In this document: positions 1 through 64,000 of the stretch, one piece after another | How positions within the stretch are numbered: the first letter of the stretch is position 1 | How the letters are laid out: each line of letters opens with the position of its first letter | DNA from: an uncultured Gelidibacter sp. | GTDB taxonomy: Bacteria; Bacteroidota; Bacteroidia; Flavobacteriales; Flavobacteriaceae | DNA length: 64,000 bases | Assembly: GCF_947500795.1 (NCBI RefSeq) | Contig: NZ_CANMTE010000004.1 | Location: 334,216 to 398,215, forward strand | Direction: 5' to 3' | The notes under the pieces: model-generated | What the model saw: only the letters and a program-made list of their open reading frames with translations | Databases searched by the model: none | What the model was told of the DNA's origin: nothing | Position numbers and translations under genes: made by a program

Positions 1-1
1 G

Positions 2-580
2 TTTCTCTTTGGTTCGTTTTCATCAAGTTTCTTAATCGAAAAGTTTAAAGAGAATAAAAAGTTGAACGTTTTTGTGATCCCAACACTTATGGAATGTGCA
101 ATTTTAATTGGGGTGGCGCTATTCAGTAATTTTGACCGAATGGAAAATGCACACCTCACCGTGTGTTTGCTGCTTTTCGCGATGGGATTGCAAAACTCCT
201 TTGTTACCAAAATATCGAACGCTGTGGTCAGAACGACACACCTTACCGGATTGTTTACAGATTTAGGGATTGAACTTTCTCATTTATTCTTTCCCAAATC
301 CCATTCTAATAAAGCCAAATTAAAAGCCACTATCAGACTTCGGTTGTTTATCATTTGCTTCTTTTTTATGGGCGGCATTATTGGAGGATTCCTCTATTCT
401 ACACTCAATTTCAAATTGAACACACTCCTTTTAGGAGCACTAATTTTACTTGTGAGTCTGTTTTTTGATGACTTCAGATTAAGACTAATAATCATCAAAA
501 GGAGATACAGACGTCAAAATAAATCTGCACGAGCCCTTAAAAAGAAGGTGAAACCACGGTTTTTAAACAGAAACAAATAG
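2..580 (+). CDS. DUF1275/YoaK-like membrane protein, 5' truncated by the window edge
   Basis: The frame stays open upstream of the listed start to base 2 (FLFGSFSSSFLIEKFKENKK...); multiple hydrophobic segments and the GLQNSFVTKISNAVVRTTHLTGLFTDLG motif typical of DUF1275. Confidence 0.8.
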   Translation, partial: FLFGSFSSSFLIEKFKENKKLNVFVIPTLMECAILIGVALFSNFDRMENAHLTVCLLLFAMGLQNSFVTKISNAVVRTTHLTGLFTDLGIELSHLFFPKSHSNKAKLKATIRLRLFIICFFFMGGIIGGFLYSTLNFKLNTLLLGALILLVSLFFDDFRLRLIIIKRRYRRQNKSARALKKKVKPRFLNRNK

Positions 581-695
581 TCATTTGACATTACCAAAAA
601 CGACCATTTTATTACTAATTATTTAGAAATCAACTTTAACACAAAAGGGTATTATCTAAAATATATCTTAAATTATTTTGATACTTTTTTGATTC

Positions 696-711
696 ATCGT
701 AATATTGCAAT
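696..711 (+). promoter_or_regulatory. Putative ArsR operator/promoter element ATCGTAATATTGCAAT
   Basis: The identical 16-mer recurs at 60240-60255 upstream of the second arsR; contains the palindrome ATTGCAAT. Confidence 0.6.
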
Positions 712-729
712 GAAGCAATCATTTAGATT

Positions 730-1062
730 ATGGGCATATCCAAAACAGAAATATTTACAGACCAACAGAATGAAATAGCACTTTTTTCCAAAGTTTTTGG
801 TCATCCTGCACGTGTCGCTATTTTACAACACTTATTCAGAATTGACACCTGCGTATGTGGAGATTTAGTCGAGGAAATAGGCCTTGCGCAACCTACCATT
901 TCCCAACACTTAAAAGAATTAAAGCATCTGGGATTGATAAAAGGGAGCATTGAAGGCACACGTGTTTGTTACTGTATTGATACCGAAAACTGGATCAAAA
1001 TGAAACACATTATGTTAGCCTTTTTAAATCAGGATCTCAAAGCTAAAGCAGATTGCTGTTAA
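730..1062 (+). CDS. arsR: ArsR/SmtB-family transcriptional regulator
   Basis: Winged-helix motif CVCGDLVEEIGLAQPTISQHLKELKHLGLIKG; C-terminal DCC; next to arsM. Confidence 0.9.
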   Translation: MGISKTEIFTDQQNEIALFSKVFGHPARVAILQHLFRIDTCVCGDLVEEIGLAQPTISQHLKELKHLGLIKGSIEGTRVCYCIDTENWIKMKHIMLAFLNQDLKAKADCC

Positions 1063-1096
1063 AAAAACAAGATTATTAAATCAAAATAAAATTAAA

Positions 1097-1984
1097 ATGA
1101 AAAAAGCTCAAGAATTAAAAGACATCGTCAAAGAGCGCTACGCTAAAATTGCCGAACAAGGAAAAGCTGAAAACGCAGCGTCATGTTGTGGTGCAACGAC
1201 GCCTTCAAACAAAATTTACAACATTATGATGGATGATTATTCTGAAACCCAAGGCTATAATGAAACTGCTGATTTGGGTTTAGGATGTGGACTTCCAACA
1301 CAATTTGCCAAAATTAAAAAAGGAGATACGGTTATTGACTTAGGTTCAGGCGCTGGAAATGACTGCTTCGTTGCACGTCATGAAACTGGTGCTGAGGGGA
1401 AAGTTATTGGAATTGATTTTACACCAATAATGATTGAAAAGGCACGTATCAATGCTGAAAAACTAGGCTATAACAATGTCGAGTTTAGAGAAGGTGATAT
1501 TGATGCAATGCCAGTAAGCAATGATGTTGCAGATGTTATTGTTAGTAATTGTGTATTGAACCTTGTTCCGGATAAGCAACAAGTCATTAAAGAAATCCAC
1601 CGTGTGTTAAAACCTGGAGGTCACTTTAGTATTTCAGATATTGTTTTGGTGGGCGATCTTCCAGAAGCATTAAAAAACGATGCTGAAATGTATGCAGGAT
1701 GTGTGGCTGGCGCTATTCAAAAATCAGAATATCTTCAGATGATTACCGATCAAGGATTTCAAAATGTAACCATCCAAAAAGAAAAACCTATTACGATTCC
1801 TGATGACATCCTTATCAAATATATGTCAGAAGAGGATATAAAAACCTTCAATACAGCGGCTACCGGAATTTTCAGTATTACCGTTTATGCAGAGAAAGCA
1901 GGAAGTGCTTCCAATAAACCGAAATTGCAGTTTTCTGAGCTTTCAACAAGCTCTTCATGCAATCCAGCATCTGGTTGTTGCTAG
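1097..1984 (+). CDS. arsM: Arsenite S-adenosylmethionine methyltransferase
   Basis: SAM-binding motif VIDLGSGAGNDCFVA, conserved Cys residues, Cys-rich tail SCNPASGCC, downstream of arsR. Confidence 0.9.
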   Translation: MKKAQELKDIVKERYAKIAEQGKAENAASCCGATTPSNKIYNIMMDDYSETQGYNETADLGLGCGLPTQFAKIKKGDTVIDLGSGAGNDCFVARHETGAEGKVIGIDFTPIMIEKARINAEKLGYNNVEFREGDIDAMPVSNDVADVIVSNCVLNLVPDKQQVIKEIHRVLKPGGHFSISDIVLVGDLPEALKNDAEMYAGCVAGAIQKSEYLQMITDQGFQNVTIQKEKPITIPDDILIKYMSEEDIKTFNTAATGIFSITVYAEKAGSASNKPKLQFSELSTSSSCNPASGCC

Positions 1985-2085
1985 ATTAAATTTTTAAAAA
2001 TTGCTTCGGGCACTGAGAGCACTCTGATCTTAATAATGTACTTTTCGGTGCCTGAGCAATTTACATTTTTAGTACCTTCGCCCTT

Positions 2086-2865
2086 ATGAATGCACTCGAT
2101 ATTCGCACCGTAGATGTTGTGCAATATGTTACTCCCTTACGTGAAGGTGGCTCCATGCCTGCCATTGTTAAAGCTTGCGACGGATTTTTATACGTTTTAA
2201 AATTTCGTGGTGCCGGACAAGGCAAAAAAGCATTGATCGCCGAGTTTATTGGTGGTGAATTGGCACGCGCTATCGGATTGAAAGTTCCAGAAGTTGTATT
2301 TATGAATCTTGACGATTCGTTCAGCAAAACAGAACCCGACGAAGAAATTCAGGACTTGTTAAAATTCAGTGTCGGCCTCAATTTAGGCCTGCATTTCCTT
2401 TCTGGTGCCATCACTATAGATCCATTAGTGACTCAAATTGACGGCGTTGTTGCTTCAAAAGTTGTGTTGTTGGACAGTATCATTAGCAATATAGATAGAA
2501 CGCATAAAAACCCGAACTTGCTTTATTGGAACAAGGAATTGTGGGTCATAGACAATGGCGCCAGTTTCTACTTCCATCATAATTGGCCAACTTGGGAAAA
2601 CCATTTGACCAGAACCTTTCCTCTTATTAAAGATCACGTTTTATTAGCGCAAGCCACACAATTACCTGCGGCTGCAAAGAGTATTGAGTTAACGTTGGAT
2701 AGCGCAACAATTAAGCGAATTATAGACAGTATTCCTGAGGATTGGTTATTAAATGAAGCCGACACCATGTCTCCTACTGAAATTAGAGCGGCCTACACGC
2801 ATTATCTGAACACGAAGCTATCAATGATTGACGTATTAACAAAAGAAGCACAAGATGCAAGATAA
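2086..2865 (+). CDS. HipA-family kinase-like protein
   Basis: ORF with HipA-like motifs (FIGGELARAIGLKVPEV; DSIISNIDRTHKNPNLLYWNKELWVIDNGASF); overlaps the next gene by 11 bp. Confidence 0.75.
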   Translation: MNALDIRTVDVVQYVTPLREGGSMPAIVKACDGFLYVLKFRGAGQGKKALIAEFIGGELARAIGLKVPEVVFMNLDDSFSKTEPDEEIQDLLKFSVGLNLGLHFLSGAITIDPLVTQIDGVVASKVVLLDSIISNIDRTHKNPNLLYWNKELWVIDNGASFYFHHNWPTWENHLTRTFPLIKDHVLLAQATQLPAAAKSIELTLDSATIKRIIDSIPEDWLLNEADTMSPTEIRAAYTHYLNTKLSMIDVLTKEAQDAR

Positions 2866-3238
2866 AGTTACTTACGAATATGCTATCATTAGGGTTGTTC
2901 CTAAAGTAGAACGTGAAGAATTCTTTAATGTAGGTGTAATCCTATTTTCTAAACGGAAAAATTATTTGGGTGTTAAATATAAAATCGACAGAAAAAAATT
3001 GGAAGCTTTTTCTGAGGATTTAGAGTATGATATGCTCAAGGAACACTTAGATGCATGGCAAGACGTTTGCACGGGTACATCGGAAAGCGGAACCATTGGT
3101 CAGTTTGAAGTTTCAGATCGTTTCAGATGGTTAGCGGCATCCAGAAGCACAATCATTCAAAGTTCCAAAACACATTCAGGGCTTTGTAGGGATCCAAAAC
3201 AGGAACTCGAACAGCTTTTTAAAACATTCGTTTTATAA
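2855..3238 (+). CDS. DUF3037 domain-containing protein
   Basis: YEYAIIRVVPKVEREEFFNVGVILF motif; translationally overlaps the HipA-like gene. Confidence 0.75.
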   Translation: MQDKVTYEYAIIRVVPKVEREEFFNVGVILFSKRKNYLGVKYKIDRKKLEAFSEDLEYDMLKEHLDAWQDVCTGTSESGTIGQFEVSDRFRWLAASRSTIIQSSKTHSGLCRDPKQELEQLFKTFVL

Positions 3239-3333
3239 TTCATTTCTAGTCACTTTCAAGTGAACCGATAGCCAGATTATTTAAGTAAATTTATCCTTCA
3301 AAATTTACAACGATTAATTTCCTCTTTTATACC

Positions 3334-4443
3334 ATGATCATCCCATTCTCTAAAAACGCTTTATTTCTAACGCTGATTACAATCGCTTTTGTAGGTTGTA
3401 AAAATTCGTCATCAGAAAAAAGCGAACCTACCAATATCACTAATGAACACGTACTCATAAAGGAGCAGCCAGATACAATTCAAACCCCAGAAGGTATGGT
3501 TTGGGTGGAAGGTAAAACGTTCACAAAAGGTGCAAAACCCGGAGATCCTTATGCTATGCCAAGAGAAAAGCCTGCACATGAGGTTACAGTTGATGGGTTT
3601 TTCATGGATATTACAGAAGTGACCAACAAGCAGTTTCGAGATTTTGTTGAGGCTACAGGCTATATTACTGTTGCCGAACGGCCGATAGATTGGGAGGAAA
3701 TGAAAAAACAGCTTCCAGAAGGCACTCCTAAACCTGCAGATAGTGTTTTACAACCGGGAAGTCTCATATTCAATAAACATGTCAATGCGGTGGCAAACAT
3801 GGACAATTATGCACAATGGTGGACATGGAAAATAGGCGCCAATTGGAAACATCCGGAAGGCCCAGGAAGCTCTATTGACGGGAAGGACAATTACCCTGTA
3901 GTCCATATTGCTTACGAAGATGCTTTGGCATATTGCAAATGGGCCAATAGACGTTTGCCAACAGAAGCTGAATGGGAATCAGCCGCACAAGGCACTAAAA
4001 CCAACAACATTTACACTTGGGGCAGCGATGGCAATCAACTAAACGCATCGGCCAATACATGGCAAGGTATTTTTCCTGTAAAAAATGAAAGTGTTGACGG
4101 TTTTCCTTTAATTGCACCAACAAAATCCTATCCTCCAAACAGCATCGGAATTTATGATATGCTCGGAAATGTTTGGGAATTAACTCAAGATTGGTACAAT
4201 GAAGGCTATTATAAGCTGATTGACGCCTCTAAACCGCTCATCAATCCCACAGGAGCGGAAACAGCTTACAGCCCCAACAATCCATATCAAAAAGAGCACA
4301 TCATAAAAGGCGGCTCGTTTTTGTGTCATGATTCCTATTGCGCCAGTTTTAGAATTTCGGCACGCATGGGAACCAGTATAGATTCTGGATCAGACCATGT
4401 CGGATTTCGAACTGTGGCGACAGTGGATATGCTAAAAAACTAA
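3334..4443 (+). CDS. Formylglycine-generating-enzyme (SUMF1) family lipoprotein
   Basis: Lipobox (FVGCKN), GMVWVEGKTFTKG, RLPTEAEWESAA, GNVWELTQDW, GGSFLC, SARMG motifs. Confidence 0.88.
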   Translation: MIIPFSKNALFLTLITIAFVGCKNSSSEKSEPTNITNEHVLIKEQPDTIQTPEGMVWVEGKTFTKGAKPGDPYAMPREKPAHEVTVDGFFMDITEVTNKQFRDFVEATGYITVAERPIDWEEMKKQLPEGTPKPADSVLQPGSLIFNKHVNAVANMDNYAQWWTWKIGANWKHPEGPGSSIDGKDNYPVVHIAYEDALAYCKWANRRLPTEAEWESAAQGTKTNNIYTWGSDGNQLNASANTWQGIFPVKNESVDGFPLIAPTKSYPPNSIGIYDMLGNVWELTQDWYNEGYYKLIDASKPLINPTGAETAYSPNNPYQKEHIIKGGSFLCHDSYCASFRISARMGTSIDSGSDHVGFRTVATVDMLKN

Positions 4444-4525
4444 AGCATATAAATAGCAAAGGGATCACGACTAAAAATTTATAAGCCGCAATCCCTAAAC
4501 ATGTTGTCACATTCAGAAGAATATA

Positions 4526-6031
4526 TTATTTTTTCTCTGTCAGTTCGCGTGTTAACCAACCTCTTCTACTTGCTGTTGCAATGGCATATGGTGTAATCCA
4601 AAACAATCCGAAAGTATATAAAAGACTGTATGAATATGCCCAAAACGATTCTGATAGTTTATAGTTTTTCGCATAAAACAATACTGGGAAACTCGATAAA
4701 ATCAGAATACTAAAAATTGTAGAACTGATAAATAAGATCGGATGCATTATGATGAAAAACAACATGAATACTAAAAATGGGTAACTCATGATAATTTTAG
4801 AGGACTGACTGATAAATAACAGTCGGGTTCCTAATTTAGAACCTTCTCTAAAGTTCGTAAATACATATTTTGACATTTGAATGTTCTCACGCACATTACT
4901 TCTACCCCATCTGATAAACATTTTGTACAAGCCTTTATATTGCTCAGGAACATTGGTGTAACAATACGCGTTCTTTTGAAATAGTACGTGTTTTCCTTGT
5001 TTCAAAATCATGTTGGTCATGGCACGGTCTTCACCAATATCTGAGGGCTGTCCCATAAACGTTTGATTGATCCAATCTTCCAAACACGCAAACACTGCTG
5101 TTCTACGGTATGCTGCTAAAGCGCCAGGAGTACAAAGAACGGAATTCAAACTACTTTCCGCAGAACGTACAAATTCAAAACTCAATACGAAACTCACGTT
5201 TAACATTTTAGGCAATAACGCTTTCTCATTGTTCAATACGCGGATATTTCCTGCAACTGCACCACAGTTTTCGTTAGTTACAAACGGACTCACTAAATTT
5301 CTTAATGTATCGCTTTTAACTACTGAATCACTATCAACGGTAACAAAAACATCTCCTGTTCCTAAGTTGAATCCACGGTATAAGGCATGACGTTTACCTT
5401 TGTTTTTTGGTTGCTTGTAGATTGACAAACGATCACCTAATCTCTTTTTGGCTTCTTGCATCCAATACCAAGTATCGTCTTTACTACCATCATCAATCGC
5501 CAACAACTCTAATTTGCCTTCTGGATAGTCGCTATCTGCTAAACTCATCAAAGTATCCCAAACCTGTTTGCCTTCGTTATACGCAGGCACAATCACAGTA
5601 CATGTGGGTAATTCTGAATCAGAAACTGATTCCACCGCTTTATATTTGAAATAAAGAAAGAGGTTGTAAATAAAAAATCCAGCTTTAAAAATAAAAAGAC
5701 CTGTAGCGACCACTAAAAAGATGAGTCCAAAAGTAGAATTGATACGTTCAGATCTAAACTCTTCAAAATCAGTTTGTAAATCAAAAACCAAGAACGCCGA
5801 GCCAATCATTAATAAAAATGTGCTGACCAAAACAACTACGCCCCATGGGTTAATTGAATTTTTTGTAGCGATGCTATTAAAAAAGGAACCCTTTTTAGCT
5901 CCTGCATTGACGGTCTTTATTTGACCTTCCATTGTTGATGTTTTCAAGTCTGTTGAAGTGTTTGAAAGTGTTTCAGTGTTCATAGATGTATGCAAATTAT
6001 GATGCGAAATTTTTGTTGTTATTCTAATCAA
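4526..6031 (-). CDS. Family 2 glycosyltransferase (polysaccharide synthase-like)
   Basis: PAYNEG, DDGSKDDT, TVDSDSVV and QNKGKRHAL motifs plus C-terminal TM segments. Confidence 0.85.
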   Translation of the reverse strand: MIRITTKISHHNLHTSMNTETLSNTSTDLKTSTMEGQIKTVNAGAKKGSFFNSIATKNSINPWGVVVLVSTFLLMIGSAFLVFDLQTDFEEFRSERINSTFGLIFLVVATGLFIFKAGFFIYNLFLYFKYKAVESVSDSELPTCTVIVPAYNEGKQVWDTLMSLADSDYPEGKLELLAIDDGSKDDTWYWMQEAKKRLGDRLSIYKQPKNKGKRHALYRGFNLGTGDVFVTVDSDSVVKSDTLRNLVSPFVTNENCGAVAGNIRVLNNEKALLPKMLNVSFVLSFEFVRSAESSLNSVLCTPGALAAYRRTAVFACLEDWINQTFMGQPSDIGEDRAMTNMILKQGKHVLFQKNAYCYTNVPEQYKGLYKMFIRWGRSNVRENIQMSKYVFTNFREGSKLGTRLLFISQSSKIIMSYPFLVFMLFFIIMHPILFISSTIFSILILSSFPVLFYAKNYKLSESFWAYSYSLLYTFGLFWITPYAIATASRRGWLTRELTEKK

Positions 6032-6108
6032 TTTTTCAATCTACTATTACTAAGCAACAGTTATACCATTACACAAATAGGGCATTTTAGACGGATTTTG
6101 GGGATAAT

Positions 6109-6198
6109 GTTGTGTAAAAGTGTATAGATTTTACACAACTTATAGTAAGGTTACACATAAGGTTACACACTTAGCTCTTTTCAGGTGTAACATTACAC
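6109..6198. promoter_or_regulatory. Cluster of TTACAC/GTGTAA motifs upstream of the GT2 gene
   Basis: Perfect 11-bp inverted repeat GTTGTGTAAAA (6109-6119)/TTTTACACAAC (6129-6139); direct repeat AAGGTTACACA at 6147-6157 and 6159-6169; inverted GTGTAA-CA-TTACAC at 6185-6198. Confidence 0.6.
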
Positions 6199-6236
6199 AC
6201 TGAAATAGGGCAATGATGTCGTTCACTATAAAACAC

Positions 6237-6268
6237 AAAAAAGCCGAAGAATAATCTTCGGCTTTTGT
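6237..6268 (-). terminator. Rho-independent terminator
   Basis: AAGCCGAAG-AATAAT-CTTCGGCTT stem-loop flanked by A/T runs, just past the OmpA-family gene end. Confidence 0.8.
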
Positions 6269-6300
6269 AAACTATAAATTAATGTATTCGGTTTAATTTA

Positions 6301-8247
6301 TTATTGTTTGATAATAAATTCAGAACGTCTGTTTTTCTGATGTTCATCTTTAGAACATTTCACACCATTTGTACAACCATTAACTGGGTTAGATTCACCC
6401 ATACCAATAGCGTTTAATCTTGATTCATCAACACCGTTATCAACTAAGTATTTAAGGGTTGATGTCGCACGACGTTGTGATAATTTTTGATTGTAATCAT
6501 CATTACCTCTACTGTCAGTATGTGCGCGGATTTCAAGTTTTAACTGTGGGTATTGATTTAATGCAGCCAATACTTTTTCCAATTCAACTTTAGCATCATC
6601 TCTGATGTTCGACTTATCAAAATCAAAATAGATAATTGGAATATTTAGAACCTTAGCTAAATCTACACCTTCCTCTAATGCAACTTCGTTTGGTTGCAAT
6701 TGGAAATCGATTTTTTGGTGCTCTAAATTTGGTTTAGAGGATACTTCATCCGTGTCATATTTATCCTTTGTAGCTCTTACTAAATAGGTATCGAACTTGT
6801 TTGTTCCAACAGTGTAGTGACCAGTACTATCCGTCTTAACAGTTCTGAAAGGTTTATTATCTGAATCCGTTAAGGTAACCGTAGCATCTGCTAAAGGTTT
6901 CCCTGATTGAGAATCTGTAATTACACCTTCAATCTCTCCAGCAAACACGTCAATGATAGGAGCGGTTTCAAGAAAAGTATAAATGTTATCACGTACAAAT
7001 TCTGCATTTTTAGTAGAGCGATTAGAACTTACAAAACCTCTTTTGGTATTGAAATCAATGCCGTAAGCGAAATCATCAGCATAAGAGTTGATTGGTTTAC
7101 CAACGTTGATTAAGTTCCCGTGTCCAAAATCTGTGATTTTAACATAGAAAACATCCAATCCTCCTAAGCCAAAATGACCATCTGAAGAAAAGAATAATTC
7201 ATTGTCTACAGATACGAAAGGAAAGGTTTCCTTACCTCTAGTATTGATTCTATGACCTAAGTTAACAGGCGCTCCAACCGTACCATCAGCACTAATTTCT
7301 GAAACATAAAGATCAGATTCTCCATATCCACCAGGTCTATCTGATGAAAAATAAAGTTTCGTTCCATCAGGACTTAATGCAGGGTGGGCAGAAGAATAGT
7401 TGTCGCTATTGAAAGATAACTCTTCAGCTTCTTGCCATTTGCCATCTTTCTTTGTCGATCTGTAAATTTTTAATTTATGTTCATCCTCTTTTGTAAGGCT
7501 TGTATTATTACTTCTTGTAAAATAGATAGTATTTCCATCAGCTGTAATCACTGGTGAAGATTCATGATATTTACTTTCAAGATTCGCATGTAATTTTTTA
7601 GGTCTGTCCACCGCTTTATTTAGAGAATCTACTTCTACCGTGTATAATGATAAAAAGCTAAGGCCATCCCATGCACTTCTTCTATTGTAAAACGTTTCGG
7701 TATCATTAGTAGAAGAATAATACAACGTATTTCCTAACTTAAAGTTTCCAAAAGAAATTTTCTTTTCATCATAAAGACGCTCAAGCGTTTCCATGTTGTA
7801 GCGACCAGAATTTTTCTCAATCAATTTTTCATAATCGATTGTATTGCGCAAGTGCATTTTAGAGCCATTCTTTACTACATACGTGTCATAATACTTTGCT
7901 GCTTTTTCTAGTTGTCCCGTAGCTTTTAAAGCTTGAGAGTAACGCAAGTAAACGATGTCTTCTTTAGGATTCGCGTTAAATTGAAATAAACGCTCATACC
8001 ATTTCACGGCCTCATCATATTGGGCATTGAAATAATAAGTATTTCCCAGCTTTGTAAAAAGCTCTTCAGATTCGTGACCTCTTGCGGCAACATCCAAATA
8101 GATTTTTTGAGCATTAACATAATTTAATTGCTCATAATTTTCAGCAGCTTTCTCCATTTTGCGTTCCTGTCCGAAGACAATTGCAATGTTTGAAAAGCAA
8201 AGAAAACACAAGAAGAAACTATAGGTTGTAATTTTATTTTTCATCAA
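6301..8247 (-). CDS. OmpA-family protein with TPR-like N-terminus and PD40 repeats (T9SS/PorE-like)
   Basis: Signal peptide, YFNAQYDEAVKWYERL repeats, several SPDGTKLYFSSDR blades, carboxypeptidase-regulatory-like domain, C-terminal OmpA motif IYFDFDKSNIRDDAKVELEKV...AHTDSRGNDDYN. Confidence 0.9.
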   Translation of the reverse strand: MMKNKITTYSFFLCFLCFSNIAIVFGQERKMEKAAENYEQLNYVNAQKIYLDVAARGHESEELFTKLGNTYYFNAQYDEAVKWYERLFQFNANPKEDIVYLRYSQALKATGQLEKAAKYYDTYVVKNGSKMHLRNTIDYEKLIEKNSGRYNMETLERLYDEKKISFGNFKLGNTLYYSSTNDTETFYNRRSAWDGLSFLSLYTVEVDSLNKAVDRPKKLHANLESKYHESSPVITADGNTIYFTRSNNTSLTKEDEHKLKIYRSTKKDGKWQEAEELSFNSDNYSSAHPALSPDGTKLYFSSDRPGGYGESDLYVSEISADGTVGAPVNLGHRINTRGKETFPFVSVDNELFFSSDGHFGLGGLDVFYVKITDFGHGNLINVGKPINSYADDFAYGIDFNTKRGFVSSNRSTKNAEFVRDNIYTFLETAPIIDVFAGEIEGVITDSQSGKPLADATVTLTDSDNKPFRTVKTDSTGHYTVGTNKFDTYLVRATKDKYDTDEVSSKPNLEHQKIDFQLQPNEVALEEGVDLAKVLNIPIIYFDFDKSNIRDDAKVELEKVLAALNQYPQLKLEIRAHTDSRGNDDYNQKLSQRRATSTLKYLVDNGVDESRLNAIGMGESNPVNGCTNGVKCSKDEHQKNRRSEFIIKQ

Positions 8248-8264
8248 ATCTATTTTAAGATAAA

Positions 8265-9221
8265 TTAAAAGAATCTTGGATTAACTTTTGTCTTTAATCT
8301 TGTTCCCAATTCAAAGCGTAAAAATATTTCATGAGATCCACTGTTGTAATTCCCCAATTCTGTCGTGTCATAATCATAAGCATACCCGAGCATGATATGA
8401 TCAGAAACTTGGAATCCTGCCATAGCACTTACCGCTGCGTCCAGTCTGTAAGCCAAACCAAAAGTAACCGTATCATACATAAGTGCATTAGCTGAAATAT
8501 CAAGTGCCAAAGGCGCCCCAACCACAGCTTTTGCCATGAAAGCAGGCTTTAATTTTAAATTAGGATTTAATGTAAACACATAACCTCCCATTAAATACAT
8601 GTGCGCTTTTTCACTAGCTGTAGATATTTGCACATCGTCATAATGTTCTGTTTGCAAAATATTAGGCGAAGACAAGCCTACATACCATTTTGGGGCATAC
8701 AGGTAAAGTCCAGTTCCTATTACAGGTGAACTATGATTTTCTCTTCTCAGATTGTAATCGTTTGGATTGTAAATGTTCAATCTACTCGGATCTAAATTCC
8801 AGATTGACACCCCTCCTTTAAGACCAAAAGATAGTTTTAAATCATTTTGTAGTTGAAGTGTATATGAGAAATCGGCCGTTACCATACTTTCGTCTGATGG
8901 TCCGATTTTATCACTGACAAATCCAAGTCCTAATCCTACACCTCTAACACCAATTGGTGAATGCAATGAAAAATTAAGAGTTTCAGGAGCGCCATCTAAT
9001 CCTACCCATTGATTTCTATACACACCCATAATGCTTAATGACCCTCTTGAGCCAGCATATGCAGGGTTAACAGAAACCGGGTTATACATATATTGCGTGT
9101 ATTGGGAGTCTTGTTGTGCCTGCGTAGTAGACACGCTAAAGAACATACTCACAAAAACTGCAAGTAGCAATAAATTCGATATTTTATAAGTCATTAGAAA
9201 TTGATTCATTTTAGTTGGCAC
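8265..9221 (-). CDS. PorP/SprF family type IX secretion membrane protein
   Basis: QDSQYTQYMYNPVSVNPAYAGSRGSLSIMGVYRNQWVGLDGAPET is diagnostic of PorP/SprF. Confidence 0.95.
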   Translation of the reverse strand: MPTKMNQFLMTYKISNLLLLAVFVSMFFSVSTTQAQQDSQYTQYMYNPVSVNPAYAGSRGSLSIMGVYRNQWVGLDGAPETLNFSLHSPIGVRGVGLGLGFVSDKIGPSDESMVTADFSYTLQLQNDLKLSFGLKGGVSIWNLDPSRLNIYNPNDYNLRRENHSSPVIGTGLYLYAPKWYVGLSSPNILQTEHYDDVQISTASEKAHMYLMGGYVFTLNPNLKLKPAFMAKAVVGAPLALDISANALMYDTVTFGLAYRLDAAVSAMAGFQVSDHIMLGYAYDYDTTELGNYNSGSHEIFLRFELGTRLKTKVNPRFF

Positions 9222-10452
9222 TTAAATATAAATATCCAGCTTGTTTGTGAAAGTTTTTCTCTGCATCAGGTCCATATTGATACTCTAAGATGTAATAATA
9301 AGTACCAGAAGGTAATTGTTCAGAATCCTTAAATGTAAGTCGTCCTGAAGAATAGCCTGCAAAGACATTTCCATTTACGCCATAATTATTAGTTTCATAA
9401 ACCTTAACACCCCATCTGTTGAACACCTGAACTTTTAAGTTCTTAGCACATTCATTGTTGGATTGATCAATAAGGAACGTATCATTAATACCATCACCAT
9501 TCGGTGTTACAGAATTGTAAATCACAAGACCGCATGGTAAAATCAAATCCTTTTTAACACGACCAAGTGTAAACACACCATAACCGTACACGGATGTAGT
9601 AACTGTTTTGTTTGCAGTGTCGATAGCGCCACCTTCATCAACCCACATGTTTGTTGTTGGATTCCAACGTACAATTGTAAGCGCACCTTGTTGTGCAGCA
9701 TCAATCATAGATTGTGGCGTAGTTGACGCATCCCATGATAATGTAATCATCATGTTTTCGTCTGGTGTAGATTGTTTTTCAATAGTCCAATATTCTTGGT
9801 TGTCTATTTCTTCAATAACCCCAGCTCTTAAATTGTGAGGATACATTGCATCGCTATTATCAAAATAATATTTCCCTTCAAAAATAGCTGCTGCATTTGA
9901 AGGCGCAGAAATACCACCAAAACGATAGAAACCACCATCTCCAATAGGAAACATAAATTCTTTATCTCCAACTTTATTTACAGGACCATCTACGTGACTG
10001 GCATTGGAAGTATTTACATGATACCCGTCTGTACTAAAGGTAATTTCGCCTCCAAAATTGTCGTTATCTAAAATACCTGCAAAAAAATTGGCCTCTCCAC
10101 TAATGTCAATACTTCCTGATACTTCAAAAGGCACTGCGGTACTTACATTATTAAAAAAGGCATTGTAAAGAAAACTTGTTTTTGATCCGCTAATCTTTTG
10201 GTTAGCGTTTCCGATAAATCTGGAAAGCCCAGTATTTTGATAAAAATCTACAACACCTTCATTATTAAAATGGCTATAGAATAATACATCACCGTCGTTA
10301 TAAAATTTTCCAGATGCAAGGTTATTGAAACGTTCTAGCGTATATACCTTAGTACCTTCGCTGACGTAGAGCATCCCTTCATTGCTGGTCTGCGCCATTA
10401 AACCGCCGGTAAACAGTAAAAAAGCACTTATATGTAATAAAGATTTTTTCAT
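9211..10452 (-). CDS. Secreted protein with gliding-motility-associated C-terminal domain (T9SS type B sorting)
   Basis: Signal peptide; C-terminal CGLVIYNSVTPNGDGINDTFLIDQ...VQVFNRWGVKVYE...LPSGTYYYILEY; overlaps the PorP/SprF gene by 11 bp. Confidence 0.93.
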   Translation of the reverse strand: MKKSLLHISAFLLFTGGLMAQTSNEGMLYVSEGTKVYTLERFNNLASGKFYNDGDVLFYSHFNNEGVVDFYQNTGLSRFIGNANQKISGSKTSFLYNAFFNNVSTAVPFEVSGSIDISGEANFFAGILDNDNFGGEITFSTDGYHVNTSNASHVDGPVNKVGDKEFMFPIGDGGFYRFGGISAPSNAAAIFEGKYYFDNSDAMYPHNLRAGVIEEIDNQEYWTIEKQSTPDENMMITLSWDASTTPQSMIDAAQQGALTIVRWNPTTNMWVDEGGAIDTANKTVTTSVYGYGVFTLGRVKKDLILPCGLVIYNSVTPNGDGINDTFLIDQSNNECAKNLKVQVFNRWGVKVYETNNYGVNGNVFAGYSSGRLTFKDSEQLPSGTYYYILEYQYGPDAEKNFHKQAGYLYLSAN

Positions 10453-10646
10453 TAATCTATTATATTTAATTTAGGATAGTGTTTTACTCTGAGAACATAT
10501 ATATGGAAACCACTAAACATTTCCGGTTCTAAACTTCAAATCAAAAGCCTTTCAAGGACATTAATTTGACTGACTGAATAATATCGGCCATTGACGCTTG
10601 TATTCCTGTTGTGCAATACAAGCGTCATGATCCGCTTAAATTAAAT

Positions 10647-12098
10647 TTATTTTTTAGCAACGATAATCGTCATATATGACGGTAAGTTGCCACTATTAGC
10701 TTTAACAGTATACGTTAATACGCCGCTATCGCTAATTTGAACATTCTCAAATTTTGTAGTATCATACCATGTAATGAAAAAATTCAATTGGCTGCTTGGT
10801 ACCACTGGAAGGGCAGCTGTAGCGCTTGGATTTTGAACCATTGGAGAACCTTGAGCTTGGTACATTGCGTAAACATTTACACTACCAAAAGTTTGCCCTG
10901 AAGGAACTTGGTTTTGATTTGTATACACAGGCACTGGAGGCAAGTATAAGTAAGTTGGCACTGAAGTACCAGAGTCTCCTTTAGGACCCTGTGGACCTTC
11001 TGGACCTTGTGGACCTGCTGGACCTGCTGGACCTGCTGGACCTTCATCACCTCTTTGCCCCTGAATTCCCTCTGGTCCTACTGGACCTTCCAAACCTTGA
11101 GGACCCGCTGGGCCTTCAATACCTTCTGCTCCAACTGGACCTGCTGGACCTTGCGCACCAATTGGACCACGTGGTCCTGCTGGACCTTCTGGACCTGCTA
11201 TTCCTGCTGGACCTGCTGGACCTGCTAATCCTCTAGGACCTGCTGGGCCGGCTGGGCCAACGGCACCTGTAATACCTTGAATTCCTCTTGGTCCTTCTGG
11301 ACCTTCTTGACCTTCTGGACCTACAGCCCCTACATCTCCTTTTTCTCCTTTTGGACCTTGAGGACCTGTTTCGCCTTGTGGACCTGTTAGACCAGTTGGG
11401 CCTATTGCTCCAGTATCACCTTTAACACCTTTCAATCCCATTGGACCTTGTGGACCCGCTGGACCAACTGGACCTTGAACTCCTGGATCTCCTTTGTCTC
11501 CCTTAGGACCTTGGATGCTTACGGTAACAGAACTGTTATTTTCGTTTGTAAATGTGAACGTCCCATCATTGTTATCAACAAGGTTCGTTACACTTTGGAA
11601 ATTTTGAATAATTGTCTTTAGATCAATTTTTGTAAGATTTTCATCCTCATCCATATATTCTAAAGTAAAGCCGTCTGCATTTAGACGTAACATTGTAAGC
11701 GTTTGAAGACTCGCATCTCCAATAACTTGAACGTCGCCATTCGCATCAATACGTATAAATTGATTGTTTACAACATCCCAAAGAACAACGTTGTCTGGCA
11801 AAGTCATCTCTGTACTTGTAGCCAATTTGTTCCAACGTCCTTGGCTCCAGTAATAATAACCAGGTGTTACTGCGTTGCTGTTACTCGTATTGTATACAAG
11901 TAAACTCTCAACATTACCTCCAGTGATGGTCACTTGATCGGTAACGCCTGTTAACGCTATCTGAGGAATTAATACCCCTCTATCTGATGATTTTATTTCT
12001 AATTGAGTTGAAGGATTAGGCACATCTGTACCAATACCAACCTGTGCAAAAATAAAATTACCCGTAAGTAAAGTAATTAGTAGTAATAGTTTTTTCAT
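10647..12098 (-). CDS. Secreted collagen-like (Gly-X-Y repeat) protein
   Basis: Signal peptide and about 60 uninterrupted GXY triplets. Confidence 0.93.
10971..11510 (-). repeat. Collagen-like triplet tract (540 bp, 60 GXY triplets)
   Basis: Read from the translation [10 protein letters not shown]...GPQGPKGDS with no interruption. Confidence 0.9.
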
Positions 12099-12573
12099 AA
12101 TTAATTAATGTGAGAGCTGTTCTTATTTAGTTTTTGTTGAATAGATTAATTTTAAAATTCCTTTAAATCAAGCTTTTGTAGTAAAATACTGAACAAAGAA
12201 TATTCGTCAAAAATATATTGAAAATCATGCGAAAACAAGCGTTCTGTTAAAAATAAATTAAAAATTTTAACATAATTAATACAATAAAATCACAACAACC
12301 TGACTATCAACACTTTAAAATATATTATTGTTTAAGTCAATTCTCATTTAATTAAACAAATGAACTCCTTTGACAGGGCAAATTTAGTGTTTAGACCAAT
12401 TTACATTGCTCTATACGCTAAAAAACAGAACTCAAAAGAAAACAATCGTCAAAAATTATTTCTACAGAGCTCACGATTCCATGGGTTGGAAAGAATGTGG
12501 TATGTTTCATTTATCGTCCTTACCCTTAATACGATAATTATTTTTAAAAGATTAATTTTATAGAAAAAAGTAG

Positions 12574-14430
12574 ATGAGTGGAAATATTCTTTTAGAAGCC
12601 ATAATTTTTCTTGCCGGTGGTGTCATTTGTGTAGCGATTGCCAAAAAGATCGGACTCAGTTCCATAATTGGCTATTTATTAGCAGGGATGATGATTGGCC
12701 CGTTTATACTTGGGTTCATGAAACATGAGGGCGAAGAAATTTTAGCCTTTGCGGAATTTGGTGTGGTGATGATGCTTTTCCTTATTGGTTTAGAAATAGA
12801 ACCCAAGAGCTTTTGGAAAATGAGAAAATCCATATTAGGACTGGGGTCAATGCAAGTTATTGGGACCATGGCACTCACCTTTATAATTTGCCACTTTATG
12901 GGTCTGGAATGGAAAATGGCCCTTACCGCAGCAATGGCGGTAGCACTTTCGTCCACTGCCATAACTCTTCAAACCAATAAGGAAAAGGGCTTAATGAAAA
13001 CCACTTACGGTGCATCGTCATTTTCAATTTTATTATTTCAGGATATTATGGTCATCGTCATGATAGCCGCCCTACCCTTATTATCCAATGTGCCCGAAGA
13101 ATCATTAACTGAAGAAGGCGTCGCTGCTTCATCCGCCAACCTCCTTGACAGTTTACCTTTGGCCTTACACGCCTTAGCTATTTTTGTCCCTATCGTACTT
13201 ATTATTTTGTCAGGACGCTATTTGATTGTGCCTATGTTACGGTTGGTAGCTCAAACTGGCGTAAGGGAATTATTGGTGGCTTCAGCCTTATTGATCGTTT
13301 TTTCAATTTCATTTTTAATGGAATTGGCAGGCTTGAGTCCAGCATTGGGAGCCTTCCTAGGCGGTGTGGTATTGGCGTCCAGCGAATTTAAACATGAACT
13401 TGAAAGTTCTCTCGATCCTTTTAAGGGCCTGCTTCTGGGATTATTTTTTATGGCCGTCGGCGCTTCGATTAATTTTTTGGTGATTGCCGATCAACCTGTA
13501 TTAATCGTTAGCCTAGTTTTTGCTGTCATTTTAGTGAAAGCAGTAATTCTGTTTATTGTAGGTTGGATTTATAAACTGAAAATAGACCAGCGCATGTTAT
13601 TGGTGGTAGGTTTATCCCAAATTGGTGAATTTGCCTTTGTCCTTCTATCCTTCGCGTTTCAACTAAATATTTTCTCACAGGAGGAACATGATATTCTTCT
13701 TGTAGTAACAGCACTAACAATGACCTTAACGCCCATTTTATGGATGATTAATGAACGCTTATTCTTACCTAAAATCGGCACCAAGGAATCGCAAAAATCT
13801 TCGGATAAAATTGAAAAACATCATAAAATTATTCTCTTAGGATTTGGACATTTTGGAAGCACTATAGGCCGATTTTTACGTGCGCACGGCATTGAAGCCA
13901 CCGTCATTGACTCCAACTCAAATCATGTAGATTATTTAAGAACTATGGGATTTGATGTTCTTTATGGCGATGTGTCGCGTATTGATTTGCTTGAGTCCGC
14001 GGGAATTGCAGAAGCCGATTTTTTAATCTCGGCTATTGACGGCCCGGATGTGAGTCTGCATTTAATGAAGAAACTAAAGAAGAAATATCCCAAATTAAAA
14101 CTCATCGTTCGCGCAAAAAACAGCTTTGATGCCTACGATTTTTATAACTTAGGAGTAGATCACATCTACCGTGAATCGTTTGCCACATCTGTAAAGTTAG
14201 CGAGTGATTTACTTTACAATATGGGATTCGATAAAAAAGCGACGGAAGAGCAAGCTGAGAAATTCATTCAATTGGATATGGAAAGTTTTGAACGACTTGC
14301 CAAAACATCCGCTACGGGAAAAGAATACATCTTTAAGGCTCGTGAAGAAATGGAGATGCAAGAAGAAATTTTACAGGGTGCATTTAACTTACGGAGTAGC
14401 GCCATTGACAGCCATAAAAGAGAGTCCTAA
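12574..14430 (+). CDS. Monovalent cation:proton antiporter-2 (KefB/KefC-like) with RCK-N domain
   Basis: CPA2 membrane domain followed by HHKIILLGFGHFGSTIGRFLRAHGIEATVID (TrkA-N). Confidence 0.9.
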   Translation: MSGNILLEAIIFLAGGVICVAIAKKIGLSSIIGYLLAGMMIGPFILGFMKHEGEEILAFAEFGVVMMLFLIGLEIEPKSFWKMRKSILGLGSMQVIGTMALTFIICHFMGLEWKMALTAAMAVALSSTAITLQTNKEKGLMKTTYGASSFSILLFQDIMVIVMIAALPLLSNVPEESLTEEGVAASSANLLDSLPLALHALAIFVPIVLIILSGRYLIVPMLRLVAQTGVRELLVASALLIVFSISFLMELAGLSPALGAFLGGVVLASSEFKHELESSLDPFKGLLLGLFFMAVGASINFLVIADQPVLIVSLVFAVILVKAVILFIVGWIYKLKIDQRMLLVVGLSQIGEFAFVLLSFAFQLNIFSQEEHDILLVVTALTMTLTPILWMINERLFLPKIGTKESQKSSDKIEKHHKIILLGFGHFGSTIGRFLRAHGIEATVIDSNSNHVDYLRTMGFDVLYGDVSRIDLLESAGIAEADFLISAIDGPDVSLHLMKKLKKKYPKLKLIVRAKNSFDAYDFYNLGVDHIYRESFATSVKLASDLLYNMGFDKKATEEQAEKFIQLDMESFERLAKTSATGKEYIFKAREEMEMQEEILQGAFNLRSSAIDSHKRES

Positions 14431-14442
14431 AAAAATGATTCT

Positions 14443-14480
14443 AAAAAAAACATCCTTCTTGTCAATGAAGAAGGATGCTT
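14443..14480. terminator. Bidirectional terminator
   Basis: CATCCTTCTT-GTCAATG-AAGAAGGATG between convergent genes with flanking A/T runs. Confidence 0.8.
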
Positions 14481-14517
14481 AAAATATTTAAAAAATTCGA
14501 AAGTTAAATTCCTATTG

Positions 14518-15933
14518 TTAATCCGCTAAGAGGACATTTGTAGTTCCACCACCAGTCAAGCTGATATCTACAGGCGCATTCGTTTTCCAATGCCCTCGTG
14601 TAAAATCTGGCACATCAATAGAGTTAGAACGATTTGCTACAGATTGCTCACTTAGAGGCGTCACGGCACTCCATAATGCCGCGTCATACACGTCTTGATC
14701 TAATGGAAGTCCGTTACGCAAACAGTCAATTAAGCGCCAGTCCATAATAAAGTCCATACCGCCATGACCACCAACGCGCTTGGCAAGATCACCTACTTTT
14801 TTTACAATTTCTGGGGTGTATTTTTCTTCCACCGCTTTATATTCTTGCTCGTTTAACCACGAGTGTCCTTTCGAAATTTTTCCCGGTTCTGGATATTTTT
14901 GAGCAAAACCTTCCGTACCGCTTACCATATGAATTCGCGAATAAGGTCTTGGCGAACTCACATCATGCTGCATCATCATACTTCTACCATTCTTTGTTTT
15001 AATGATGGTCGTGTTCATATTTCCTCTAAAATTAGCGTTTTTAAATTCGCTGAAAAAAGGATCTTCCCCAGCCAATTTGGTGGCTCGTTTATGCATCGAA
15101 AAATCGGCACTTGAAAGCGATGTTAAATAATCCATTTGATCACCTCTATTCACATTCATAATCTGACAAATTGGACCTAATCCGTGCGTAGCATAAAGAT
15201 TTCCGTCGCGACCAATGTTTTCCTTTAAACGCCACATATCTTCGTAACCGTTTTTATCAAAATTTAAATCCACCAAATCATGGATGTAAGCACCTTCACC
15301 ATGTACAATATCACCAAAATACCCTTGGCGCGCCATGTTAAGTGTCAATAATTCGAAAAAGTCATAACAACAATTTTCAAGCATCATACAATGCATCTTG
15401 GTACGCTCTGAAGTTTCCACCAATTCCCAGCACTCATCAATCGTTTTTGCTGCTGGCACCTCCACGGCCACATGACGTCCCGCATTCATCCCATATACGG
15501 CCATAGGCACGTGCAAATCCCACGGTGTAGCAATATAAATCAAGTCTAAGTCTTCAGTGTCGATCATTTGTTTCCAAGCATCTTCACTGCCACTATAAAC
15601 TTTCGGGTTGTGTTTTGTACCATCTAAAAGTTTCTTGGCATATTCAGCTTGTTTAGGTCGTAAGTCACACAAGGCTTTTATTTCCACACCGTCTATATAA
15701 CTCATTCTTTTAACTGCCGATGGGCCTCGCATTCCCAAACCGATAAAGCCAATCTTTACGGTTTCAATTTTAGGCGCGGCGTAGCCTGACATGTTAAAAC
15801 GAGAAGTCCCCATGTTTGGTGGGACTATAATTCCCGAAGTGGAACTGCAGCTTACGAATCCGCCAGTTGCAACACCCAGTCCTGCTAATCCAGTTAGCTT
15901 TAAAAAATTTCTTCTGTTATTTGAATTACTCAT
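14518..15933 (-). CDS. Gfo/Idh/MocA family oxidoreductase (GH109-like), Tat-type signal
   Basis: NNRRNFLKLTGLAGLGVATGG signal; KIGFIGLGMRGPSAVKRM Rossmann motif; HDVSSPRPYSRIHMVSGTEGFAQKYP. Confidence 0.88.
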   Translation of the reverse strand: MSNSNNRRNFLKLTGLAGLGVATGGFVSCSSTSGIIVPPNMGTSRFNMSGYAAPKIETVKIGFIGLGMRGPSAVKRMSYIDGVEIKALCDLRPKQAEYAKKLLDGTKHNPKVYSGSEDAWKQMIDTEDLDLIYIATPWDLHVPMAVYGMNAGRHVAVEVPAAKTIDECWELVETSERTKMHCMMLENCCYDFFELLTLNMARQGYFGDIVHGEGAYIHDLVDLNFDKNGYEDMWRLKENIGRDGNLYATHGLGPICQIMNVNRGDQMDYLTSLSSADFSMHKRATKLAGEDPFFSEFKNANFRGNMNTTIIKTKNGRSMMMQHDVSSPRPYSRIHMVSGTEGFAQKYPEPGKISKGHSWLNEQEYKAVEEKYTPEIVKKVGDLAKRVGGHGGMDFIMDWRLIDCLRNGLPLDQDVYDAALWSAVTPLSEQSVANRSNSIDVPDFTRGHWKTNAPVDISLTGGGTTNVLLAD

Positions 15934-16186
15934 TGTTTAGGTATTAGTTGTATATCAATTTCTAACTTCAAAAATCATTAGAAAAAAATTGACAATTCAA
16001 TAACCAAAATGAGCGATTATGAAGGTCAGACACTAATGACTTAACCTATAAAGATATTCCGTTTATTGAAAATGGCAAAAGTTATTTAGAATAAAAATCC
16101 ACTTGCACTCTAATGTGGAAGCTTGCACCACAGTGAAGTGATGACTCTCAAGTGGATACTTGAATCGTCGAAAAAACAATCAAAAA

Positions 16187-16226
16187 AAAATGCCTCTACA
16201 TCCAAAAGGGCGTAAAGGCATTTTAT
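16187..16226. terminator. Terminator-like hairpin
   Basis: AAAATGCCTCTAC/GTAAAGGCATTTT arms (one mismatch). Confidence 0.55.
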
Positions 16227-16476
16227 TATTTATAATCATTTAGTGTCCAGCAAAAACCAATTTTAAATTATCAAACCCAATTAAAGTAAGGGACATTGGA
16301 TAATTTTCGAAATGGGACTTTGCTTTTTTAAAATTATTTCTACCGAGATTGAATGGGAGATTGCAATTTAAATTACCGCTGTTTGTTATTTAGTTTCAAG
16401 CAAATCTTTATTCTTGATTCTAGAAGCGAAGCGGACTTGATTCTTTTTCGTCCAACAATGATTTATAAATTAAAAC

Positions 16477-18405
16477 TTACAATTTATTCCAAGTATCATT
16501 TAACATATTGACATCTGCCAACATTTTATTCGGATCTAATACGACGCGTTGCACGCTTTTAGTCGTTTTTAATAAATGGCTCCACGTATTTCCACGCTGC
16601 CAAATTTCAACTGGAAGTCTAACATTTTCGGTAGTATTATCTGAATAAATCACCTGAAGTTCTACAGGCATCGGAATTTCTCCAGTATTCTCAACAGTAA
16701 TCAAATAGTTCCCTTGATATTCCTCCACGGAAGCAATTCCCATGTCAATGTTACCATTCCCATAAAACCATCCTTTCCAGAAATACGACAAGTTTTCACC
16801 AGATACATTTTCCATATGATTGAAAAAGTCATTAGGCTGTGGGTGTTTAAAGGCCCAATGGCGGATATAACTATTAAAAGCATTATCAAAGCGCTCAGGT
16901 CCTAAAATGTACTCGCGAAGCATAAATAAGCCAGATGCCGGTTTGTAATAGGCAGTATAAGCCAAGTTTCTTGCATTGGCAACATCTGGAGCGGTATCAA
17001 TACCTTCACGTTTTTCGTAAGTTAAATAATTTACCAAATTACGCGGCTTGTCTATTGAGGTGGAAAATTCACCCTTATTGAATGCTGCCGTACTGTAATG
17101 GTTGATAAATGTATTAAAACCTTCGTCCATCCACGGATAAAGACGCTCATTACTTCCCACAATCATCGGGAACCAATTGTGTCCAAACTCATGGTCTGTA
17201 ACGCCCCATAAATCTGAGCCTACACTTTGATAATGACAAAAACTAACCCCAGGATATTCCATTCCGCCCACACTTGCCGCTACGTTAATGGCATTGTAAT
17301 ATGGATAAGGAAAGTAAGTGGTTGAATAAAATTCTACCGACGCTTTTGTAAATTCCGTTGAACGCGTCCAAGCTGCCTTACCTGCACTTTCTTTAGGATA
17401 TACGGATTGCGCCATCCCTGTTTTGCCGTTACCAAGATTCATACGTGCAGCATCCCAAATAAATGCTTTTGATGAAGCCCAAGCCACATCACGCGTATTT
17501 TCCATTTTATAATGCCAGGTCAGCGTGCCGTTTGGTTTTGCTTGCGACGCAGGTTTGCCTACCTCATCAGGCTTGATAATATAAACGGTTTCATCGCTCT
17601 TTTCTGCTTTTGCAAAACGCTCTTGTTGCGTTTTTGTAAGCACCTCTTTCGGATTTTGTAAAACCCCAGAACACACCACCGTGTGATTTGCCGGAGCCGT
17701 AATTTTTACATCAAAAGTTCCGTATTCGCAATAGAACTCCCCTGCTCCTAAATACGGTTCTGTATTCCAACCCGTAACATCATCAAAAACCGCTACACGT
17801 GGATACCATTGTGCAAGTGCGTAAATAGTTCCGGCTTCAGTTTCCAATCGGCCCATACGGTCCATCCCTTCTACAGGAACTTTGAATTTAAAGTCCATAC
17901 CAATGGTCACTTTTCCTCCATTGGCAGCCAAAGGTTTGTCAAGAAAAAGTTGCATGCGGGTATCGGTCACTAAGTATTTTGAAGAGGTTCCTGTTGCCGT
18001 TTTAGCAGACACATTGTTCAATTCAAATCCGCCTTCAACATCACCAGCATAACGGCTTCCTAAGACAGAGGTCGTTAAGGTGCCTCTTGAAGTTTCCGTA
18101 AAACGGTTTTGTTCCAAATACAGCCAAATAAACTCTAAAGCTTCTGGGCTGTTGTTGGTATAATCAATGGTAACGGTACCAGAAACGGTATGATTTTTAT
18201 CGTCTAAGGCCACATCTAAATTATAATCGGCTGAATTTTGCCAATATTCTGGACCAGGTTTGCCTGATGCCGTTCGATAGATATTGCCTTGGCGATAAGA
18301 CACATTGTCAAATAAATGCTGATTGTTCTTTACTGCTTCTTGAGCAACTACAGACAAGGAAAAAGCGAATAACATGAGCAACATGCTATTTTTTAAATAC
18401 TTCAT
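16477..18405 (-). CDS. M1 family metallopeptidase
   Basis: Signal peptide; GGMEYPG and HEFGHNWFP...DEGF zinc-peptidase motifs. Confidence 0.93.
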   Translation of the reverse strand: MKYLKNSMLLMLFAFSLSVVAQEAVKNNQHLFDNVSYRQGNIYRTASGKPGPEYWQNSADYNLDVALDDKNHTVSGTVTIDYTNNSPEALEFIWLYLEQNRFTETSRGTLTTSVLGSRYAGDVEGGFELNNVSAKTATGTSSKYLVTDTRMQLFLDKPLAANGGKVTIGMDFKFKVPVEGMDRMGRLETEAGTIYALAQWYPRVAVFDDVTGWNTEPYLGAGEFYCEYGTFDVKITAPANHTVVCSGVLQNPKEVLTKTQQERFAKAEKSDETVYIIKPDEVGKPASQAKPNGTLTWHYKMENTRDVAWASSKAFIWDAARMNLGNGKTGMAQSVYPKESAGKAAWTRSTEFTKASVEFYSTTYFPYPYYNAINVAASVGGMEYPGVSFCHYQSVGSDLWGVTDHEFGHNWFPMIVGSNERLYPWMDEGFNTFINHYSTAAFNKGEFSTSIDKPRNLVNYLTYEKREGIDTAPDVANARNLAYTAYYKPASGLFMLREYILGPERFDNAFNSYIRHWAFKHPQPNDFFNHMENVSGENLSYFWKGWFYGNGNIDMGIASVEEYQGNYLITVENTGEIPMPVELQVIYSDNTTENVRLPVEIWQRGNTWSHLLKTTKSVQRVVLDPNKMLADVNMLNDTWNKL

Positions 18406-18695
18406 AATTAAAAATTTAATGATAGGAATGCGAATATACTAATTAGAACGAAAGAAAACAGGCGCTACGCTTGCTTGAGGATGAGTTTATGGATTATTTA
18501 ACATCCTGATTTCAATCGCCAACAAATGTTTAAACTTGAGCGTATTTTAAATTCCTAAGATTAACAATAACCCATTCCAATCATCTACACACAACATGTT
18601 TACAAAATAAAATCCGCCGCCAATCCATTTGTAAAACTTTAACAATTCGTTAAAAAAACAGAAGGGTGTTCATAAATTCACTAATTTTGCAACGT

Positions 18696-19115
18696 ATGAA
18701 ACAATTTTTACAAAAATCAATGGCTTTTTTTATGGCATCTGTCGTTCTGATGACGACATCGTCATTTGCTGTTGATTTGCATTATTGTGGAGATACAATG
18801 GTCGATTTTTCATTTATGCAGCAAGTTGAAACTTGTGGCATGGAAAAACTGCCGGTCAGTACAAGTTGTGAAAATCCAGAACTTGCTGTAAAATCATGTT
18901 GTACCGACAAACAAATTGTTAAGGAAGGTCAAGATGATCTTAAAGTGTCTTTCGATACCTTAACGCTCGAGCAACAAGTTTTCATTACCTCATTTACGTA
19001 TTCTTATATCAGTCTGTTTAAAGGAACTGAATCTAACAGTGTTCCTTTTGTAGATTATGCGCCCCCCTTTATTGAACGGGATGTGCAAGTGCTGCACCAG
19101 ACTTTCTTAATTTGA
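18696..19115 (+). CDS. Small secreted Cys-containing protein (HYC_CC_PP-like)
   Basis: Signal peptide; HYCGD, CC and DYAPPF motifs; upstream of the Cu efflux genes. ATG at 18696 preferred over the listed 18666. Confidence 0.75.
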   Translation: MKQFLQKSMAFFMASVVLMTTSSFAVDLHYCGDTMVDFSFMQQVETCGMEKLPVSTSCENPELAVKSCCTDKQIVKEGQDDLKVSFDTLTLEQQVFITSFTYSYISLFKGTESNSVPFVDYAPPFIERDVQVLHQTFLI

Positions 19116-19246
19116 TTTATTAGTCAGTCCTGATCTATATCAGGAAAACAAGCCCTACGTCATTACCGTTTTGGGCACGTTTTGTTAACCCTATTTCAAT
19201 AGTTTTAACTTAACCGCTTTGTTTAACTGTCTAATAATTACCACTC

Positions 19247-22200
19247 ATGCTCAATAAAAGCATCAAATTTCTAATAGAAAATAAATTAGTAGCTGTACTC
19301 CTTTTAACCTTATTCGTTGGTTGGGGATTAGTCAACGCACCTTTAGATATAAATACTGGTTTCTTACCCTCTGACCCCGTATCCGTAGATGCTATTCCGG
19401 ATATTGGAGAAAACCAGCAAATTGTATTTACCAAATGGGACGGGCGTTCTCCACAAGATATTGAAGACCAAATCACCTACCCTCTTACAACGTCGTTGTT
19501 AGGAATTTCAGGCGTAAAAACTATTCGTAGTTCTTCAATGTTCGGTTTTTCGAGCATTTATATCATTTTTGAAGAAGATGTTGAATTTTATTGGTCCCGC
19601 AGCCGAATCCTTGAAAAGCTAAATTCACTACCTGCGAATCTATTGCCAGAGGATGTGAATCCTGCTTTAGGACCAGATGCAACAGGATTGGGCCAAGTAT
19701 TTTGGTACACTTTAGAAGGTCGTGATAAAGACGGCAACGTTACCGGCGGTTGGGATCTTCATGAGCTGCGCAGTATTCAAGATTATTATGTGAAATACGG
19801 ATTGTCTTCTGCAAGTGGTGTTTCTGAAGTGGCTTCTATTGGTGGTTATGTTCAGGAATATCAAATTGATGTGGACCCTGAAAAGATGCGTCAGTACAAT
19901 ATCGGCTTGAGCGCTATTGTAAAAGCGGTTAAGGAAAGTAATCAAGATATTGGAGCGCAGACCTTGGAAATTAATCAGGCGGAATATTTAGTGCGTGGTC
20001 TTGGTTATGTAAAATCGGTGGCTGATATCGAAAATGCGGTGGTGACTTCAGAAAATTTCACCTCTATTAGAATCAAGGATATTGCCAATGTCAACCTCGG
20101 GCCGCAAGCCAGACGTGGGATTTTAGATAAAGAAGGCGCTGAAGTTGTGGGTGGTGTTGTCGTTGCCAGATATGGTGCCAATCCATTAGAAGTTATCAAT
20201 AATGTTAAAGATCAGATTGCAGATTTATCTTCCGGACTACCAAGTAAAACATTATCGGATGGACGCACCTCACAAATAACTATTGTGCCATTCTACGATC
20301 GCTCTGAACTAATTCAGGAAACCTTATACACGCTTAACGAAGCACTTATTCTTGAAATCCTGATCACCATTTTGGTGATTATCGTGATGGTCTTCAACTT
20401 ACGGGCTTCCATCCTTATTTCAGGTTTATTGCCGGTGGCCGTTTTGATGGTATTTATTACGATGAAACTGTTTAATGTGGATGCCAACATTGTAGCCCTT
20501 TCAGGTATTGCGATTGCGATTGGCACCATGGTGGATGTAGGTGTGATTCTCGCCGAAAACATGATCCGACACATCGAAAGTGAAAAGTTACGCCTTCGAG
20601 AAGATGGCACGGAATACACCACAAACGAAATCATTTACAATGCGACCACTGAAGTTTCTGGAGCTATATTAACTGCGGTGTTAACCACAATTATCAGTTT
20701 TATTCCGGTATTTACGATGATAGGTGCGGAAGGCAAATTATTCCGCCCGTTAGCATTTACCAAAACCATGGCGCTTACAGCATCATTGATTGTGGCACTG
20801 TTCTTAATTCCGCCTTTTGCTGCGTTTTTGTTCAGAAAAAGCAATATTATGGAGCGCACCAAATACATCATGAATGGCGTTCTGATAATTCTGGGTATAA
20901 CCGCAATTGCTTACGGCTTTTGGCTTGGAAGTATTTTGATAGCATTTGGAATTGTAGGAATTTTAAGCATCCGAAATGTGGTTACTGAGAAGCGTGCCAA
21001 CCTGATTAAAATTATCATTTCAGTTATAGCGATTGTCGTTTTACTGGCAGAATATTGGCGACCGCTCGGATTTGATCGCAGCATCATCATGAACTTGATC
21101 TTTGTGGGCATTATTTGCTTTGGATTGCTTGGCGTGTTCTCCATTTTCCAGAGGTATTACCACGCTATTTTAAGCTGGGCACTTCAAAATCGATTACTGT
21201 TTTTAATCATCCCAACTACCGTTTTGATTTTAGGCTTCATCATTATGCGTAATACCGGCAAGGAATTTATGCCAGCACTTAATGAAGGCTCCTTTTTATT
21301 AATGCCAACCTCCCTACCTCACGCCGGTGTAGAAGAAAATAAACGTGTTTTACAACAGCTCGATATGGCTGTAGCGAGCATCCCTGAGATTGAAACTGTA
21401 GTCGGTAAAGCGGGTAGAACAGAATCTGCTTTAGACCCTGCGCCACTTTCCATGTATGAAAATGTGATTATTTACAAGTCCGAATACATGCGAAATGCTG
21501 ATGGTGACAGACAACGCTATCAAGTTAATGACGATGGATTTTATGTCATGAAAAACAAACGCCTATTCCACAATACCAATAGTGATGTCAGCGATGATGC
21601 TCTGGAAAATGCTCGTAATAAGGGACTACTTTCCACAGCAATAACAGTATCAGATAAAGACCTTATACAGGATAATGATGGCGAGTATTTCAGAAACTGG
21701 CGACCAGATATCAATAGTCCGAATGACATTTGGAACGAGATCGTAAATGTTACCAAAATACCTGGTGTGACTTCTGCACCGAAGTTACAGCCGATTGAAA
21801 CCCGATTGGTGATGTTGCAAACGGGAATGCGTGCACCAATGGGTATCAAAGTTAAAGGTCAGAATTTAGAGCAAATTGAGGCTTTTGGAATGGAATTGGA
21901 AGGCATTTTAAAACAAGCCGAAGGTGTAAAGGAACAAGCAGTGTTTGCTGATCGTATTGTTGGAAAACCGTATTTGCTGATCGATATCAAGAGAGAGCAG
22001 TTGGCACGTTACGGCATCACCATTATGGAAGTTCAGGAAATCCTACAGATTGCGGTTGGCGGAATGCCATTGACCCAAACGGTAGAAGGTCGTGAGCGTT
22101 ACGGTGTACGTGTGCGTTATCCGCGTGAGCTGCGTTCTAATCCGGAAGATATTAAAAACATTCACGTTCCTGTTGAAAAAGGAAGCCCTGTACCATTAGG

Positions 22201-23041
22201 CGAGTTGGTAGATATTAGATATGAACAAGGTCCTATGGTTATTAAAAGTGAAGACACGTTCTTAATCGGCTATGTACTATTTGATAAACTTGACGGGTTT
22301 GCAGAAGTTGATGTGGTAGAAAATGCACAAGCCCTCATTCAAAAACACATTGATAATGGCGACTTGGTAGTGCCGCAAGGCATCAGTTACCGATTTACGG
22401 GGACTTATGAAAACCAGCTTCGCGCCGAAAAGACATTATCCGTGGTCGTGCCCTTAGCCCTATTAATTATTTTTGTTATTCTCTATTTCCAATTCCGCTC
22501 AGTATCTACATCGTTAATGGTGTTTACTGGAATTACGGTAGCTTTTGCTGGCGGATTCATCATGATCTGGTTGTATGGACAGGATTGGTTCTTCAATTTC
22601 AACATTTTTGGAGAAAACATGCGCGACCTGTTTAATATGAAAACCATCAACCTAAGTGTCGCGGTGTGGGTCGGATTTATTGCGCTTTTTGGTATTGCTA
22701 CCGATGATGGCGTGGTCATGGCCACGTACCTCACCCAAACGTTTGAAAGAGAGCAACCAACCGATAAAAAAGGCATTAGACGTGCTACTTTAGAAGCGGC
22801 AGGCAATAGAATTCGTCCGTGTTTAATGACCACAGTAACCACGGTGCTCGCTTTATTACCGGTATTGACCTCAACAGGAAAAGGAAGCGATATCATGATC
22901 CCAATGGCCATTCCTATTTTTGGCGGGATGTTGATAGACACGACCTCTTACTTCTTGGTTCCTGTTCTCTACAGTTGGAAAAAAGAACGTGAAGCAAAAA
23001 GACAACTTAAAAAGGAATCAAAAACACTAATTACTGAATAA
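19247..23041 (+). CDS. cusA: CusA/CzcA-family heavy-metal RND transporter
   Basis: HME-RND features: DVEFYWSRSRILEKL, GTMVDVGVILAENMIRH, TATDDGVVMATYL; followed by TolC and metal-binding proteins. Confidence 0.9.
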   Translation: MLNKSIKFLIENKLVAVLLLTLFVGWGLVNAPLDINTGFLPSDPVSVDAIPDIGENQQIVFTKWDGRSPQDIEDQITYPLTTSLLGISGVKTIRSSSMFGFSSIYIIFEEDVEFYWSRSRILEKLNSLPANLLPEDVNPALGPDATGLGQVFWYTLEGRDKDGNVTGGWDLHELRSIQDYYVKYGLSSASGVSEVASIGGYVQEYQIDVDPEKMRQYNIGLSAIVKAVKESNQDIGAQTLEINQAEYLVRGLGYVKSVADIENAVVTSENFTSIRIKDIANVNLGPQARRGILDKEGAEVVGGVVVARYGANPLEVINNVKDQIADLSSGLPSKTLSDGRTSQITIVPFYDRSELIQETLYTLNEALILEILITILVIIVMVFNLRASILISGLLPVAVLMVFITMKLFNVDANIVALSGIAIAIGTMVDVGVILAENMIRHIESEKLRLREDGTEYTTNEIIYNATTEVSGAILTAVLTTIISFIPVFTMIGAEGKLFRPLAFTKTMALTASLIVALFLIPPFAAFLFRKSNIMERTKYIMNGVLIILGITAIAYGFWLGSILIAFGIVGILSIRNVVTEKRANLIKIIISVIAIVVLLAEYWRPLGFDRSIIMNLIFVGIICFGLLGVFSIFQRYYHAILSWALQNRLLFLIIPTTVLILGFIIMRNTGKEFMPALNEGSFLLMPTSLPHAGVEENKRVLQQLDMAVASIPEIETVVGKAGRTESALDPAPLSMYENVIIYKSEYMRNADGDRQRYQVNDDGFYVMKNKRLFHNTNSDVSDDALENARNKGLLSTAITVSDKDLIQDNDGEYFRNWRPDINSPNDIWNEIVNVTKIPGVTSAPKLQPIETRLVMLQTGMRAPMGIKVKGQNLEQIEAFGMELEGILKQAEGVKEQAVFADRIVGKPYLLIDIKREQLARYGITIMEVQEILQIAVGGMPLTQTVEGRERYGVRVRYPRELRSNPEDIKNIHVPVEKGSPVPLGELVDIRYEQGPMVIKSEDTFLIGYVLFDKLDGFAEVDVVENAQALIQKHIDNGDLVVPQGISYRFTGTYENQLRAEKTLSVVVPLALLIIFVILYFQFRSVSTSLMVFTGITVAFAGGFIMIWLYGQDWFFNFNIFGENMRDLFNMKTINLSVAVWVGFIALFGIATDDGVVMATYLTQTFEREQPTDKKGIRRATLEAAGNRIRPCLMTTVTTVLALLPVLTSTGKGSDIMIPMAIPIFGGMLIDTTSYFLVPVLYSWKKEREAKRQLKKESKTLITE

Positions 23042-24270
23042 TGAGCAACAAGAATAAATATATCGTCCTCTTTATCTGCTTTGCATTGGGCCTGTCGTCA
23101 TTCAACAGTTATGGTCAAGATTTGCAATCGTATATTGAAGAAGCCATTGCCAACAACCCTGAGATTCAGAAAGTGGATTTGCAATATAAAATCGCTACTG
23201 AAAAGATCAAGGAAGTCAATAGCTTACCTAACACTGAATTTAATTTTGGTGTGATGGCCATAGCGCCAGAAGTAGAGATGCCTATGGAACGTTTTAGAGT
23301 TTCTGTAATGCAAATGTTGCCTTGGTTTGGCACCATCACCTCGAGAGAAAATTATGCATCAGCGATGGCAGATGCACAATATGTGGAGGTGACCATCGCC
23401 AAACGAAAACTGGCACTTTCAGTCTCCCAACTGTATTATACGCTTTATGAAATTAGAGCAAAGCAGGCGGTACTTCAGAAGAACATTGCGCTTTTAGAGA
23501 CTTATGAGCGACTTGCCCTAACCTCTTTGGAAGTCAATAAGGCTTCTGCCGTTGATGTGTTGAAATTACAAATTAGACAGAACGAATTACAACAGGAAAT
23601 TGACGTTTTAGATCAGCAGAACAAAGGCATACAGGCAGCAATGAACAGCTTATTGAATAAACCTTATGATGCAGCAGTTGAGGTGTCAGAAGCGTTGGAA
23701 ATTCCAGAAAACGATATCATTTTTAGTTACGATAGTTTAGCGGTCAACCCTGAATTGCTCAAATATGATAAATTGTACCAATCTGTTGAACAGTCAGAAT
23801 TGATGAACCTAAAGGAAAGTGTTCCAATAATCGGGCTTGGTGTAGAATATATCAACCAGGAAAAGAGTCCGATGAGTACGAGTTCTTACCAAGATATGGT
23901 GATGCCTATGGTTTCGTTATCCATCCCTATATTTAATAACACTTATAAATCGAGAACGAGACAAAATACGCTTCAAAAACAGGAAATACAATCGCAAAAA
24001 GATGAGCGTTTGAATATGTTGACCGCCGATTTGTCTAAGGCCATTTCGCAGCGTAACCAATCTCGCATAAAATTCAACAGTCAGCAAAAAAACCTGAAGC
24101 AGGCTGAAGATGCGGAAGGCATCCTCATTAAAAATTATGAAACAGGCACTATCGATTTTAATGATGTTTTAGACATTCAGGAGTTGCAATTAAAATTTCA
24201 AATGAATCAAATTGAATCGATCAACATGTATTATGTACAGTCGGCCATCATCAACTATTTAGTTCACTAA
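23041..24270 (+). CDS. TolC-family outer membrane efflux protein
   Basis: Signal peptide, paired coiled-coil regions, start overlaps the cusA stop. Confidence 0.9.
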   Translation: MSNKNKYIVLFICFALGLSSFNSYGQDLQSYIEEAIANNPEIQKVDLQYKIATEKIKEVNSLPNTEFNFGVMAIAPEVEMPMERFRVSVMQMLPWFGTITSRENYASAMADAQYVEVTIAKRKLALSVSQLYYTLYEIRAKQAVLQKNIALLETYERLALTSLEVNKASAVDVLKLQIRQNELQQEIDVLDQQNKGIQAAMNSLLNKPYDAAVEVSEALEIPENDIIFSYDSLAVNPELLKYDKLYQSVEQSELMNLKESVPIIGLGVEYINQEKSPMSTSSYQDMVMPMVSLSIPIFNNTYKSRTRQNTLQKQEIQSQKDERLNMLTADLSKAISQRNQSRIKFNSQQKNLKQAEDAEGILIKNYETGTIDFNDVLDIQELQLKFQMNQIESINMYYVQSAIINYLVH

Positions 24271-24272
24271 TT

Positions 24273-24839
24273 ATGATAAAAGACTTCTACATCAAAAATA
24301 TGGTTTGCGATCGCTGCATTAAGGTGTTACGAGATGAACTGAATGCTCACACTATCGAACTCCTTAACATTGAATTAGGGCGAATCACTTTGGATGTACA
24401 AGACTCAGACACCACAGAAATTTTGGTATCCATATTAGATAAAAATGGGTTTTCATTAATTGACAATCCTGAACTACATCTTGTAGAACAAATAAAAATT
24501 GAACTCATTCAGTTGTTGAAACATTTACCATTACAAATTGAGCAAAAGCTATCCTCCTATTTAGAATCTAAGCTTCACAAGGATTATTTTAAAATGAGCA
24601 AACTTTTCTCAACTAACGAAAGTGTCACCATAGAAAAATATTTTATCAAATTAAAAATAGAAAAAGTGAAAGAGCTGATTCAAAATCAAGCATTGAATTT
24701 TACAGAAATCAGCCAATTGCTCAATTATAGCAACATCAATCACCTGAGCCGACAGTTTAAGAGAGAAACAGGCATGAGTTTGTCAGAGTATAAATCGGCA
24801 CAGAAAAACGACAGAACCTCTTTGGACCAAATTGTATAA
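24273..24839 (+). CDS. AraC-type regulator with N-terminal HMA-like domain
   Basis: N-terminal IKNMVCDRCIKVLRDEL (CxxC); C-terminal FTEISQLLNYSNINHLSRQFKRETGMSLSEYK HTH. Confidence 0.85.
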   Translation: MIKDFYIKNMVCDRCIKVLRDELNAHTIELLNIELGRITLDVQDSDTTEILVSILDKNGFSLIDNPELHLVEQIKIELIQLLKHLPLQIEQKLSSYLESKLHKDYFKMSKLFSTNESVTIEKYFIKLKIEKVKELIQNQALNFTEISQLLNYSNINHLSRQFKRETGMSLSEYKSAQKNDRTSLDQIV

Positions 24840-24903
24840 CAATCAGCCAAGATTATGAAACAAAGTATTGAATATCAATTGTAATTTTGAAAAAACTAAT
24901 CTT

Positions 24904-27315
24904 ATGAGAACATTAAATCTAGTATTTATTCTCACGCTTTTGGGGCTGAATGGCACAGTTGCGCAACAGCTTGAAGGTAACGTTGATAATTTACCCGTAC
25001 AAGAACACAGGCTGACCATTAGGGAAGCTGTGGTTTCTAAAACTGATAAAGAAGTTAAAGCAATGACGGTTAACGGAAGTATCCCTGGGCCAACCCTTGA
25101 ATTTACTGAAGGTGAATATGCGGTGATTTACGTAACAAATGAGATGAGCGTAGAAACGTCCATTCATTGGCACGGCTTGTTGTTACCCAATTTTATGGAC
25201 GGCGTGCCATATTTAACCACGCCACCTATTAAACCAGGAACCACCTTTAAATATGAGTTTCCCTTGCGACAATCCGGCACCTATTGGTACCATTCGCATA
25301 CCATGTTACAGGAACAAAGCGGTGTGTTCGGATCTTTGGTCATTCATCCAAAAGAAAGAACATTAGCGTATGATACTGATTTAGTAGTGATGCTTTCTGA
25401 TTGGACTAATGAGCAACCTAAAGATGTGATGCGCAATTTGAAACGGGGCAATGAGTGGTACCAAATGAAAAAAGGCACCTCTACCCCCTTAAATCAGGTT
25501 ATTGCTCGAGGCGCCTTTGGTTCGCAACTCAACTTTTGGAAACAGCGCATGGAAGGAGCTGATATAGCCGATGTATATTACCCTGCATTTTTAATTAATG
25601 GCGAACCTACTAAGGAGTATCCAAATTTTAAGCCGGGAGAAAAGGTGCGTTTACGCATTATAAATGGCTCTGCTTCGTCTCAATTTTGGATGACTTTTGG
25701 TGGCGAAGCACCACTTTTAGTATCTGCAGATGGTTTGGATGTGGTGCCTGTGGCGCGCTCCAAATCGTTTATTGCAACGGCAGAGACTTACGATTTTATC
25801 ATCACCATTCCTGAAGATGGGAAAGTTGAATTTAAGGCCATGGCGCAAGATGGGTCTGGCACCGCAACGGCATATTTTGGAGAGGGCAATCTGCTTCCGG
25901 CAGAAACCTTGAGTCCGCCAGACAAAATAAAAATGATGCAAGACATGGCAAAGATGGATATGAAGATGGGCGCCCATGCCATAAAATTCCAACCTAAAAA
26001 AGATGAGCGTCATGAAATGAAAGAAGAATACGGAATGAAAATGGATCATGGCAGCATGGCAATGCCAAAAGATGATAAAAAGACAGCACCCATGGATCAT
26101 TCAAAAATGGATCACGATACTATGACAAAATCAAAAGATTCTTCCACCACAAAAAAAATGGATCATTCTAAAATGAACCACGACAACATGGAGATGCCTA
26201 AAGATTCTGCCACCACCAAGGACATGGACCATAGTAAAATGGACCATTCCAAACCTAAAGAAGATCCTGCCGGAATGGATATGGAGGGTATGGACAAGGG
26301 GCCTCAGTACACTTACGATTATTTGAAATCGGCTGAAAAAACCACCTATGATACCAACCTGCCCGTAAAAGAGATTTTGTTAAATCTTACCGGGAATATG
26401 CAACGCTATATTTGGAGCATGAACGGTGTGCCGTTAAGCGAGGCCGATAACATAAAGATAAAAAGTAGTGAGGTTACCCGCATCACTTTTAATAACCTGA
26501 CCATGATGCACCATCCGATGCATCTTCACGGCCATTTTTTCAGGGTTATTAATGAAAATGGCGATTATTCACCTCTAAAACATACGGTGAATGTCCCGCC
26601 AATGGAAGAAGTAACCATCGAATTTAGTGGCAATGATGGGGATGAAAACGGCGATTGGTTTTTTCACTGTCACATTCTTTACCATATGATGAGCGGGATG
26701 GCACGTATTGTGAGTTATGATACACCTCGCGACTCAAGGATGGAACAACACCCTGTAACACATTTAATCAACGAGGCGGATCAGTATTACACCTGGTCGC
26801 TTTTAGATGTGGCCTCCCATATGGCTGAATTTAATTTTGTGGCTTCAAATCTCCGTAATCAATTTAATGTATCAGCGGAATATGGCTGGAATGAAAATTT
26901 AGAGGCCGAAGTAACCTATGAGCGTTATTTACATGATTATTTCCGAGTTTTTGTTGGGGTCAATGTTGAAAATGAACTAGAGGATAGTTTGGACGAGATC
27001 AATACCACGGCCATTGCAGGGATCCGATTTTTAACCCCATACTTATTCAACTTGGATGTGCGAATGGACAGCAAACTTAGACCACAAATCAGTTTGAGCC
27101 GAGAACTGTTGGTATTCCCAAGAACCGCCATTTTTGGCAATTATGAATATCAAGCAGATTTTGGTTGGGTAGACCCTCTCCCAACAGGAGAAAATTATTC
27201 CAATGAAGTCAGTTGGAATGCCGGTATAGAATATTACCTGTCACGAGATTTTTCACTTACAGCCAGTTACGATAACCGTTTTGGTGCAGGTGGTGGACTA
27301 TCACTCAGGTTTTGA
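24904..27315 (+). CDS. Multicopper oxidase with Met/His/Asp-rich linker and C-terminal beta-barrel-like domain
   Basis: HWHGLLLPN, YWYHSH, HPMHLHGHFF and HCHILYHMMSGM copper sites; MDHSKMDH linker; CopB-like strand-rich tail ending ...LSLRF. ATG at 24904 preferred (signal peptide). Confidence 0.88.
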   Translation: MRTLNLVFILTLLGLNGTVAQQLEGNVDNLPVQEHRLTIREAVVSKTDKEVKAMTVNGSIPGPTLEFTEGEYAVIYVTNEMSVETSIHWHGLLLPNFMDGVPYLTTPPIKPGTTFKYEFPLRQSGTYWYHSHTMLQEQSGVFGSLVIHPKERTLAYDTDLVVMLSDWTNEQPKDVMRNLKRGNEWYQMKKGTSTPLNQVIARGAFGSQLNFWKQRMEGADIADVYYPAFLINGEPTKEYPNFKPGEKVRLRIINGSASSQFWMTFGGEAPLLVSADGLDVVPVARSKSFIATAETYDFIITIPEDGKVEFKAMAQDGSGTATAYFGEGNLLPAETLSPPDKIKMMQDMAKMDMKMGAHAIKFQPKKDERHEMKEEYGMKMDHGSMAMPKDDKKTAPMDHSKMDHDTMTKSKDSSTTKKMDHSKMNHDNMEMPKDSATTKDMDHSKMDHSKPKEDPAGMDMEGMDKGPQYTYDYLKSAEKTTYDTNLPVKEILLNLTGNMQRYIWSMNGVPLSEADNIKIKSSEVTRITFNNLTMMHHPMHLHGHFFRVINENGDYSPLKHTVNVPPMEEVTIEFSGNDGDENGDWFFHCHILYHMMSGMARIVSYDTPRDSRMEQHPVTHLINEADQYYTWSLLDVASHMAEFNFVASNLRNQFNVSAEYGWNENLEAEVTYERYLHDYFRVFVGVNVENELEDSLDEINTTAIAGIRFLTPYLFNLDVRMDSKLRPQISLSRELLVFPRTAIFGNYEYQADFGWVDPLPTGENYSNEVSWNAGIEYYLSRDFSLTASYDNRFGAGGGLSLRF

Positions 27316-27356
27316 TAAAAATTAAATAGAATTATTCACCATAAAATGTTAACCCT

Positions 27357-27743
27357 ATGAATTATTATTTTAGTAAAACCGTCAAAGGAACTTTTGAAGA
27401 AGTTATCGACAAAGTCACAAAAGGCTTGAAGGAAGAAGGTTTTGGCATTCTCACGGAAATAGATATAAAGGAAACCCTCAAGAAAAAACTCAATGTAGAT
27501 TTTAAGAACTATACAATCTTAGGTGCATGCAACCCTCCATTTGCTCATAAAGCTTTGGTGGCAGAAGATAAGATTGGGACGATGTTACCGTGCAATGTCA
27601 TTGTTCAAGAAATAGAGCCAGGTGTTATGGAGGTTGCGGCTGTAAATCCGATGGCCTCTATGCAAGCAGTAGAAAATGAAGAACTTCATGAAATTGCTTC
27701 CCAAATAACAGCACTGCTGGAAGCTATTATTGCTAAATTATAA
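27357..27743 (+). CDS. DUF302 domain-containing protein
   Basis: VTKGLKEEGFGILTEIDIKETLKKKL...LGACNPPFAHKAL motif. Confidence 0.88.
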   Translation: MNYYFSKTVKGTFEEVIDKVTKGLKEEGFGILTEIDIKETLKKKLNVDFKNYTILGACNPPFAHKALVAEDKIGTMLPCNVIVQEIEPGVMEVAAVNPMASMQAVENEELHEIASQITALLEAIIAKL

Positions 27744-27798
27744 GAATATTAACTTAGTAATCAATTATAAATTAAAACAACCCTTAAACAATTAACAA

Positions 27799-28386
27799 AT
27801 GAAAACAATTAAAAGAAGTATTGGATCCGTAGCACTTGCCGCAACCTTAATGTTAACCGTATCGTGCAAAGACGCAAGCAAAACTGAAGCCACTACAACT
27901 AGTGAAAGTACTACTGAAAACACGGTAGCATCACAAGAATCGGTAGCCACGTCTGATAAACAAGACGCCAAAGCTGAGGTTATTTTAAAAGATTATTTTA
28001 ACTTGAAGGATGCATTGGTAGGTGATGATGGTGAAAAAGCGAAAGAATTTGGAGCGACTTTGACCAACTCATTAAAAGCTTTTGAGGTTTCAAATTATTC
28101 TGCTGACGAGCAAACCGAGTTAAAAGAAATTATAGAGGATGCAACAGAACATGCAGAGCATATTGCAGAAAGTGATATTAAACACCAACGTGAGCATTTT
28201 AAAACCTTAAGTAAAGACATCACTGATATGGTGGCTATCACAGGTACAAAAATGACTTTATATGAGCAGTTTTGCCCAATGTACGATCGTGGGTCTGCAT
28301 GGTTAAGCACCAAGGAAGAAATTAGAAATCCTTACCATGGGAGTGCAATGTTAAAATGTGGTTCAGTACAGCGTACAATCAACTAA
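27799..28386 (+). CDS. DUF3347 domain-containing lipoprotein
   Basis: Lipobox (TVSCKD); QREHFKTLS...[36 protein letters not shown]. Confidence 0.85.
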
Positions 28387-28842
28387 ATGAAGGTTATTAA
28401 AATTATAGCAGGGATAGCTCTTTTTCTATTTGTAGCGATTCAATTTTTCCCTACAGATAGAAATGAGAGCTATACTGTACCTCCTTCTGATTTTATGTTG
28501 GTGAATACCGTGCCAATTGACATTCAGAAGAGATTGAAAGCATCATGTTATGATTGTCATAGTAACCTTACAGCATACCCTTGGTACAATAAAGTTCAGC
28601 CCATTGCTTGGTTTTTAGAAGACCATGTTAAAGAAGGCAAGGCTGAACTTAATTTTAGTGAATGGGATACCTATTCTGACAGAAGAAAAAGAAGCAAGTT
28701 ACGCTCAATAATCAAACAAATTGAAAATGATGAAATGCCTTTAATAAGTTACACGTATCTTCATAGAGAAGCCATATTATCTGAAGAGGATGCTAACATC
28801 ATCATCAATTTCATGAATCAATTGAAGGATAGCTTACAATAG
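28387..28842 (+). CDS. Haem-binding domain (CxxCH) protein
   Basis: N-terminal TM; CYDCHSNLTAYPWYNKVQPIAWFLEDHVKEGK. Confidence 0.85.
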   Translation: MKVIKIIAGIALFLFVAIQFFPTDRNESYTVPPSDFMLVNTVPIDIQKRLKASCYDCHSNLTAYPWYNKVQPIAWFLEDHVKEGKAELNFSEWDTYSDRRKRSKLRSIIKQIENDEMPLISYTYLHREAILSEEDANIIINFMNQLKDSLQ

Positions 28843-29037
28843 ACTCTTAATAGAGAGAAAGGGTCAGTACATAACTTTTAATGCCCTTTCTCTCATTTAA
28901 GCAGACTTGATTAGTGATTAAGAAATCTTAGAGGTAAAAGTCACCAAGAAATCCACTTTGAAAGTCAGTACATTAATTATTTATAAAAATCATCATGGTT
29001 TTTTGAAACGCTTAGTTCACAACTCTAATTACAAAAA

Positions 29038-31764
29038 ATGAAACATACATATCACATACAAGGAATGACCTGCAATGGCTGTAGAAATCATGTTGAACAA
29101 ACACTTTCCAAAGTGGATGGGGTTACGAATGCTGTAGTAGATTTAGACAAAGCAGAAGCCACTATAGAAATGGCGTCGCATATTTCTCTCGAAACGTTTC
29201 AAAAGGCACTTCAAAAAGATGGTGGTAATTACAGTATTCACCTACCAAAGGTTGATGAGAAGGGAGACATGGTCACCACATATCAAATTCAAGGCATGAC
29301 CTGCAACGGTTGTCGGAGCCATGTAGAGCAAATACTATCAAAAGTGGATGGGGTTTCCAATGCTATGGTCGATTTAGAAAAAGCGGAAGCTACTATTGCC
29401 ATGTCCACTCACATTCCCCTAAAAACCTTTCAAAAAGCTTTAAAAGAAGATGGTGACAGTTATACCATTCACCCATTAGGCACAAAACCAGCGGAAAAGA
29501 CTTCTGCCAAAGCTGCAAAAAATGGCAACGGCACTTTTTACTGCCCTATGCATTGTGAAGGTGATAAAACCTACGATAAACCTGGCGATTGTCCTGTATG
29601 CGGAATGGATTTGGTGGAAGAGCAAAACCTATCTGCAGTGACAGCCCAACAATGGACTTGCCCGATGCATCCTGAAGTAATTAAAGATGAAGCTGGCGCC
29701 TGCCCTATTTGCGGCATGGATCTCGTACCTATGGAACCAGATTTGTCTTCTGAAGAAAAGACCTATAAAAAATTATTGAAGAAGTTTTGGATAGCCGTGG
29801 CATTCACGCTACCTATTTTCTTTATCGCCATGAGCGAAATGATTCCAAACAATCCGCTGTATGAGGTGATGGATCAAAAAATGTGGAATTGGATCCAATT
29901 CGGATTATCGATTCCGGTGGTATTCTACGCTACCTGGAAGTTCTTTGAACGCGCCTATCGCAGTATCAAAACCTGGAACCTCAACATGTTTACTCTCATT
30001 GGCATTGGTGCCGGTGTGGCGTGGCTTTTCAGTGTCTTCGGGATGTTAGTTCCTGATTTTTTCCCTGAACAGTTTAAAACAGAATTTGGCGCGGTTCACG
30101 TCTATTTTGAGGCGGCCACAGTGATTCTTACCTTGGTATTGATGGGTCAAGTTTTGGAAGCTCGTGCCCATAGTAAAACAAATTCTGCCGTCAAGGAATT
30201 ATTAAAACTCGCCCCGAATAAAGCAATCAGAGTTGTTGATGGTGTTGAAGAAGAAGTCTCCATTGATCATATTCATAAAGGCGATATTTTACGTGTTAAA
30301 CCGGGTGATAAAATCCCTGTGGATGGCGTGGTTACTGAAGGCGAAACCACGGTTGATGAATCGATGATTTCCGGCGAGCCTATTCCAGTAAATAAAGCAT
30401 TAGATGATAAAGTGAGCAGCGGCACCATTAATGGCAATCAAACATTTTTGATGAAAGCGGAAAAAGTGGGAAGTGATACCCTACTCTCTCAAATTATTCA
30501 GATGGTTAACGACGCGAGCCGCAGTCGTGCACCAATTCAGAAGTTAGCAGATACCGTTTCTGGGTATTTTGTTCCGGTGGTCGTGCTCATCTCTGTCATT
30601 ACATTTTTCGTGTGGGTATTTTGGGGACCAGAACCAGCCTATGTGTACGGTTTGGTCAATGCCATTGCGGTATTAATTATTGCCTGCCCATGTGCTTTAG
30701 GATTGGCCACACCAATGTCCGTTATGGTAGGTGTGGGTAAAGGCGCGCAAAATGGCGTGTTAATTAAAAATGCCGAAGCTCTAGAAAAAATGGACAAGGT
30801 GGACACCTTAATCGTTGATAAAACAGGCACGATTACCGAAGGCAAACCTACTGTAGAAAAGATGGGTTCTTTTAGTGCTGGTCTGTCTGACATGGATATT
30901 GCACACCGCATCGCATCCTTGAACAGTTCCAGCGAGCATCCCCTTGCGGAAGCCACGGTAAAATATGCTAAAGAACAAAAAGTCAGCATTTCAAAAACAG
31001 ACAAGTTCAGCGCGGTCACCGGAAAAGGCGTGGAAGGTACGGTTAATGGCGAAAAATTAAATTTAGGAAACGCCAAGATGATGGCCCACGCCAATGCGAC
31101 AATTTCACCAGAAATGGAAGCAGAAGCACAAGCATTCCAAAAACAAGGGAAAACCGTTTCGTATTTGGCTATAGACGGCAAGGTTTCGGGCTATGTGGTG
31201 ATTAGTGATAAAATCAAACAAACCAGTGCGAAAGCCATTAAAGAATTACAGGACAAAGGCATCGCGGTGATTATGCTTACGGGCGATAATCATGACACTG
31301 CCCAAGCGGTCGCAACGGAATTGAATCTTACCAATTTTATGGCAGGCATGCTACCTGAGGATAAGTTGAAGGAAGTCACCAAACTGCAGCAACAAGGCAA
31401 AGTGGTAGCGATGGCTGGCGACGGCATTAATGATGCGCCTGCGCTTGCTAAAAGTGATGTAGGCATTGCGATGGGCACAGGAACCGATGTTGCCATTGAA
31501 AGTGCGATGATCACCTTGGTAAAAGGCGATTTACACGGCATTGTTAAAGCACGGAATTTGAGTCATGCCGTGATGCGCAATATTAAACAGAATCTATTTT
31601 TTGCTTTGATTTATAACACCCTTGGGGTTCCTGTTGCGGCAGGTGTTTTATTCCCATTTTTCGGAATATTATTATCGCCAATGATTGCGGCATTGGCTAT
31701 GAGTTTTAGTTCTGTGTCCGTTATAGGAAATGCACTTAGACTACGCTCAAAATCAATCGGATAA
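29038..31764 (+). CDS. copA: Copper-translocating P1B-type ATPase with tandem HMA and tandem CPMH/CGMD metal-binding modules
   Basis: Two MTCNGC HMA domains, two CPMH...CPxCGMDL modules, CPCALGLATP, DKTGTITEGKP, GDGINDAPALA. Confidence 0.95.
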   Translation: MKHTYHIQGMTCNGCRNHVEQTLSKVDGVTNAVVDLDKAEATIEMASHISLETFQKALQKDGGNYSIHLPKVDEKGDMVTTYQIQGMTCNGCRSHVEQILSKVDGVSNAMVDLEKAEATIAMSTHIPLKTFQKALKEDGDSYTIHPLGTKPAEKTSAKAAKNGNGTFYCPMHCEGDKTYDKPGDCPVCGMDLVEEQNLSAVTAQQWTCPMHPEVIKDEAGACPICGMDLVPMEPDLSSEEKTYKKLLKKFWIAVAFTLPIFFIAMSEMIPNNPLYEVMDQKMWNWIQFGLSIPVVFYATWKFFERAYRSIKTWNLNMFTLIGIGAGVAWLFSVFGMLVPDFFPEQFKTEFGAVHVYFEAATVILTLVLMGQVLEARAHSKTNSAVKELLKLAPNKAIRVVDGVEEEVSIDHIHKGDILRVKPGDKIPVDGVVTEGETTVDESMISGEPIPVNKALDDKVSSGTINGNQTFLMKAEKVGSDTLLSQIIQMVNDASRSRAPIQKLADTVSGYFVPVVVLISVITFFVWVFWGPEPAYVYGLVNAIAVLIIACPCALGLATPMSVMVGVGKGAQNGVLIKNAEALEKMDKVDTLIVDKTGTITEGKPTVEKMGSFSAGLSDMDIAHRIASLNSSSEHPLAEATVKYAKEQKVSISKTDKFSAVTGKGVEGTVNGEKLNLGNAKMMAHANATISPEMEAEAQAFQKQGKTVSYLAIDGKVSGYVVISDKIKQTSAKAIKELQDKGIAVIMLTGDNHDTAQAVATELNLTNFMAGMLPEDKLKEVTKLQQQGKVVAMAGDGINDAPALAKSDVGIAMGTGTDVAIESAMITLVKGDLHGIVKARNLSHAVMRNIKQNLFFALIYNTLGVPVAAGVLFPFFGILLSPMIAALAMSFSSVSVIGNALRLRSKSIG

Positions 31765-31783
31765 TCATTTAAAACCAAACACA

Positions 31784-32278
31784 ATGGAAGAGGATCACAC
31801 AAGGAAACAACACAACATGAAGAAAAATCAATACACCAAATTTGTAGGTATGCTGGCAGCATCGTTTGTAGCGATGTACATCACCATGTATTTAAACACC
31901 TACGCTTTTGACCATGTATATTTTAGCTTGACGCGTTTTTACATGTCATGTCTGGGTATTTCTGCCATGGCCATAATTATGTTCGTGGCCATGCGAAATA
32001 TGTATCAAAATAAGAAAAAGAATATGGCTATCATATTTGGGAGTATCGCCCTATTTATTGGTGCATTCAGCTTAGTGCGCGCTCAGGCACCAATTGTTGG
32101 TGATGTGTTATGGATGAAAGCGATGATTCCGCACCATTCCATTGCCATTCTGACCAGTGAGCGTGCTGCTATTAAAGATCCTGAAGTCAAACAACTGGCT
32201 GATGATATCATCAAGGCTCAGAGAAAAGAAATTGAAGACATGAAAAAGATGATTAACCGTTTACAAAATGAAAATTAG
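31784..32278 (+). CDS. DUF305-like membrane protein
   Basis: TM segments followed by DVLWMKAMIPHHSIAILTSERAAIKDPEVKQLADDIIKAQRKEI. ATG at 31784 preferred. Confidence 0.75.
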   Translation: MEEDHTRKQHNMKKNQYTKFVGMLAASFVAMYITMYLNTYAFDHVYFSLTRFYMSCLGISAMAIIMFVAMRNMYQNKKKNMAIIFGSIALFIGAFSLVRAQAPIVGDVLWMKAMIPHHSIAILTSERAAIKDPEVKQLADDIIKAQRKEIEDMKKMINRLQNEN

Positions 32279-32283
32279 AACTA

Positions 32284-34011
32284 ATGAATAAACAGATTTT
32301 AACTATCAGTATTGCAGTTGTTGTTGGTCTTTTGGCAGGCTGGCTCATATTTGGAAATAAGGATGCAGCATCCAAAAATGCTGCTGACCAGCATGATCAC
32401 GCAGGAGAAACTGCAGCTCAAATGTGGACCTGCTCCATGCACCCACAAATTATGCAGGCTGAACCGGGCGATTGTCCGTTATGTGGTATGGACCTTACTC
32501 CGGCCGAATCGGGTGCTGATGGTCTTGCCATGAATGAGATAAAAATGACCGAAAATGCGATGGCCTTGGCAAATATCCAAACAACGGTTGTGGGGAGTGC
32601 AGTTGCTGATGATGCTGCTGACGGCATGATTTCACTATCCGGAAAAATTGCGATCAACGAAGAAAACAAGTCGGTGCAATCGAGTTATTTTGACGGGCGT
32701 ATTGAACGCTTGAATGTGAGTTATGAAGGGCAACAAGTCAACAGAGGACAATTGCTAGCTACCATTTATGCACCAAACTTAGTGGCCGCACAACAGGAAT
32801 TAATTACCACGGCGTCGTTAAAAGCATCACAACCTGCTTTATATAACGCTGTTCGCAATAAATTAAAAAATTGGAAACTGTCCGAAAAACAAATTGACGC
32901 TATTGAAACATCAGGCAAAGTATTGGAAAATTTCCCAATCTATGCGACAGTTTCCGGTACCGTTTCAGAAGTCATGGCCAGAGAAGGCGATTATGTGAAG
33001 CAAGGGCAACCTATTCTTAAAGTGAGTAATTTAAACTCCGTGTGGGCACAATTTGATGCTTATGAAAGTCAAATTTCAAACTTAAAGGAAGGCCAAAAGA
33101 TTAAGGTGGTTGCCAATGCGTATCCAACTAAAGAGTTTGATGCAACGGTATCGTTTATTGACCCGATGTTAAATAATGCTACACGTACGGTGACGGTAAG
33201 AGCGACCCTTAAAAACACGGACGACTTGTTTAAACCTGGAATGTTTGTGACCGGAAAAATCAAAGGTGCAACAACAGCCAGCAGCGAGATGTTAACCATT
33301 CCTGCAAGCGCGGTTATGTGGACGGGAGAACGCTCATTGGTATATGTAAAGACGGATCCTAATGCCCCAGTTTTTGAAATGCGCGAAGTGACTATTGGGA
33401 ATCGTAATGGTTCACAATATACAATCACTAAAGGTTTGAACAACGGCGATGAGATTGTCACCAACGGAACGTTTACCGTAGATGCTGCAGCACAATTGCA
33501 AGGTAAAAACTCGATGATGAATAAAGGAAAGGAAAAACATGCTCAGGTGCCACTTTCTGAAATGAAAATTGAATTGTCAGAAAAATTCCAAAAAGAGTTT
33601 ATGAAGATTCTCAATCCTTATCTTCAAATGAAAGATGCTTTTGTTGCAAGTGATGCCAAACAGATTTCAGCCCACGCTAAAACGACGTTAAAAGCGCTTA
33701 AATCATTAAAATTAGAGGATTTAGGACAGACGGAAAAAGCCCATATGATTAAAAGTATTGAAATGGTTGAGGTCATTTCAAAGAATGACGATTTGGATAA
33801 TCAACGTGAACATTTCGTCATCTTAAATGAAAATTTAGTGCCAATAGCGATGAACGTCAAAATATTAGACGCGGCACTTTATGTTCAAAAATGTCCGATG
33901 GCCAATAACGATAAAGGCGCCATTTGGTTGAGCCACGAAGAAGCGGTCAGAAATCCGTATTATGGAGACCAAATGATGACCTGCGGAAGTGTGATTGAAA
34001 CCGTAAAATAA
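32284..34011 (+). CDS. cusB: CusB-like RND periplasmic adaptor with N-terminal CSMH/CGMD module and C-terminal DUF3347 domain
   Basis: WTCSMHPQIMQAEPGDCPLCGMDLTP; membrane-fusion core; tail QKCPMANNDKGAIWLSHEEAVRNPYYGDQMMTCGSV. Confidence 0.9.
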   Translation: MNKQILTISIAVVVGLLAGWLIFGNKDAASKNAADQHDHAGETAAQMWTCSMHPQIMQAEPGDCPLCGMDLTPAESGADGLAMNEIKMTENAMALANIQTTVVGSAVADDAADGMISLSGKIAINEENKSVQSSYFDGRIERLNVSYEGQQVNRGQLLATIYAPNLVAAQQELITTASLKASQPALYNAVRNKLKNWKLSEKQIDAIETSGKVLENFPIYATVSGTVSEVMAREGDYVKQGQPILKVSNLNSVWAQFDAYESQISNLKEGQKIKVVANAYPTKEFDATVSFIDPMLNNATRTVTVRATLKNTDDLFKPGMFVTGKIKGATTASSEMLTIPASAVMWTGERSLVYVKTDPNAPVFEMREVTIGNRNGSQYTITKGLNNGDEIVTNGTFTVDAAAQLQGKNSMMNKGKEKHAQVPLSEMKIELSEKFQKEFMKILNPYLQMKDAFVASDAKQISAHAKTTLKALKSLKLEDLGQTEKAHMIKSIEMVEVISKNDDLDNQREHFVILNENLVPIAMNVKILDAALYVQKCPMANNDKGAIWLSHEEAVRNPYYGDQMMTCGSVIETVK

Positions 34012-34071
34012 GTGTTGAAATCGTTAAGATTGTAAGCTTATAAAAAGCGACGCAGACACCATAAATCAAAT

Positions 34072-34116
34072 AAAAACCCGACAAGAGCATCTCAAATGTT
34101 CGCGTCGGGTTTTTTA
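34072..34116. terminator. Bidirectional terminator
   Basis: AAAACCCGAC...GTCGGGTTTT perfect 10-bp arms between convergent genes. Confidence 0.85.
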
Positions 34117-34152
34117 ATTATGATCAACCATCACTCAAATGAGCGTGTTTTA

Positions 34153-36255
34153 TCAATCGTTAGATTTGATAAATTTCGGATTGATATAGAGTTTTCCTTC
34201 CTTTAATTTTTTCCAATATGCTTTCATATCCGCGTTAATTTCAGGCGCCATAATATACAAGCCTATAATATTTGGAAAGGACATGGCGAGAATCATCATA
34301 TCAGCAAAACTCAACACGGCACCTAAACTTACGGACGCCCCTAATACGACGAATAACAAATACAAGACTTTATACACCAGTTCCAATTTTTTACTTCTTC
34401 CAAAAAGGTAGCTCCAAGAACGCATCCCGTAATAGGACCATGATACCATCGTAGAAAATGCAAATAAGAATACGGCAATGGCCAATACGGAAGGGAACCA
34501 AGATACCACACTACCAAAAGCATCGGCCGTAAGTTCCACGCCTCCCAATCCGCTGCTAGTTTCATGCATTCCGGTAAATATGAGCACCAAAGCGGTCATG
34601 GTACACACCAACATCGTATCAATAAAAGGTTCCACCAAAGAGGTGAATCCGTCAGCAATAGGGTGATTTGTTTTGGACGCACTATGGGCGATTGCGGCTG
34701 AACCAACTCCAGCTTCACTCGAGAAGGCCGCACGTTGCAAGCCTATAATCAACACGCCAATAAAGCCACCTTTTAATGCTTCCGCAGAAAAAGCACCATC
34801 TACTATCGCCATAAAAGCACCGCCAATAAACTCGAAGTGATATCCGATGACCACCAAACAACCCACCACATAAAAAATGGCCATAATTGGAACCACTTTG
34901 GCAGTTACTTTAGCAATACTTTTAATGCCGCCAATAATCACAGCGCCTACTAATAAAGCAAATCCGACACCGAACCAAAATCCGTGGCCTTGTAAAAATG
35001 GAAGTTCTTCAGAAACAATTTTAAACGCCTGATTGGATTGTAGCATATTTCCACCACCAAACGATGCGCCTACACCAAGCACTGCAAAAAGTATGGCCAA
35101 GAACTTCCCTAATTTCTTAAGGTTTCTTTTCTCCAATCCATAGCGCAGATAGTTCATCGGTCCACCAAAAATTCGGCCGTCCTCATCAATAATACGGTAT
35201 TTTACACCTAAGGTACATTCGGCAAATTTTAGCGACATTCCGAAAAATCCAGCGAGGAACATCCAAAAAGTAGCTCCTGCCCCACCTAAGGAAATAGCTA
35301 CGGCAACACCTGCAATATTTCCTAAACCTACGGTTGCAGAAACGGCGGTAGCCATTGCCTGAAAGTGCGTTATGGTTCCGGGCGCATTAGGATCGTCGTA
35401 CTTTCCTCGTGCTAAATCTAGCGAATGTTTAAATCCGCGGATATTAACAAATTTCAATCTCAGGGTAAAAAAGATACTTCCCAAGATGAGCCAAATAACA
35501 ATGAACGGAATGTTTTTGGTTTTTACATCGCCATTAGGATGTAATAAGGGTTGCGGCGTATCAAAATTAATTTTCGCTACAAGAGGCGATTTAAAAGATC
35601 CCGTTTCCGGCTTTCTTGAAACTATGGTGCCTTCTTTGGTCACCTGTTCTAAAGCGCCTTCAGCGGTGGCATACACAAAAAATTCTTGATTGGCATTGCT
35701 TTCTAAAACCGCAATTTTGTCGCCAGCCTTTACGCGACTGCCATCAGCCACAAGCCATTTTTTGAATGTATATTTCTGATCAGAAGTGATGTCTTTGGCC
35801 GATAAGGGTAAATTTCGATGTGAGGCATATACAACAGGATCATAGAGGCCAGCCGTTGCAAAAGCATCCCAAAAGAGTACAGCACCTAACACATCTACTG
35901 CAGGCTGCACTTTACTGTTAAAAATTTCCGTGATGGATTCCGCAGGAATTTTAAAGGTTTTGGAGATTTTAGTTCCGTTGGCATCACTGACTGTTACGGA
36001 ATGTTCCATGCCTTCAATTAATCCCACAGATTCGGCATCATCTAAGGGCGTGTTGATATTACTCCATTTGTATTGATAAGGTGCTACCCCACCTGTCACC
36101 TCAACTTTTGCTACACCATCATTAATTTCAGAGGAGGGATTGTGCAACGCTATAGTAACGGACATCCCATTGGAAGACCCGTTCTGAGCACTAGTATTAG
36201 AAAAGGTAATGAACAACAGTGCCACAAGGGCAAATAGCCTAGATTTTATCATCAA
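34153..36255 (-). CDS. Alanine/glycine:cation symporter (AGCS) family protein with long exported N-terminal extension
   Basis: AGCS core (NIRGFKHSLDLARGKYDDPNAPGTITHFQAMATAVSATVGLGNIAGVAVAISLGGAGA); N-terminal signal peptide, SprB/PKD-like repeat and lipoyl-like segment. Confidence 0.9.
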   Translation of the reverse strand: MMIKSRLFALVALLFITFSNTSAQNGSSNGMSVTIALHNPSSEINDGVAKVEVTGGVAPYQYKWSNINTPLDDAESVGLIEGMEHSVTVSDANGTKISKTFKIPAESITEIFNSKVQPAVDVLGAVLFWDAFATAGLYDPVVYASHRNLPLSAKDITSDQKYTFKKWLVADGSRVKAGDKIAVLESNANQEFFVYATAEGALEQVTKEGTIVSRKPETGSFKSPLVAKINFDTPQPLLHPNGDVKTKNIPFIVIWLILGSIFFTLRLKFVNIRGFKHSLDLARGKYDDPNAPGTITHFQAMATAVSATVGLGNIAGVAVAISLGGAGATFWMFLAGFFGMSLKFAECTLGVKYRIIDEDGRIFGGPMNYLRYGLEKRNLKKLGKFLAILFAVLGVGASFGGGNMLQSNQAFKIVSEELPFLQGHGFWFGVGFALLVGAVIIGGIKSIAKVTAKVVPIMAIFYVVGCLVVIGYHFEFIGGAFMAIVDGAFSAEALKGGFIGVLIIGLQRAAFSSEAGVGSAAIAHSASKTNHPIADGFTSLVEPFIDTMLVCTMTALVLIFTGMHETSSGLGGVELTADAFGSVVSWFPSVLAIAVFLFAFSTMVSWSYYGMRSWSYLFGRSKKLELVYKVLYLLFVVLGASVSLGAVLSFADMMILAMSFPNIIGLYIMAPEINADMKAYWKKLKEGKLYINPKFIKSND

Positions 36256-36635
36256 ATAATTTAAAAGTTTTGGATTTACATACGGATTATCACAATATTA
36301 ACAATAAAAAGAGGCTCTCCCAAGGCAATCTGAGTGTTTTTTGAAATTTTGCGAAGATTCAAAATGCAAACACCACCATCTAAACACCTGATTTATTGAT
36401 GATTCAATAATGACACCCATAAAATTTATAAAATATCCCCATAAATGGCTATCCGCAGTTGTGATTTGGTAAAAATCGATTAGAAGATTGAGCGTGCGAT
36501 AATTGTCCGGCAATAGTGCCAACTCCTCAAGATAAAAATGTAGCAAAAGCACTTCTTGATCATTCCATTTTCGCTAAATTAGAGGTGTTAATCAATCCAC
36601 AGGCTTAATAAAAAAGCTAAATTCAACTATCACTC

Positions 36636-36944
36636 ATGAAAACTTGCCCCAATTGTAAATCAGACGTAGAGGATCATTTTGAATTGTGCTGGAACTGTAA
36701 TTATAGTTTTTCAGAACAACGCGTCATGACCACAGCAGAACTTACACAAACAAAACCTACCCGAGACCTTAAGTGTTTAAGATGCGCAACGCCAATGGAA
36801 GATTCTGGGCGTTTCAAATTTCATGAAGGTGATCGTGTTGGGTTTTATGGCAGCATCTTTGAACTCTTCCAAAATAGAGAAGCCTTTGATGTATACCATT
36901 GTAAAAATTGTGGCAAAGTGGAGTTCTTTCTGCCTATGGATTGA
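36636..36944 (+). CDS. Zinc-ribbon protein of unknown function
   Basis: CPNCKSDVEDHFELCWNC, CLRCATPMED, CKNCGKVEFF. Confidence 0.7.
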   Translation: MKTCPNCKSDVEDHFELCWNCNYSFSEQRVMTTAELTQTKPTRDLKCLRCATPMEDSGRFKFHEGDRVGFYGSIFELFQNREAFDVYHCKNCGKVEFFLPMD

Positions 36945-36986
36945 TGCATTTAGGAAGCAATATATATTTTAAAACGAGATGTCCTT

Positions 36987-37349
36987 ATGACAAAACAAGA
37001 AATCGCCGAATCCTTTTTAATGCTGGCCGGCACCGGGAAAGTGGCAGAAGCATTTGACACGCATGTTGCCGCCGATTTTATCCATCATAATCAATATTTT
37101 GAAGGAACTCGAGACGCTTTACAAAAAGCCATGGCGGATGCCCATCAAACGAGCCCTAACAAGTCCATCGACATTAAATTTAGTTATAGAGATCAGGATA
37201 CGGTTATTACCCATTCGCTCGTCATCAAAGAGGACATGGACATCGCGGTGGTCCACATCTTCCGATTTAGCGGAGACAAAATTGTAGAGTTATGGGATTT
37301 AGGGCAGGTGATTGCCAAGGATTCCCCTAATCACTATGGATTGTTTTAG
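36987..37349 (+). CDS. NTF2-like/SnoaL-like protein
   Basis: FIHHNQYFEGTRDALQKAM...VVHIFRFSGDKIVELWDLGQ. Confidence 0.8.
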   Translation: MTKQEIAESFLMLAGTGKVAEAFDTHVAADFIHHNQYFEGTRDALQKAMADAHQTSPNKSIDIKFSYRDQDTVITHSLVIKEDMDIAVVHIFRFSGDKIVELWDLGQVIAKDSPNHYGLF

Positions 37350-37428
37350 ACAACAAATCGCTGACTTCAATTTCAATCGACACCATAATTTTTCTAAGCC
37401 TATTTTTTAATGCCTGTTATAAACCTGA

Positions 37429-37466
37429 AAAAGGAAGCACAGTATTTGTTAACGGTGCTTCCTTTT
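37429..37466. terminator. Bidirectional terminator
   Basis: AAAAGGAAGCAC...GTGCTTCCTTTT arms. Confidence 0.8.
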
Positions 37467-37486
37467 AGTACTAGTGCAATATTTTT

Positions 37487-38341
37487 TTAACGTGTCACAA
37501 AATCGCTTAAGGTGATATACATATTCCCTGTTTTTTCGTTGCGGAAAATGTTGTATTTCGTTGGATAATTATTCCCTGGCTCTTCGAATTTTCGCGGTTG
37601 TGAATAATCGCCACTAAATGAATCGCCTGACAATAAATATTCTACGGTCACCATCGGTTCAATAAAATTATTCATTTGGGCATAGGTTCCCAAAATCATA
37701 ACATGGGTAAACGGATTATATCCCGTTTGCCAATCTGCAGGAACCCAATGTTTGCCCATCATTCCGTAAACACCACCTGGTCCTGGGAATTTAAAATAAT
37801 CAGTAGGCATTTTATCCATATCAGGAAAATAATTGAATGCATTTACAATACTCTGATTGCTACCATCATAATCTGGAATGAGCAATCGTTGTTCATTGGT
37901 AATGGTGTAAAAATGAAAATCGAAATGTTCCTCCCAAAATACGGGCCCGTGACCTGCGGGTTGGTAGTTCAGTCCCAAATGTTCAAATGGTGTGAGCTCT
38001 TTCGCTTTTTTATGCAATGGCAATACAACGGTCATTTCATGTCCCTCATGCAAAAGCGATAAATCGTTAAAAACTTTAGAGGTGAGCTCAATTCCTATTT
38101 CTTCAGGAAAACCAGCGCTGTTGACGCAAATCCATGAACGGGCTTTACCGCTTCCATACTGAACTTCTGGCCCTTTAAAAACATTAATGACGTTGGAGCT
38201 CCTGTTAGCGAGGTAGTCTTTCGATTTTTCAATCGCAACGCCGTCGTTAGAAAGTGCTTCTTCATCTTGGCTACATGCAAATACACCAAAAAGAAGCACA
38301 ACTATTAAACACTTTCTAAATAGTTTGAATTGTGTTTCCAT
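37487..38341 (-). CDS. Hypothetical lipoprotein
   Basis: Lipobox (LFGVFACSQ), intact ORF. Confidence 0.65.
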   Translation of the reverse strand: METQFKLFRKCLIVVLLFGVFACSQDEEALSNDGVAIEKSKDYLANRSSNVINVFKGPEVQYGSGKARSWICVNSAGFPEEIGIELTSKVFNDLSLLHEGHEMTVVLPLHKKAKELTPFEHLGLNYQPAGHGPVFWEEHFDFHFYTITNEQRLLIPDYDGSNQSIVNAFNYFPDMDKMPTDYFKFPGPGGVYGMMGKHWVPADWQTGYNPFTHVMILGTYAQMNNFIEPMVTVEYLLSGDSFSGDYSQPRKFEEPGNNYPTKYNIFRNEKTGNMYITLSDFVTR

Positions 38342-38631
38342 AATACTAAATTTTAAGAATTAATAATTCGATTAAAATGAATGACTTGAGAGCAAGCAGT
38401 TCAATTTTAATCGCCTATTTTGATTGGGGAAATTTATCCTTAGGGGAAGTATTTATTGTAGGAAAGCTGACAGTGACTGTTTAAACTTTAAACACTCATA
38501 AAAATCGAGGAAGGACAGTTGCTTTTGCTATAGGAAACTGCAATTAATAGATTTACATGACCAAAGCGGCCAATTTTAGATCAGCTTTACTGGATAAAAT
38601 GTCACTGTTATTAAAATGAAGAAATTATTAA

Positions 38632-39226
38632 TTAATTAGGTTCCAGAACCCTTTCATAATAGTAAAACACTTGTGTTGGGCCGTAGAGTGAGTTTTCAAA
38701 ATTCCAATCGTATTTTAAAACTAATTCTGTTGGAGTTACTTTAATGAGATAGATAATGTCGTAAACATAGATTTTGAATCGATTTTCTTCAATCAATTCC
38801 CATTTAGCCATTTCTGAAAACAATGTACACGTGCCATCATTTTTATAATAACTATTCTCGAAAACAACACCATCGTCATTAAACTGTAAAAAGCTGAAGC
38901 CACAACTTTTATGCTCAAAATCTTGATAATTATGATATTTTATTGTGCCGTCATTGTTTGCATCTATGCCCAATTTTACGATTCTCCATCTTCCAATTAC
39001 TAAGTTTGAAGGAGAACTTTCTATTGGCATATCAATATAAGTATCAGAATCAACATCACCGTCCAAAAATCCAAAATACACATTTAATGTGTTACCGTCA
39101 TTTTTCACACCTGGGATTACCGCCAGAGACTACAGGCGTTTGGGGCATATTGGGTGTATCAGTAGTACATGAAACCAATACTATTAAACTCAGTATAGAT
39201 ATTGGTAATTTAAGTAAATTTACCAT
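38632..39226 (-). pseudogene. Frameshifted lipocalin-like lipoprotein gene
   Basis: MVNLLKLPISILSLIVLVSCTTDTPNMPQTPVVSGGNP (from 39226) is in a different frame from the body GVKNDGNTLNVYFGF...; removing one C of a CCC run (39113-39115) joins them. Confidence 0.75.
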
Positions 39227-39557
39227 GTTCAATACAATTTTAATTACCTGACTTAAAGGTAGTTAAAATACTAATCCGCGAATTAGAACAGGTTCTCTAT
39301 TTTTACACTTTAACACAGAAACAGAATTGACTTACAACAATCCAGATAATTGGGAGAGCACCACAAACCGAATGCTTTTTAATGGCCAACGTTCTATGAG
39401 ATGACGAAAATTCCCGCAGATTTTTCAAATGCGTTTGTAATTACTACATTTATTACTTTTATCAAACTAGACACCTAATGCCCTTATACAATACGACATC
39501 AAGATAATACAGGCGATTCGCGAAAACGGATTGCACTATTAAAACCCATCATAGCTC

Positions 39558-40382
39558 ATGAAATTCAAATTACTCTTAGTTCTTTTTACCATTACTACCT
39601 TATTTGCCAACGCAGCTCAAGTTGACACAGTGATGGTGGTCAGTACTTCCATGAATAAAATTATCCCCACTGTGGTTATAACCCCGGATACTTATTCAGC
39701 CGAAAACAAAAATTACCCTGTAGTGTATGTACTGCATGGCGCTGGCGGCACGTATGCCAATTGGATTACAAGAGTGCCGGAGTTGAAAGCGTATGCTGAC
39801 ACCTATAACATGATTATTGTGTGCCCTGACGGCGGACTTACAAGCTGGTATTTTGATAGCCCGGTGGATGACAGCATGAAGTATGAGACCTATATTTCTA
39901 AAGAACTGGTGCAGGCTATTGATTCGAAATACAAAACCATCGCAGATAAATCTGGGAGAGCCATTACGGGGTTAAGCATGGGCGGCCATGGTGCGTTTTA
40001 TTTAGCGTTTAAACATCAAGACATTTGGGGCGCTGTTGGCAGTATGAGTGGCGGTTTGGATATCCGTCCCTTTCCGAACAATTGGGACCTCAATAAACGA
40101 CTGGGAGACTATGCTGACCACAAAGAAAACTGGGAAGAGAACACCGTTATCAATATGGTTTATAAATTGAAAAAAGACAGTATAAAACTCATTTTTGATT
40201 GCGGCATTAGTGATTTCTTTTATGATGCCAACAAGAGGTTGCATGAAAAGCTATTGGAAAGAAATATTCCGCATGACTATATAGAACGTCCGGGAAATCA
40301 TAATTGGGAGTATTGGTCGAATTCAATTAAATACCAACTGCTGTTTTTTAATGATTATTTTAGATCTGTACCAACGCCTTAA
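39558..40382 (+). CDS. Alpha/beta hydrolase, esterase D-like
   Basis: Signal peptide; YPVVYVLHGAGGTYANW, GLSMGGHGAFYLA, PGNHNWEYW. Confidence 0.9.
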   Translation: MKFKLLLVLFTITTLFANAAQVDTVMVVSTSMNKIIPTVVITPDTYSAENKNYPVVYVLHGAGGTYANWITRVPELKAYADTYNMIIVCPDGGLTSWYFDSPVDDSMKYETYISKELVQAIDSKYKTIADKSGRAITGLSMGGHGAFYLAFKHQDIWGAVGSMSGGLDIRPFPNNWDLNKRLGDYADHKENWEENTVINMVYKLKKDSIKLIFDCGISDFFYDANKRLHEKLLERNIPHDYIERPGNHNWEYWSNSIKYQLLFFNDYFRSVPTP

Positions 40383-40439
40383 ATTGATGTTTAAAATTGA
40401 CTCACTATACGCTGAAATAGGCGCCGTTAATTCTCATAA

Positions 40440-41078
40440 ATGAATAAGTTCTTCCTTATTTTATGCCTCTTTATTTATGCGGTTTCAGAAACCTACAGTC
40501 AACACGAACAAGGTCCTAAACCTACTACGGCAGAACTGAGTGTTTTATTCGTTGGAAACAGTCTAACCTACACCAACAATCTGCCCAAATTGGTTAAGAA
40601 ATACGCCAAACAGGAAGGTGTAAACCTTACTTATAAAATGGTCGCCTTTCCAAATTATTCGCTAGAAGACCATTGGAATGACGGCGAAATTCAAAAACTC
40701 ATAGCAAGCACATCGTTCGATTTTATAATACTCCAGCAAGGACCGTCTTCTCAGCATGACGGGAGGAAAATGCTGATTGAGGATGACAAGAAGTATAGCA
40801 ATCTGGCACAACTCCATAATGCAAAATTGTGTTATTTTATGGTGTGGCCATCCATGAGCAACTACCATACATTTGATGATGTAATTAAAAACCACACAGA
40901 CGCTGCTGCCATTAACAATGCTATACTACTTCCTGTGGGTGAAGTTTGGAAGACCCATTTTGACAACACTAAAAATTTCCAATATTATGGTCCGGATGGA
41001 TTCCATCCCTCATTAGAAGGCAGTAAAATAGTGGCAGAAGTCATCGTGCATCGTCTTCTAAACTCCCTTAAAAAATAA
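40440..41078 (+). CDS. SGNH/GDSL hydrolase family protein
   Basis: LFVGNSLTYTNNLPKL, DFIILQQGPSS, DGFHPSLEGS. Confidence 0.85.
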   Translation: MNKFFLILCLFIYAVSETYSQHEQGPKPTTAELSVLFVGNSLTYTNNLPKLVKKYAKQEGVNLTYKMVAFPNYSLEDHWNDGEIQKLIASTSFDFIILQQGPSSQHDGRKMLIEDDKKYSNLAQLHNAKLCYFMVWPSMSNYHTFDDVIKNHTDAAAINNAILLPVGEVWKTHFDNTKNFQYYGPDGFHPSLEGSKIVAEVIVHRLLNSLKK

Positions 41079-41091
41079 ATCCACGCTATTT

Positions 41092-42024
41092 ATGAAAAAA
41101 TTTCATTTCGTCATTACTTTATTATTTATCTCAAATGGTATTGTAGGTCAAGAAACTTCCTCAGTAACACAATTTGACAGCATCTTAAACCAATTTATCA
41201 ATGTGCGCGATTTTTGCATTTCGAAGGATGGCAAGGAAGCGTTTTTCACAATCCAAAGTCCCAACCAAGAAATTTCACAACTGGCGTACATCACAAAGGA
41301 AAATAATGCATGGTCAGCACCTCAGCTCCTCCCCTTTTGTGATGAATTTATGTATCTAGAACCATTTTTATCATATGACAATAACCGTTTATATTTCGCT
41401 TCTGACCGACCTTTGAACGCCACTAGCACTGAAAAAAAGGATTTTGATATTTGGTATGTTGACAGAGCCACTGCACATGCGCCATGGTCAGCGCCTAAGA
41501 ACTTAGGATTGCCAGTGAATTCAGAATTGGATGAATTTTACCCTTCGGTCAGCAAAAACAACAATCTCTATTTCACTATGGTTTCTCCCGATGGTTTTGG
41601 AAAAGATGATATTTATGTCAGCACATGGGAAAACGGCAGTTATTCCAAGCCCGTTATATTGGACGCCAACATAAATAGTGAAGGTTATGAGTTTAATGCT
41701 TTTATTTCAGCCAATGAAGATTTCATCATTTATTCTAAATATAATGAAGCTGACGGCCTTGGAAGTGGCGATTTGTACATTTCAAAAAAAGACGCGCATG
41801 GGACATGGCAAAAAGCAACCAATTTAGGTGTCGCGGTCAATTCTAAATATATGGACTATTGCCCGTTTTATGATGAAGAAAACAACATCCTATATTTTAC
41901 AAGTAGAAGAAATAATCTGACACCGAGAAAATTTAATTCCGTTTCAGATTTTACTAATTTTATAATGGAAAATGAAAATGGCCTCAGCAAAATTTATAAG
42001 ACTTCCATAAATTTGACAAATTAA
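41092..42024 (+). CDS. PD40 beta-propeller secreted protein
   Basis: Signal peptide and blades such as DNNRLYFASDRP and EENNILYFTSRRN. Confidence 0.8.
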   Translation: MKKFHFVITLLFISNGIVGQETSSVTQFDSILNQFINVRDFCISKDGKEAFFTIQSPNQEISQLAYITKENNAWSAPQLLPFCDEFMYLEPFLSYDNNRLYFASDRPLNATSTEKKDFDIWYVDRATAHAPWSAPKNLGLPVNSELDEFYPSVSKNNNLYFTMVSPDGFGKDDIYVSTWENGSYSKPVILDANINSEGYEFNAFISANEDFIIYSKYNEADGLGSGDLYISKKDAHGTWQKATNLGVAVNSKYMDYCPFYDEENNILYFTSRRNNLTPRKFNSVSDFTNFIMENENGLSKIYKTSINLTN

Positions 42025-42083
42025 GAACCCCATCACACAACAAACCATAAACTAACACGTTAGCAGAAATCAAACCATCACTT

Positions 42084-43316
42084 ATGAAAAAAACAGTTTA
42101 CATAACGCTACTATTAATTTGTCCTTTTATTTCATTTGGGCAAGTAGTTGGTGACTCCATTAATTATGAAGGTCTAAGCAAAGAGATTGAAACCTTAAAA
42201 AAAACAAACGAGACCCTTTTAAATAGCCTTGAAATTACAGGAAAAACCCTGAACGAATTGGTTAGGGACAAAAAAGTTTCAGATGAAACGAAATGGAACA
42301 CGGTAAAGCGAAACATTAATGCATCAGCGCAACTTTACAAAGTGCTTAGTGATGATATCATCAATCTGAAATCGCGATTAACCGACGAAGAATATCAAGG
42401 TTATATTAAATCGTTGAGTAGCATTCAAGAAGGACCATTAGGGTTTTCATTCCAGGAGGTCATTATTGAATCGGCTACTAAAATTGGGATTTTCGATAAA
42501 AAATCTAAGATGGATCGCTTCATCAGTATTGCAAGAAACGTGATGAGCAGTCCGCTTATTGCAAGCATTCCGTTTGTTTCCACCGCAGTAACGGCTTCAA
42601 ATTCTATTTTAGACATTGCTTATGGTTCATCAATGGGCGATAAAAATGCAGATTTAGACCGATTACAAAAGTTTGAAGGTGAGTTGAACAAATACCTAAC
42701 TTACTACACTACTCTTGACAAAGCCAACATTTTAAACCAGTCTTCCAATGGCGACAGAAGAGTGCTTTTAGAAAATCTACAACTCGATCTTTTAAATAAA
42801 TTAAAGAAAGACGCACCACGATTGAATTTCACGGTAGCTGAAAGAAAGACCAATGAAACTATTGATGCCTATTTTAATAGAGTTTTAAGCGCTTTTAATC
42901 ATGAATATAGCATTAAGCATCTTACCGATTTAGAAAATAAATATAAGAATGACAGAGGCGAAATCAACTATTCTGATCTGCTTCAAAAGGAACGTGATGC
43001 CAAATATTATAACAACAACATCTATGGGCTTGTTGAATTGGCTAAAAAATACACGCTGTACTATGAAAATTTCTTTGAAGTAGCTGACAGTTATCAAAAC
43101 AGAATTATTGAAGCGGTAGATTTAGCAAAGGGCAATGGCATTATTGAAGGCAAAAAAGAAAATGGCAAAGTATTAACCGCTGCACAAGTTTATGAGGAAA
43201 TCATAAAAAGCTTAAAGGATAAGAAAGTTGAAAGAGATAACGGGATCAGACATAGCATCAACATTCCTGAATTGAAACAAAAAATGGAACTTGTTGAGGA
43301 ATTTAAACTCATCTAA
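42084..43316 (+). CDS. Secreted hypothetical protein, helical/coiled-coil
   Basis: Intact ORF with signal peptide. Confidence 0.65.
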   Translation: MKKTVYITLLLICPFISFGQVVGDSINYEGLSKEIETLKKTNETLLNSLEITGKTLNELVRDKKVSDETKWNTVKRNINASAQLYKVLSDDIINLKSRLTDEEYQGYIKSLSSIQEGPLGFSFQEVIIESATKIGIFDKKSKMDRFISIARNVMSSPLIASIPFVSTAVTASNSILDIAYGSSMGDKNADLDRLQKFEGELNKYLTYYTTLDKANILNQSSNGDRRVLLENLQLDLLNKLKKDAPRLNFTVAERKTNETIDAYFNRVLSAFNHEYSIKHLTDLENKYKNDRGEINYSDLLQKERDAKYYNNNIYGLVELAKKYTLYYENFFEVADSYQNRIIEAVDLAKGNGIIEGKKENGKVLTAAQVYEEIIKSLKDKKVERDNGIRHSINIPELKQKMELVEEFKLI

Positions 43317-43794
43317 AACCTTAAAATATAGGATTGTGCTCTACATGATTTAAAACCAACTATGCACAACGAGCTTATTTTTGGCTTATGTAATAAACTC
43401 AAACGCGTTTTGACAACAGTCAGGACGCGCTTTTTTTATTTGGTATTTTGAAGGGAAATTTCACAGTAACACACAAACAACAAAACACATAGAATCCACT
43501 TAAATCATAAAAAAACTCGATAACTTCAAAATATTCCCTCATAAATTCCGTATCTTTAAGTATAACAAAGATTCCAATCCAGTTATCATACATGAAGTCC
43601 TTTACAGCATCATTTCCTGATGCCATAATTGTGATTTACCAATCCAAAAGACAGCGCTTCAAAGCATCTAATTGTTATTTTGGAACCTTCAATTCTATAA
43701 AGGTTTGTAATGCATAGGATTTGTGTTCCTCGTTAAATCGTTCGGATTTTGGACACCTTAAAACCATCAATCCTTCCATCTAAAAACTCACGTC

Positions 43795-44244
43795 ATGGCA
43801 AAAATAATATCAGTAGAATTACTCGAGATTCCAGATAAAATCCATGTTGGCGTGAACAACACAGACATCACTGTACTGACTACAATTGATTTTCATGAAA
43901 TGGATATTAAAGGAAATGTGGAGTACTGCCTTCACCTCTTTGTGTATGATGTTCACGGAAAAATTGATCCGCCATTAATCATCTCAAACTGGGACGAAAG
44001 CTATGTGATTTCTATTCAGTCGTCATTAGACAGAAGGGATGATTTTTTAGGGCAAACCACTGTCATGTTTAAGGCGTGTAAACGTCAAGTTACCATCGCA
44101 ACACCCATGATATTGCAATTGGGCTCACTGTCCAGAAGAGGAATTTACCTGACACGTCAATTAGAAATTTTTGCCACTGCTACACCAGCTGTTGGACGTA
44201 TTTCTAAATGGTCTATGCCTTACGAAACGCAAGTGTATCATTAA
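43795..44244 (+). CDS. Hypothetical protein
   Basis: Intact isolated ORF; no family recognised. Confidence 0.55.
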   Translation: MAKIISVELLEIPDKIHVGVNNTDITVLTTIDFHEMDIKGNVEYCLHLFVYDVHGKIDPPLIISNWDESYVISIQSSLDRRDDFLGQTTVMFKACKRQVTIATPMILQLGSLSRRGIYLTRQLEIFATATPAVGRISKWSMPYETQVYH

Positions 44245-44533
44245 GTAAATATCCTTTATTTACAGCTTTAATTATGAGTATTCATGTCATTTAAACTCAT
44301 TCCATGACTTGGATTTTCAATACCCTATCACACCACATCATTTCCTATCAGAAAACACTTTCATAAATATACTTTTAAAACCTACCGAAGAAAATCGTAA
44401 CTTAACATCACTTAATAGTACTTAAAGCCAACACACTCCGCAACGCTGCGATGGCAAAACGGTTTTGAGAATAGTTATGTCAGGTGGAGACCAGAAACCA
44501 CATAAAAAACGGGTAAATTAAAACACTGAACAC

Positions 44534-44746
44534 ATGAAAAAAATATTTTATCTACTTCCTATTTTAGGATTGATGATGGCTTGCAATGAGGAAAAGAAAC
44601 AGCCACCACAGGCCGTTGAAGTAGACAAAGAGCAAACTGAAGCACTCGAAAAATCTATTGAAAATCTTGATGAATTAATGGAATCTACAGAATTTGAAAT
44701 GGAAAGAAACCAAGCCGAAATAGACTCCTTATTAAACACCCTTTAA
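44534..44746 (+). CDS. Small acidic lipoprotein
   Basis: Lipobox (LGLMMACNE); 10 bp upstream of the next ORF. Confidence 0.6.
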   Translation: MKKIFYLLPILGLMMACNEEKKQPPQAVEVDKEQTEALEKSIENLDELMESTEFEMERNQAEIDSLLNTL

Positions 44747-44756
44747 AGATAAAGCC

Positions 44757-45305
44757 ATGAAAAAAATATTAATAATAGCGCTGCCATTCTTTATTTTCAA
44801 CACGTATGTGTTTGCTCAAGAACAAGGCAAAGGTAAAGGTCAACAAAAGCAACACGTAGAGCACGCTCAGAATCAAGGGCAAGAAAAATCAGCCAAAGAA
44901 AAAGCTGGACATGAGAAAGACAATCATAAGCGACAGGCAGAGAAAATGAAGAATGAACCTCAAGGCAATGCTTATGGTAAAAACAAAAATGGTTTAGAAG
45001 GAAAAGCATTCGGACAACAACGCGCTTTTGACGCTAAAAACAGCGCTATAAAGAAAAGTAATTATGCCGAGCAGAGAATTAAGGGCCACGATGACAGAAT
45101 TAAGGATAATGAAGATCGTATAAAAGCAGCGAAGGAAAAGGTTAAAGAACAACGAAAAATGGGCAAAATTTCTGCAGAGGAAGAGAAGATGAAAAATGAA
45201 AAAATTAAACTTGCCGAAGAAAAAGTAAAGCGCATGAAGGATCTTGTAGAGAAGAACAAAAAAGAACTCAAAGATTTAAAGGAAGAACTTAAAAAAACTG
45301 AGTAA
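44757..45305 (+). CDS. Secreted Lys/Glu/Gln-rich coiled-coil protein
   Basis: Signal peptide, then strongly charged helical repeats. Confidence 0.65.
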   Translation: MKKILIIALPFFIFNTYVFAQEQGKGKGQQKQHVEHAQNQGQEKSAKEKAGHEKDNHKRQAEKMKNEPQGNAYGKNKNGLEGKAFGQQRAFDAKNSAIKKSNYAEQRIKGHDDRIKDNEDRIKAAKEKVKEQRKMGKISAEEEKMKNEKIKLAEEKVKRMKDLVEKNKKELKDLKEELKKTE

Positions 45306-45334
45306 GATTAACATTCAGTACAGTTGGTAAAATC

Positions 45335-45382
45335 GCTAGTATGTAGTCAACCCTTGTGGGTTAACGATATACTAGCTTTTTA
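45335..45382 (+). terminator. Terminator-like hairpin
   Basis: GCTAGTAT...ATACTAGC outer arms with internal CAACCC-TTGT-GGGTT stem and T-run. Confidence 0.65.
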
Positions 45383-45681
45383 ATTTCTATGATGTTTTTA
45401 AGTCCATGATTGGCGATGATGTGCAGTTGGTGGTACAGAATTTTAAAGACCATTTTAGAGAACTGGACTTTTTAAAATAAAAGATCTTTAGATGAATTTT
45501 AGTGCAAAAAAACCTTCCTACTTCAAAATATTTTAAAAAATAATGGAGTAACTTTAGCTATAGAAGCAGACGAAACCACAATCGGTTCGGAATAAAGTAC
45601 AAGAATTTGGCCTAAAGGAGCATACTCTTTGAATGCGCATTTCAGGTGACAAGCAATTTAAAATCTTAAACATTAGAACAC

Positions 45682-46191
45682 ATGATCAAGCAAGCTTTAA
45701 TGGCCGAATTTCAACATGAAGCCGAAAATACAAGAAAACTATTATCTATGATTCCAGATAGCGCTTTGGACTATCGCCCACAACCACAACTATGGTCCGT
45801 AGCTGAATTGGCATCGCATATTGCTGAAGTCTACAATTGGTACGACGTAACTTTTAATAAAGATCAATTTGAAATGAGCGGCTATACGTATGATAAAGGC
45901 GACATTAGCAAAAGCGCCAATATTTTAGAAAAATTTGAGGCGAACGTAAAAGCAGCACAACAGGCTATTGAAAAGTCAGATGAATCTCAATACATGAATG
46001 AATGGACGATGACCATGAACGGCAAAACAAGTTTTCCTGCAATGCCTAAAGTGCAGGTGATTAGAGGTTTTTTATATAATCATTTATACCATCATAGAGG
46101 AGAGATGGTTTCACATTTAAGAGCCACTGGCAACAAAGTGCCATCTATGTACGGCCCTACATATGAAGACTCTCAACAGATGGGACAATAA
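45682..46191 (+). CDS. DinB-family protein
   Basis: RPQPQLWSVAELASHIAEVYNW...FLYNHLYHHRGEMVSHLRATG. Confidence 0.9.
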   Translation: MIKQALMAEFQHEAENTRKLLSMIPDSALDYRPQPQLWSVAELASHIAEVYNWYDVTFNKDQFEMSGYTYDKGDISKSANILEKFEANVKAAQQAIEKSDESQYMNEWTMTMNGKTSFPAMPKVQVIRGFLYNHLYHHRGEMVSHLRATGNKVPSMYGPTYEDSQQMGQ

Positions 46192-46220
46192 CCATCACTA
46201 ATTTTACAAAAAAAGACCCT

Positions 46221-46661
46221 ATGGCAACGGTTAATGTATATCTAACATTTGATGGCACTTGTGAGGCTGCCTTCAATTTTTACCGCTCTGTTTTTGGAGG
46301 GGAATTTCAACATATTGGACGTTTTACGGAAATGCCTAAGGATGAAAACTGTGCATCTATAAGTGAGGAAGATGGCAATAAAATCATGCATGTTTCTCTT
46401 CCCATCAGCAGCGCATCTATTTTAATGGGAAGCGACGCTGCTGGCGGCTGGGCGCCTAATTTAATTCATGGGAATAATTTTTCCGTTTCAATTTCTGCTG
46501 AAAGCAAAGCGGAAGCCGACACTCTATTTGATAGCTTATCAGAAGGTGGCACTCTAACGATGCCGATGGCCAAAACTTTTTGGGGCTCTTATTTTGGTAT
46601 GTTTACGGATAAATTTGGCATTAATTGGATGGTGAATTTTGACGAACACCTACCGCATTAA
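46221..46661 (+). CDS. VOC (glyoxalase-like) family protein
   Basis: VYLTFDGTCEAAFNFYRSVFGGEF...FWGSYFGMFTDKFGINWMVNF. Confidence 0.92.
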   Translation: MATVNVYLTFDGTCEAAFNFYRSVFGGEFQHIGRFTEMPKDENCASISEEDGNKIMHVSLPISSASILMGSDAAGGWAPNLIHGNNFSVSISAESKAEADTLFDSLSEGGTLTMPMAKTFWGSYFGMFTDKFGINWMVNFDEHLPH

Positions 46662-46669
46662 AATCAACA

Positions 46670-47095
46670 ATGGCAAAAAACAAAACAGAGTACACTTCTG
46701 AAAGCGTCGTAGAATTTATCGAGGCCTTTGCAAATACTGAGCAAAAAAAGAAAGATAGTTTTGAACTCATCAGACTCATGACCGACCTCTCGGGTTTTGA
46801 GCCAAAAATGTGGGGCCCGAGTATTATCGGGTTTGGTAACTACCACTACACATATGCCAGCGGCCATGAAGGCGATGCTCCTATTATTGGATTTTCGCCT
46901 CGGAAATCGGCCATTTCACTCTACGTTTATACCGGATTAGAGGCACATGCGTATTTGTTGGAAAATCTCGGTAAATTCAAAAAAGGGAAAGCCTGTATCT
47001 ACATCAAAAAACTTTCTGACATCCATCAAGATCAACTTAAACAACTAATAAAAGAAACCATCACTTATAGCACTACAACCTATGGGGAACATTAA
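46670..47095 (+). CDS. DUF1801 domain-containing protein
   Basis: MTDLSGFEPKMWGPSIIGFGNYHYTYASGHEGDAPIIGFSPRK. Confidence 0.9.
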   Translation: MAKNKTEYTSESVVEFIEAFANTEQKKKDSFELIRLMTDLSGFEPKMWGPSIIGFGNYHYTYASGHEGDAPIIGFSPRKSAISLYVYTGLEAHAYLLENLGKFKKGKACIYIKKLSDIHQDQLKQLIKETITYSTTTYGEH

Positions 47096-47570
47096 AATCG
47101 AAATTAAATGGGCATTACTATTTGTTGCCATGTCTTTACTTTGGATGGTATTGGAGAAATTGGCAGGACTCCACAGCACCCACATTGATAAGCATATGTA
47201 TTTGACCAACTTGTTTTTTATACCTGCAATATTGGTTTATATCGCGGCTTTAAAGGACAAGAAGAAAAAAGACTATAACGGACAGATGTCTTATAAACAA
47301 GGTTTTATTTCGGGACTCATCATCACGGCCATTGTAGCCCTTTTTGCGCCTTTTACGCAATGGATTATTTCCACCATCATTACTCCCGAATACTTCCCAA
47401 ATGTCATCGCATATTCCGTAAAAATAGGTTATCACAGCTCTTTGGAAGAAGCACAGGCATTCTTTAATCTTCAAAACTATATGGTTCAAAGTGTGGTAGG
47501 CGCCCTTGTAATGGGCGTTGTAACCGCTGCCGTAGTGGCGTATTTTGTGAGAACCAAACCAACAGTATAA
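47082..47570 (+). CDS. DUF4199 domain-containing membrane protein
   Basis: Four TM segments; YKQGFISGLIITAIVALFAPFTQWI. Confidence 0.85.
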   Translation: MGNIKIEIKWALLFVAMSLLWMVLEKLAGLHSTHIDKHMYLTNLFFIPAILVYIAALKDKKKKDYNGQMSYKQGFISGLIITAIVALFAPFTQWIISTIITPEYFPNVIAYSVKIGYHSSLEEAQAFFNLQNYMVQSVVGALVMGVVTAAVVAYFVRTKPTV

Positions 47571-47678
47571 AAAATGCTTAGTGCTGTGGAAATTAGTTCA
47601 AAAAAGTCTACTTTTCAGTTTCAACACAACACCTATTTTTAACCAGAAGAACTTTAATCAACCTGTAAAACGCAACCT

Positions 47679-48263
47679 TTGAAAAAACGCTATATCCTCT
47701 TCTTAGCCATTCCGCTTCTCATAGTAATTGGGGTTTTTGCTTACAAGAATAACACTACTGTTACCAGCTATGAAGTTGGACAGGAAATTGACAGTTTTAA
47801 TGGCGTAGCGGTGTATTATAATGGGAATGTTGGCAATGTTGAAGGCAGACAATTGGCACCTGACGGTTATAATCTGGGTCTCAAATACCAATGTGTGGAG
47901 TTTGTAAAACGCTATTATTACGAGGCGTTGCATCATAAAATGCCGAACAGTTATGGGCATGCCAAAGACTTTTTTATCGCTTCCATAAAAGACGGGAAAA
48001 AGAACCCACAGCGAAATTTAACACAGTTTACAAATCCGAGTAAATCCAAACCGAAAGTCAATGATTTGGTTGTTTACTCAGGAACAAGATTCAACCCATA
48101 CGGACACGTCTCAATTATTTCCAAGGTATCCGACACTAACATTGAGATCATTCAACAGAATCCGGGACCTTATGCCAGTAGCAGAGCCACTTACAAACTC
48201 AGTCGCATCAATGGGAAATGGCGCATCAACAACGATCAAATTTTAGGTTGGCTTAGAAAATAG
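47679..48263 (+). CDS. CHAP domain-containing protein
   Basis: CVEFVKRYY, NDLVVYSGTRFNPYGHVSIISKV motifs; N-terminal signal/TM. Confidence 0.85.
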   Translation: MKKRYILFLAIPLLIVIGVFAYKNNTTVTSYEVGQEIDSFNGVAVYYNGNVGNVEGRQLAPDGYNLGLKYQCVEFVKRYYYEALHHKMPNSYGHAKDFFIASIKDGKKNPQRNLTQFTNPSKSKPKVNDLVVYSGTRFNPYGHVSIISKVSDTNIEIIQQNPGPYASSRATYKLSRINGKWRINNDQILGWLRK

Positions 48264-48456
48264 CCTTTTTATGATCTGTTCAACCACACACGACCTACAG
48301 ATTCAGGATATTAAAAATTTCTTCCGTTAATTTGCACAGCAATACTAAAAGTTGGCATTGCAATACTACTTTTGTGATGAACATGATGTGCAGCAACGCA
48401 GTTTATTCCCATTGAGGAACATGAAGATTAGGTAATTTAGAGAACAGTGAAAAAGG
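48087..48456 (+). repeat. Left copy of a 370-bp direct repeat
   Basis: Aligns without gaps to 51463-51832 at a constant offset of 3376; 11 mismatches counted by eye. Confidence 0.95.
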
Positions 48457-48795
48457 CCATCCAGCCCGTTCAGTCAAGTGTCAAATATGCCTCTTTAGGG
48501 TTTTAGCCAAAGCCTTATCGCATAATTTTAATTCTAACGTCTTTCCCGGTTTGAATACACTCTTTCCTTTTTTAAGTGTTTTAGGTTGCAAATTTATACC
48601 TCTAGCAATATATTTTCTTTCGGAAAATTACTATTTCGCACAACTATTTTATGCAATTTATTAACATTTACTAGCGGAATTTCGATAGATTTTAAAATTA
48701 ATTTGTATTTTTCAAATTGCTAAATGAATTAATAAAATTGTTCGAATTTAGCCATTTCATAAATAACAGGATTTTTCAGATAATCTCATATTAAA

Positions 48796-49359
48796 ATGTC
48801 CAATAAGAAAAGATTAAAACAAAAACTGAAAACTTCTTTAGAGTTTTCTAAGAACCTATTTGTAACAGGTGCTATCACAGAAACTAGTCCTAAAGTTGAG
48901 CTTGAGATATGCCGGCATATCCCTAGGAATAGGGATGTTATTATAGTAGAATTTGGTATGGGACATGGTAATATAACAAAGGCAATTCTTAATAAAATCT
49001 CACCAAATTCTAAGTTATATTCTTTTGAAGTTAATAAAGAATTCTGTGATTATGTTCGAAAATCAATTCCAGATGAGAGACTCGAAATTATAACCGATGG
49101 GGCTGAAAATATGAGTAAACTTATAAATGAAAAAATTGATGGTATTATTTCTTCAATTCCCTTTTCGTTTTTTTCAAAAGAAAAAGGAATGAGTATTATC
49201 CAAAATGCCTATGACTCTTTGTCAACTGAAGCATATTACAGTCAAGTTTTGTACACCAAATTTAATTTCAAAAAGTTTCAAATGATATTCGACGTTTGTG
49301 AAATTAAAAAGTTCTATGGAATTCCAACGGAATATATTTATCATTGTCAAAAAAAATAA
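48796..49359 (+). CDS. SAM-dependent methyltransferase (phospholipid N-methyltransferase/rRNA dimethylase-like)
   Basis: EFGMGHGNITKAILNKI motif I and an SSIPFSFF segment. Confidence 0.75.
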   Translation: MSNKKRLKQKLKTSLEFSKNLFVTGAITETSPKVELEICRHIPRNRDVIIVEFGMGHGNITKAILNKISPNSKLYSFEVNKEFCDYVRKSIPDERLEIITDGAENMSKLINEKIDGIISSIPFSFFSKEKGMSIIQNAYDSLSTEAYYSQVLYTKFNFKKFQMIFDVCEIKKFYGIPTEYIYHCQKK

Positions 49360-49432
49360 AACTTTCAGAAATCAGGTTATATCCAAAGTTAGAATATCAA
49401 ATAAAATTTTAAAACGAGAATATAAATCAACA

Positions 49433-51286
49433 ATGGAGTCTAAAAATAAACTCACCACAATTTCAATTTTCGTTTTCGTTCAGGCAATACTACCTATAAT
49501 TGCAATTATTATTTATCAACAATCTTATTTATTAAAACCAGAACTTATCATAGCTCACTTATTTGTGGTTTTTTTATTGAATTCTGCAATTACAGGATTA
49601 GGTCTGGTGTTTTTGACAAGGCAATTTATTGATTATAAAAGTTATACAAAATACTTAGTTGCAAGTTTATTTGGCATATTAAATGTCATCTTATATTATA
49701 CTTATCTATTTGCTTTCTCAGGCCAACATTTCAATTCTAATATATTTACCTTAGAAATGGTTCTGGGATACCTCAAATATCTCGATCAACTTGTCGCCAA
49801 CTTTTCGATTAATCCCATTTTAGTTTACGTCATTTTATTAGTCATCCCAATTTTAATTTTTTCAGGAATCCTATTGCTTACCAATTCCATATATCTTCTT
49901 ATGGTAAGCCTTAAAAAATTAATTCAGAGACATCATTTCAATAGCCCGTCGAAGGTAATTAAATATAGAATCATTGGATTTTTACTGTTCGTTGGATTCT
50001 CTTTAGGAGTAATTTCGGCTATTTCTCCTAAAATACCCTATTTCTTGTTCCGTGCCAAAGAACCAATCGCTACCGTTTTCATCAAGAATGATCCTTTTGA
50101 CGGAAAGCTTCTAAAGGACAATAACAAAGGTATCGAAGTAAGAAATTCGTATCCAAAAAACATCGATTTTCAGAAAAAAAATGTTATAATAATTGTTATA
50201 GATGCATTGCGTGCTGATCATTTGAGTCTGTTTGGATATGAAAGAGAAACGACCCCTTTTTTAGATAGCCTTTATGCCTCAGGTAACCTGCGCAAGATAG
50301 ATTTGTCCTTTGCTGTTGTTGCAGAGTCATACAAAGGGATTAATGCGATATTAAGATCTAAAATATGGGCCAATTTAGGGAAGAACGATTTCTCCTTGCA
50401 ACATCTCTTAAAAGATCAAGGATATGAACTCAATTTTATTTTATCTGGAGACCATACCAATTTTGATGGGTTAAAATATTCTTATGGAGATGATAGCGAT
50501 TTCAATACTTATCTAGATGGCGCAATCACTAAAAAATATTCAGACCCCAATGATGACCGAATCATATGGGAAGGTCTTGAAACCATATCTAATTATAACA
50601 AGAACCCTTCTTATTTTCATTTTCATCTTATGTCAGTCCATAACTTAGGATTAAGACTGAATAAATTCAAAAATTACACTCCGGCAGCTAATACAACTTT
50701 TGATGTTGAAAATTATACAAATGGGTATGACAATGGTGTATTACAAGCGGATAATAATATAAAGGATATTTTCAGTAGTTTATCTGAAAAAGGCTATCTA
50801 CAAAACAGTATTGTAGTTATAACTGGAGATCATGGTGAGTCTTTAGGTGAAAAAGGAAAATTTGGACATGGTCGTAGTATATATACCAACCAAATTCTAA
50901 CACCTATTCTAATTTATGATTCTGAAAATGCTGAATACAAGAATACGAGCTATGCAAGTTCAATAGATATTGCACCAACAATAGTTGATCGATTGGGCTT
51001 GCCAATCCCCCAATCTTGGGAAGGGATTTCATTATTTAGTGATACATTCGACAGGGAATTTACATATCACCAACAAGGAACTCAGTATGCAATCATACAT
51101 AGCTTAGAAGATATGAGGTACAAATTGATATATGATAGCAGTACTAGTAAGAAAGAGCTTTTTGAATTAAATTCTGATTTGTACGAGACTAAAAATTTAA
51201 TTGACTCCTTAGATACTAATTATATTAATAATTTAATATGGTATATGAGTGAATTTAATTTAGATGTCAATAAATTATATAAATAG
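49433..51286 (+). CDS. LTA-synthase-like sulfatase/phosphotransferase membrane protein
   Basis: N-terminal TM segments; NVIIIVIDALRADHLSLFGYERETTPFLDSL; ITGDHGESLGEKGKFGHG. ATG at 49433 preferred. Confidence 0.85.
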   Translation: MESKNKLTTISIFVFVQAILPIIAIIIYQQSYLLKPELIIAHLFVVFLLNSAITGLGLVFLTRQFIDYKSYTKYLVASLFGILNVILYYTYLFAFSGQHFNSNIFTLEMVLGYLKYLDQLVANFSINPILVYVILLVIPILIFSGILLLTNSIYLLMVSLKKLIQRHHFNSPSKVIKYRIIGFLLFVGFSLGVISAISPKIPYFLFRAKEPIATVFIKNDPFDGKLLKDNNKGIEVRNSYPKNIDFQKKNVIIIVIDALRADHLSLFGYERETTPFLDSLYASGNLRKIDLSFAVVAESYKGINAILRSKIWANLGKNDFSLQHLLKDQGYELNFILSGDHTNFDGLKYSYGDDSDFNTYLDGAITKKYSDPNDDRIIWEGLETISNYNKNPSYFHFHLMSVHNLGLRLNKFKNYTPAANTTFDVENYTNGYDNGVLQADNNIKDIFSSLSEKGYLQNSIVVITGDHGESLGEKGKFGHGRSIYTNQILTPILIYDSENAEYKNTSYASSIDIAPTIVDRLGLPIPQSWEGISLFSDTFDREFTYHQQGTQYAIIHSLEDMRYKLIYDSSTSKKELFELNSDLYETKNLIDSLDTNYINNLIWYMSEFNLDVNKLYK

Positions 51287-51462
51287 TAACTGCAATCTCT
51301 TATTCCGGTGTCCAAGATTATTTAAAAATCATCCCATTTCAACTTAGATTTTGAGGTATTGGTCCAATATTAATTAGGACGATATAGTCTAAGAGACATC
51401 AAACAAAATAAATTACTGTTTTAGCATTACTAGCAACTATTATCCTCCTAAAAACCAACATC

Positions 51463-51832
51463 AGATTTAACCAATACGGACACGTCTCAATTATTTCCAA
51501 GGTATCAGACACTAACATTGAGATCATTCAACAGAATCCGGGACCTTATGCCAGTAGTAGAGCCACTTACAAACTCAGTCGCATCAATGGGAAATGGCGC
51601 ATTAACAACGACCAAATTTTAGGTTGGCTTAGAAAATAGCCTTTTTATCATCTGTTCAACCACACACGACCTACAGATTCAGGATATTAAAAATTTCTTC
51701 CGTTAATTTGTACAGCAATACCAAAAGTTGGCAGTGCAATACTACTTTTGTGATGAACGTGATGTGCAGCAACGCAGTTTATTCCCATTGAGGAACATGA
51801 AGATTAGGTAATTTAGAGAACAGTGAAAAAGG
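51463..51832 (+). repeat. Right copy of the 370-bp direct repeat, including a CHAP gene 3' fragment
   Basis: Encodes RFNQYGHVSIISKVSDTNIEIIQQNPGPYASSRATYKLSRINGKWRINNDQILGWLRK-stop without the rest of the gene. Confidence 0.95.
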
Positions 51833-53292
51833 GAGTACATGAACAGGATTTCTGGAGCAAATGCCCAGAGTGTCATGGCAGTGGCAAGAAGACGGGACGG
51901 TTACGCAAGCAATTGCGACGCCAATACCAACTAGCGCTCGAACAGTTTGAGAAATCGAATGGCCAAGGGCCAGCTCCAGTCCGACCTAAATCGCCACAAA
52001 CCTTATGTAAAACCTGTAAGGGTTCAGGGTTAATTCCTTCTGCCCACCCTCCTATTCCTGAACATGATATTTATCCGCGCGTGGCTATTATTGGCGGCGG
52101 CATTGGAGGCGTAGCGTTGGCGGTTGCTTGTTTACACCGCGGCATTCCGTTTACACTTTATGAACGCGACAGCAGTTTCAATGCACGATCTCAAGGCTAT
52201 GGACTCACTTTACAACAAGCCAGCAAAGCGATTGAAGGTTTCGGGCTTTTTAGCTTAAAAGAAGGCGTTGTTTCGACGCGGCACGTGGTACATACGACAG
52301 ACGGAACTGTAGTGGGCGAATGGGGCATGCGCAAATGGCTGCAAGACGATTCCAACTCATCACCAAAGCGGACCAATGTCCATATTGCGAGACAATCGTT
52401 GCGCTTGGCCTTACTGGAGCAACTTGGCGGACCTGAGGCCGTGCACTGGAACCACCAGCTAATTGACTTCAATATAAGTGAAGTCGATGGGGTCACCTTA
52501 AATTTCAGTGTTGACGGGACGTTAAAAACCGCTAAAGCAGATCTTGTTGTGGGCGCCGACGGTATTAGGAGTGTGGTTAGAAACTTGCTGATTGGTGACG
52601 CGATTGCACCTTTACGATACCTGGATTGTATTGTCATTTTGGGAATTTGTCCATTATCTGGGCTGAAAGGCGTGGATAGTACCTTGTTGGATTCGGCTAC
52701 GGTATTCCAAACTGCGAATGGCAATGAGCGGATCTATATGATGCCTTACACTGCGGACAGCATCATGTGGCAATTGAGCTTTCCTATGACGGAGCAGGAC
52801 GCCAAATCACTAAGCGACAAAGGGCCAAAAGCACTCAAAGACGAAGCGGTAAGGAGAACCCAGTGGCACACTCCCATCCCGCAAATTGTGGCTGCAACTC
52901 AAGAGGCGCAGATTTCTGGATATCCAGTATATGACCGCGAATTACTCAACGCTGAATTGTTGGAAAAAGCAGGACCCATCACTTTAATTGGTGATGCGGC
53001 GCACCCCATGAGTCCTTTTAAAGGCCAAGGCGCAAATCAGGCGCTGTTAGATGCATTGGCATTGGCCAGAGGCATCTCAAAAGGCTGCAGTCCTTTTTCT
53101 CAATGGAAAGCAAAGGGCATTCGGCAAAGTGTCTTAGCAGATTTTGAATCTGAAATGTTAGCCCGAAGTGCTACTAAAGTAAAAGATTCCGCCGAAGCTG
53201 CACAATTTCTACATTCTGAGATTGTACTCCATGAAAGTGATGCACCGAGAGGACAATGCCTAAAGAAATCAAACGTCCAAAAAAAGGGATAA
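51823..53292 (+). CDS. FAD-dependent monooxygenase with N-terminal DnaJ-type zinc finger
   Basis: CPECHGSG...CKTCKGSG, then VAIIGGGIGGVALAVAC, DLVVGADGIRSVVR, LIGDAAHPMSPFKGQGANQALLDA. GTG start lies in the repeat. Confidence 0.88.
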   Translation: MKKGVHEQDFWSKCPECHGSGKKTGRLRKQLRRQYQLALEQFEKSNGQGPAPVRPKSPQTLCKTCKGSGLIPSAHPPIPEHDIYPRVAIIGGGIGGVALAVACLHRGIPFTLYERDSSFNARSQGYGLTLQQASKAIEGFGLFSLKEGVVSTRHVVHTTDGTVVGEWGMRKWLQDDSNSSPKRTNVHIARQSLRLALLEQLGGPEAVHWNHQLIDFNISEVDGVTLNFSVDGTLKTAKADLVVGADGIRSVVRNLLIGDAIAPLRYLDCIVILGICPLSGLKGVDSTLLDSATVFQTANGNERIYMMPYTADSIMWQLSFPMTEQDAKSLSDKGPKALKDEAVRRTQWHTPIPQIVAATQEAQISGYPVYDRELLNAELLEKAGPITLIGDAAHPMSPFKGQGANQALLDALALARGISKGCSPFSQWKAKGIRQSVLADFESEMLARSATKVKDSAEAAQFLHSEIVLHESDAPRGQCLKKSNVQKKG

Positions 53293-53435
53293 CAACTTCG
53301 TATTGCAACAGCACTTAGTGGCGCGTATCAAAAATAAAATATGTAGGTTTTGCTCTTCAGAACCCCAAAAGTTCAGTATTTTTAGTACCTAAAGTCACCA
53401 AAAACAGAGCACTAACACATACCGCATATCACACT

Positions 53436-55181
53436 ATGGGCAAACCAACCTTAATTAAAAACGGCTTATTTTTCTCAGGAGACCAAAATGAAAAAGCAAC
53501 GGTAAAAGACATTCTCATTCTTGAAAATGGTCGCATAGGGGACATTGGCACTTTGGAGGCTGATGCGGATGTAGAGGTCATTGATGCTGAAGGAAAGTGG
53601 GTTGTTCCCGGTTTTATTGATTCGCACACCCATTATGATGCTGAACTCATTGCCTCTCCCGGACTTAAGGAATCTGCTCGGCATGGGGTTACTTCCGTCA
53701 TTCTTGGCAGCTGTTCTGTCTCCGCTATATTCAATTCGCCTGAAGATGTTTCGGACTCATTTACGAGAGTTGAAGCCATTCCGAGAGATGTTATGTTGCC
53801 TTTATTGGAGCGTGTTAAAACTTGGCATACTGCCAAAGCGTGGAAAACCTATGTCAACAATCTGCCATTAGGCATCAACGTAGCCTCATTTGTTGGCCAT
53901 TCCGATTTACGAATGAAAGCCATGGGCATTGACCGTTCTTTAAAAGCTAATGAAACGGCTACTAAAGCAGAGCAGGAGGCCATGTATAACATGCTTAGCG
54001 ATGCGTTAGATGAAGGTTTCATCGGCTTGTCAACCATGGACAATCCGTGGGATAAAATGGATGGCGACAGGTATTGGTCGCATAAAACTCCTTCCTTTTA
54101 TTCCTCTTGGAAAGAGCGCAAGAACCTTATAGCATTACTACGTACAAGAGATGCAATTTTGCAAGGCGCACCAAATCTTGTAACGCGTGTTAATGCGCTC
54201 AACTACATGTTGGCAAGCTCAGGACTCTTTAGAAAACCACTTAAAACCACTATGATTGCCATGATGGATTTAATTGGCGACCGTTATATTTTACCATTAA
54301 TTTCCACTGGAAGCAAGGTTATAAATACGCTGGCGAATGCAAATTTCAGAATGCAGTCCCCTCCTATTCCATTCACCGTGTATTATGATGGTGTTGATTC
54401 TGTAATGTTTGAAGAATTCCCAAGTGGCGAAGCTATGAGACATCTCGCCAAGAAATTGGACGAACGCAATGATTTGATAAAAGACCCGGAGTTTAGAGCA
54501 TCATTCAAAAAAGAAATAAAGAAAAAATTCGCACCTAAGGTGTGGCATAAAGATTTAAGCAAAGCCGTTATTCTGGAGTCGCCCGATGAACGCATGATAG
54601 GCAACAACTTTTATGATCTTGCGGAAGCGCATGAGCAGCACCCAGTGGACTACTTTTTGGACAGCATAATTCAATATGATAAAAAGATCAGATGGACCAC
54701 AACTATTGCCAATGACAGGCTTGAAAAATATGACATGCTCTACAATCATCGACATAATCTCATTAGTTTTTCAGATGCCGGCGCACATTTAAATAATATG
54801 GCGTTTTACAATTTCCCTTTAAAAATGATGAAAATCGTTCAAGAATCCATCGCTAAAGGGAAACCAATTATGACTATGGAGAAGTGCATTTGGCGATTAA
54901 CAAAAGAACAAGGCGATTGGTTTGGATTGGATTGTGGCCATCTTGCAGTAGGTAAGATAGCAGATTTGGTAATTATTGATCCTGAAAAATTTGATGCTGT
55001 TACGGAAACTGTAACCCTCGGACAGATTGAAGAATTTGACAATTACAAGAGGCTTGTCAACAGAAACGAAGGCACTGTGTCTCGGGTTATGGTAGGTGGA
55101 AAAACTATTTTTGAGAATGACAATTTTGTGCCCGACTATGGCACCACCACCAAATACGGACGGTTTTTAGAGAAAATTTAA
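53436..55181 (+). CDS. Amidohydrolase (N-acyl-D-amino-acid deacylase-like)
   Basis: VPGFIDSHTHYDAE, GVTSVILGSCSVS, SFSDAGAHLNN. Confidence 0.9.
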   Translation: MGKPTLIKNGLFFSGDQNEKATVKDILILENGRIGDIGTLEADADVEVIDAEGKWVVPGFIDSHTHYDAELIASPGLKESARHGVTSVILGSCSVSAIFNSPEDVSDSFTRVEAIPRDVMLPLLERVKTWHTAKAWKTYVNNLPLGINVASFVGHSDLRMKAMGIDRSLKANETATKAEQEAMYNMLSDALDEGFIGLSTMDNPWDKMDGDRYWSHKTPSFYSSWKERKNLIALLRTRDAILQGAPNLVTRVNALNYMLASSGLFRKPLKTTMIAMMDLIGDRYILPLISTGSKVINTLANANFRMQSPPIPFTVYYDGVDSVMFEEFPSGEAMRHLAKKLDERNDLIKDPEFRASFKKEIKKKFAPKVWHKDLSKAVILESPDERMIGNNFYDLAEAHEQHPVDYFLDSIIQYDKKIRWTTTIANDRLEKYDMLYNHRHNLISFSDAGAHLNNMAFYNFPLKMMKIVQESIAKGKPIMTMEKCIWRLTKEQGDWFGLDCGHLAVGKIADLVIIDPEKFDAVTETVTLGQIEEFDNYKRLVNRNEGTVSRVMVGGKTIFENDNFVPDYGTTTKYGRFLEKI

Positions 55182-55360
55182 ATGGCATACCTCTCCGGCA
55201 ATCCCATCAAAAACTAACTGGAAATTGACCTTGGAAAGCAAACATGATAAAGCGCTTCCAATGTCATCATCAAAATTGAACCACAACAGGACGCCAACGC
55301 ACCTATTACATAGATTCTAAGAATTTAAAAGGATATAAGCACTGTAAAGGCTATATACTA

Positions 55361-55747
55361 TTAACCACTCGTTTTTTCAATCATATGATTGATGACTTGA
55401 GTATGTTCGTGCTGCGGGCTGAACATCACTATTTCAGCATCTTCATTGACCTTTACATTATGACCGGGAGGCCAGTAAAAAAGCTCGTTTGCGTGTACAG
55501 TTTCTTGTTTTCCGGACACATCCGTTGTGGTAATGCTTCCGCTTGTGAGAAATCCCCAATGCGGGCATTGGCACGAATTACCTTTTAAGCCAATAAACAA
55601 GGGTGTTGTATCAACGCCGGCAGAAAGGCTAAAATATTCTGCGCTAATTTTTCCTAATCCGGTAGCATCTCCAAAATCAGTCTGTTGACGGAGAATAGCA
55701 CCAGGAATCTGCATTTTGACTTGAATGTCGTCTTTTGCGATTTTCAT
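55361..55747 (-). CDS. Cupin-like hypothetical protein
   Basis: FYWPPGHNVKVNEDAEIVMFSP-type beta-rich sequence. Confidence 0.55.
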   Translation of the reverse strand: MKIAKDDIQVKMQIPGAILRQQTDFGDATGLGKISAEYFSLSAGVDTTPLFIGLKGNSCQCPHWGFLTSGSITTTDVSGKQETVHANELFYWPPGHNVKVNEDAEIVMFSPQHEHTQVINHMIEKTSG

Positions 55748-56167
55748 GAGTGTTGTTTTTAGATGATATGAATAATATTATCCATATAAGAATGTTTTAA
55801 TCCCTGCTCAATCAGACAAAAAACAATTCCAACGAAACAACAACTATAAAATTTCTCATCACTAAATTAACCTAATTACACTCATTATCAAAGCATTGAA
55901 CTGTTAAATAAGATGACATCACAATTCATTTGTTCGCTGAATTCCGAAGCACAACGCATTTCAAAAATTCCAAAATCCATCTGAGGCCACAGCATTTCCG
56001 TCGCTTAATAATCGCCAACCATAATCGCTTACAAGCATTAAAAATCCAATAAAAAGAGACGATTCTAAAATAAATATACTTCACATTAGAAGCATAAAAA
56101 ATTTACAGGGCATATAAATTAAAATGCAAAACCCAATTATCCTATCTTTGTCCAACTAAATACTAAG

Positions 56168-57130
56168 ATGGCCTCTACTCTACTTTCATCACCTTTACAA
56201 GGATTTACAGATTTCAGATTTCGTAATGCCTTCCATCATTACTTTGGCGGGATTGACACCTACTATGCACCATACATTAGGCTGAATGGGAAGTTAAAGA
56301 TTAAGCAATCTTATGAAAATGACTTATTACCTGAAAACAACACCACTTTAGAGGTCATTCCGCAGGTGATAACCAATGACGCTGAAGAGTTTTTATTTGT
56401 TGCCAAATACGTGCAAAGTTTAGGTTATAAAGAGTTGAATTGGAATTTAGGCTGCCCGTATCCTATGGTTACAAAATCAGGAATGGGTTCAGGTTTAATT
56501 TGCAATCCCACAAGAATTGATGAGGTATTACATAGGGCACACACCGAAACTGATATTTTGGTATCGATGAAAATGCGGATGGGTTATGACAATCCTGAAG
56601 AAATTTTAGATGCATTTCCTATTTTAGATCAATATCCGCTTAAAAACATTGCAATTCACGCCAGAATTGGAAAGCAACTTTACAAAGGGCCGGTCAATTT
56701 AGAGGCTTTTGAAAAGTGCATCAGCAGCACCAAACACAAGCTGTATTATAATGGCGATATTACGAGTGTTTCGGCCTATAAAGCCATTGCAGAACGCTTT
56801 CCGGAGATTGATCATTTTATGATTGGCCGCGGATTGATTGCCGATCCGTTTTTGCCGAGCATGATAAAAAATGACACGACCGAATATCCCGAAAATAGAT
56901 GGGCTATTTTTTCAGAATTCCATGACACTATTTACCAGCAATATGACGCTTATTTGTCAGGACCTACGCCTATAAAAATGAAGATGTTAGGTTTTTGGGA
57001 GTTCTTTTCGCAATCTACTTCCAATCCGCAAAAAACTTTTAAAGCCATAAAAAAAGCGGTAAACCCTGTAAAATACAGACAGGCGGTGGATCAGATCATA
57101 AAAGCAGAAATGAAAATTAAAAGGTCTTAG
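56168..57130 (+). CDS. tRNA-dihydrouridine synthase family protein
   Basis: SPLQGFTDFRFR, NWNLGCPYPMVTKSGMGSGL, VSMKMRMGYDNPEE, HARIGKQLYKGPVNLEAF, YNGDITS. Confidence 0.92.
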   Translation: MASTLLSSPLQGFTDFRFRNAFHHYFGGIDTYYAPYIRLNGKLKIKQSYENDLLPENNTTLEVIPQVITNDAEEFLFVAKYVQSLGYKELNWNLGCPYPMVTKSGMGSGLICNPTRIDEVLHRAHTETDILVSMKMRMGYDNPEEILDAFPILDQYPLKNIAIHARIGKQLYKGPVNLEAFEKCISSTKHKLYYNGDITSVSAYKAIAERFPEIDHFMIGRGLIADPFLPSMIKNDTTEYPENRWAIFSEFHDTIYQQYDAYLSGPTPIKMKMLGFWEFFSQSTSNPQKTFKAIKKAVNPVKYRQAVDQIIKAEMKIKRS

Positions 57131-57194
57131 CAACGCTCTTGATATTTGTTTATAAAACGAGCAAACCTATGTTCAATAGCGCGTCTGAACGCCC

Positions 57195-58286
57195 TTATAA
57201 ATAACTTTTCCCATAGCCATCCAAATCATCTAAAGGACTTTTAACCTGATTTATTTGTTTTTGGGTGACATGCGTATAAATCATGGTGGTTTTAATGTTG
57301 TGATGCCCCAATAAATCTTGAATTATTCTAATATCTGTACCTGTTTGCAGCAGATGAGATGCATAGCTATGTCGCAAACCATGTATTCCTATTGATTTAT
57401 TAATCCGAGCTTTTTGCATGGCATTCCTAAAAACACTTTGCACACTCCCTTTGGAATATTGTCCGCCATACTGACCTTCCAACAAATATTCTTTTGGCTT
57501 AAACTCATAATAATACGCCCTTAGCAACGGCACCACGGAAGTTGGCAGTGGGACATACCTGTCTTTTTTCCCTTTTCCTGCCGCGATGAGCACAATTTTA
57601 TCTTTAGAATTGATGTGCGCTAATTTTAGATTCACCACTTCACTTACCCGCAATCCCATACCATAACACAGTTGCAATGCCAAAAGATGCTTGGCGTTAG
57701 TCACCTGACGGAACAGTCTTTTTATTTCTTGTTGTGTGAGTAATTTTGGCAATGTTGACGGTTTTTTAGGACGTGGAATGTCAAAAAACATTTTGTTGTG
57801 GTGAAGCACCTGCTCAAAATAAAATTTAATGGCATTGATCTTACCATTAAGTTTTCGCTCCTTCATTTTCTCATTCTTTAGGCAGTAAAGGAAATACGCC
57901 TTAAGCCTTTCCGGCGTTAGTTTGTCGACTGGATACTCTCTAATTAAGAGCAGCAAATGTTTTAATTCAGCACAATACACACGGACGGTGTTCTGGCTAT
58001 AGGCTTTAAGTTGTAATTGGTTTATGAAATCTGACATTGCCTTTTGGTTGACAGGATGGATATCTTGCAACCATTTATTTTCAATGTCTTCTTGGGGCAT
58101 TTGCAATGCCGTTCTAACAGCGGGAAGATCGGGCATGTACCAGGATTTATAGGTTGGATTCCATCGGGCAGAAGGCAATTTCTTTTTCAAATCGTTTATG
58201 AGTGCGTGCTCGTACGGAAACTTGATCCAAATGACTTGTTTATTATGGAGTATTCCTGATTGAAAGTTGCATTTGTCTAAGTTCAT
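57195..58286 (-). CDS. Tyrosine recombinase, putative integron integrase (IntI-like, divergent from the cassette array)
   Basis: Catalytic R-H-R-H-Y: GMGLRVSEVVNL, IHGLRHSYASHLLQTG, LLGHHNIKTTMIYTHV; C-terminal VKSPLDDL resembling the IntI RSPLD tail; divergent from the attC-flanked cassettes. Confidence 0.85.
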   Translation of the reverse strand: MNLDKCNFQSGILHNKQVIWIKFPYEHALINDLKKKLPSARWNPTYKSWYMPDLPAVRTALQMPQEDIENKWLQDIHPVNQKAMSDFINQLQLKAYSQNTVRVYCAELKHLLLLIREYPVDKLTPERLKAYFLYCLKNEKMKERKLNGKINAIKFYFEQVLHHNKMFFDIPRPKKPSTLPKLLTQQEIKRLFRQVTNAKHLLALQLCYGMGLRVSEVVNLKLAHINSKDKIVLIAAGKGKKDRYVPLPTSVVPLLRAYYYEFKPKEYLLEGQYGGQYSKGSVQSVFRNAMQKARINKSIGIHGLRHSYASHLLQTGTDIRIIQDLLGHHNIKTTMIYTHVTQKQINQVKSPLDDLDGYGKSYL

Positions 58287-58452
58287 AGCACCTTGTTATA
58301 AGGTATATCACAACAAAACAACATTAGGATATACATCCTAAAGATATACAAAATAAGCAACACCAAAACCAATTAACCCATTGATTTTCAAGGAACAGCA
58401 TAAGACTACACTATTTTGACAATTTGTAGAAGATATTTAATATATTTGAGTG
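58287..58452 (+). promoter_or_regulatory. Putative attI region with promoter reading into the cassette array
   Basis: Between integrase start and first GTT core; TTTG (58415-58418)-N22-TATATTTG (58441-58448) fits the Bacteroidota TTTG/TAnnTTTG promoter; inverted repeat TAGGAT-ATAC-ATCCTA at 58325-58340. Confidence 0.6.
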
Positions 58453-59420
58453 TTGTAAGTAATGCCGAAAAACCCAGAAACCAAGTGAATAAAACAATAT
58501 TTGAAATTACCAAAATGGATTGTCCTTCAGAGGAAAATCTTATCCGAATGAAATTGGACGGAATTTCAAGCATTGCGAATTTGGACTTTGATATTCCGAA
58601 TCGAAAATTGACCGTTTTTCACAGCGGAGAAATTGACCAAATCGAAAAGTCCGTTATCGAATTGAATTTAGGTGGAAAAAAAATCTCAACGGAACAAACC
58701 GACCAAACGGAATTTAAAGAAAACGAAAATCAGAAAAAACTACTTTGGTCTGTACTTGCCATAAATTTTGCTTTTTTCATTATTGAAATGACAACAGGAA
58801 TTATCTCAAAATCTATGGGACTTGTTGCCGATAGTTTAGATATGCTTGCGGACAGTTTTGTGTACGGAATTAGTTTGTTTGCGGTTGGCGGAACAGTAAT
58901 AAAGAAAAAACGGATTGCCAAACTTGCTGGATATTTTCAAATAATACTTGCGATTATTGGATTTGTAGAAGTCTTGAGAAGATTTTTCGGAAACGAGAAA
59001 CTTCCCGATTTTTCAACAATGATTATAGTTTCGATTTTTGCACTTATTGCAAACGGAATTTGTCTTTATATTTTGCAAAAGTCAAAGAGCAAAGAAGAAG
59101 CACATATGAAAGCGAGTATGATTTTCACTTCGAATGACGTGATTATCAATTTGGGAGTAATTATTGCAGGAATTTTAGTGCATTATTTGAGTTCTAATAA
59201 ACCTGATTTGATTATCGGAACAATTGTTTTTGCATTGGTAATTCAAGGAGCATTTCGGATTTTGAAATTAAGTAAGTGAACTAAAAAAGCACTACTTACA
59301 ACAACGTGTATAATTAATGGCTGGTTCTCGCCTACTTACGAAAATCCTCGCGGATTTTCTATTCGGTTTTTATTTGCTAAATTAGGTGCTTAAACACGCC
59401 ACTAATCATACACAAAACCG
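58453..59420 (+). mobile_element. Integron cassette 1 (968 bp, cation transporter)
   Basis: Starts after G of GTTGTAAGTAATGC (58452-58465); its R'' GCACTACTTACAAC (59289-59302) is complementary at 13/14 positions. Confidence 0.85.
58485..59279 (+). CDS. CDF-type cation transporter with N-terminal HMA-like domain
   Basis: N-terminal FEITKMDCPSEENLIRMKLDG; TM region SKSMGLVADSLDMLADSFVYGISLFAVG. GTG at 58485 preferred because the listed start lies in the attI. Confidence 0.85.
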   Translation: MNKTIFEITKMDCPSEENLIRMKLDGISSIANLDFDIPNRKLTVFHSGEIDQIEKSVIELNLGGKKISTEQTDQTEFKENENQKKLLWSVLAINFAFFIIEMTTGIISKSMGLVADSLDMLADSFVYGISLFAVGGTVIKKKRIAKLAGYFQIILAIIGFVEVLRRFFGNEKLPDFSTMIIVSIFALIANGICLYILQKSKSKEEAHMKASMIFTSNDVIINLGVIIAGILVHYLSSNKPDLIIGTIVFALVIQGAFRILKLSK

Positions 59421-59429
59421 TTGTGGTGC
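59289..59429 (+). other. attC-like site 1
   Basis: R'' TTACAAC to R' GTTGTGG about 131 bp; arms GTGTATAATTAATGG (59306-59320) and CCACTAATCATACAC (59399-59413), 13/15 complementary. Confidence 0.85.
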
Positions 59430-60117
59430 ATTTGAGAAAAACCGAAATACTATGAAACTGAACTACATAATATCATTTTTAACGTTGATTTTAATCAATA
59501 GTAATTTATTTGGACAAGCGAAAAAATTTGACATAGAAAATGGAGAAATAAAACCTATAGTGCAATCCATAGACGGAATGAAAAGCGACTCGCTTTATAT
59601 CAAATCTAATGAATGGATTAATTACAATTTTAAAAAAGCAGATGCTGTAATTGGTAGTGCAATTGACAATAAAATGATAAGGTTTACTGGAATTAATCCA
59701 AGTTTTGCAAAAAGTTTCGGTTACACTTACGACCTCGAATTTACAGTCAGAATTAAATTTAAAGAAAACCGATATAAACTGACAATCGAAAATTTACGCT
59801 CTGGAAATAACGGAACATTTGCGAATTTTAATTTAGAAGATTATTATAAATCAAATGGACAACCAAGAAAAGCGTATAAAGACTTTGTTGTCGGAATTGA
59901 AAATACGTTGGACAATCTAAATTTATCAATCTATAATTATTTAACTGGAAAGACAGAAAAAAATGATGATTGGTAAAAAACAAAAAACGCACCACAACAC
60001 CGTATAAAAATAATTGCGGTTTAGTGCTTAATCAAAGGTCGTTGCGTGTTTGTAACGTCTGATTTTCCTTCGGAAAATCCTCGCATACAAACCCGCAACT
60101 ATTCTTATACATAAACG
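59421..60117 (+). mobile_element. Integron cassette 2 (697 bp)
   Basis: Start GTTGTGGTGC (59420-59429) perfectly complementary to its R'' GCACCACAAC (59989-59998). Confidence 0.88.
59452..59976 (+). CDS. Secreted hypothetical protein (cassette gene; DUF4468-like fold possible)
   Basis: ATG at 59452 giving signal peptide MKLNYIISFLTLILINSNLFGQA. Confidence 0.7.
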   Translation: MKLNYIISFLTLILINSNLFGQAKKFDIENGEIKPIVQSIDGMKSDSLYIKSNEWINYNFKKADAVIGSAIDNKMIRFTGINPSFAKSFGYTYDLEFTVRIKFKENRYKLTIENLRSGNNGTFANFNLEDYYKSNGQPRKAYKDFVVGIENTLDNLNLSIYNYLTGKTEKNDDW

Positions 60118-60125
60118 TTACCCAC
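59989..60125 (+). other. attC-like site 2
   Basis: R'' CCACAAC to R' GTTACCC about 132 bp; arms GTATAAAAATAATTGCGG (60002-60019) and CCGCAACTATTCTTATAC (60093-60110), 16/18 complementary. Confidence 0.88.
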
Positions 60126-60239
60126 AAGCTAAAAAAAGAGCAATACACCAAAAATGTTTCATTTTTCCATAACCATTTCCAGTAAAAGATTTTAAGTTCC
60201 TATCAAAACTTAAAAAAGGAATAGACTATTCAATTATTT

Positions 60240-60255
60240 ATCGTAATATTGCAAT
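60240..60255 (+). promoter_or_regulatory. Putative ArsR operator/promoter element ATCGTAATATTGCAAT
   Basis: Identical to 696-711 upstream of the other arsR. Confidence 0.6.
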
Positions 60256-60278
60256 TAAACAATGAAGGGATATAAAAA

Positions 60279-60587
60279 ATGTATACTGACCAACAAAAAG
60301 AAATCGCTCTATTCGCAAAAGTCTTCGGACATCCTGCTCGAGTAGCTATTTTACAACAATTATTTAGAATTGATGCTTGCTATTGCGGAGATTTATCCGA
60401 ACAAATTGGTCTTGCCCAACCTACTATATCACAACATTTAAAAGAATTAAAAACCTTAGGACTAATTAAAGGGACTGTTGAAGGTGTCAAAGTGTGCTAT
60501 TGTATTGACAATGAAAACTGGACTAAAATGAAAGTTTTAATGCATCAATTCTTAGATCAAGACATTCCTAAAACAGATTGTTGCTAA
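60279..60587 (+). CDS. arsR: ArsR/SmtB-family transcriptional regulator
   Basis: ACYCGDLSEQIGLAQPTISQHLKELKTLGLIKG; close paralog of 730-1062. Confidence 0.92.
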   Translation: MYTDQQKEIALFAKVFGHPARVAILQQLFRIDACYCGDLSEQIGLAQPTISQHLKELKTLGLIKGTVEGVKVCYCIDNENWTKMKVLMHQFLDQDIPKTDCC

Positions 60588-60639
60588 ATTTTTTAATTAA
60601 ATCAATCGTTAAATCGCAATAAACAAATAATATAAAGAT

Positions 60640-61107
60640 ATGAAGCTATCAGAGATTAAAAATAAATTAAATATACTAGATAAGATTGCTTTCCAGTTAC
60701 CGAACGGAGAATTAGTACCCAACCACTTTCACGTAACAGAAGTTGGAAAAATCACAAAACATTTTATTGACTGTGGAGGAACTGTGAGAAAGGAAGAAGT
60801 TGCAAACTTCCAACTTTGGAATGCAAATGACTATGACCACAGGTTGCATCCAGAAAAACTATTAAGCATTATTGAACTATCCGAACACATTCTAGGCACT
60901 GGAGATTTAGATATCGAGGTGGAATATCAAGGTAATACGATTGGGAAATTCGGACTTGACTTTGATGGTAAAAACTTTTTGTTGACCAATAAAAAAACCG
61001 ATTGTTTGGCAAAAGATAAATGTGGGATTCCTGAAGAAAAACCAAAAACAAAGCTATCTGAACTAAAAAATGAACCTTCTTGCTCGCCAGGCAGTGGCTG
61101 TTGCTAA
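60640..61107 (+). CDS. DUF6428-like arsenic-operon protein with Cys tail
   Basis: Between arsR and the LMW phosphatase-like gene; ends SCSPGSGCC. Confidence 0.7.
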   Translation: MKLSEIKNKLNILDKIAFQLPNGELVPNHFHVTEVGKITKHFIDCGGTVRKEEVANFQLWNANDYDHRLHPEKLLSIIELSEHILGTGDLDIEVEYQGNTIGKFGLDFDGKNFLLTNKKTDCLAKDKCGIPEEKPKTKLSELKNEPSCSPGSGCC

Positions 61108-61130
61108 AATAATAATTTAATATTAGGAAA

Positions 61131-61766
61131 ATGTCAATAACAAAACCAACAATGTTTTCAGAAATTGAACAAGTAATTAAGGGATTAAATCCTCAAACAA
61201 TTTCAGTTGAACGTAAAGCAATTTTACAGTCGCTAACGGATTTTGTTCAGTCTAAAGTTTCAAATCATCGAGAAATTAGAATCAACTTTATCTGTACTCA
61301 CAATTCACGAAGAAGTCATTTATCACAGGTTTGGGCACAAACTTTAGCGCATTATTTTAATGTCAAGAATGTATTTTGTTATTCAGCTGGTACAGAGAGC
61401 ACAGCACTTTTTCCAATGGTTGCAGAAACTTTACGAAATTCGGGTTTTCAAATTAAAACTATTTCAAAAAGCGAAAATCCTGTTTACAGCATTAAATATA
61501 CGTACAACCAGCATCCAATAATCGGATTTTCAAAAAGATTGGATGACGATTTTAACCCGAAATCTGAATTTGTTGCAATTATGACTTGCGATTCAGCAAA
61601 CGAAGCCTGTCCATTTGTTAGCGGAGCAGAAAAACGGATTCCCATAACTTTTGAAGACCCAAAAGCATTTGACAATACACCACAACAGGCAGAAAAGTAT
61701 AATGAAAGAAGTCTGCAAATTGCAACAGAACTGTTTTACGTTTTCTCTCAAATAAAAACCTCCTAA
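61131..61766 (+). CDS. Low-molecular-weight phosphatase-type arsenate reductase-like protein
   Basis: FICTHNSRRSHLSQVWAQTLA P-loop; MTCDSANEACPFVSGAEKRIPITFEDPKAFDNTP. Confidence 0.88.
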   Translation: MSITKPTMFSEIEQVIKGLNPQTISVERKAILQSLTDFVQSKVSNHREIRINFICTHNSRRSHLSQVWAQTLAHYFNVKNVFCYSAGTESTALFPMVAETLRNSGFQIKTISKSENPVYSIKYTYNQHPIIGFSKRLDDDFNPKSEFVAIMTCDSANEACPFVSGAEKRIPITFEDPKAFDNTPQQAEKYNERSLQIATELFYVFSQIKTS

Positions 61767-61804
61767 ATGTTTTCAAAACCTTTTAATTCAAAATAGAACT
61801 AATT

Positions 61805-62221
61805 ATGGAATACCAAATTAAAGGATTAGCCATTTCAAATAAAGACGCTGCTATTCAAATAAAGCAAAGCGATATAGTTTTCGGAACAACATCAAAGTCT
61901 GCTGAAATTTTACCTAATCCTGCCGAGTTGTTTTTAGGAGCTTTTGCTTCGTGTATGTTGAAAAATGTCGAGCGTTTTTCTTCGATGATGAAGTTCACTT
62001 ATTTGAAAGCCACAGTAGATGTGTCAGCTATACGAACGGAAAAACCATTGAAAATGGATCATATAGCTTATAAACTAATTATTTACAGTTCTGATGAAAG
62101 TTTAAATATTCCATTGCTAAAAAAGAATATTGAAAAATTTGGCACAATATACAATACGGTAAAGTTATCGTGCAATATAGACGGAGCCATTGAACAGGAA
62201 AAAGACTTATTAAATAATTAG
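61805..62221 (+). CDS. OsmC-family protein
   Basis: NPAELFLGAFASCMLKNVERFSSMM...KLSCNIDGAIE. Confidence 0.85.
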   Translation: MEYQIKGLAISNKDAAIQIKQSDIVFGTTSKSAEILPNPAELFLGAFASCMLKNVERFSSMMKFTYLKATVDVSAIRTEKPLKMDHIAYKLIIYSSDESLNIPLLKKNIEKFGTIYNTVKLSCNIDGAIEQEKDLLNN

Positions 62222-62233
62222 AAAAAAGAGGTT

Positions 62234-63274
62234 ATGAAAAAAATGAGTTTTCTCAATAATTATTTAACGCTATGGATATTTCTTGCTATGCTCTTGGGCG
62301 TAGCAATTGGGTTTTTCTATCCTTCCTTTCCAAGCATTATTGATTCAATGAGTAGAGGCACTACAAACATTCCCATAGCAATAGGATTAATTTTAATGAT
62401 GTATCCACCTTTGGCTAAAGTGAACTATGCTCTTTTGCCAAAAGTTTTTAGAAACACTAAAATTCTTTCCATCTCACTTTTTCTAAACTGGATAATTGCT
62501 CCCGTTTTAATGTTTGTTTTGGCAATTACTTTTTTACGTGATTATCCAGAATATATGGTAGGTGTTATTTTAATCGGATTAGCTCGCTGTATCGCAATGG
62601 TTTTAGTTTGGAACGACCTTGCTGAAGGAGATAGCGAATATGGAGCTGGTTTGGTCGCTTTAAATAGTATTTTCCAAGTTTTTGCCTATAGTTTCTATGC
62701 TTGGATTTTTATAACGGTTCTTCCACCGTATTTTGGATTTGAAGGAGCTATTGTCGATATCTCAATTGCTACTGTTGCAGAAAGTGTAGCAATCTATTTG
62801 GGTCTACCCTTTTTAATGGGAATTTTAAGTAGAGTGATTTTGGTAAGGTTAAAAGGAGAAAAGTGGTATACAGAAAAGTTTATTCCTGCCATTTCACCAA
62901 TAACGCTAATTGCGTTATTATTTACCATTGTCATTATGTTCTCGCTCAAAGGAGAGTTAATAGTTGAAATTCCAATGGACGTTTTAATTATTGCAGTTCC
63001 TTTAATTTTGTATTTTAGTTTAATGTTCATCATCAGTTTTTTCTTTACTAAAGCAATGGGAGCTTCCTATAAGGAAAATGCAGCCGTCTCATTTACAGCG
63101 GCAGGAAATAACTTTGAATTAGCGATTGCTGTTGCTATAGCAGTATTTGGACTAAATTCCGGACAGGCTTTTGCGGGTGTAGTTGGACCATTAGTTGAAG
63201 TTCCAGTTCTTATCTTTTTGGTTCGAGTTTCATTTTGGTTAAAGAAAAAATATTATGACAAAGTCAGTATTTGA
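62234..63274 (+). CDS. ACR3-family arsenite efflux transporter
   Basis: [80 protein letters not shown]. Confidence 0.95.
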
Positions 63275-63298
63275 TGACGTATTAAAGAAAGAAAGCCA

Positions 63299-63430
63299 GT
63301 GGGTAACATTGTATAAGCGTAATGCGGGATTTATAGCTAAATTGAACATTTCGTCAAGTAATAAAAATTTATATAAAATGAAAGTATCATCTTCGAAAGC
63401 CCGCACTACGCTTATACTTGACCGTTGTAA
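63299..63430 (+). other. attC-like site 3
   Basis: R'' GGGTAAC to R' GTTGTAA 130 bp; arms TATAAGCGTAATGCGGG (63312-63328) and CCCGCACTACGCTTATA (63400-63416), 16/17 complementary. Confidence 0.9.
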
Positions 63431-63435
63431 AACAT

Positions 63436-63912
63436 TTGAAAAAACCAATCTACATAGCGTTAATCCTTGGTATTCTGACAAGTTGTTCGGTAAATAAAAC
63501 TATTTCCGAAATCAAGAATTACGTAAATGTAATAGAAAATCGAACTGACCTCAATGAATCTATAACAGAATATAATACAGAGCATTTAAATGGAGAAGTT
63601 GTTGGTGGAACTTCGACCTATGAATTAACTGACGAACAAAATAAACTCTACCGAATAATAACGGAAACAGCTCAACCAAATGATTCATCAGCTAACTTTG
63701 AGTTTTATTATAAAGAAAAAGTCTTGGTTTTTGCTAAAGTCTTACAATTTTCAAATAAAAAAGCAGAATTAGATACAATTACAAATACAGAATTATATTT
63801 TAATAAAGGGAAACTAATAAAGCAAATTGATTTTAAACCAAAAAAAATAGATTCCGAAAAAATAAAGTTATTAGCCGAATCTTATACTGTTGAAGGACTT
63901 GGAACAAAATAA
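63436..63912 (+). CDS. Hypothetical lipoprotein (cassette gene)
   Basis: TTG start at 63436 gives KKPIYIALILGILTSCSVN lipoprotein signal. Confidence 0.65.
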   Translation: MKKPIYIALILGILTSCSVNKTISEIKNYVNVIENRTDLNESITEYNTEHLNGEVVGGTSTYELTDEQNKLYRIITETAQPNDSSANFEFYYKEKVLVFAKVLQFSNKKAELDTITNTELYFNKGKLIKQIDFKPKKIDSEKIKLLAESYTVEGLGTK

Positions 63913-63919
63913 AAAACGC

Positions 63920-64000
63920 TTTACAACAAAGAACTGAGGCAAAAAACAAGCCTATTCTCCATTAAATTTTGACAAATGTGTTCCTGGCATTGTTGAAGTG
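63920..64000 (+). other. attC-like site 4, truncated at the window edge
   Basis: R''-like TTTACAAC after the stop; the other sites are about 131 bp, so R' is expected near 64050. Confidence 0.55.

Follow-up and report, generated by a model that had tools for sequence, protein, structure and literature searches.

A direct repeat around a two-gene module in a Gelidibacter genome, possibly left by two inserts joined out of register

The locus analysed here lies in a draft genome of an uncultured Gelidibacter sp., in a window of 64,000 nucleotides (the whole stretch of DNA studied, to which all positions refer). It can be read as a scar in which unrelated cargo of different lineages was stitched side by side at one site. 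Between the genes of a lysine-rich protein (Lys) and a FAD-dependent monooxygenase (FADmo), the window carries a block of genes ending in a CHAP-domain protein (block X), followed by a foreign-looking module of two further genes (module Y) that is bracketed by direct repeats. FADmo's promoter region makes up the noncoding half of the repeat, both junctions of the module can be placed, the sister species hold neither insert, and the flanks are foreign. In our estimate there is about an even chance that the locus arose when two different inserts of a single intergenic site were joined out of register, the 370-bp overlap being what remains of this. The features of the locus are the following:

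41000..57115 (ends approximate), no strand: chromosomal segment of foreign ancestry enclosing the locus, delimited by the drop of identity to sister species G005
44757..45305, plus: Lys, lysine-rich protein with a likely signal peptide, the left neighbour of FADmo in the sister species
45682..47570, plus: remainder of block X (DinB, glyoxalase-like, DUF1801 and DUF4199 genes), absent from this locus in the sister species
47679..48263, plus: CHAP-domain protein (PF05257), intact, last gene of the inserted block X; nearest relative 69% identical, in another genus of the family
48087..48456, plus: left copy of the repeat, made up of the 3' end of CHAP, the FADmo promoter region and the opening 10 nt of FADmo; homology is safe from about 48098
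48264..48446, plus: duplicate of the FADmo promoter region, now facing the module
48447..48456, plus: first 10 nt of FADmo (GTGAAAAAGG), the remainder absent; left junction of the module
48457..48795, no strand: AT-rich left spacer of the module; relatives searched, none found
48796..49359, plus: SAM-dependent methyltransferase, nearest to phospholipid/ornithine-lipid N-methyltransferases but under the curated cut-offs
49433..51286, plus: divergent membrane-anchored protein of the sulfatase/phosphoethanolamine-transferase superfamily
51413..51476, plus: probable relic of a Lys-FADmo intergenic region of sister type (23/27 positions of 51450-51476 agree with the G005 FADmo leader)
51463..51832, plus: right copy of the repeat, made up of a 3' fragment of CHAP, the FADmo promoter region and the beginning of the intact FADmo; homology is safe from about 51474
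51823..53292, plus: FADmo (PF01494), intact, GTG start

The repeat and the FADmo promoter region

The extent of the repeat was established by pairwise alignment. The segments 48087-48456 and 51463-51832, at a constant offset of 3376, form a gapless alignment of 370 positions with 11 mismatches (~97% identity), located at 48092, 48097, 48131, 48182, 48227, 48236, 48273, 48335, 48346, 48358 and 48383. This is the repeat described by the first-pass annotation, with a trimmed left edge: the two leftmost mismatches, 48092 and 48097, lie inside the junction zone, and both carry the base found in the sister species' FADmo leader. Only from about 48098 onward is the homology to CHAP therefore certain, which leaves a safe repeat of about 359 bp with 9 mismatches. 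The point of divergence is exactly where it had been placed, identity being lost abruptly after GTGAAAAAGG (48447-48456 / 51823-51832), and the reading frames of the intact CHAP gene beside the left copy and of the intact FADmo gene beside the right copy were both confirmed. In the 3.46-Mb genome the repeat matches these two places only, far beyond chance.

The repeat is composed of three parts: 48098-48263 is the 3' end of CHAP, the following 183 nt are the FADmo promoter region, and the final 10 nt belong to FADmo itself, whose start resembles that of other FADmo genes. The left copy belongs to a sequence of CHAP, FADmo promoter and a FADmo gene cut after codon 3; the right copy to a CHAP fragment, the promoter and the whole of FADmo. 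Assignment of the noncoding part relies on conservation. Several Flavobacterium species and the Gelidibacter genome G007 share a block around AAATTTCTTCCGTTAATTTGTACAG, with the later AATACTACTTTTG, at 135-145 nt upstream of FADmo, and 8 scanned FADmo loci match the noncoding part at a nearly equal distance to the start (at most 3 in 60 shuffled controls). This conservation rules out that the noncoding half is CHAP's own downstream DNA, put before FADmo at a chance match of TGAAAAAGG. Since the noncoding half is FADmo's own promoter region and the left copy keeps 10 nt of the gene, a CHAP-promoter-FADmo order must, as we read these sequences, once have existed. The left promoter copy may now drive the module. 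Downstream of it, at 48447-48510, the truncated FADmo start opens into a short frame of about 19 codons that ends in a stop.

Divergence between the copies was examined by type of position. In the CHAP part all the core differences (4/4) are silent, an outcome with a probability of 0.002-0.007 if this part were unconstrained. The copies differ at 4 of 55 third positions, within the 2.5-14% range observed between the window and G005 in undisturbed genes, and at 5 of 193 noncoding positions. The silent differences fit two functional alleles better than a decaying duplicate. The argument is suggestive only, because the changes are four in number and the left copy is still constrained; some of them may even postdate the joining and have arisen in the constrained copy. 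The silent CHAP differences and the third-position value agree with the earlier suggestion that the divergence indicates a related-strain donor or an old event.

Sister species and the imported segment

Two sister species, G005 and G001, share the gene order of the window from ~34 kb to 57 kb, barring small gene losses near 42-44 kb. In both, Lys is followed by FADmo after ~350 bp, and this gap is without DinB, glyoxalase, DUF1801, DUF4199, CHAP and the module; CHAP and DUF1801 were not found anywhere in either genome. The FADmo of the window forms one clade with those of G005 and G001 (99/94 in the tree); a foreign origin of FADmo from a distant genus was rejected on this ground. Given this clade and an order conserved on both sides, the site is therefore the same in all three. 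Because G005 and G001, whose synteny with the window extends to either side, have neither the CHAP block nor the module there, CHAP-promoter-FADmo is not, on this comparison, the ancestral locus. The first-pass annotation had proposed that deletion of 3376 bp rebuilds an ancestral locus: the arrangement so rebuilt did exist, as promoter identity and the 10 nt of FADmo indicate, but it was not ancestral, being absent in G005 and G001. An uninterrupted CHAP-370 bp-FADmo target, for which a comparison of relatives had been proposed, was found neither in 10 genomes of the genus nor in 80 FADmo loci from other genomes, and none of the latter (0/80) has CHAP near FADmo. Among the genomes compared, one per species, neither X nor Y was found on its own at the Lys-FADmo site. 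Homologues of DinB (80% identical) and DUF1801 (69%) are present in G008, elsewhere in its genome. In one genus mate the CHAP homologue is broken, with split matches and internal stops (G003:C3:385421-385889; L008, L010). Two other genomes of the genus are those of Gelidibacter algens and G. salicanalis, as shown by identical FADmo sequences (L029 with L092, L086 with L094), which places the window's genome in Gelidibacter.

The identity profile along the window delimits a foreign segment. The window and G005 are 93-97% identical over most of 15-40 kb and 68-84% identical from 41 to 57 kb, where the identity of the window to G005 is about equal to its identity to G001 and third-position divergence from G005 climbs from 0.03-0.14 to 0.39-0.57. 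Between G005 and G001, identity is 91-92% over Lys and FADmo, 86-87% just past them, and 86-92% across 9 to 13 kb of locus L151. As G005-G001 identity stays high where window-G005 identity falls, the window's 41-57 kb is, on these values, the odd one of the three and imported. The FADmo side is also imported; it shares homology with the native gene, without a crossover point that can be placed. Synteny with the sister species stops at 57115, just ahead of a tyrosine recombinase gene (57195-58286).

The module and its right junction

Base composition separates the parts of the locus, with a GC content of 0.305 for the module, 0.39 for block X and 0.48 for FADmo. The methyltransferase of the module does no more than resemble OlsG and PmtA, its scores (44.9 bits against a cut-off of 350 for OlsG, 43.2 against 250 for PmtA) not reaching the curated values. 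Its relatives, 52-54% identical, occur in two other genera, and within the stretches read no similar sulfatase-like gene adjoins them. The second protein reaches the Pfam Sulfatase family (121 bits) and has weak matches to phosphoethanolamine transferases, but falls below the curated score for EptA (47.7 bits against 561); by inspection it shows a DHGESLGE stretch and a hydrophobic N-terminal part. It has no match at E<=1e-40 in 400 genomes of the family, its own genome excepted. As a guess from these resemblances, the two genes would form a lipid or surface-modification pair.

The surroundings of these genes were searched for other elements. A candidate minus-strand gene fragment in the left spacer (...GKTLELKLCDKALAKTLKRHI) was rejected, its matches being at chance level only. 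Searches for RNA elements and tRNA targets gave none, the window being without a tRNA gene. CHAP has no phage match, and a search for viral relatives of CHAP and of the sulfatase-like protein found none. A phage or plasmid source of the module was rejected, in view of the lack of viral relatives and of plasmid matches that are distant only.

The right junction probably preserves a trace of another context. The segment 51450-51476 is probably a relic of the sister-type FADmo leader: the leader stretch that it matches ends 4 nt before the start codon in G005, and it scores 34 against G005 and 32 against G001, compared with at most 21 against other FADmo leaders. At 27 nt, with a whole-genome E-value of 0.34, it is telling by its position alone. 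Next to it, 51413-51450 resembles, with the order kept, the beginning of the G005 intergenic region that holds this leader; the match is weak and does not exceed the best chance matches elsewhere in the window. Leader relic and CHAP have AGATT[C/T]AA in common at the right junction; they appear to meet there, because the leader's base is found at the two mismatched positions of the repeat's left edge. Because the sister-type relic abuts the right copy, the module probably stood before a sister-type FADmo previously, and came from the same locus in another lineage.

Origin of the arrangement

These observations can be assembled into the following history, to which we give about even odds. The Lys-FADmo gap would be an insertion site whose cargo differs from lineage to lineage. 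In one of them, block X, from DinB to CHAP, would have stood directly before FADmo and its usual promoter; in another, module Y, the methyltransferase and the membrane sulfatase-like gene, would have preceded a sister-type FADmo leader. Recombination between X-type and Y-type DNA within the imported stretch of ~16 kb would then have made the chromosome of the window: X would have been joined to the left end of Y at codon 4 of FADmo, and the right end of Y, at AGATT[C/T]AA, to the 3' end of CHAP in another X-type piece, one that continues into FADmo. The overlap of the two X-type pieces, ~360 bp, would be the repeat. We infer the order of these events, and an illegitimate joining during uptake of linear DNA.

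Processes of this kind are described in the literature on natural transformation, which covers homology-facilitated and double illegitimate recombination (de Vries and Wackernagel 2002; Hulter and Wackernagel 2008, cited in PMC4437187) and the joining of DNA at short stretches of common sequence, anchored by homology (PMC4437187, PMC6382021). As in the homology-facilitated process described there, foreign DNA would be joined at a short shared sequence while homology anchors the other side, and the non-homologous junction does contain such a sequence, AGATT[C/T]AA. That process is, however, known from experiments in other bacteria, whereas here it is inferred from one genome, in which a 360-bp overlap remains. 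The locus also resembles insertion hotspots with alternative cargo in that the flanks are conserved and the content varies between species, and differs from them in that two cargos adjoin in one genome.

A Campbell-type integration would give the same final map. A circle carrying the module and the 370-bp CHAP-FADmo junction piece would have entered a CHAP-FADmo chromosome, which did exist, by a single crossover, and the anatomy is exactly what such a crossover gives: direct repeats of homology, continuous with both halves of the target, bracket an insert that is reversible through the copies. Yet the 3.4 kb contain no replication, mobilization or integration gene, and a circular donor left no sign in plasmid or viral collections: none of the plasmid records covers even 80% of the sulfatase-like protein, all matches being less than 60% identical. 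The sister-type leader relic at the right junction is foreign to this scheme, which leaves unexplained how the circle acquired the precise 370-bp piece beside it. We regard such an integration as unlikely, though still to be reckoned with.

A tandem duplication of X with FADmo, after which most of the middle, including the first FADmo, was replaced by the module and 370 bp were left over, is improbable. It accounts for a left copy that ends inside FADmo and a right copy that begins inside CHAP, but it requires an extra duplication of which no other remnant is seen, and the silent CHAP differences suit two alleles better than a dead duplicate. Very improbable, too, is an artefact in which the assembler joined two strains or a collapsed repeat. 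The genome is a draft of 19 contigs, but both copies lie inside one contig of 398 kb (contig 4, of which the window is 334216-398215), the contamination estimate is 0.81%, and the 11 differences between the copies and the uniqueness of each junction speak against a simple duplication in assembly. Insertion elements leave short target duplications, which 370 bp far exceeds. That a transposon or integrase inserted the module, with the repeat as target duplication, is hardly credible despite the tyrosine recombinase gene ~5 kb away, because the module has neither transposase nor recombinase and its ends lack inverted repeats, this recombinase lying outside the insert in a window without tRNA genes.

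Returning to the joining of two inserts out of register, the direct repeats imply that the copies could recombine and delete the module by ordinary recombination. A broader reading, which we consider doubtful, would make the Lys-FADmo gap a site of cargo exchange where the inserts of two lineages stand in tandem, and would place a reversibly deletable lipid or surface-modification pair under a captured FADmo promoter. What is known of the locus is ordinary horizontal transfer: the scar is unusually readable, its kind is ordinary. If the order of events can be read from more strains, it would show a non-mobile gene pair entering without transposase or integrase and staying prone to loss.

Three further features of the window were noted. 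The tyrosine recombinase gene is followed by genes for a cation efflux protein, a low-molecular-weight phosphatase-like protein and an SBF-family transporter; this set (57195-63274), absent from the regions read in the sister species, looks like a metal or arsenic resistance island. A direct repeat of 208 nt with 76% identity links 749-956 to 60277-60484, with 59.5 kb between the copies. Finally, a long array of a 9-nt unit (GGACCTGCT-like) occupies 10957-11315 and probably encodes a collagen-like Gly-X-Y repeat on the minus strand.

Follow-up and report, generated by a model that had tools for sequence, protein, structure and literature searches.

The intI genes of Treponema-type integrons are co-oriented with their arrays and encode canonical IntI enzymes, and XerA is the recombinase that resolves chromosome dimers at dif. 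Standard integron finding identifies the integrase by its IntI domain. In the available portions of a classification of tyrosine recombinases (Smyshlyaev 2021, PMC8138268), an 'integron-like' subgroup of the simple tyrosine recombinases is recognised in which the insertion is not fully conserved, the insertion (the additional domain) is deemed essential for integron function, and no Bacteroidota arrays are described. Canonical strand choice hangs on one extrahelical G (PMC2727003). For the Bacteroidetes, the IntegronFinder 2.0 paper lists a single complete integron, that of Salinibacter ruber, and otherwise nothing but In0 elements (PMC9024848), and a Flavobacteriaceae genome paper using IntegronFinder reported no integrons (PMC10013915). 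Arrays such as those reported below were not found described in the literature searched, which excluded preprints and covered few subscription journals; an earlier description elsewhere is not excluded.

The locus analysed here lies at the right end of a stretch of 64,000 nucleotides (the window) from an uncultured Gelidibacter sp. As in IntI integrons (class 1, Vibrio superintegron), a divergently oriented integrase gene, an attI site, head-to-tail cassettes joined at GTT and large arrays were found, and the sites are likewise bottom-strand hairpins with R and L boxes, an asymmetric central spacer and AACG at R'. Unlike in IntI integrons, the integrase lacks the additional domain and carries an extra N-terminal domain, and the sites have conserved G.T wobbles and a 10-bp R arm with 7 free bases, rarely fit GTTRRRY or RYYYAAC and have no universal extrahelical G. 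The integrase matches XerA (4a8e, 5hxy) in domain length and in having no insertion but differs from it in heading a cassette array and in its N-terminal domain. Treponema-type integrons share their co-orientation with a second Bacteroidota group described below, whereas the window integrase is divergent. Taken as a whole, the gene is best explained as encoding the integrase that serves an integron-like platform in Bacteroidota (probability about 0.87), with catalysis by this protein being inferred.

The Integrase Gene

The gene (57195..58286, minus strand) starts with ATG and encodes a tyrosine recombinase of 363 residues in a single uninterrupted frame, with catalytic residues R213, K238, H302, R305, H328 and Y337. 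The preliminary description had proposed that the IntI-specific insertion was lacking, and this was borne out by a single alignment in which the spacing from the catalytic R to H was 89 residues in the window integrase and 89-94 in 44 Bacteroidota relatives, against 131 in all six true IntIs; XerC/D-type proteins gave 94-96 and 12 other relatives 87-96. The IntI patch of about 40 residues is therefore absent. The earlier estimate of roughly 97 residues between GMGLRVSE (from residue 209) and HGLRH (from residue 302) came close to the measured R-to-H distance. The RKHRHY catalytic hexad was intact in the alignment of Bacteroidota relatives, with Y missing in one of them.

Profile comparisons agreed. 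TIGR02249, the IntI profile, scored 189 bits on the window integrase (cut-off 265; true IntIs 373-505), and the HMMER matches to this profile and to IntI4 (2a3v) were broken into two stretches around the gap. By the domain and profile tests that define an IntI, the protein is not one. In the NCBIfam ranking, TIGR02249 and XerA_Arch (NF040815; 203.7 bits, cut-off 220) were nearest, both below cut-off, and the Pfam matches were Phage_integrase and Phage_int_SAM_4. The closest solved structures by sequence were archaeal XerA (Pyrococcus abyssi 4a8e, Thermoplasma 5hxy) and IntI4, so that a grouping with unrelated phage integrases, one half of what would have refuted the preliminary description, was not observed. 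The whole protein was predicted by AlphaFold2 with a mean pLDDT of 87.

The extra N-terminal segment noted previously is also real: residues 1-62 (58101..58286, minus strand) are predicted to form a small domain of topology b-b-a-b-b-a, common to the Bacteroidota relatives and modelled by AlphaFold2 on its own with a pLDDT of 82. Its suggested likeness to HARP domains was not confirmed. No Pfam HARP match was obtained for this segment, Foldseek with the domain returned nothing at E<0.5, and the sole hint was the best PDB profile match, the HARP domain of SMARCAL1 (4o66), at a non-significant E=0.8; assignment to the HARP family was rejected as unsupported.

The Window Array

To the right of the integrase gene and in divergent orientation lies an array consisting of attI, three complete attC-like sites and four cassettes; the cassette array that had merely been assumed in the preliminary description is real, with its attI, attC sites and cassette boundaries identified. 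The attI site (58437..58454, plus strand) reads TATATTTGAGTG/TT, with the recombination point inferred within the GTT at 58452-58454, and is situated on the 5' side of the integrase gene, 165 bp from its start codon. Relatives of the same subgroup have CACATATTTAYGTG/TT in front of their first cassette, at a distance of 146-185 bp on the 5' side of the start codon. The segment between the integrase gene and attI (58287..58360, no strand assigned) contains a GATATAC/GTATATC-type inverted repeat, of the form TTTTGTATATCA...TGATATACAAAA, whose position is kept in relatives (L038-L053); by inference, it may be an operator, a promoter or a set of accessory integrase sites. The dus gene was considered as a fixed integration site and rejected, since none of the integrases of the relatives has a dus homologue within 1.5 kb.

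Cassette 1 (58453..59420, plus strand) encodes an HMA protein and a cation-efflux transporter and has relatives with the same ends in genome G159 (90% identity) and in Algibacter (L116, 87%). At its right end lies attC1 (59300..59422, minus strand), the bottom strand of which folds. Cassette 2 (59421..60117, plus strand), encoding a DUF4468 protein, contains attC2 (59996..60119, minus strand). Cassette 3 (60118..63424, plus strand) comprises five genes for ArsR, a DUF6428 protein, an LMWPc arsenate-reductase-like protein, OsmC and an SBF/ACR3-type transporter, and has attC3 (63305..63426, minus strand) at its right end. Cassette 4 (63425..64000, plus strand), encoding an unknown protein, and the start of attC4 (63917..64000, minus strand) are both cut where the window reaches the contig end; the R'' of attC4, as read from the sequence, is CGCTTTACAAC and is complementary to the first bases of that cassette. 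The presence of an entire arsenic operon in one 3.3-kb cassette is unusual in size. Elsewhere in the window, a probable arsenite methyltransferase (1097-1984) and a probable copper/heavy-metal cluster with efflux pumps, a P-type ATPase and a multicopper oxidase (19247-34011) were noted, both assigned from ORF sequences only.

Evidence for Mobile Cassettes

Plain repeat finding missed most of the array, since what the sites have in common is structure more than sequence. A detector based on structure only (AACA...CGTT with stem pairing) identified 348 sites on the array strand, compared with 8 on the opposite strand and 7 in Markov sequence, over 848 kb. The hairpin is supported by covariation: 11 pairs of the alignment had changed on both sides, where shuffles gave 6.5 and none of 500 reached this number, and 93.5% of cells were paired, against 32-54% when partners were slid. 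As the alignment holds no more than 23 sites, which also served to draw the structure, the controls weigh more than the percentage.

The junctions retain a signature that is expected if the site of a circular cassette was split on insertion: the first cassette bases (TT plus 7) were complementary to the cassette's own R'' in 67-91% of cases at each position, as compared with 29-58% when the R'' of another cassette was taken, and at least 6 of the 7 bases were complementary in 222 of 275 own pairs, against 129 of 2759 other pairs. Next to attI, too, the first cassette is complementary to its own R''. The longest ORF lay on the array strand in 249 of the 259 cassettes with an ORF of at least 60 residues.

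Identical cassettes of 557-901 bp were found at separate places of one array between unrelated flanks. Window cassette 1 recurs in G159, a different genus with an integrase of the other group, with base-exact ends at GTT; the 150-bp flanks of the two copies are 47% and 53% alike, as against 50% for random pairs. A further site, attC2, is identical over a core of 122 nt to an attC in G014, again of another genus. The cassettes are thus mobile units in one orientation, on genomic evidence only. The identical cassettes, and those 90% identical in different genera, show that arrays of this kind have been active recently. The crossover can be placed within GTT from the junctions, and its assignment to G/TT would rest on analogy. 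The locus works like an integron, recombination by the window integrase being inferred.

Architecture of the attC Sites and Strand Bias

The preliminary description had suggested that attC might be recognised differently by this enzyme, and the sites do depart from canonical ones in features that IntI reads, although recombination itself is inferred. R' fitted GTTRRRY in 19 of the 348 sites and R'' fitted RYYYAAC in 20, with both fitting in 3. No universal extrahelical G was found in the L'' arm of 97 folded sites; the L stem had no bulge at all in 51 of these, T being the commonest bulge. A strand code based on extrahelical bases, tried as a candidate, was present in part only. G.T wobbles, with A.C mismatches on the top strand, occurred without exception at two positions in the alignment of 23 sites, G31.T117 and G14.T131 when numbered by the first row of alignment A1; one of the two (L-stem position 12) was kept in 99% of 135 sites, these being related and many of them from few arrays. 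A mismatch at L-stem position 17 was left out of the argument because its count is dominated by few arrays. Of the 348 sites, 321 were more stable as bottom than as top strand, with a mean difference of 2.5 kcal/mol, and it is inferred that the conserved wobbles together with this stability bias set strand choice. A subclass of sites of about 210 nt with a larger terminal structure was also observed (L050, L053, L059 and others).

Relatives and a Second Group of Recombinases

An integrase 55-62% identical to the window protein is encoded in 13 of 251 Flavobacteriaceae genomes, including that of the window, and is separated by a clear gap from the next relatives at about 39% identity. At 11 of the 13 loci of this subgroup, sites are found 5' of the integrase in array orientation and in divergent layout, and at the other two the contigs end within 4 kb. 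The locus L078, from an uncultured Flavobacteriaceae bacterium, has the same layout as the window.

Other Bacteroidota recombinases, which are about 33-41% identical and likewise lack the IntI domain, make up a second group that is co-oriented with its arrays and located at the array head. One member (L083) scores 234.9 bits with XerA_Arch NF040815, and the homologue on a Chryseobacterium plasmid is named 'site-specific tyrosine recombinase/integron integrase' by NCBI. Arrays behind a second-group recombinase were found in the complete genomes checked (G014, G159, G161, G040, G032, G057, G025, G024, G021 and G132). Very large arrays of about 60-80 sites occur in G040 (L070-L072; about 80 sites over 57 kb), G014 (L058-L061; about 60 sites over 68 kb) and G161 (L067-L068). 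The protein search found no matching recombinase near the G161 array (L067-L068) or the G014 cluster at 2215-2263 kb. In the window's own genome, contig C6 (L008, G000:C6:128000-145000) carries, at about 6600-10600, a second array with a co-oriented recombinase of the other group at its head.

Proposed Mechanism and Alternative Explanations

Starting from the observed array, cassette boundaries, site structure, integrase linkage and cassette sharing, the following mechanism is proposed, in which catalysis by the window protein and the single-strand route are inferred. Cassettes would be released in circular form and integrated at attI, about 165 bp upstream of the integrase start codon, and the newest cassette would consequently adjoin attI. 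The substrate of the integrase would be the bottom strand of attC in its folded state, with four predicted parts: an R arm of 10 bp, made up of GTT and 7 bases specific to the cassette, whose pairing would be complete only while the cassette is a circle; an asymmetric internal loop (5x2); an L stem of 18 bp; and a variable terminal part. Crossover would take place within GTT, by analogy at G/TT. Because the IntI patch is missing and there is no universal extrahelical G, strand choice is proposed to come from the conserved G.T wobbles, which become A.C mismatches in the top strand, and from the asymmetric loop, a role inferred for these elements in the same way as that of the N-terminal domain, which may aid binding. 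Against this explanation speak the essential role ascribed to the additional domain in integron function (PMC8138268) and the lack of the window subgroup in most site-bearing genomes.

Of the alternatives, the one that survives best, although unlikely, is that the integron is real and the window integrase is a passenger, the cassettes being moved in trans by another recombinase such as that of the co-oriented C6 group. Cassettes and attC sites are shared between arrays of the two integrase groups, so the window enzyme could be minor or inactive in its own array, and its genome does hold a second such recombinase with an array. However, the motif and position of attI are conserved with the window subgroup, the catalytic residues are intact, and 11 of the 13 subgroup loci are linked to arrays.

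A still less likely explanation is that the locus is a degenerate canonical integron with an inactive IntI that has lost its additional domain and with relic sites. The window integrase and IntI do have a C-terminal SPLD motif in common, and a common origin is not excluded by the trees: IntI (support 100/99) and the window subgroup (100/100) form separate, fully supported clades, and neither a grouping of the window subgroup with IntI nor a single Bacteroidota clade was rejected by AU tests. On the sequences, loss of the domain from IntI and an independent origin thus both remain possible, and the question is unresolved. Against degeneration stand the uniformity of the short form in 44 relatives and the recent array activity evident from repeated identical cassettes and from cassettes 90% identical between genera. 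Xer-like recombinases are found beside many kinds of repeats, and a chance neighbourhood of such an enzyme with terminal-repeat transposons, a shufflon or REP-like palindromes, rather than an integron, is very unlikely, as it is already contradicted by the own-R'' complementarity and the base-exact recurrence of cassette 1, and further by head-to-tail orientation, GTT junctions, covariation, attI, cassette-sized units with genes in a single orientation and the absence of such sites from 20 genomes of other phyla.

Distribution and Significance

A covariance model of the sites detected them in 29 of 30 genomes of the family and, at E<=1e-6, in 76 of 198 Bacteroidota genomes, as against none of 20 from other phyla, one of which was a Nitrosomonas carrying two canonical intI genes. 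No canonical IntI was found in the 121 genomes of the family that were searched, none of which gave a TIGR02249 score above the cut-off, whereas 4 of 4 positive controls did. Most site-bearing genomes do not contain the window integrase subgroup (13 of 251 genomes). Integron-like arrays are therefore common, and sometimes very long, in a phylum thought to be nearly integron-free. We lean, with reservations, towards the broader interpretation that the Bacteroidota possess an unrecognised, phylum-wide second kind of integron, in which Xer-like recombinases use folded single-stranded attC sites without the IntI domain, wobbles and an asymmetric loop take the place of extrahelical bases, and the origin is possibly independent of IntI. 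If the enzyme works as inferred, the locus asks whether the additional domain is needed for recombination of folded single strands, and a large mobile gene pool, metal resistance included, is opened in a major phylum.

Two further observations concern recombinases outside the window. The Chryseobacterium sp. SNU WT5 plasmid (L055) carries a second-group array, and such platforms can therefore be mobile. In G101, eight near-identical copies of a 304-residue recombinase (32% identical) were found, which probably represent a transposable element.
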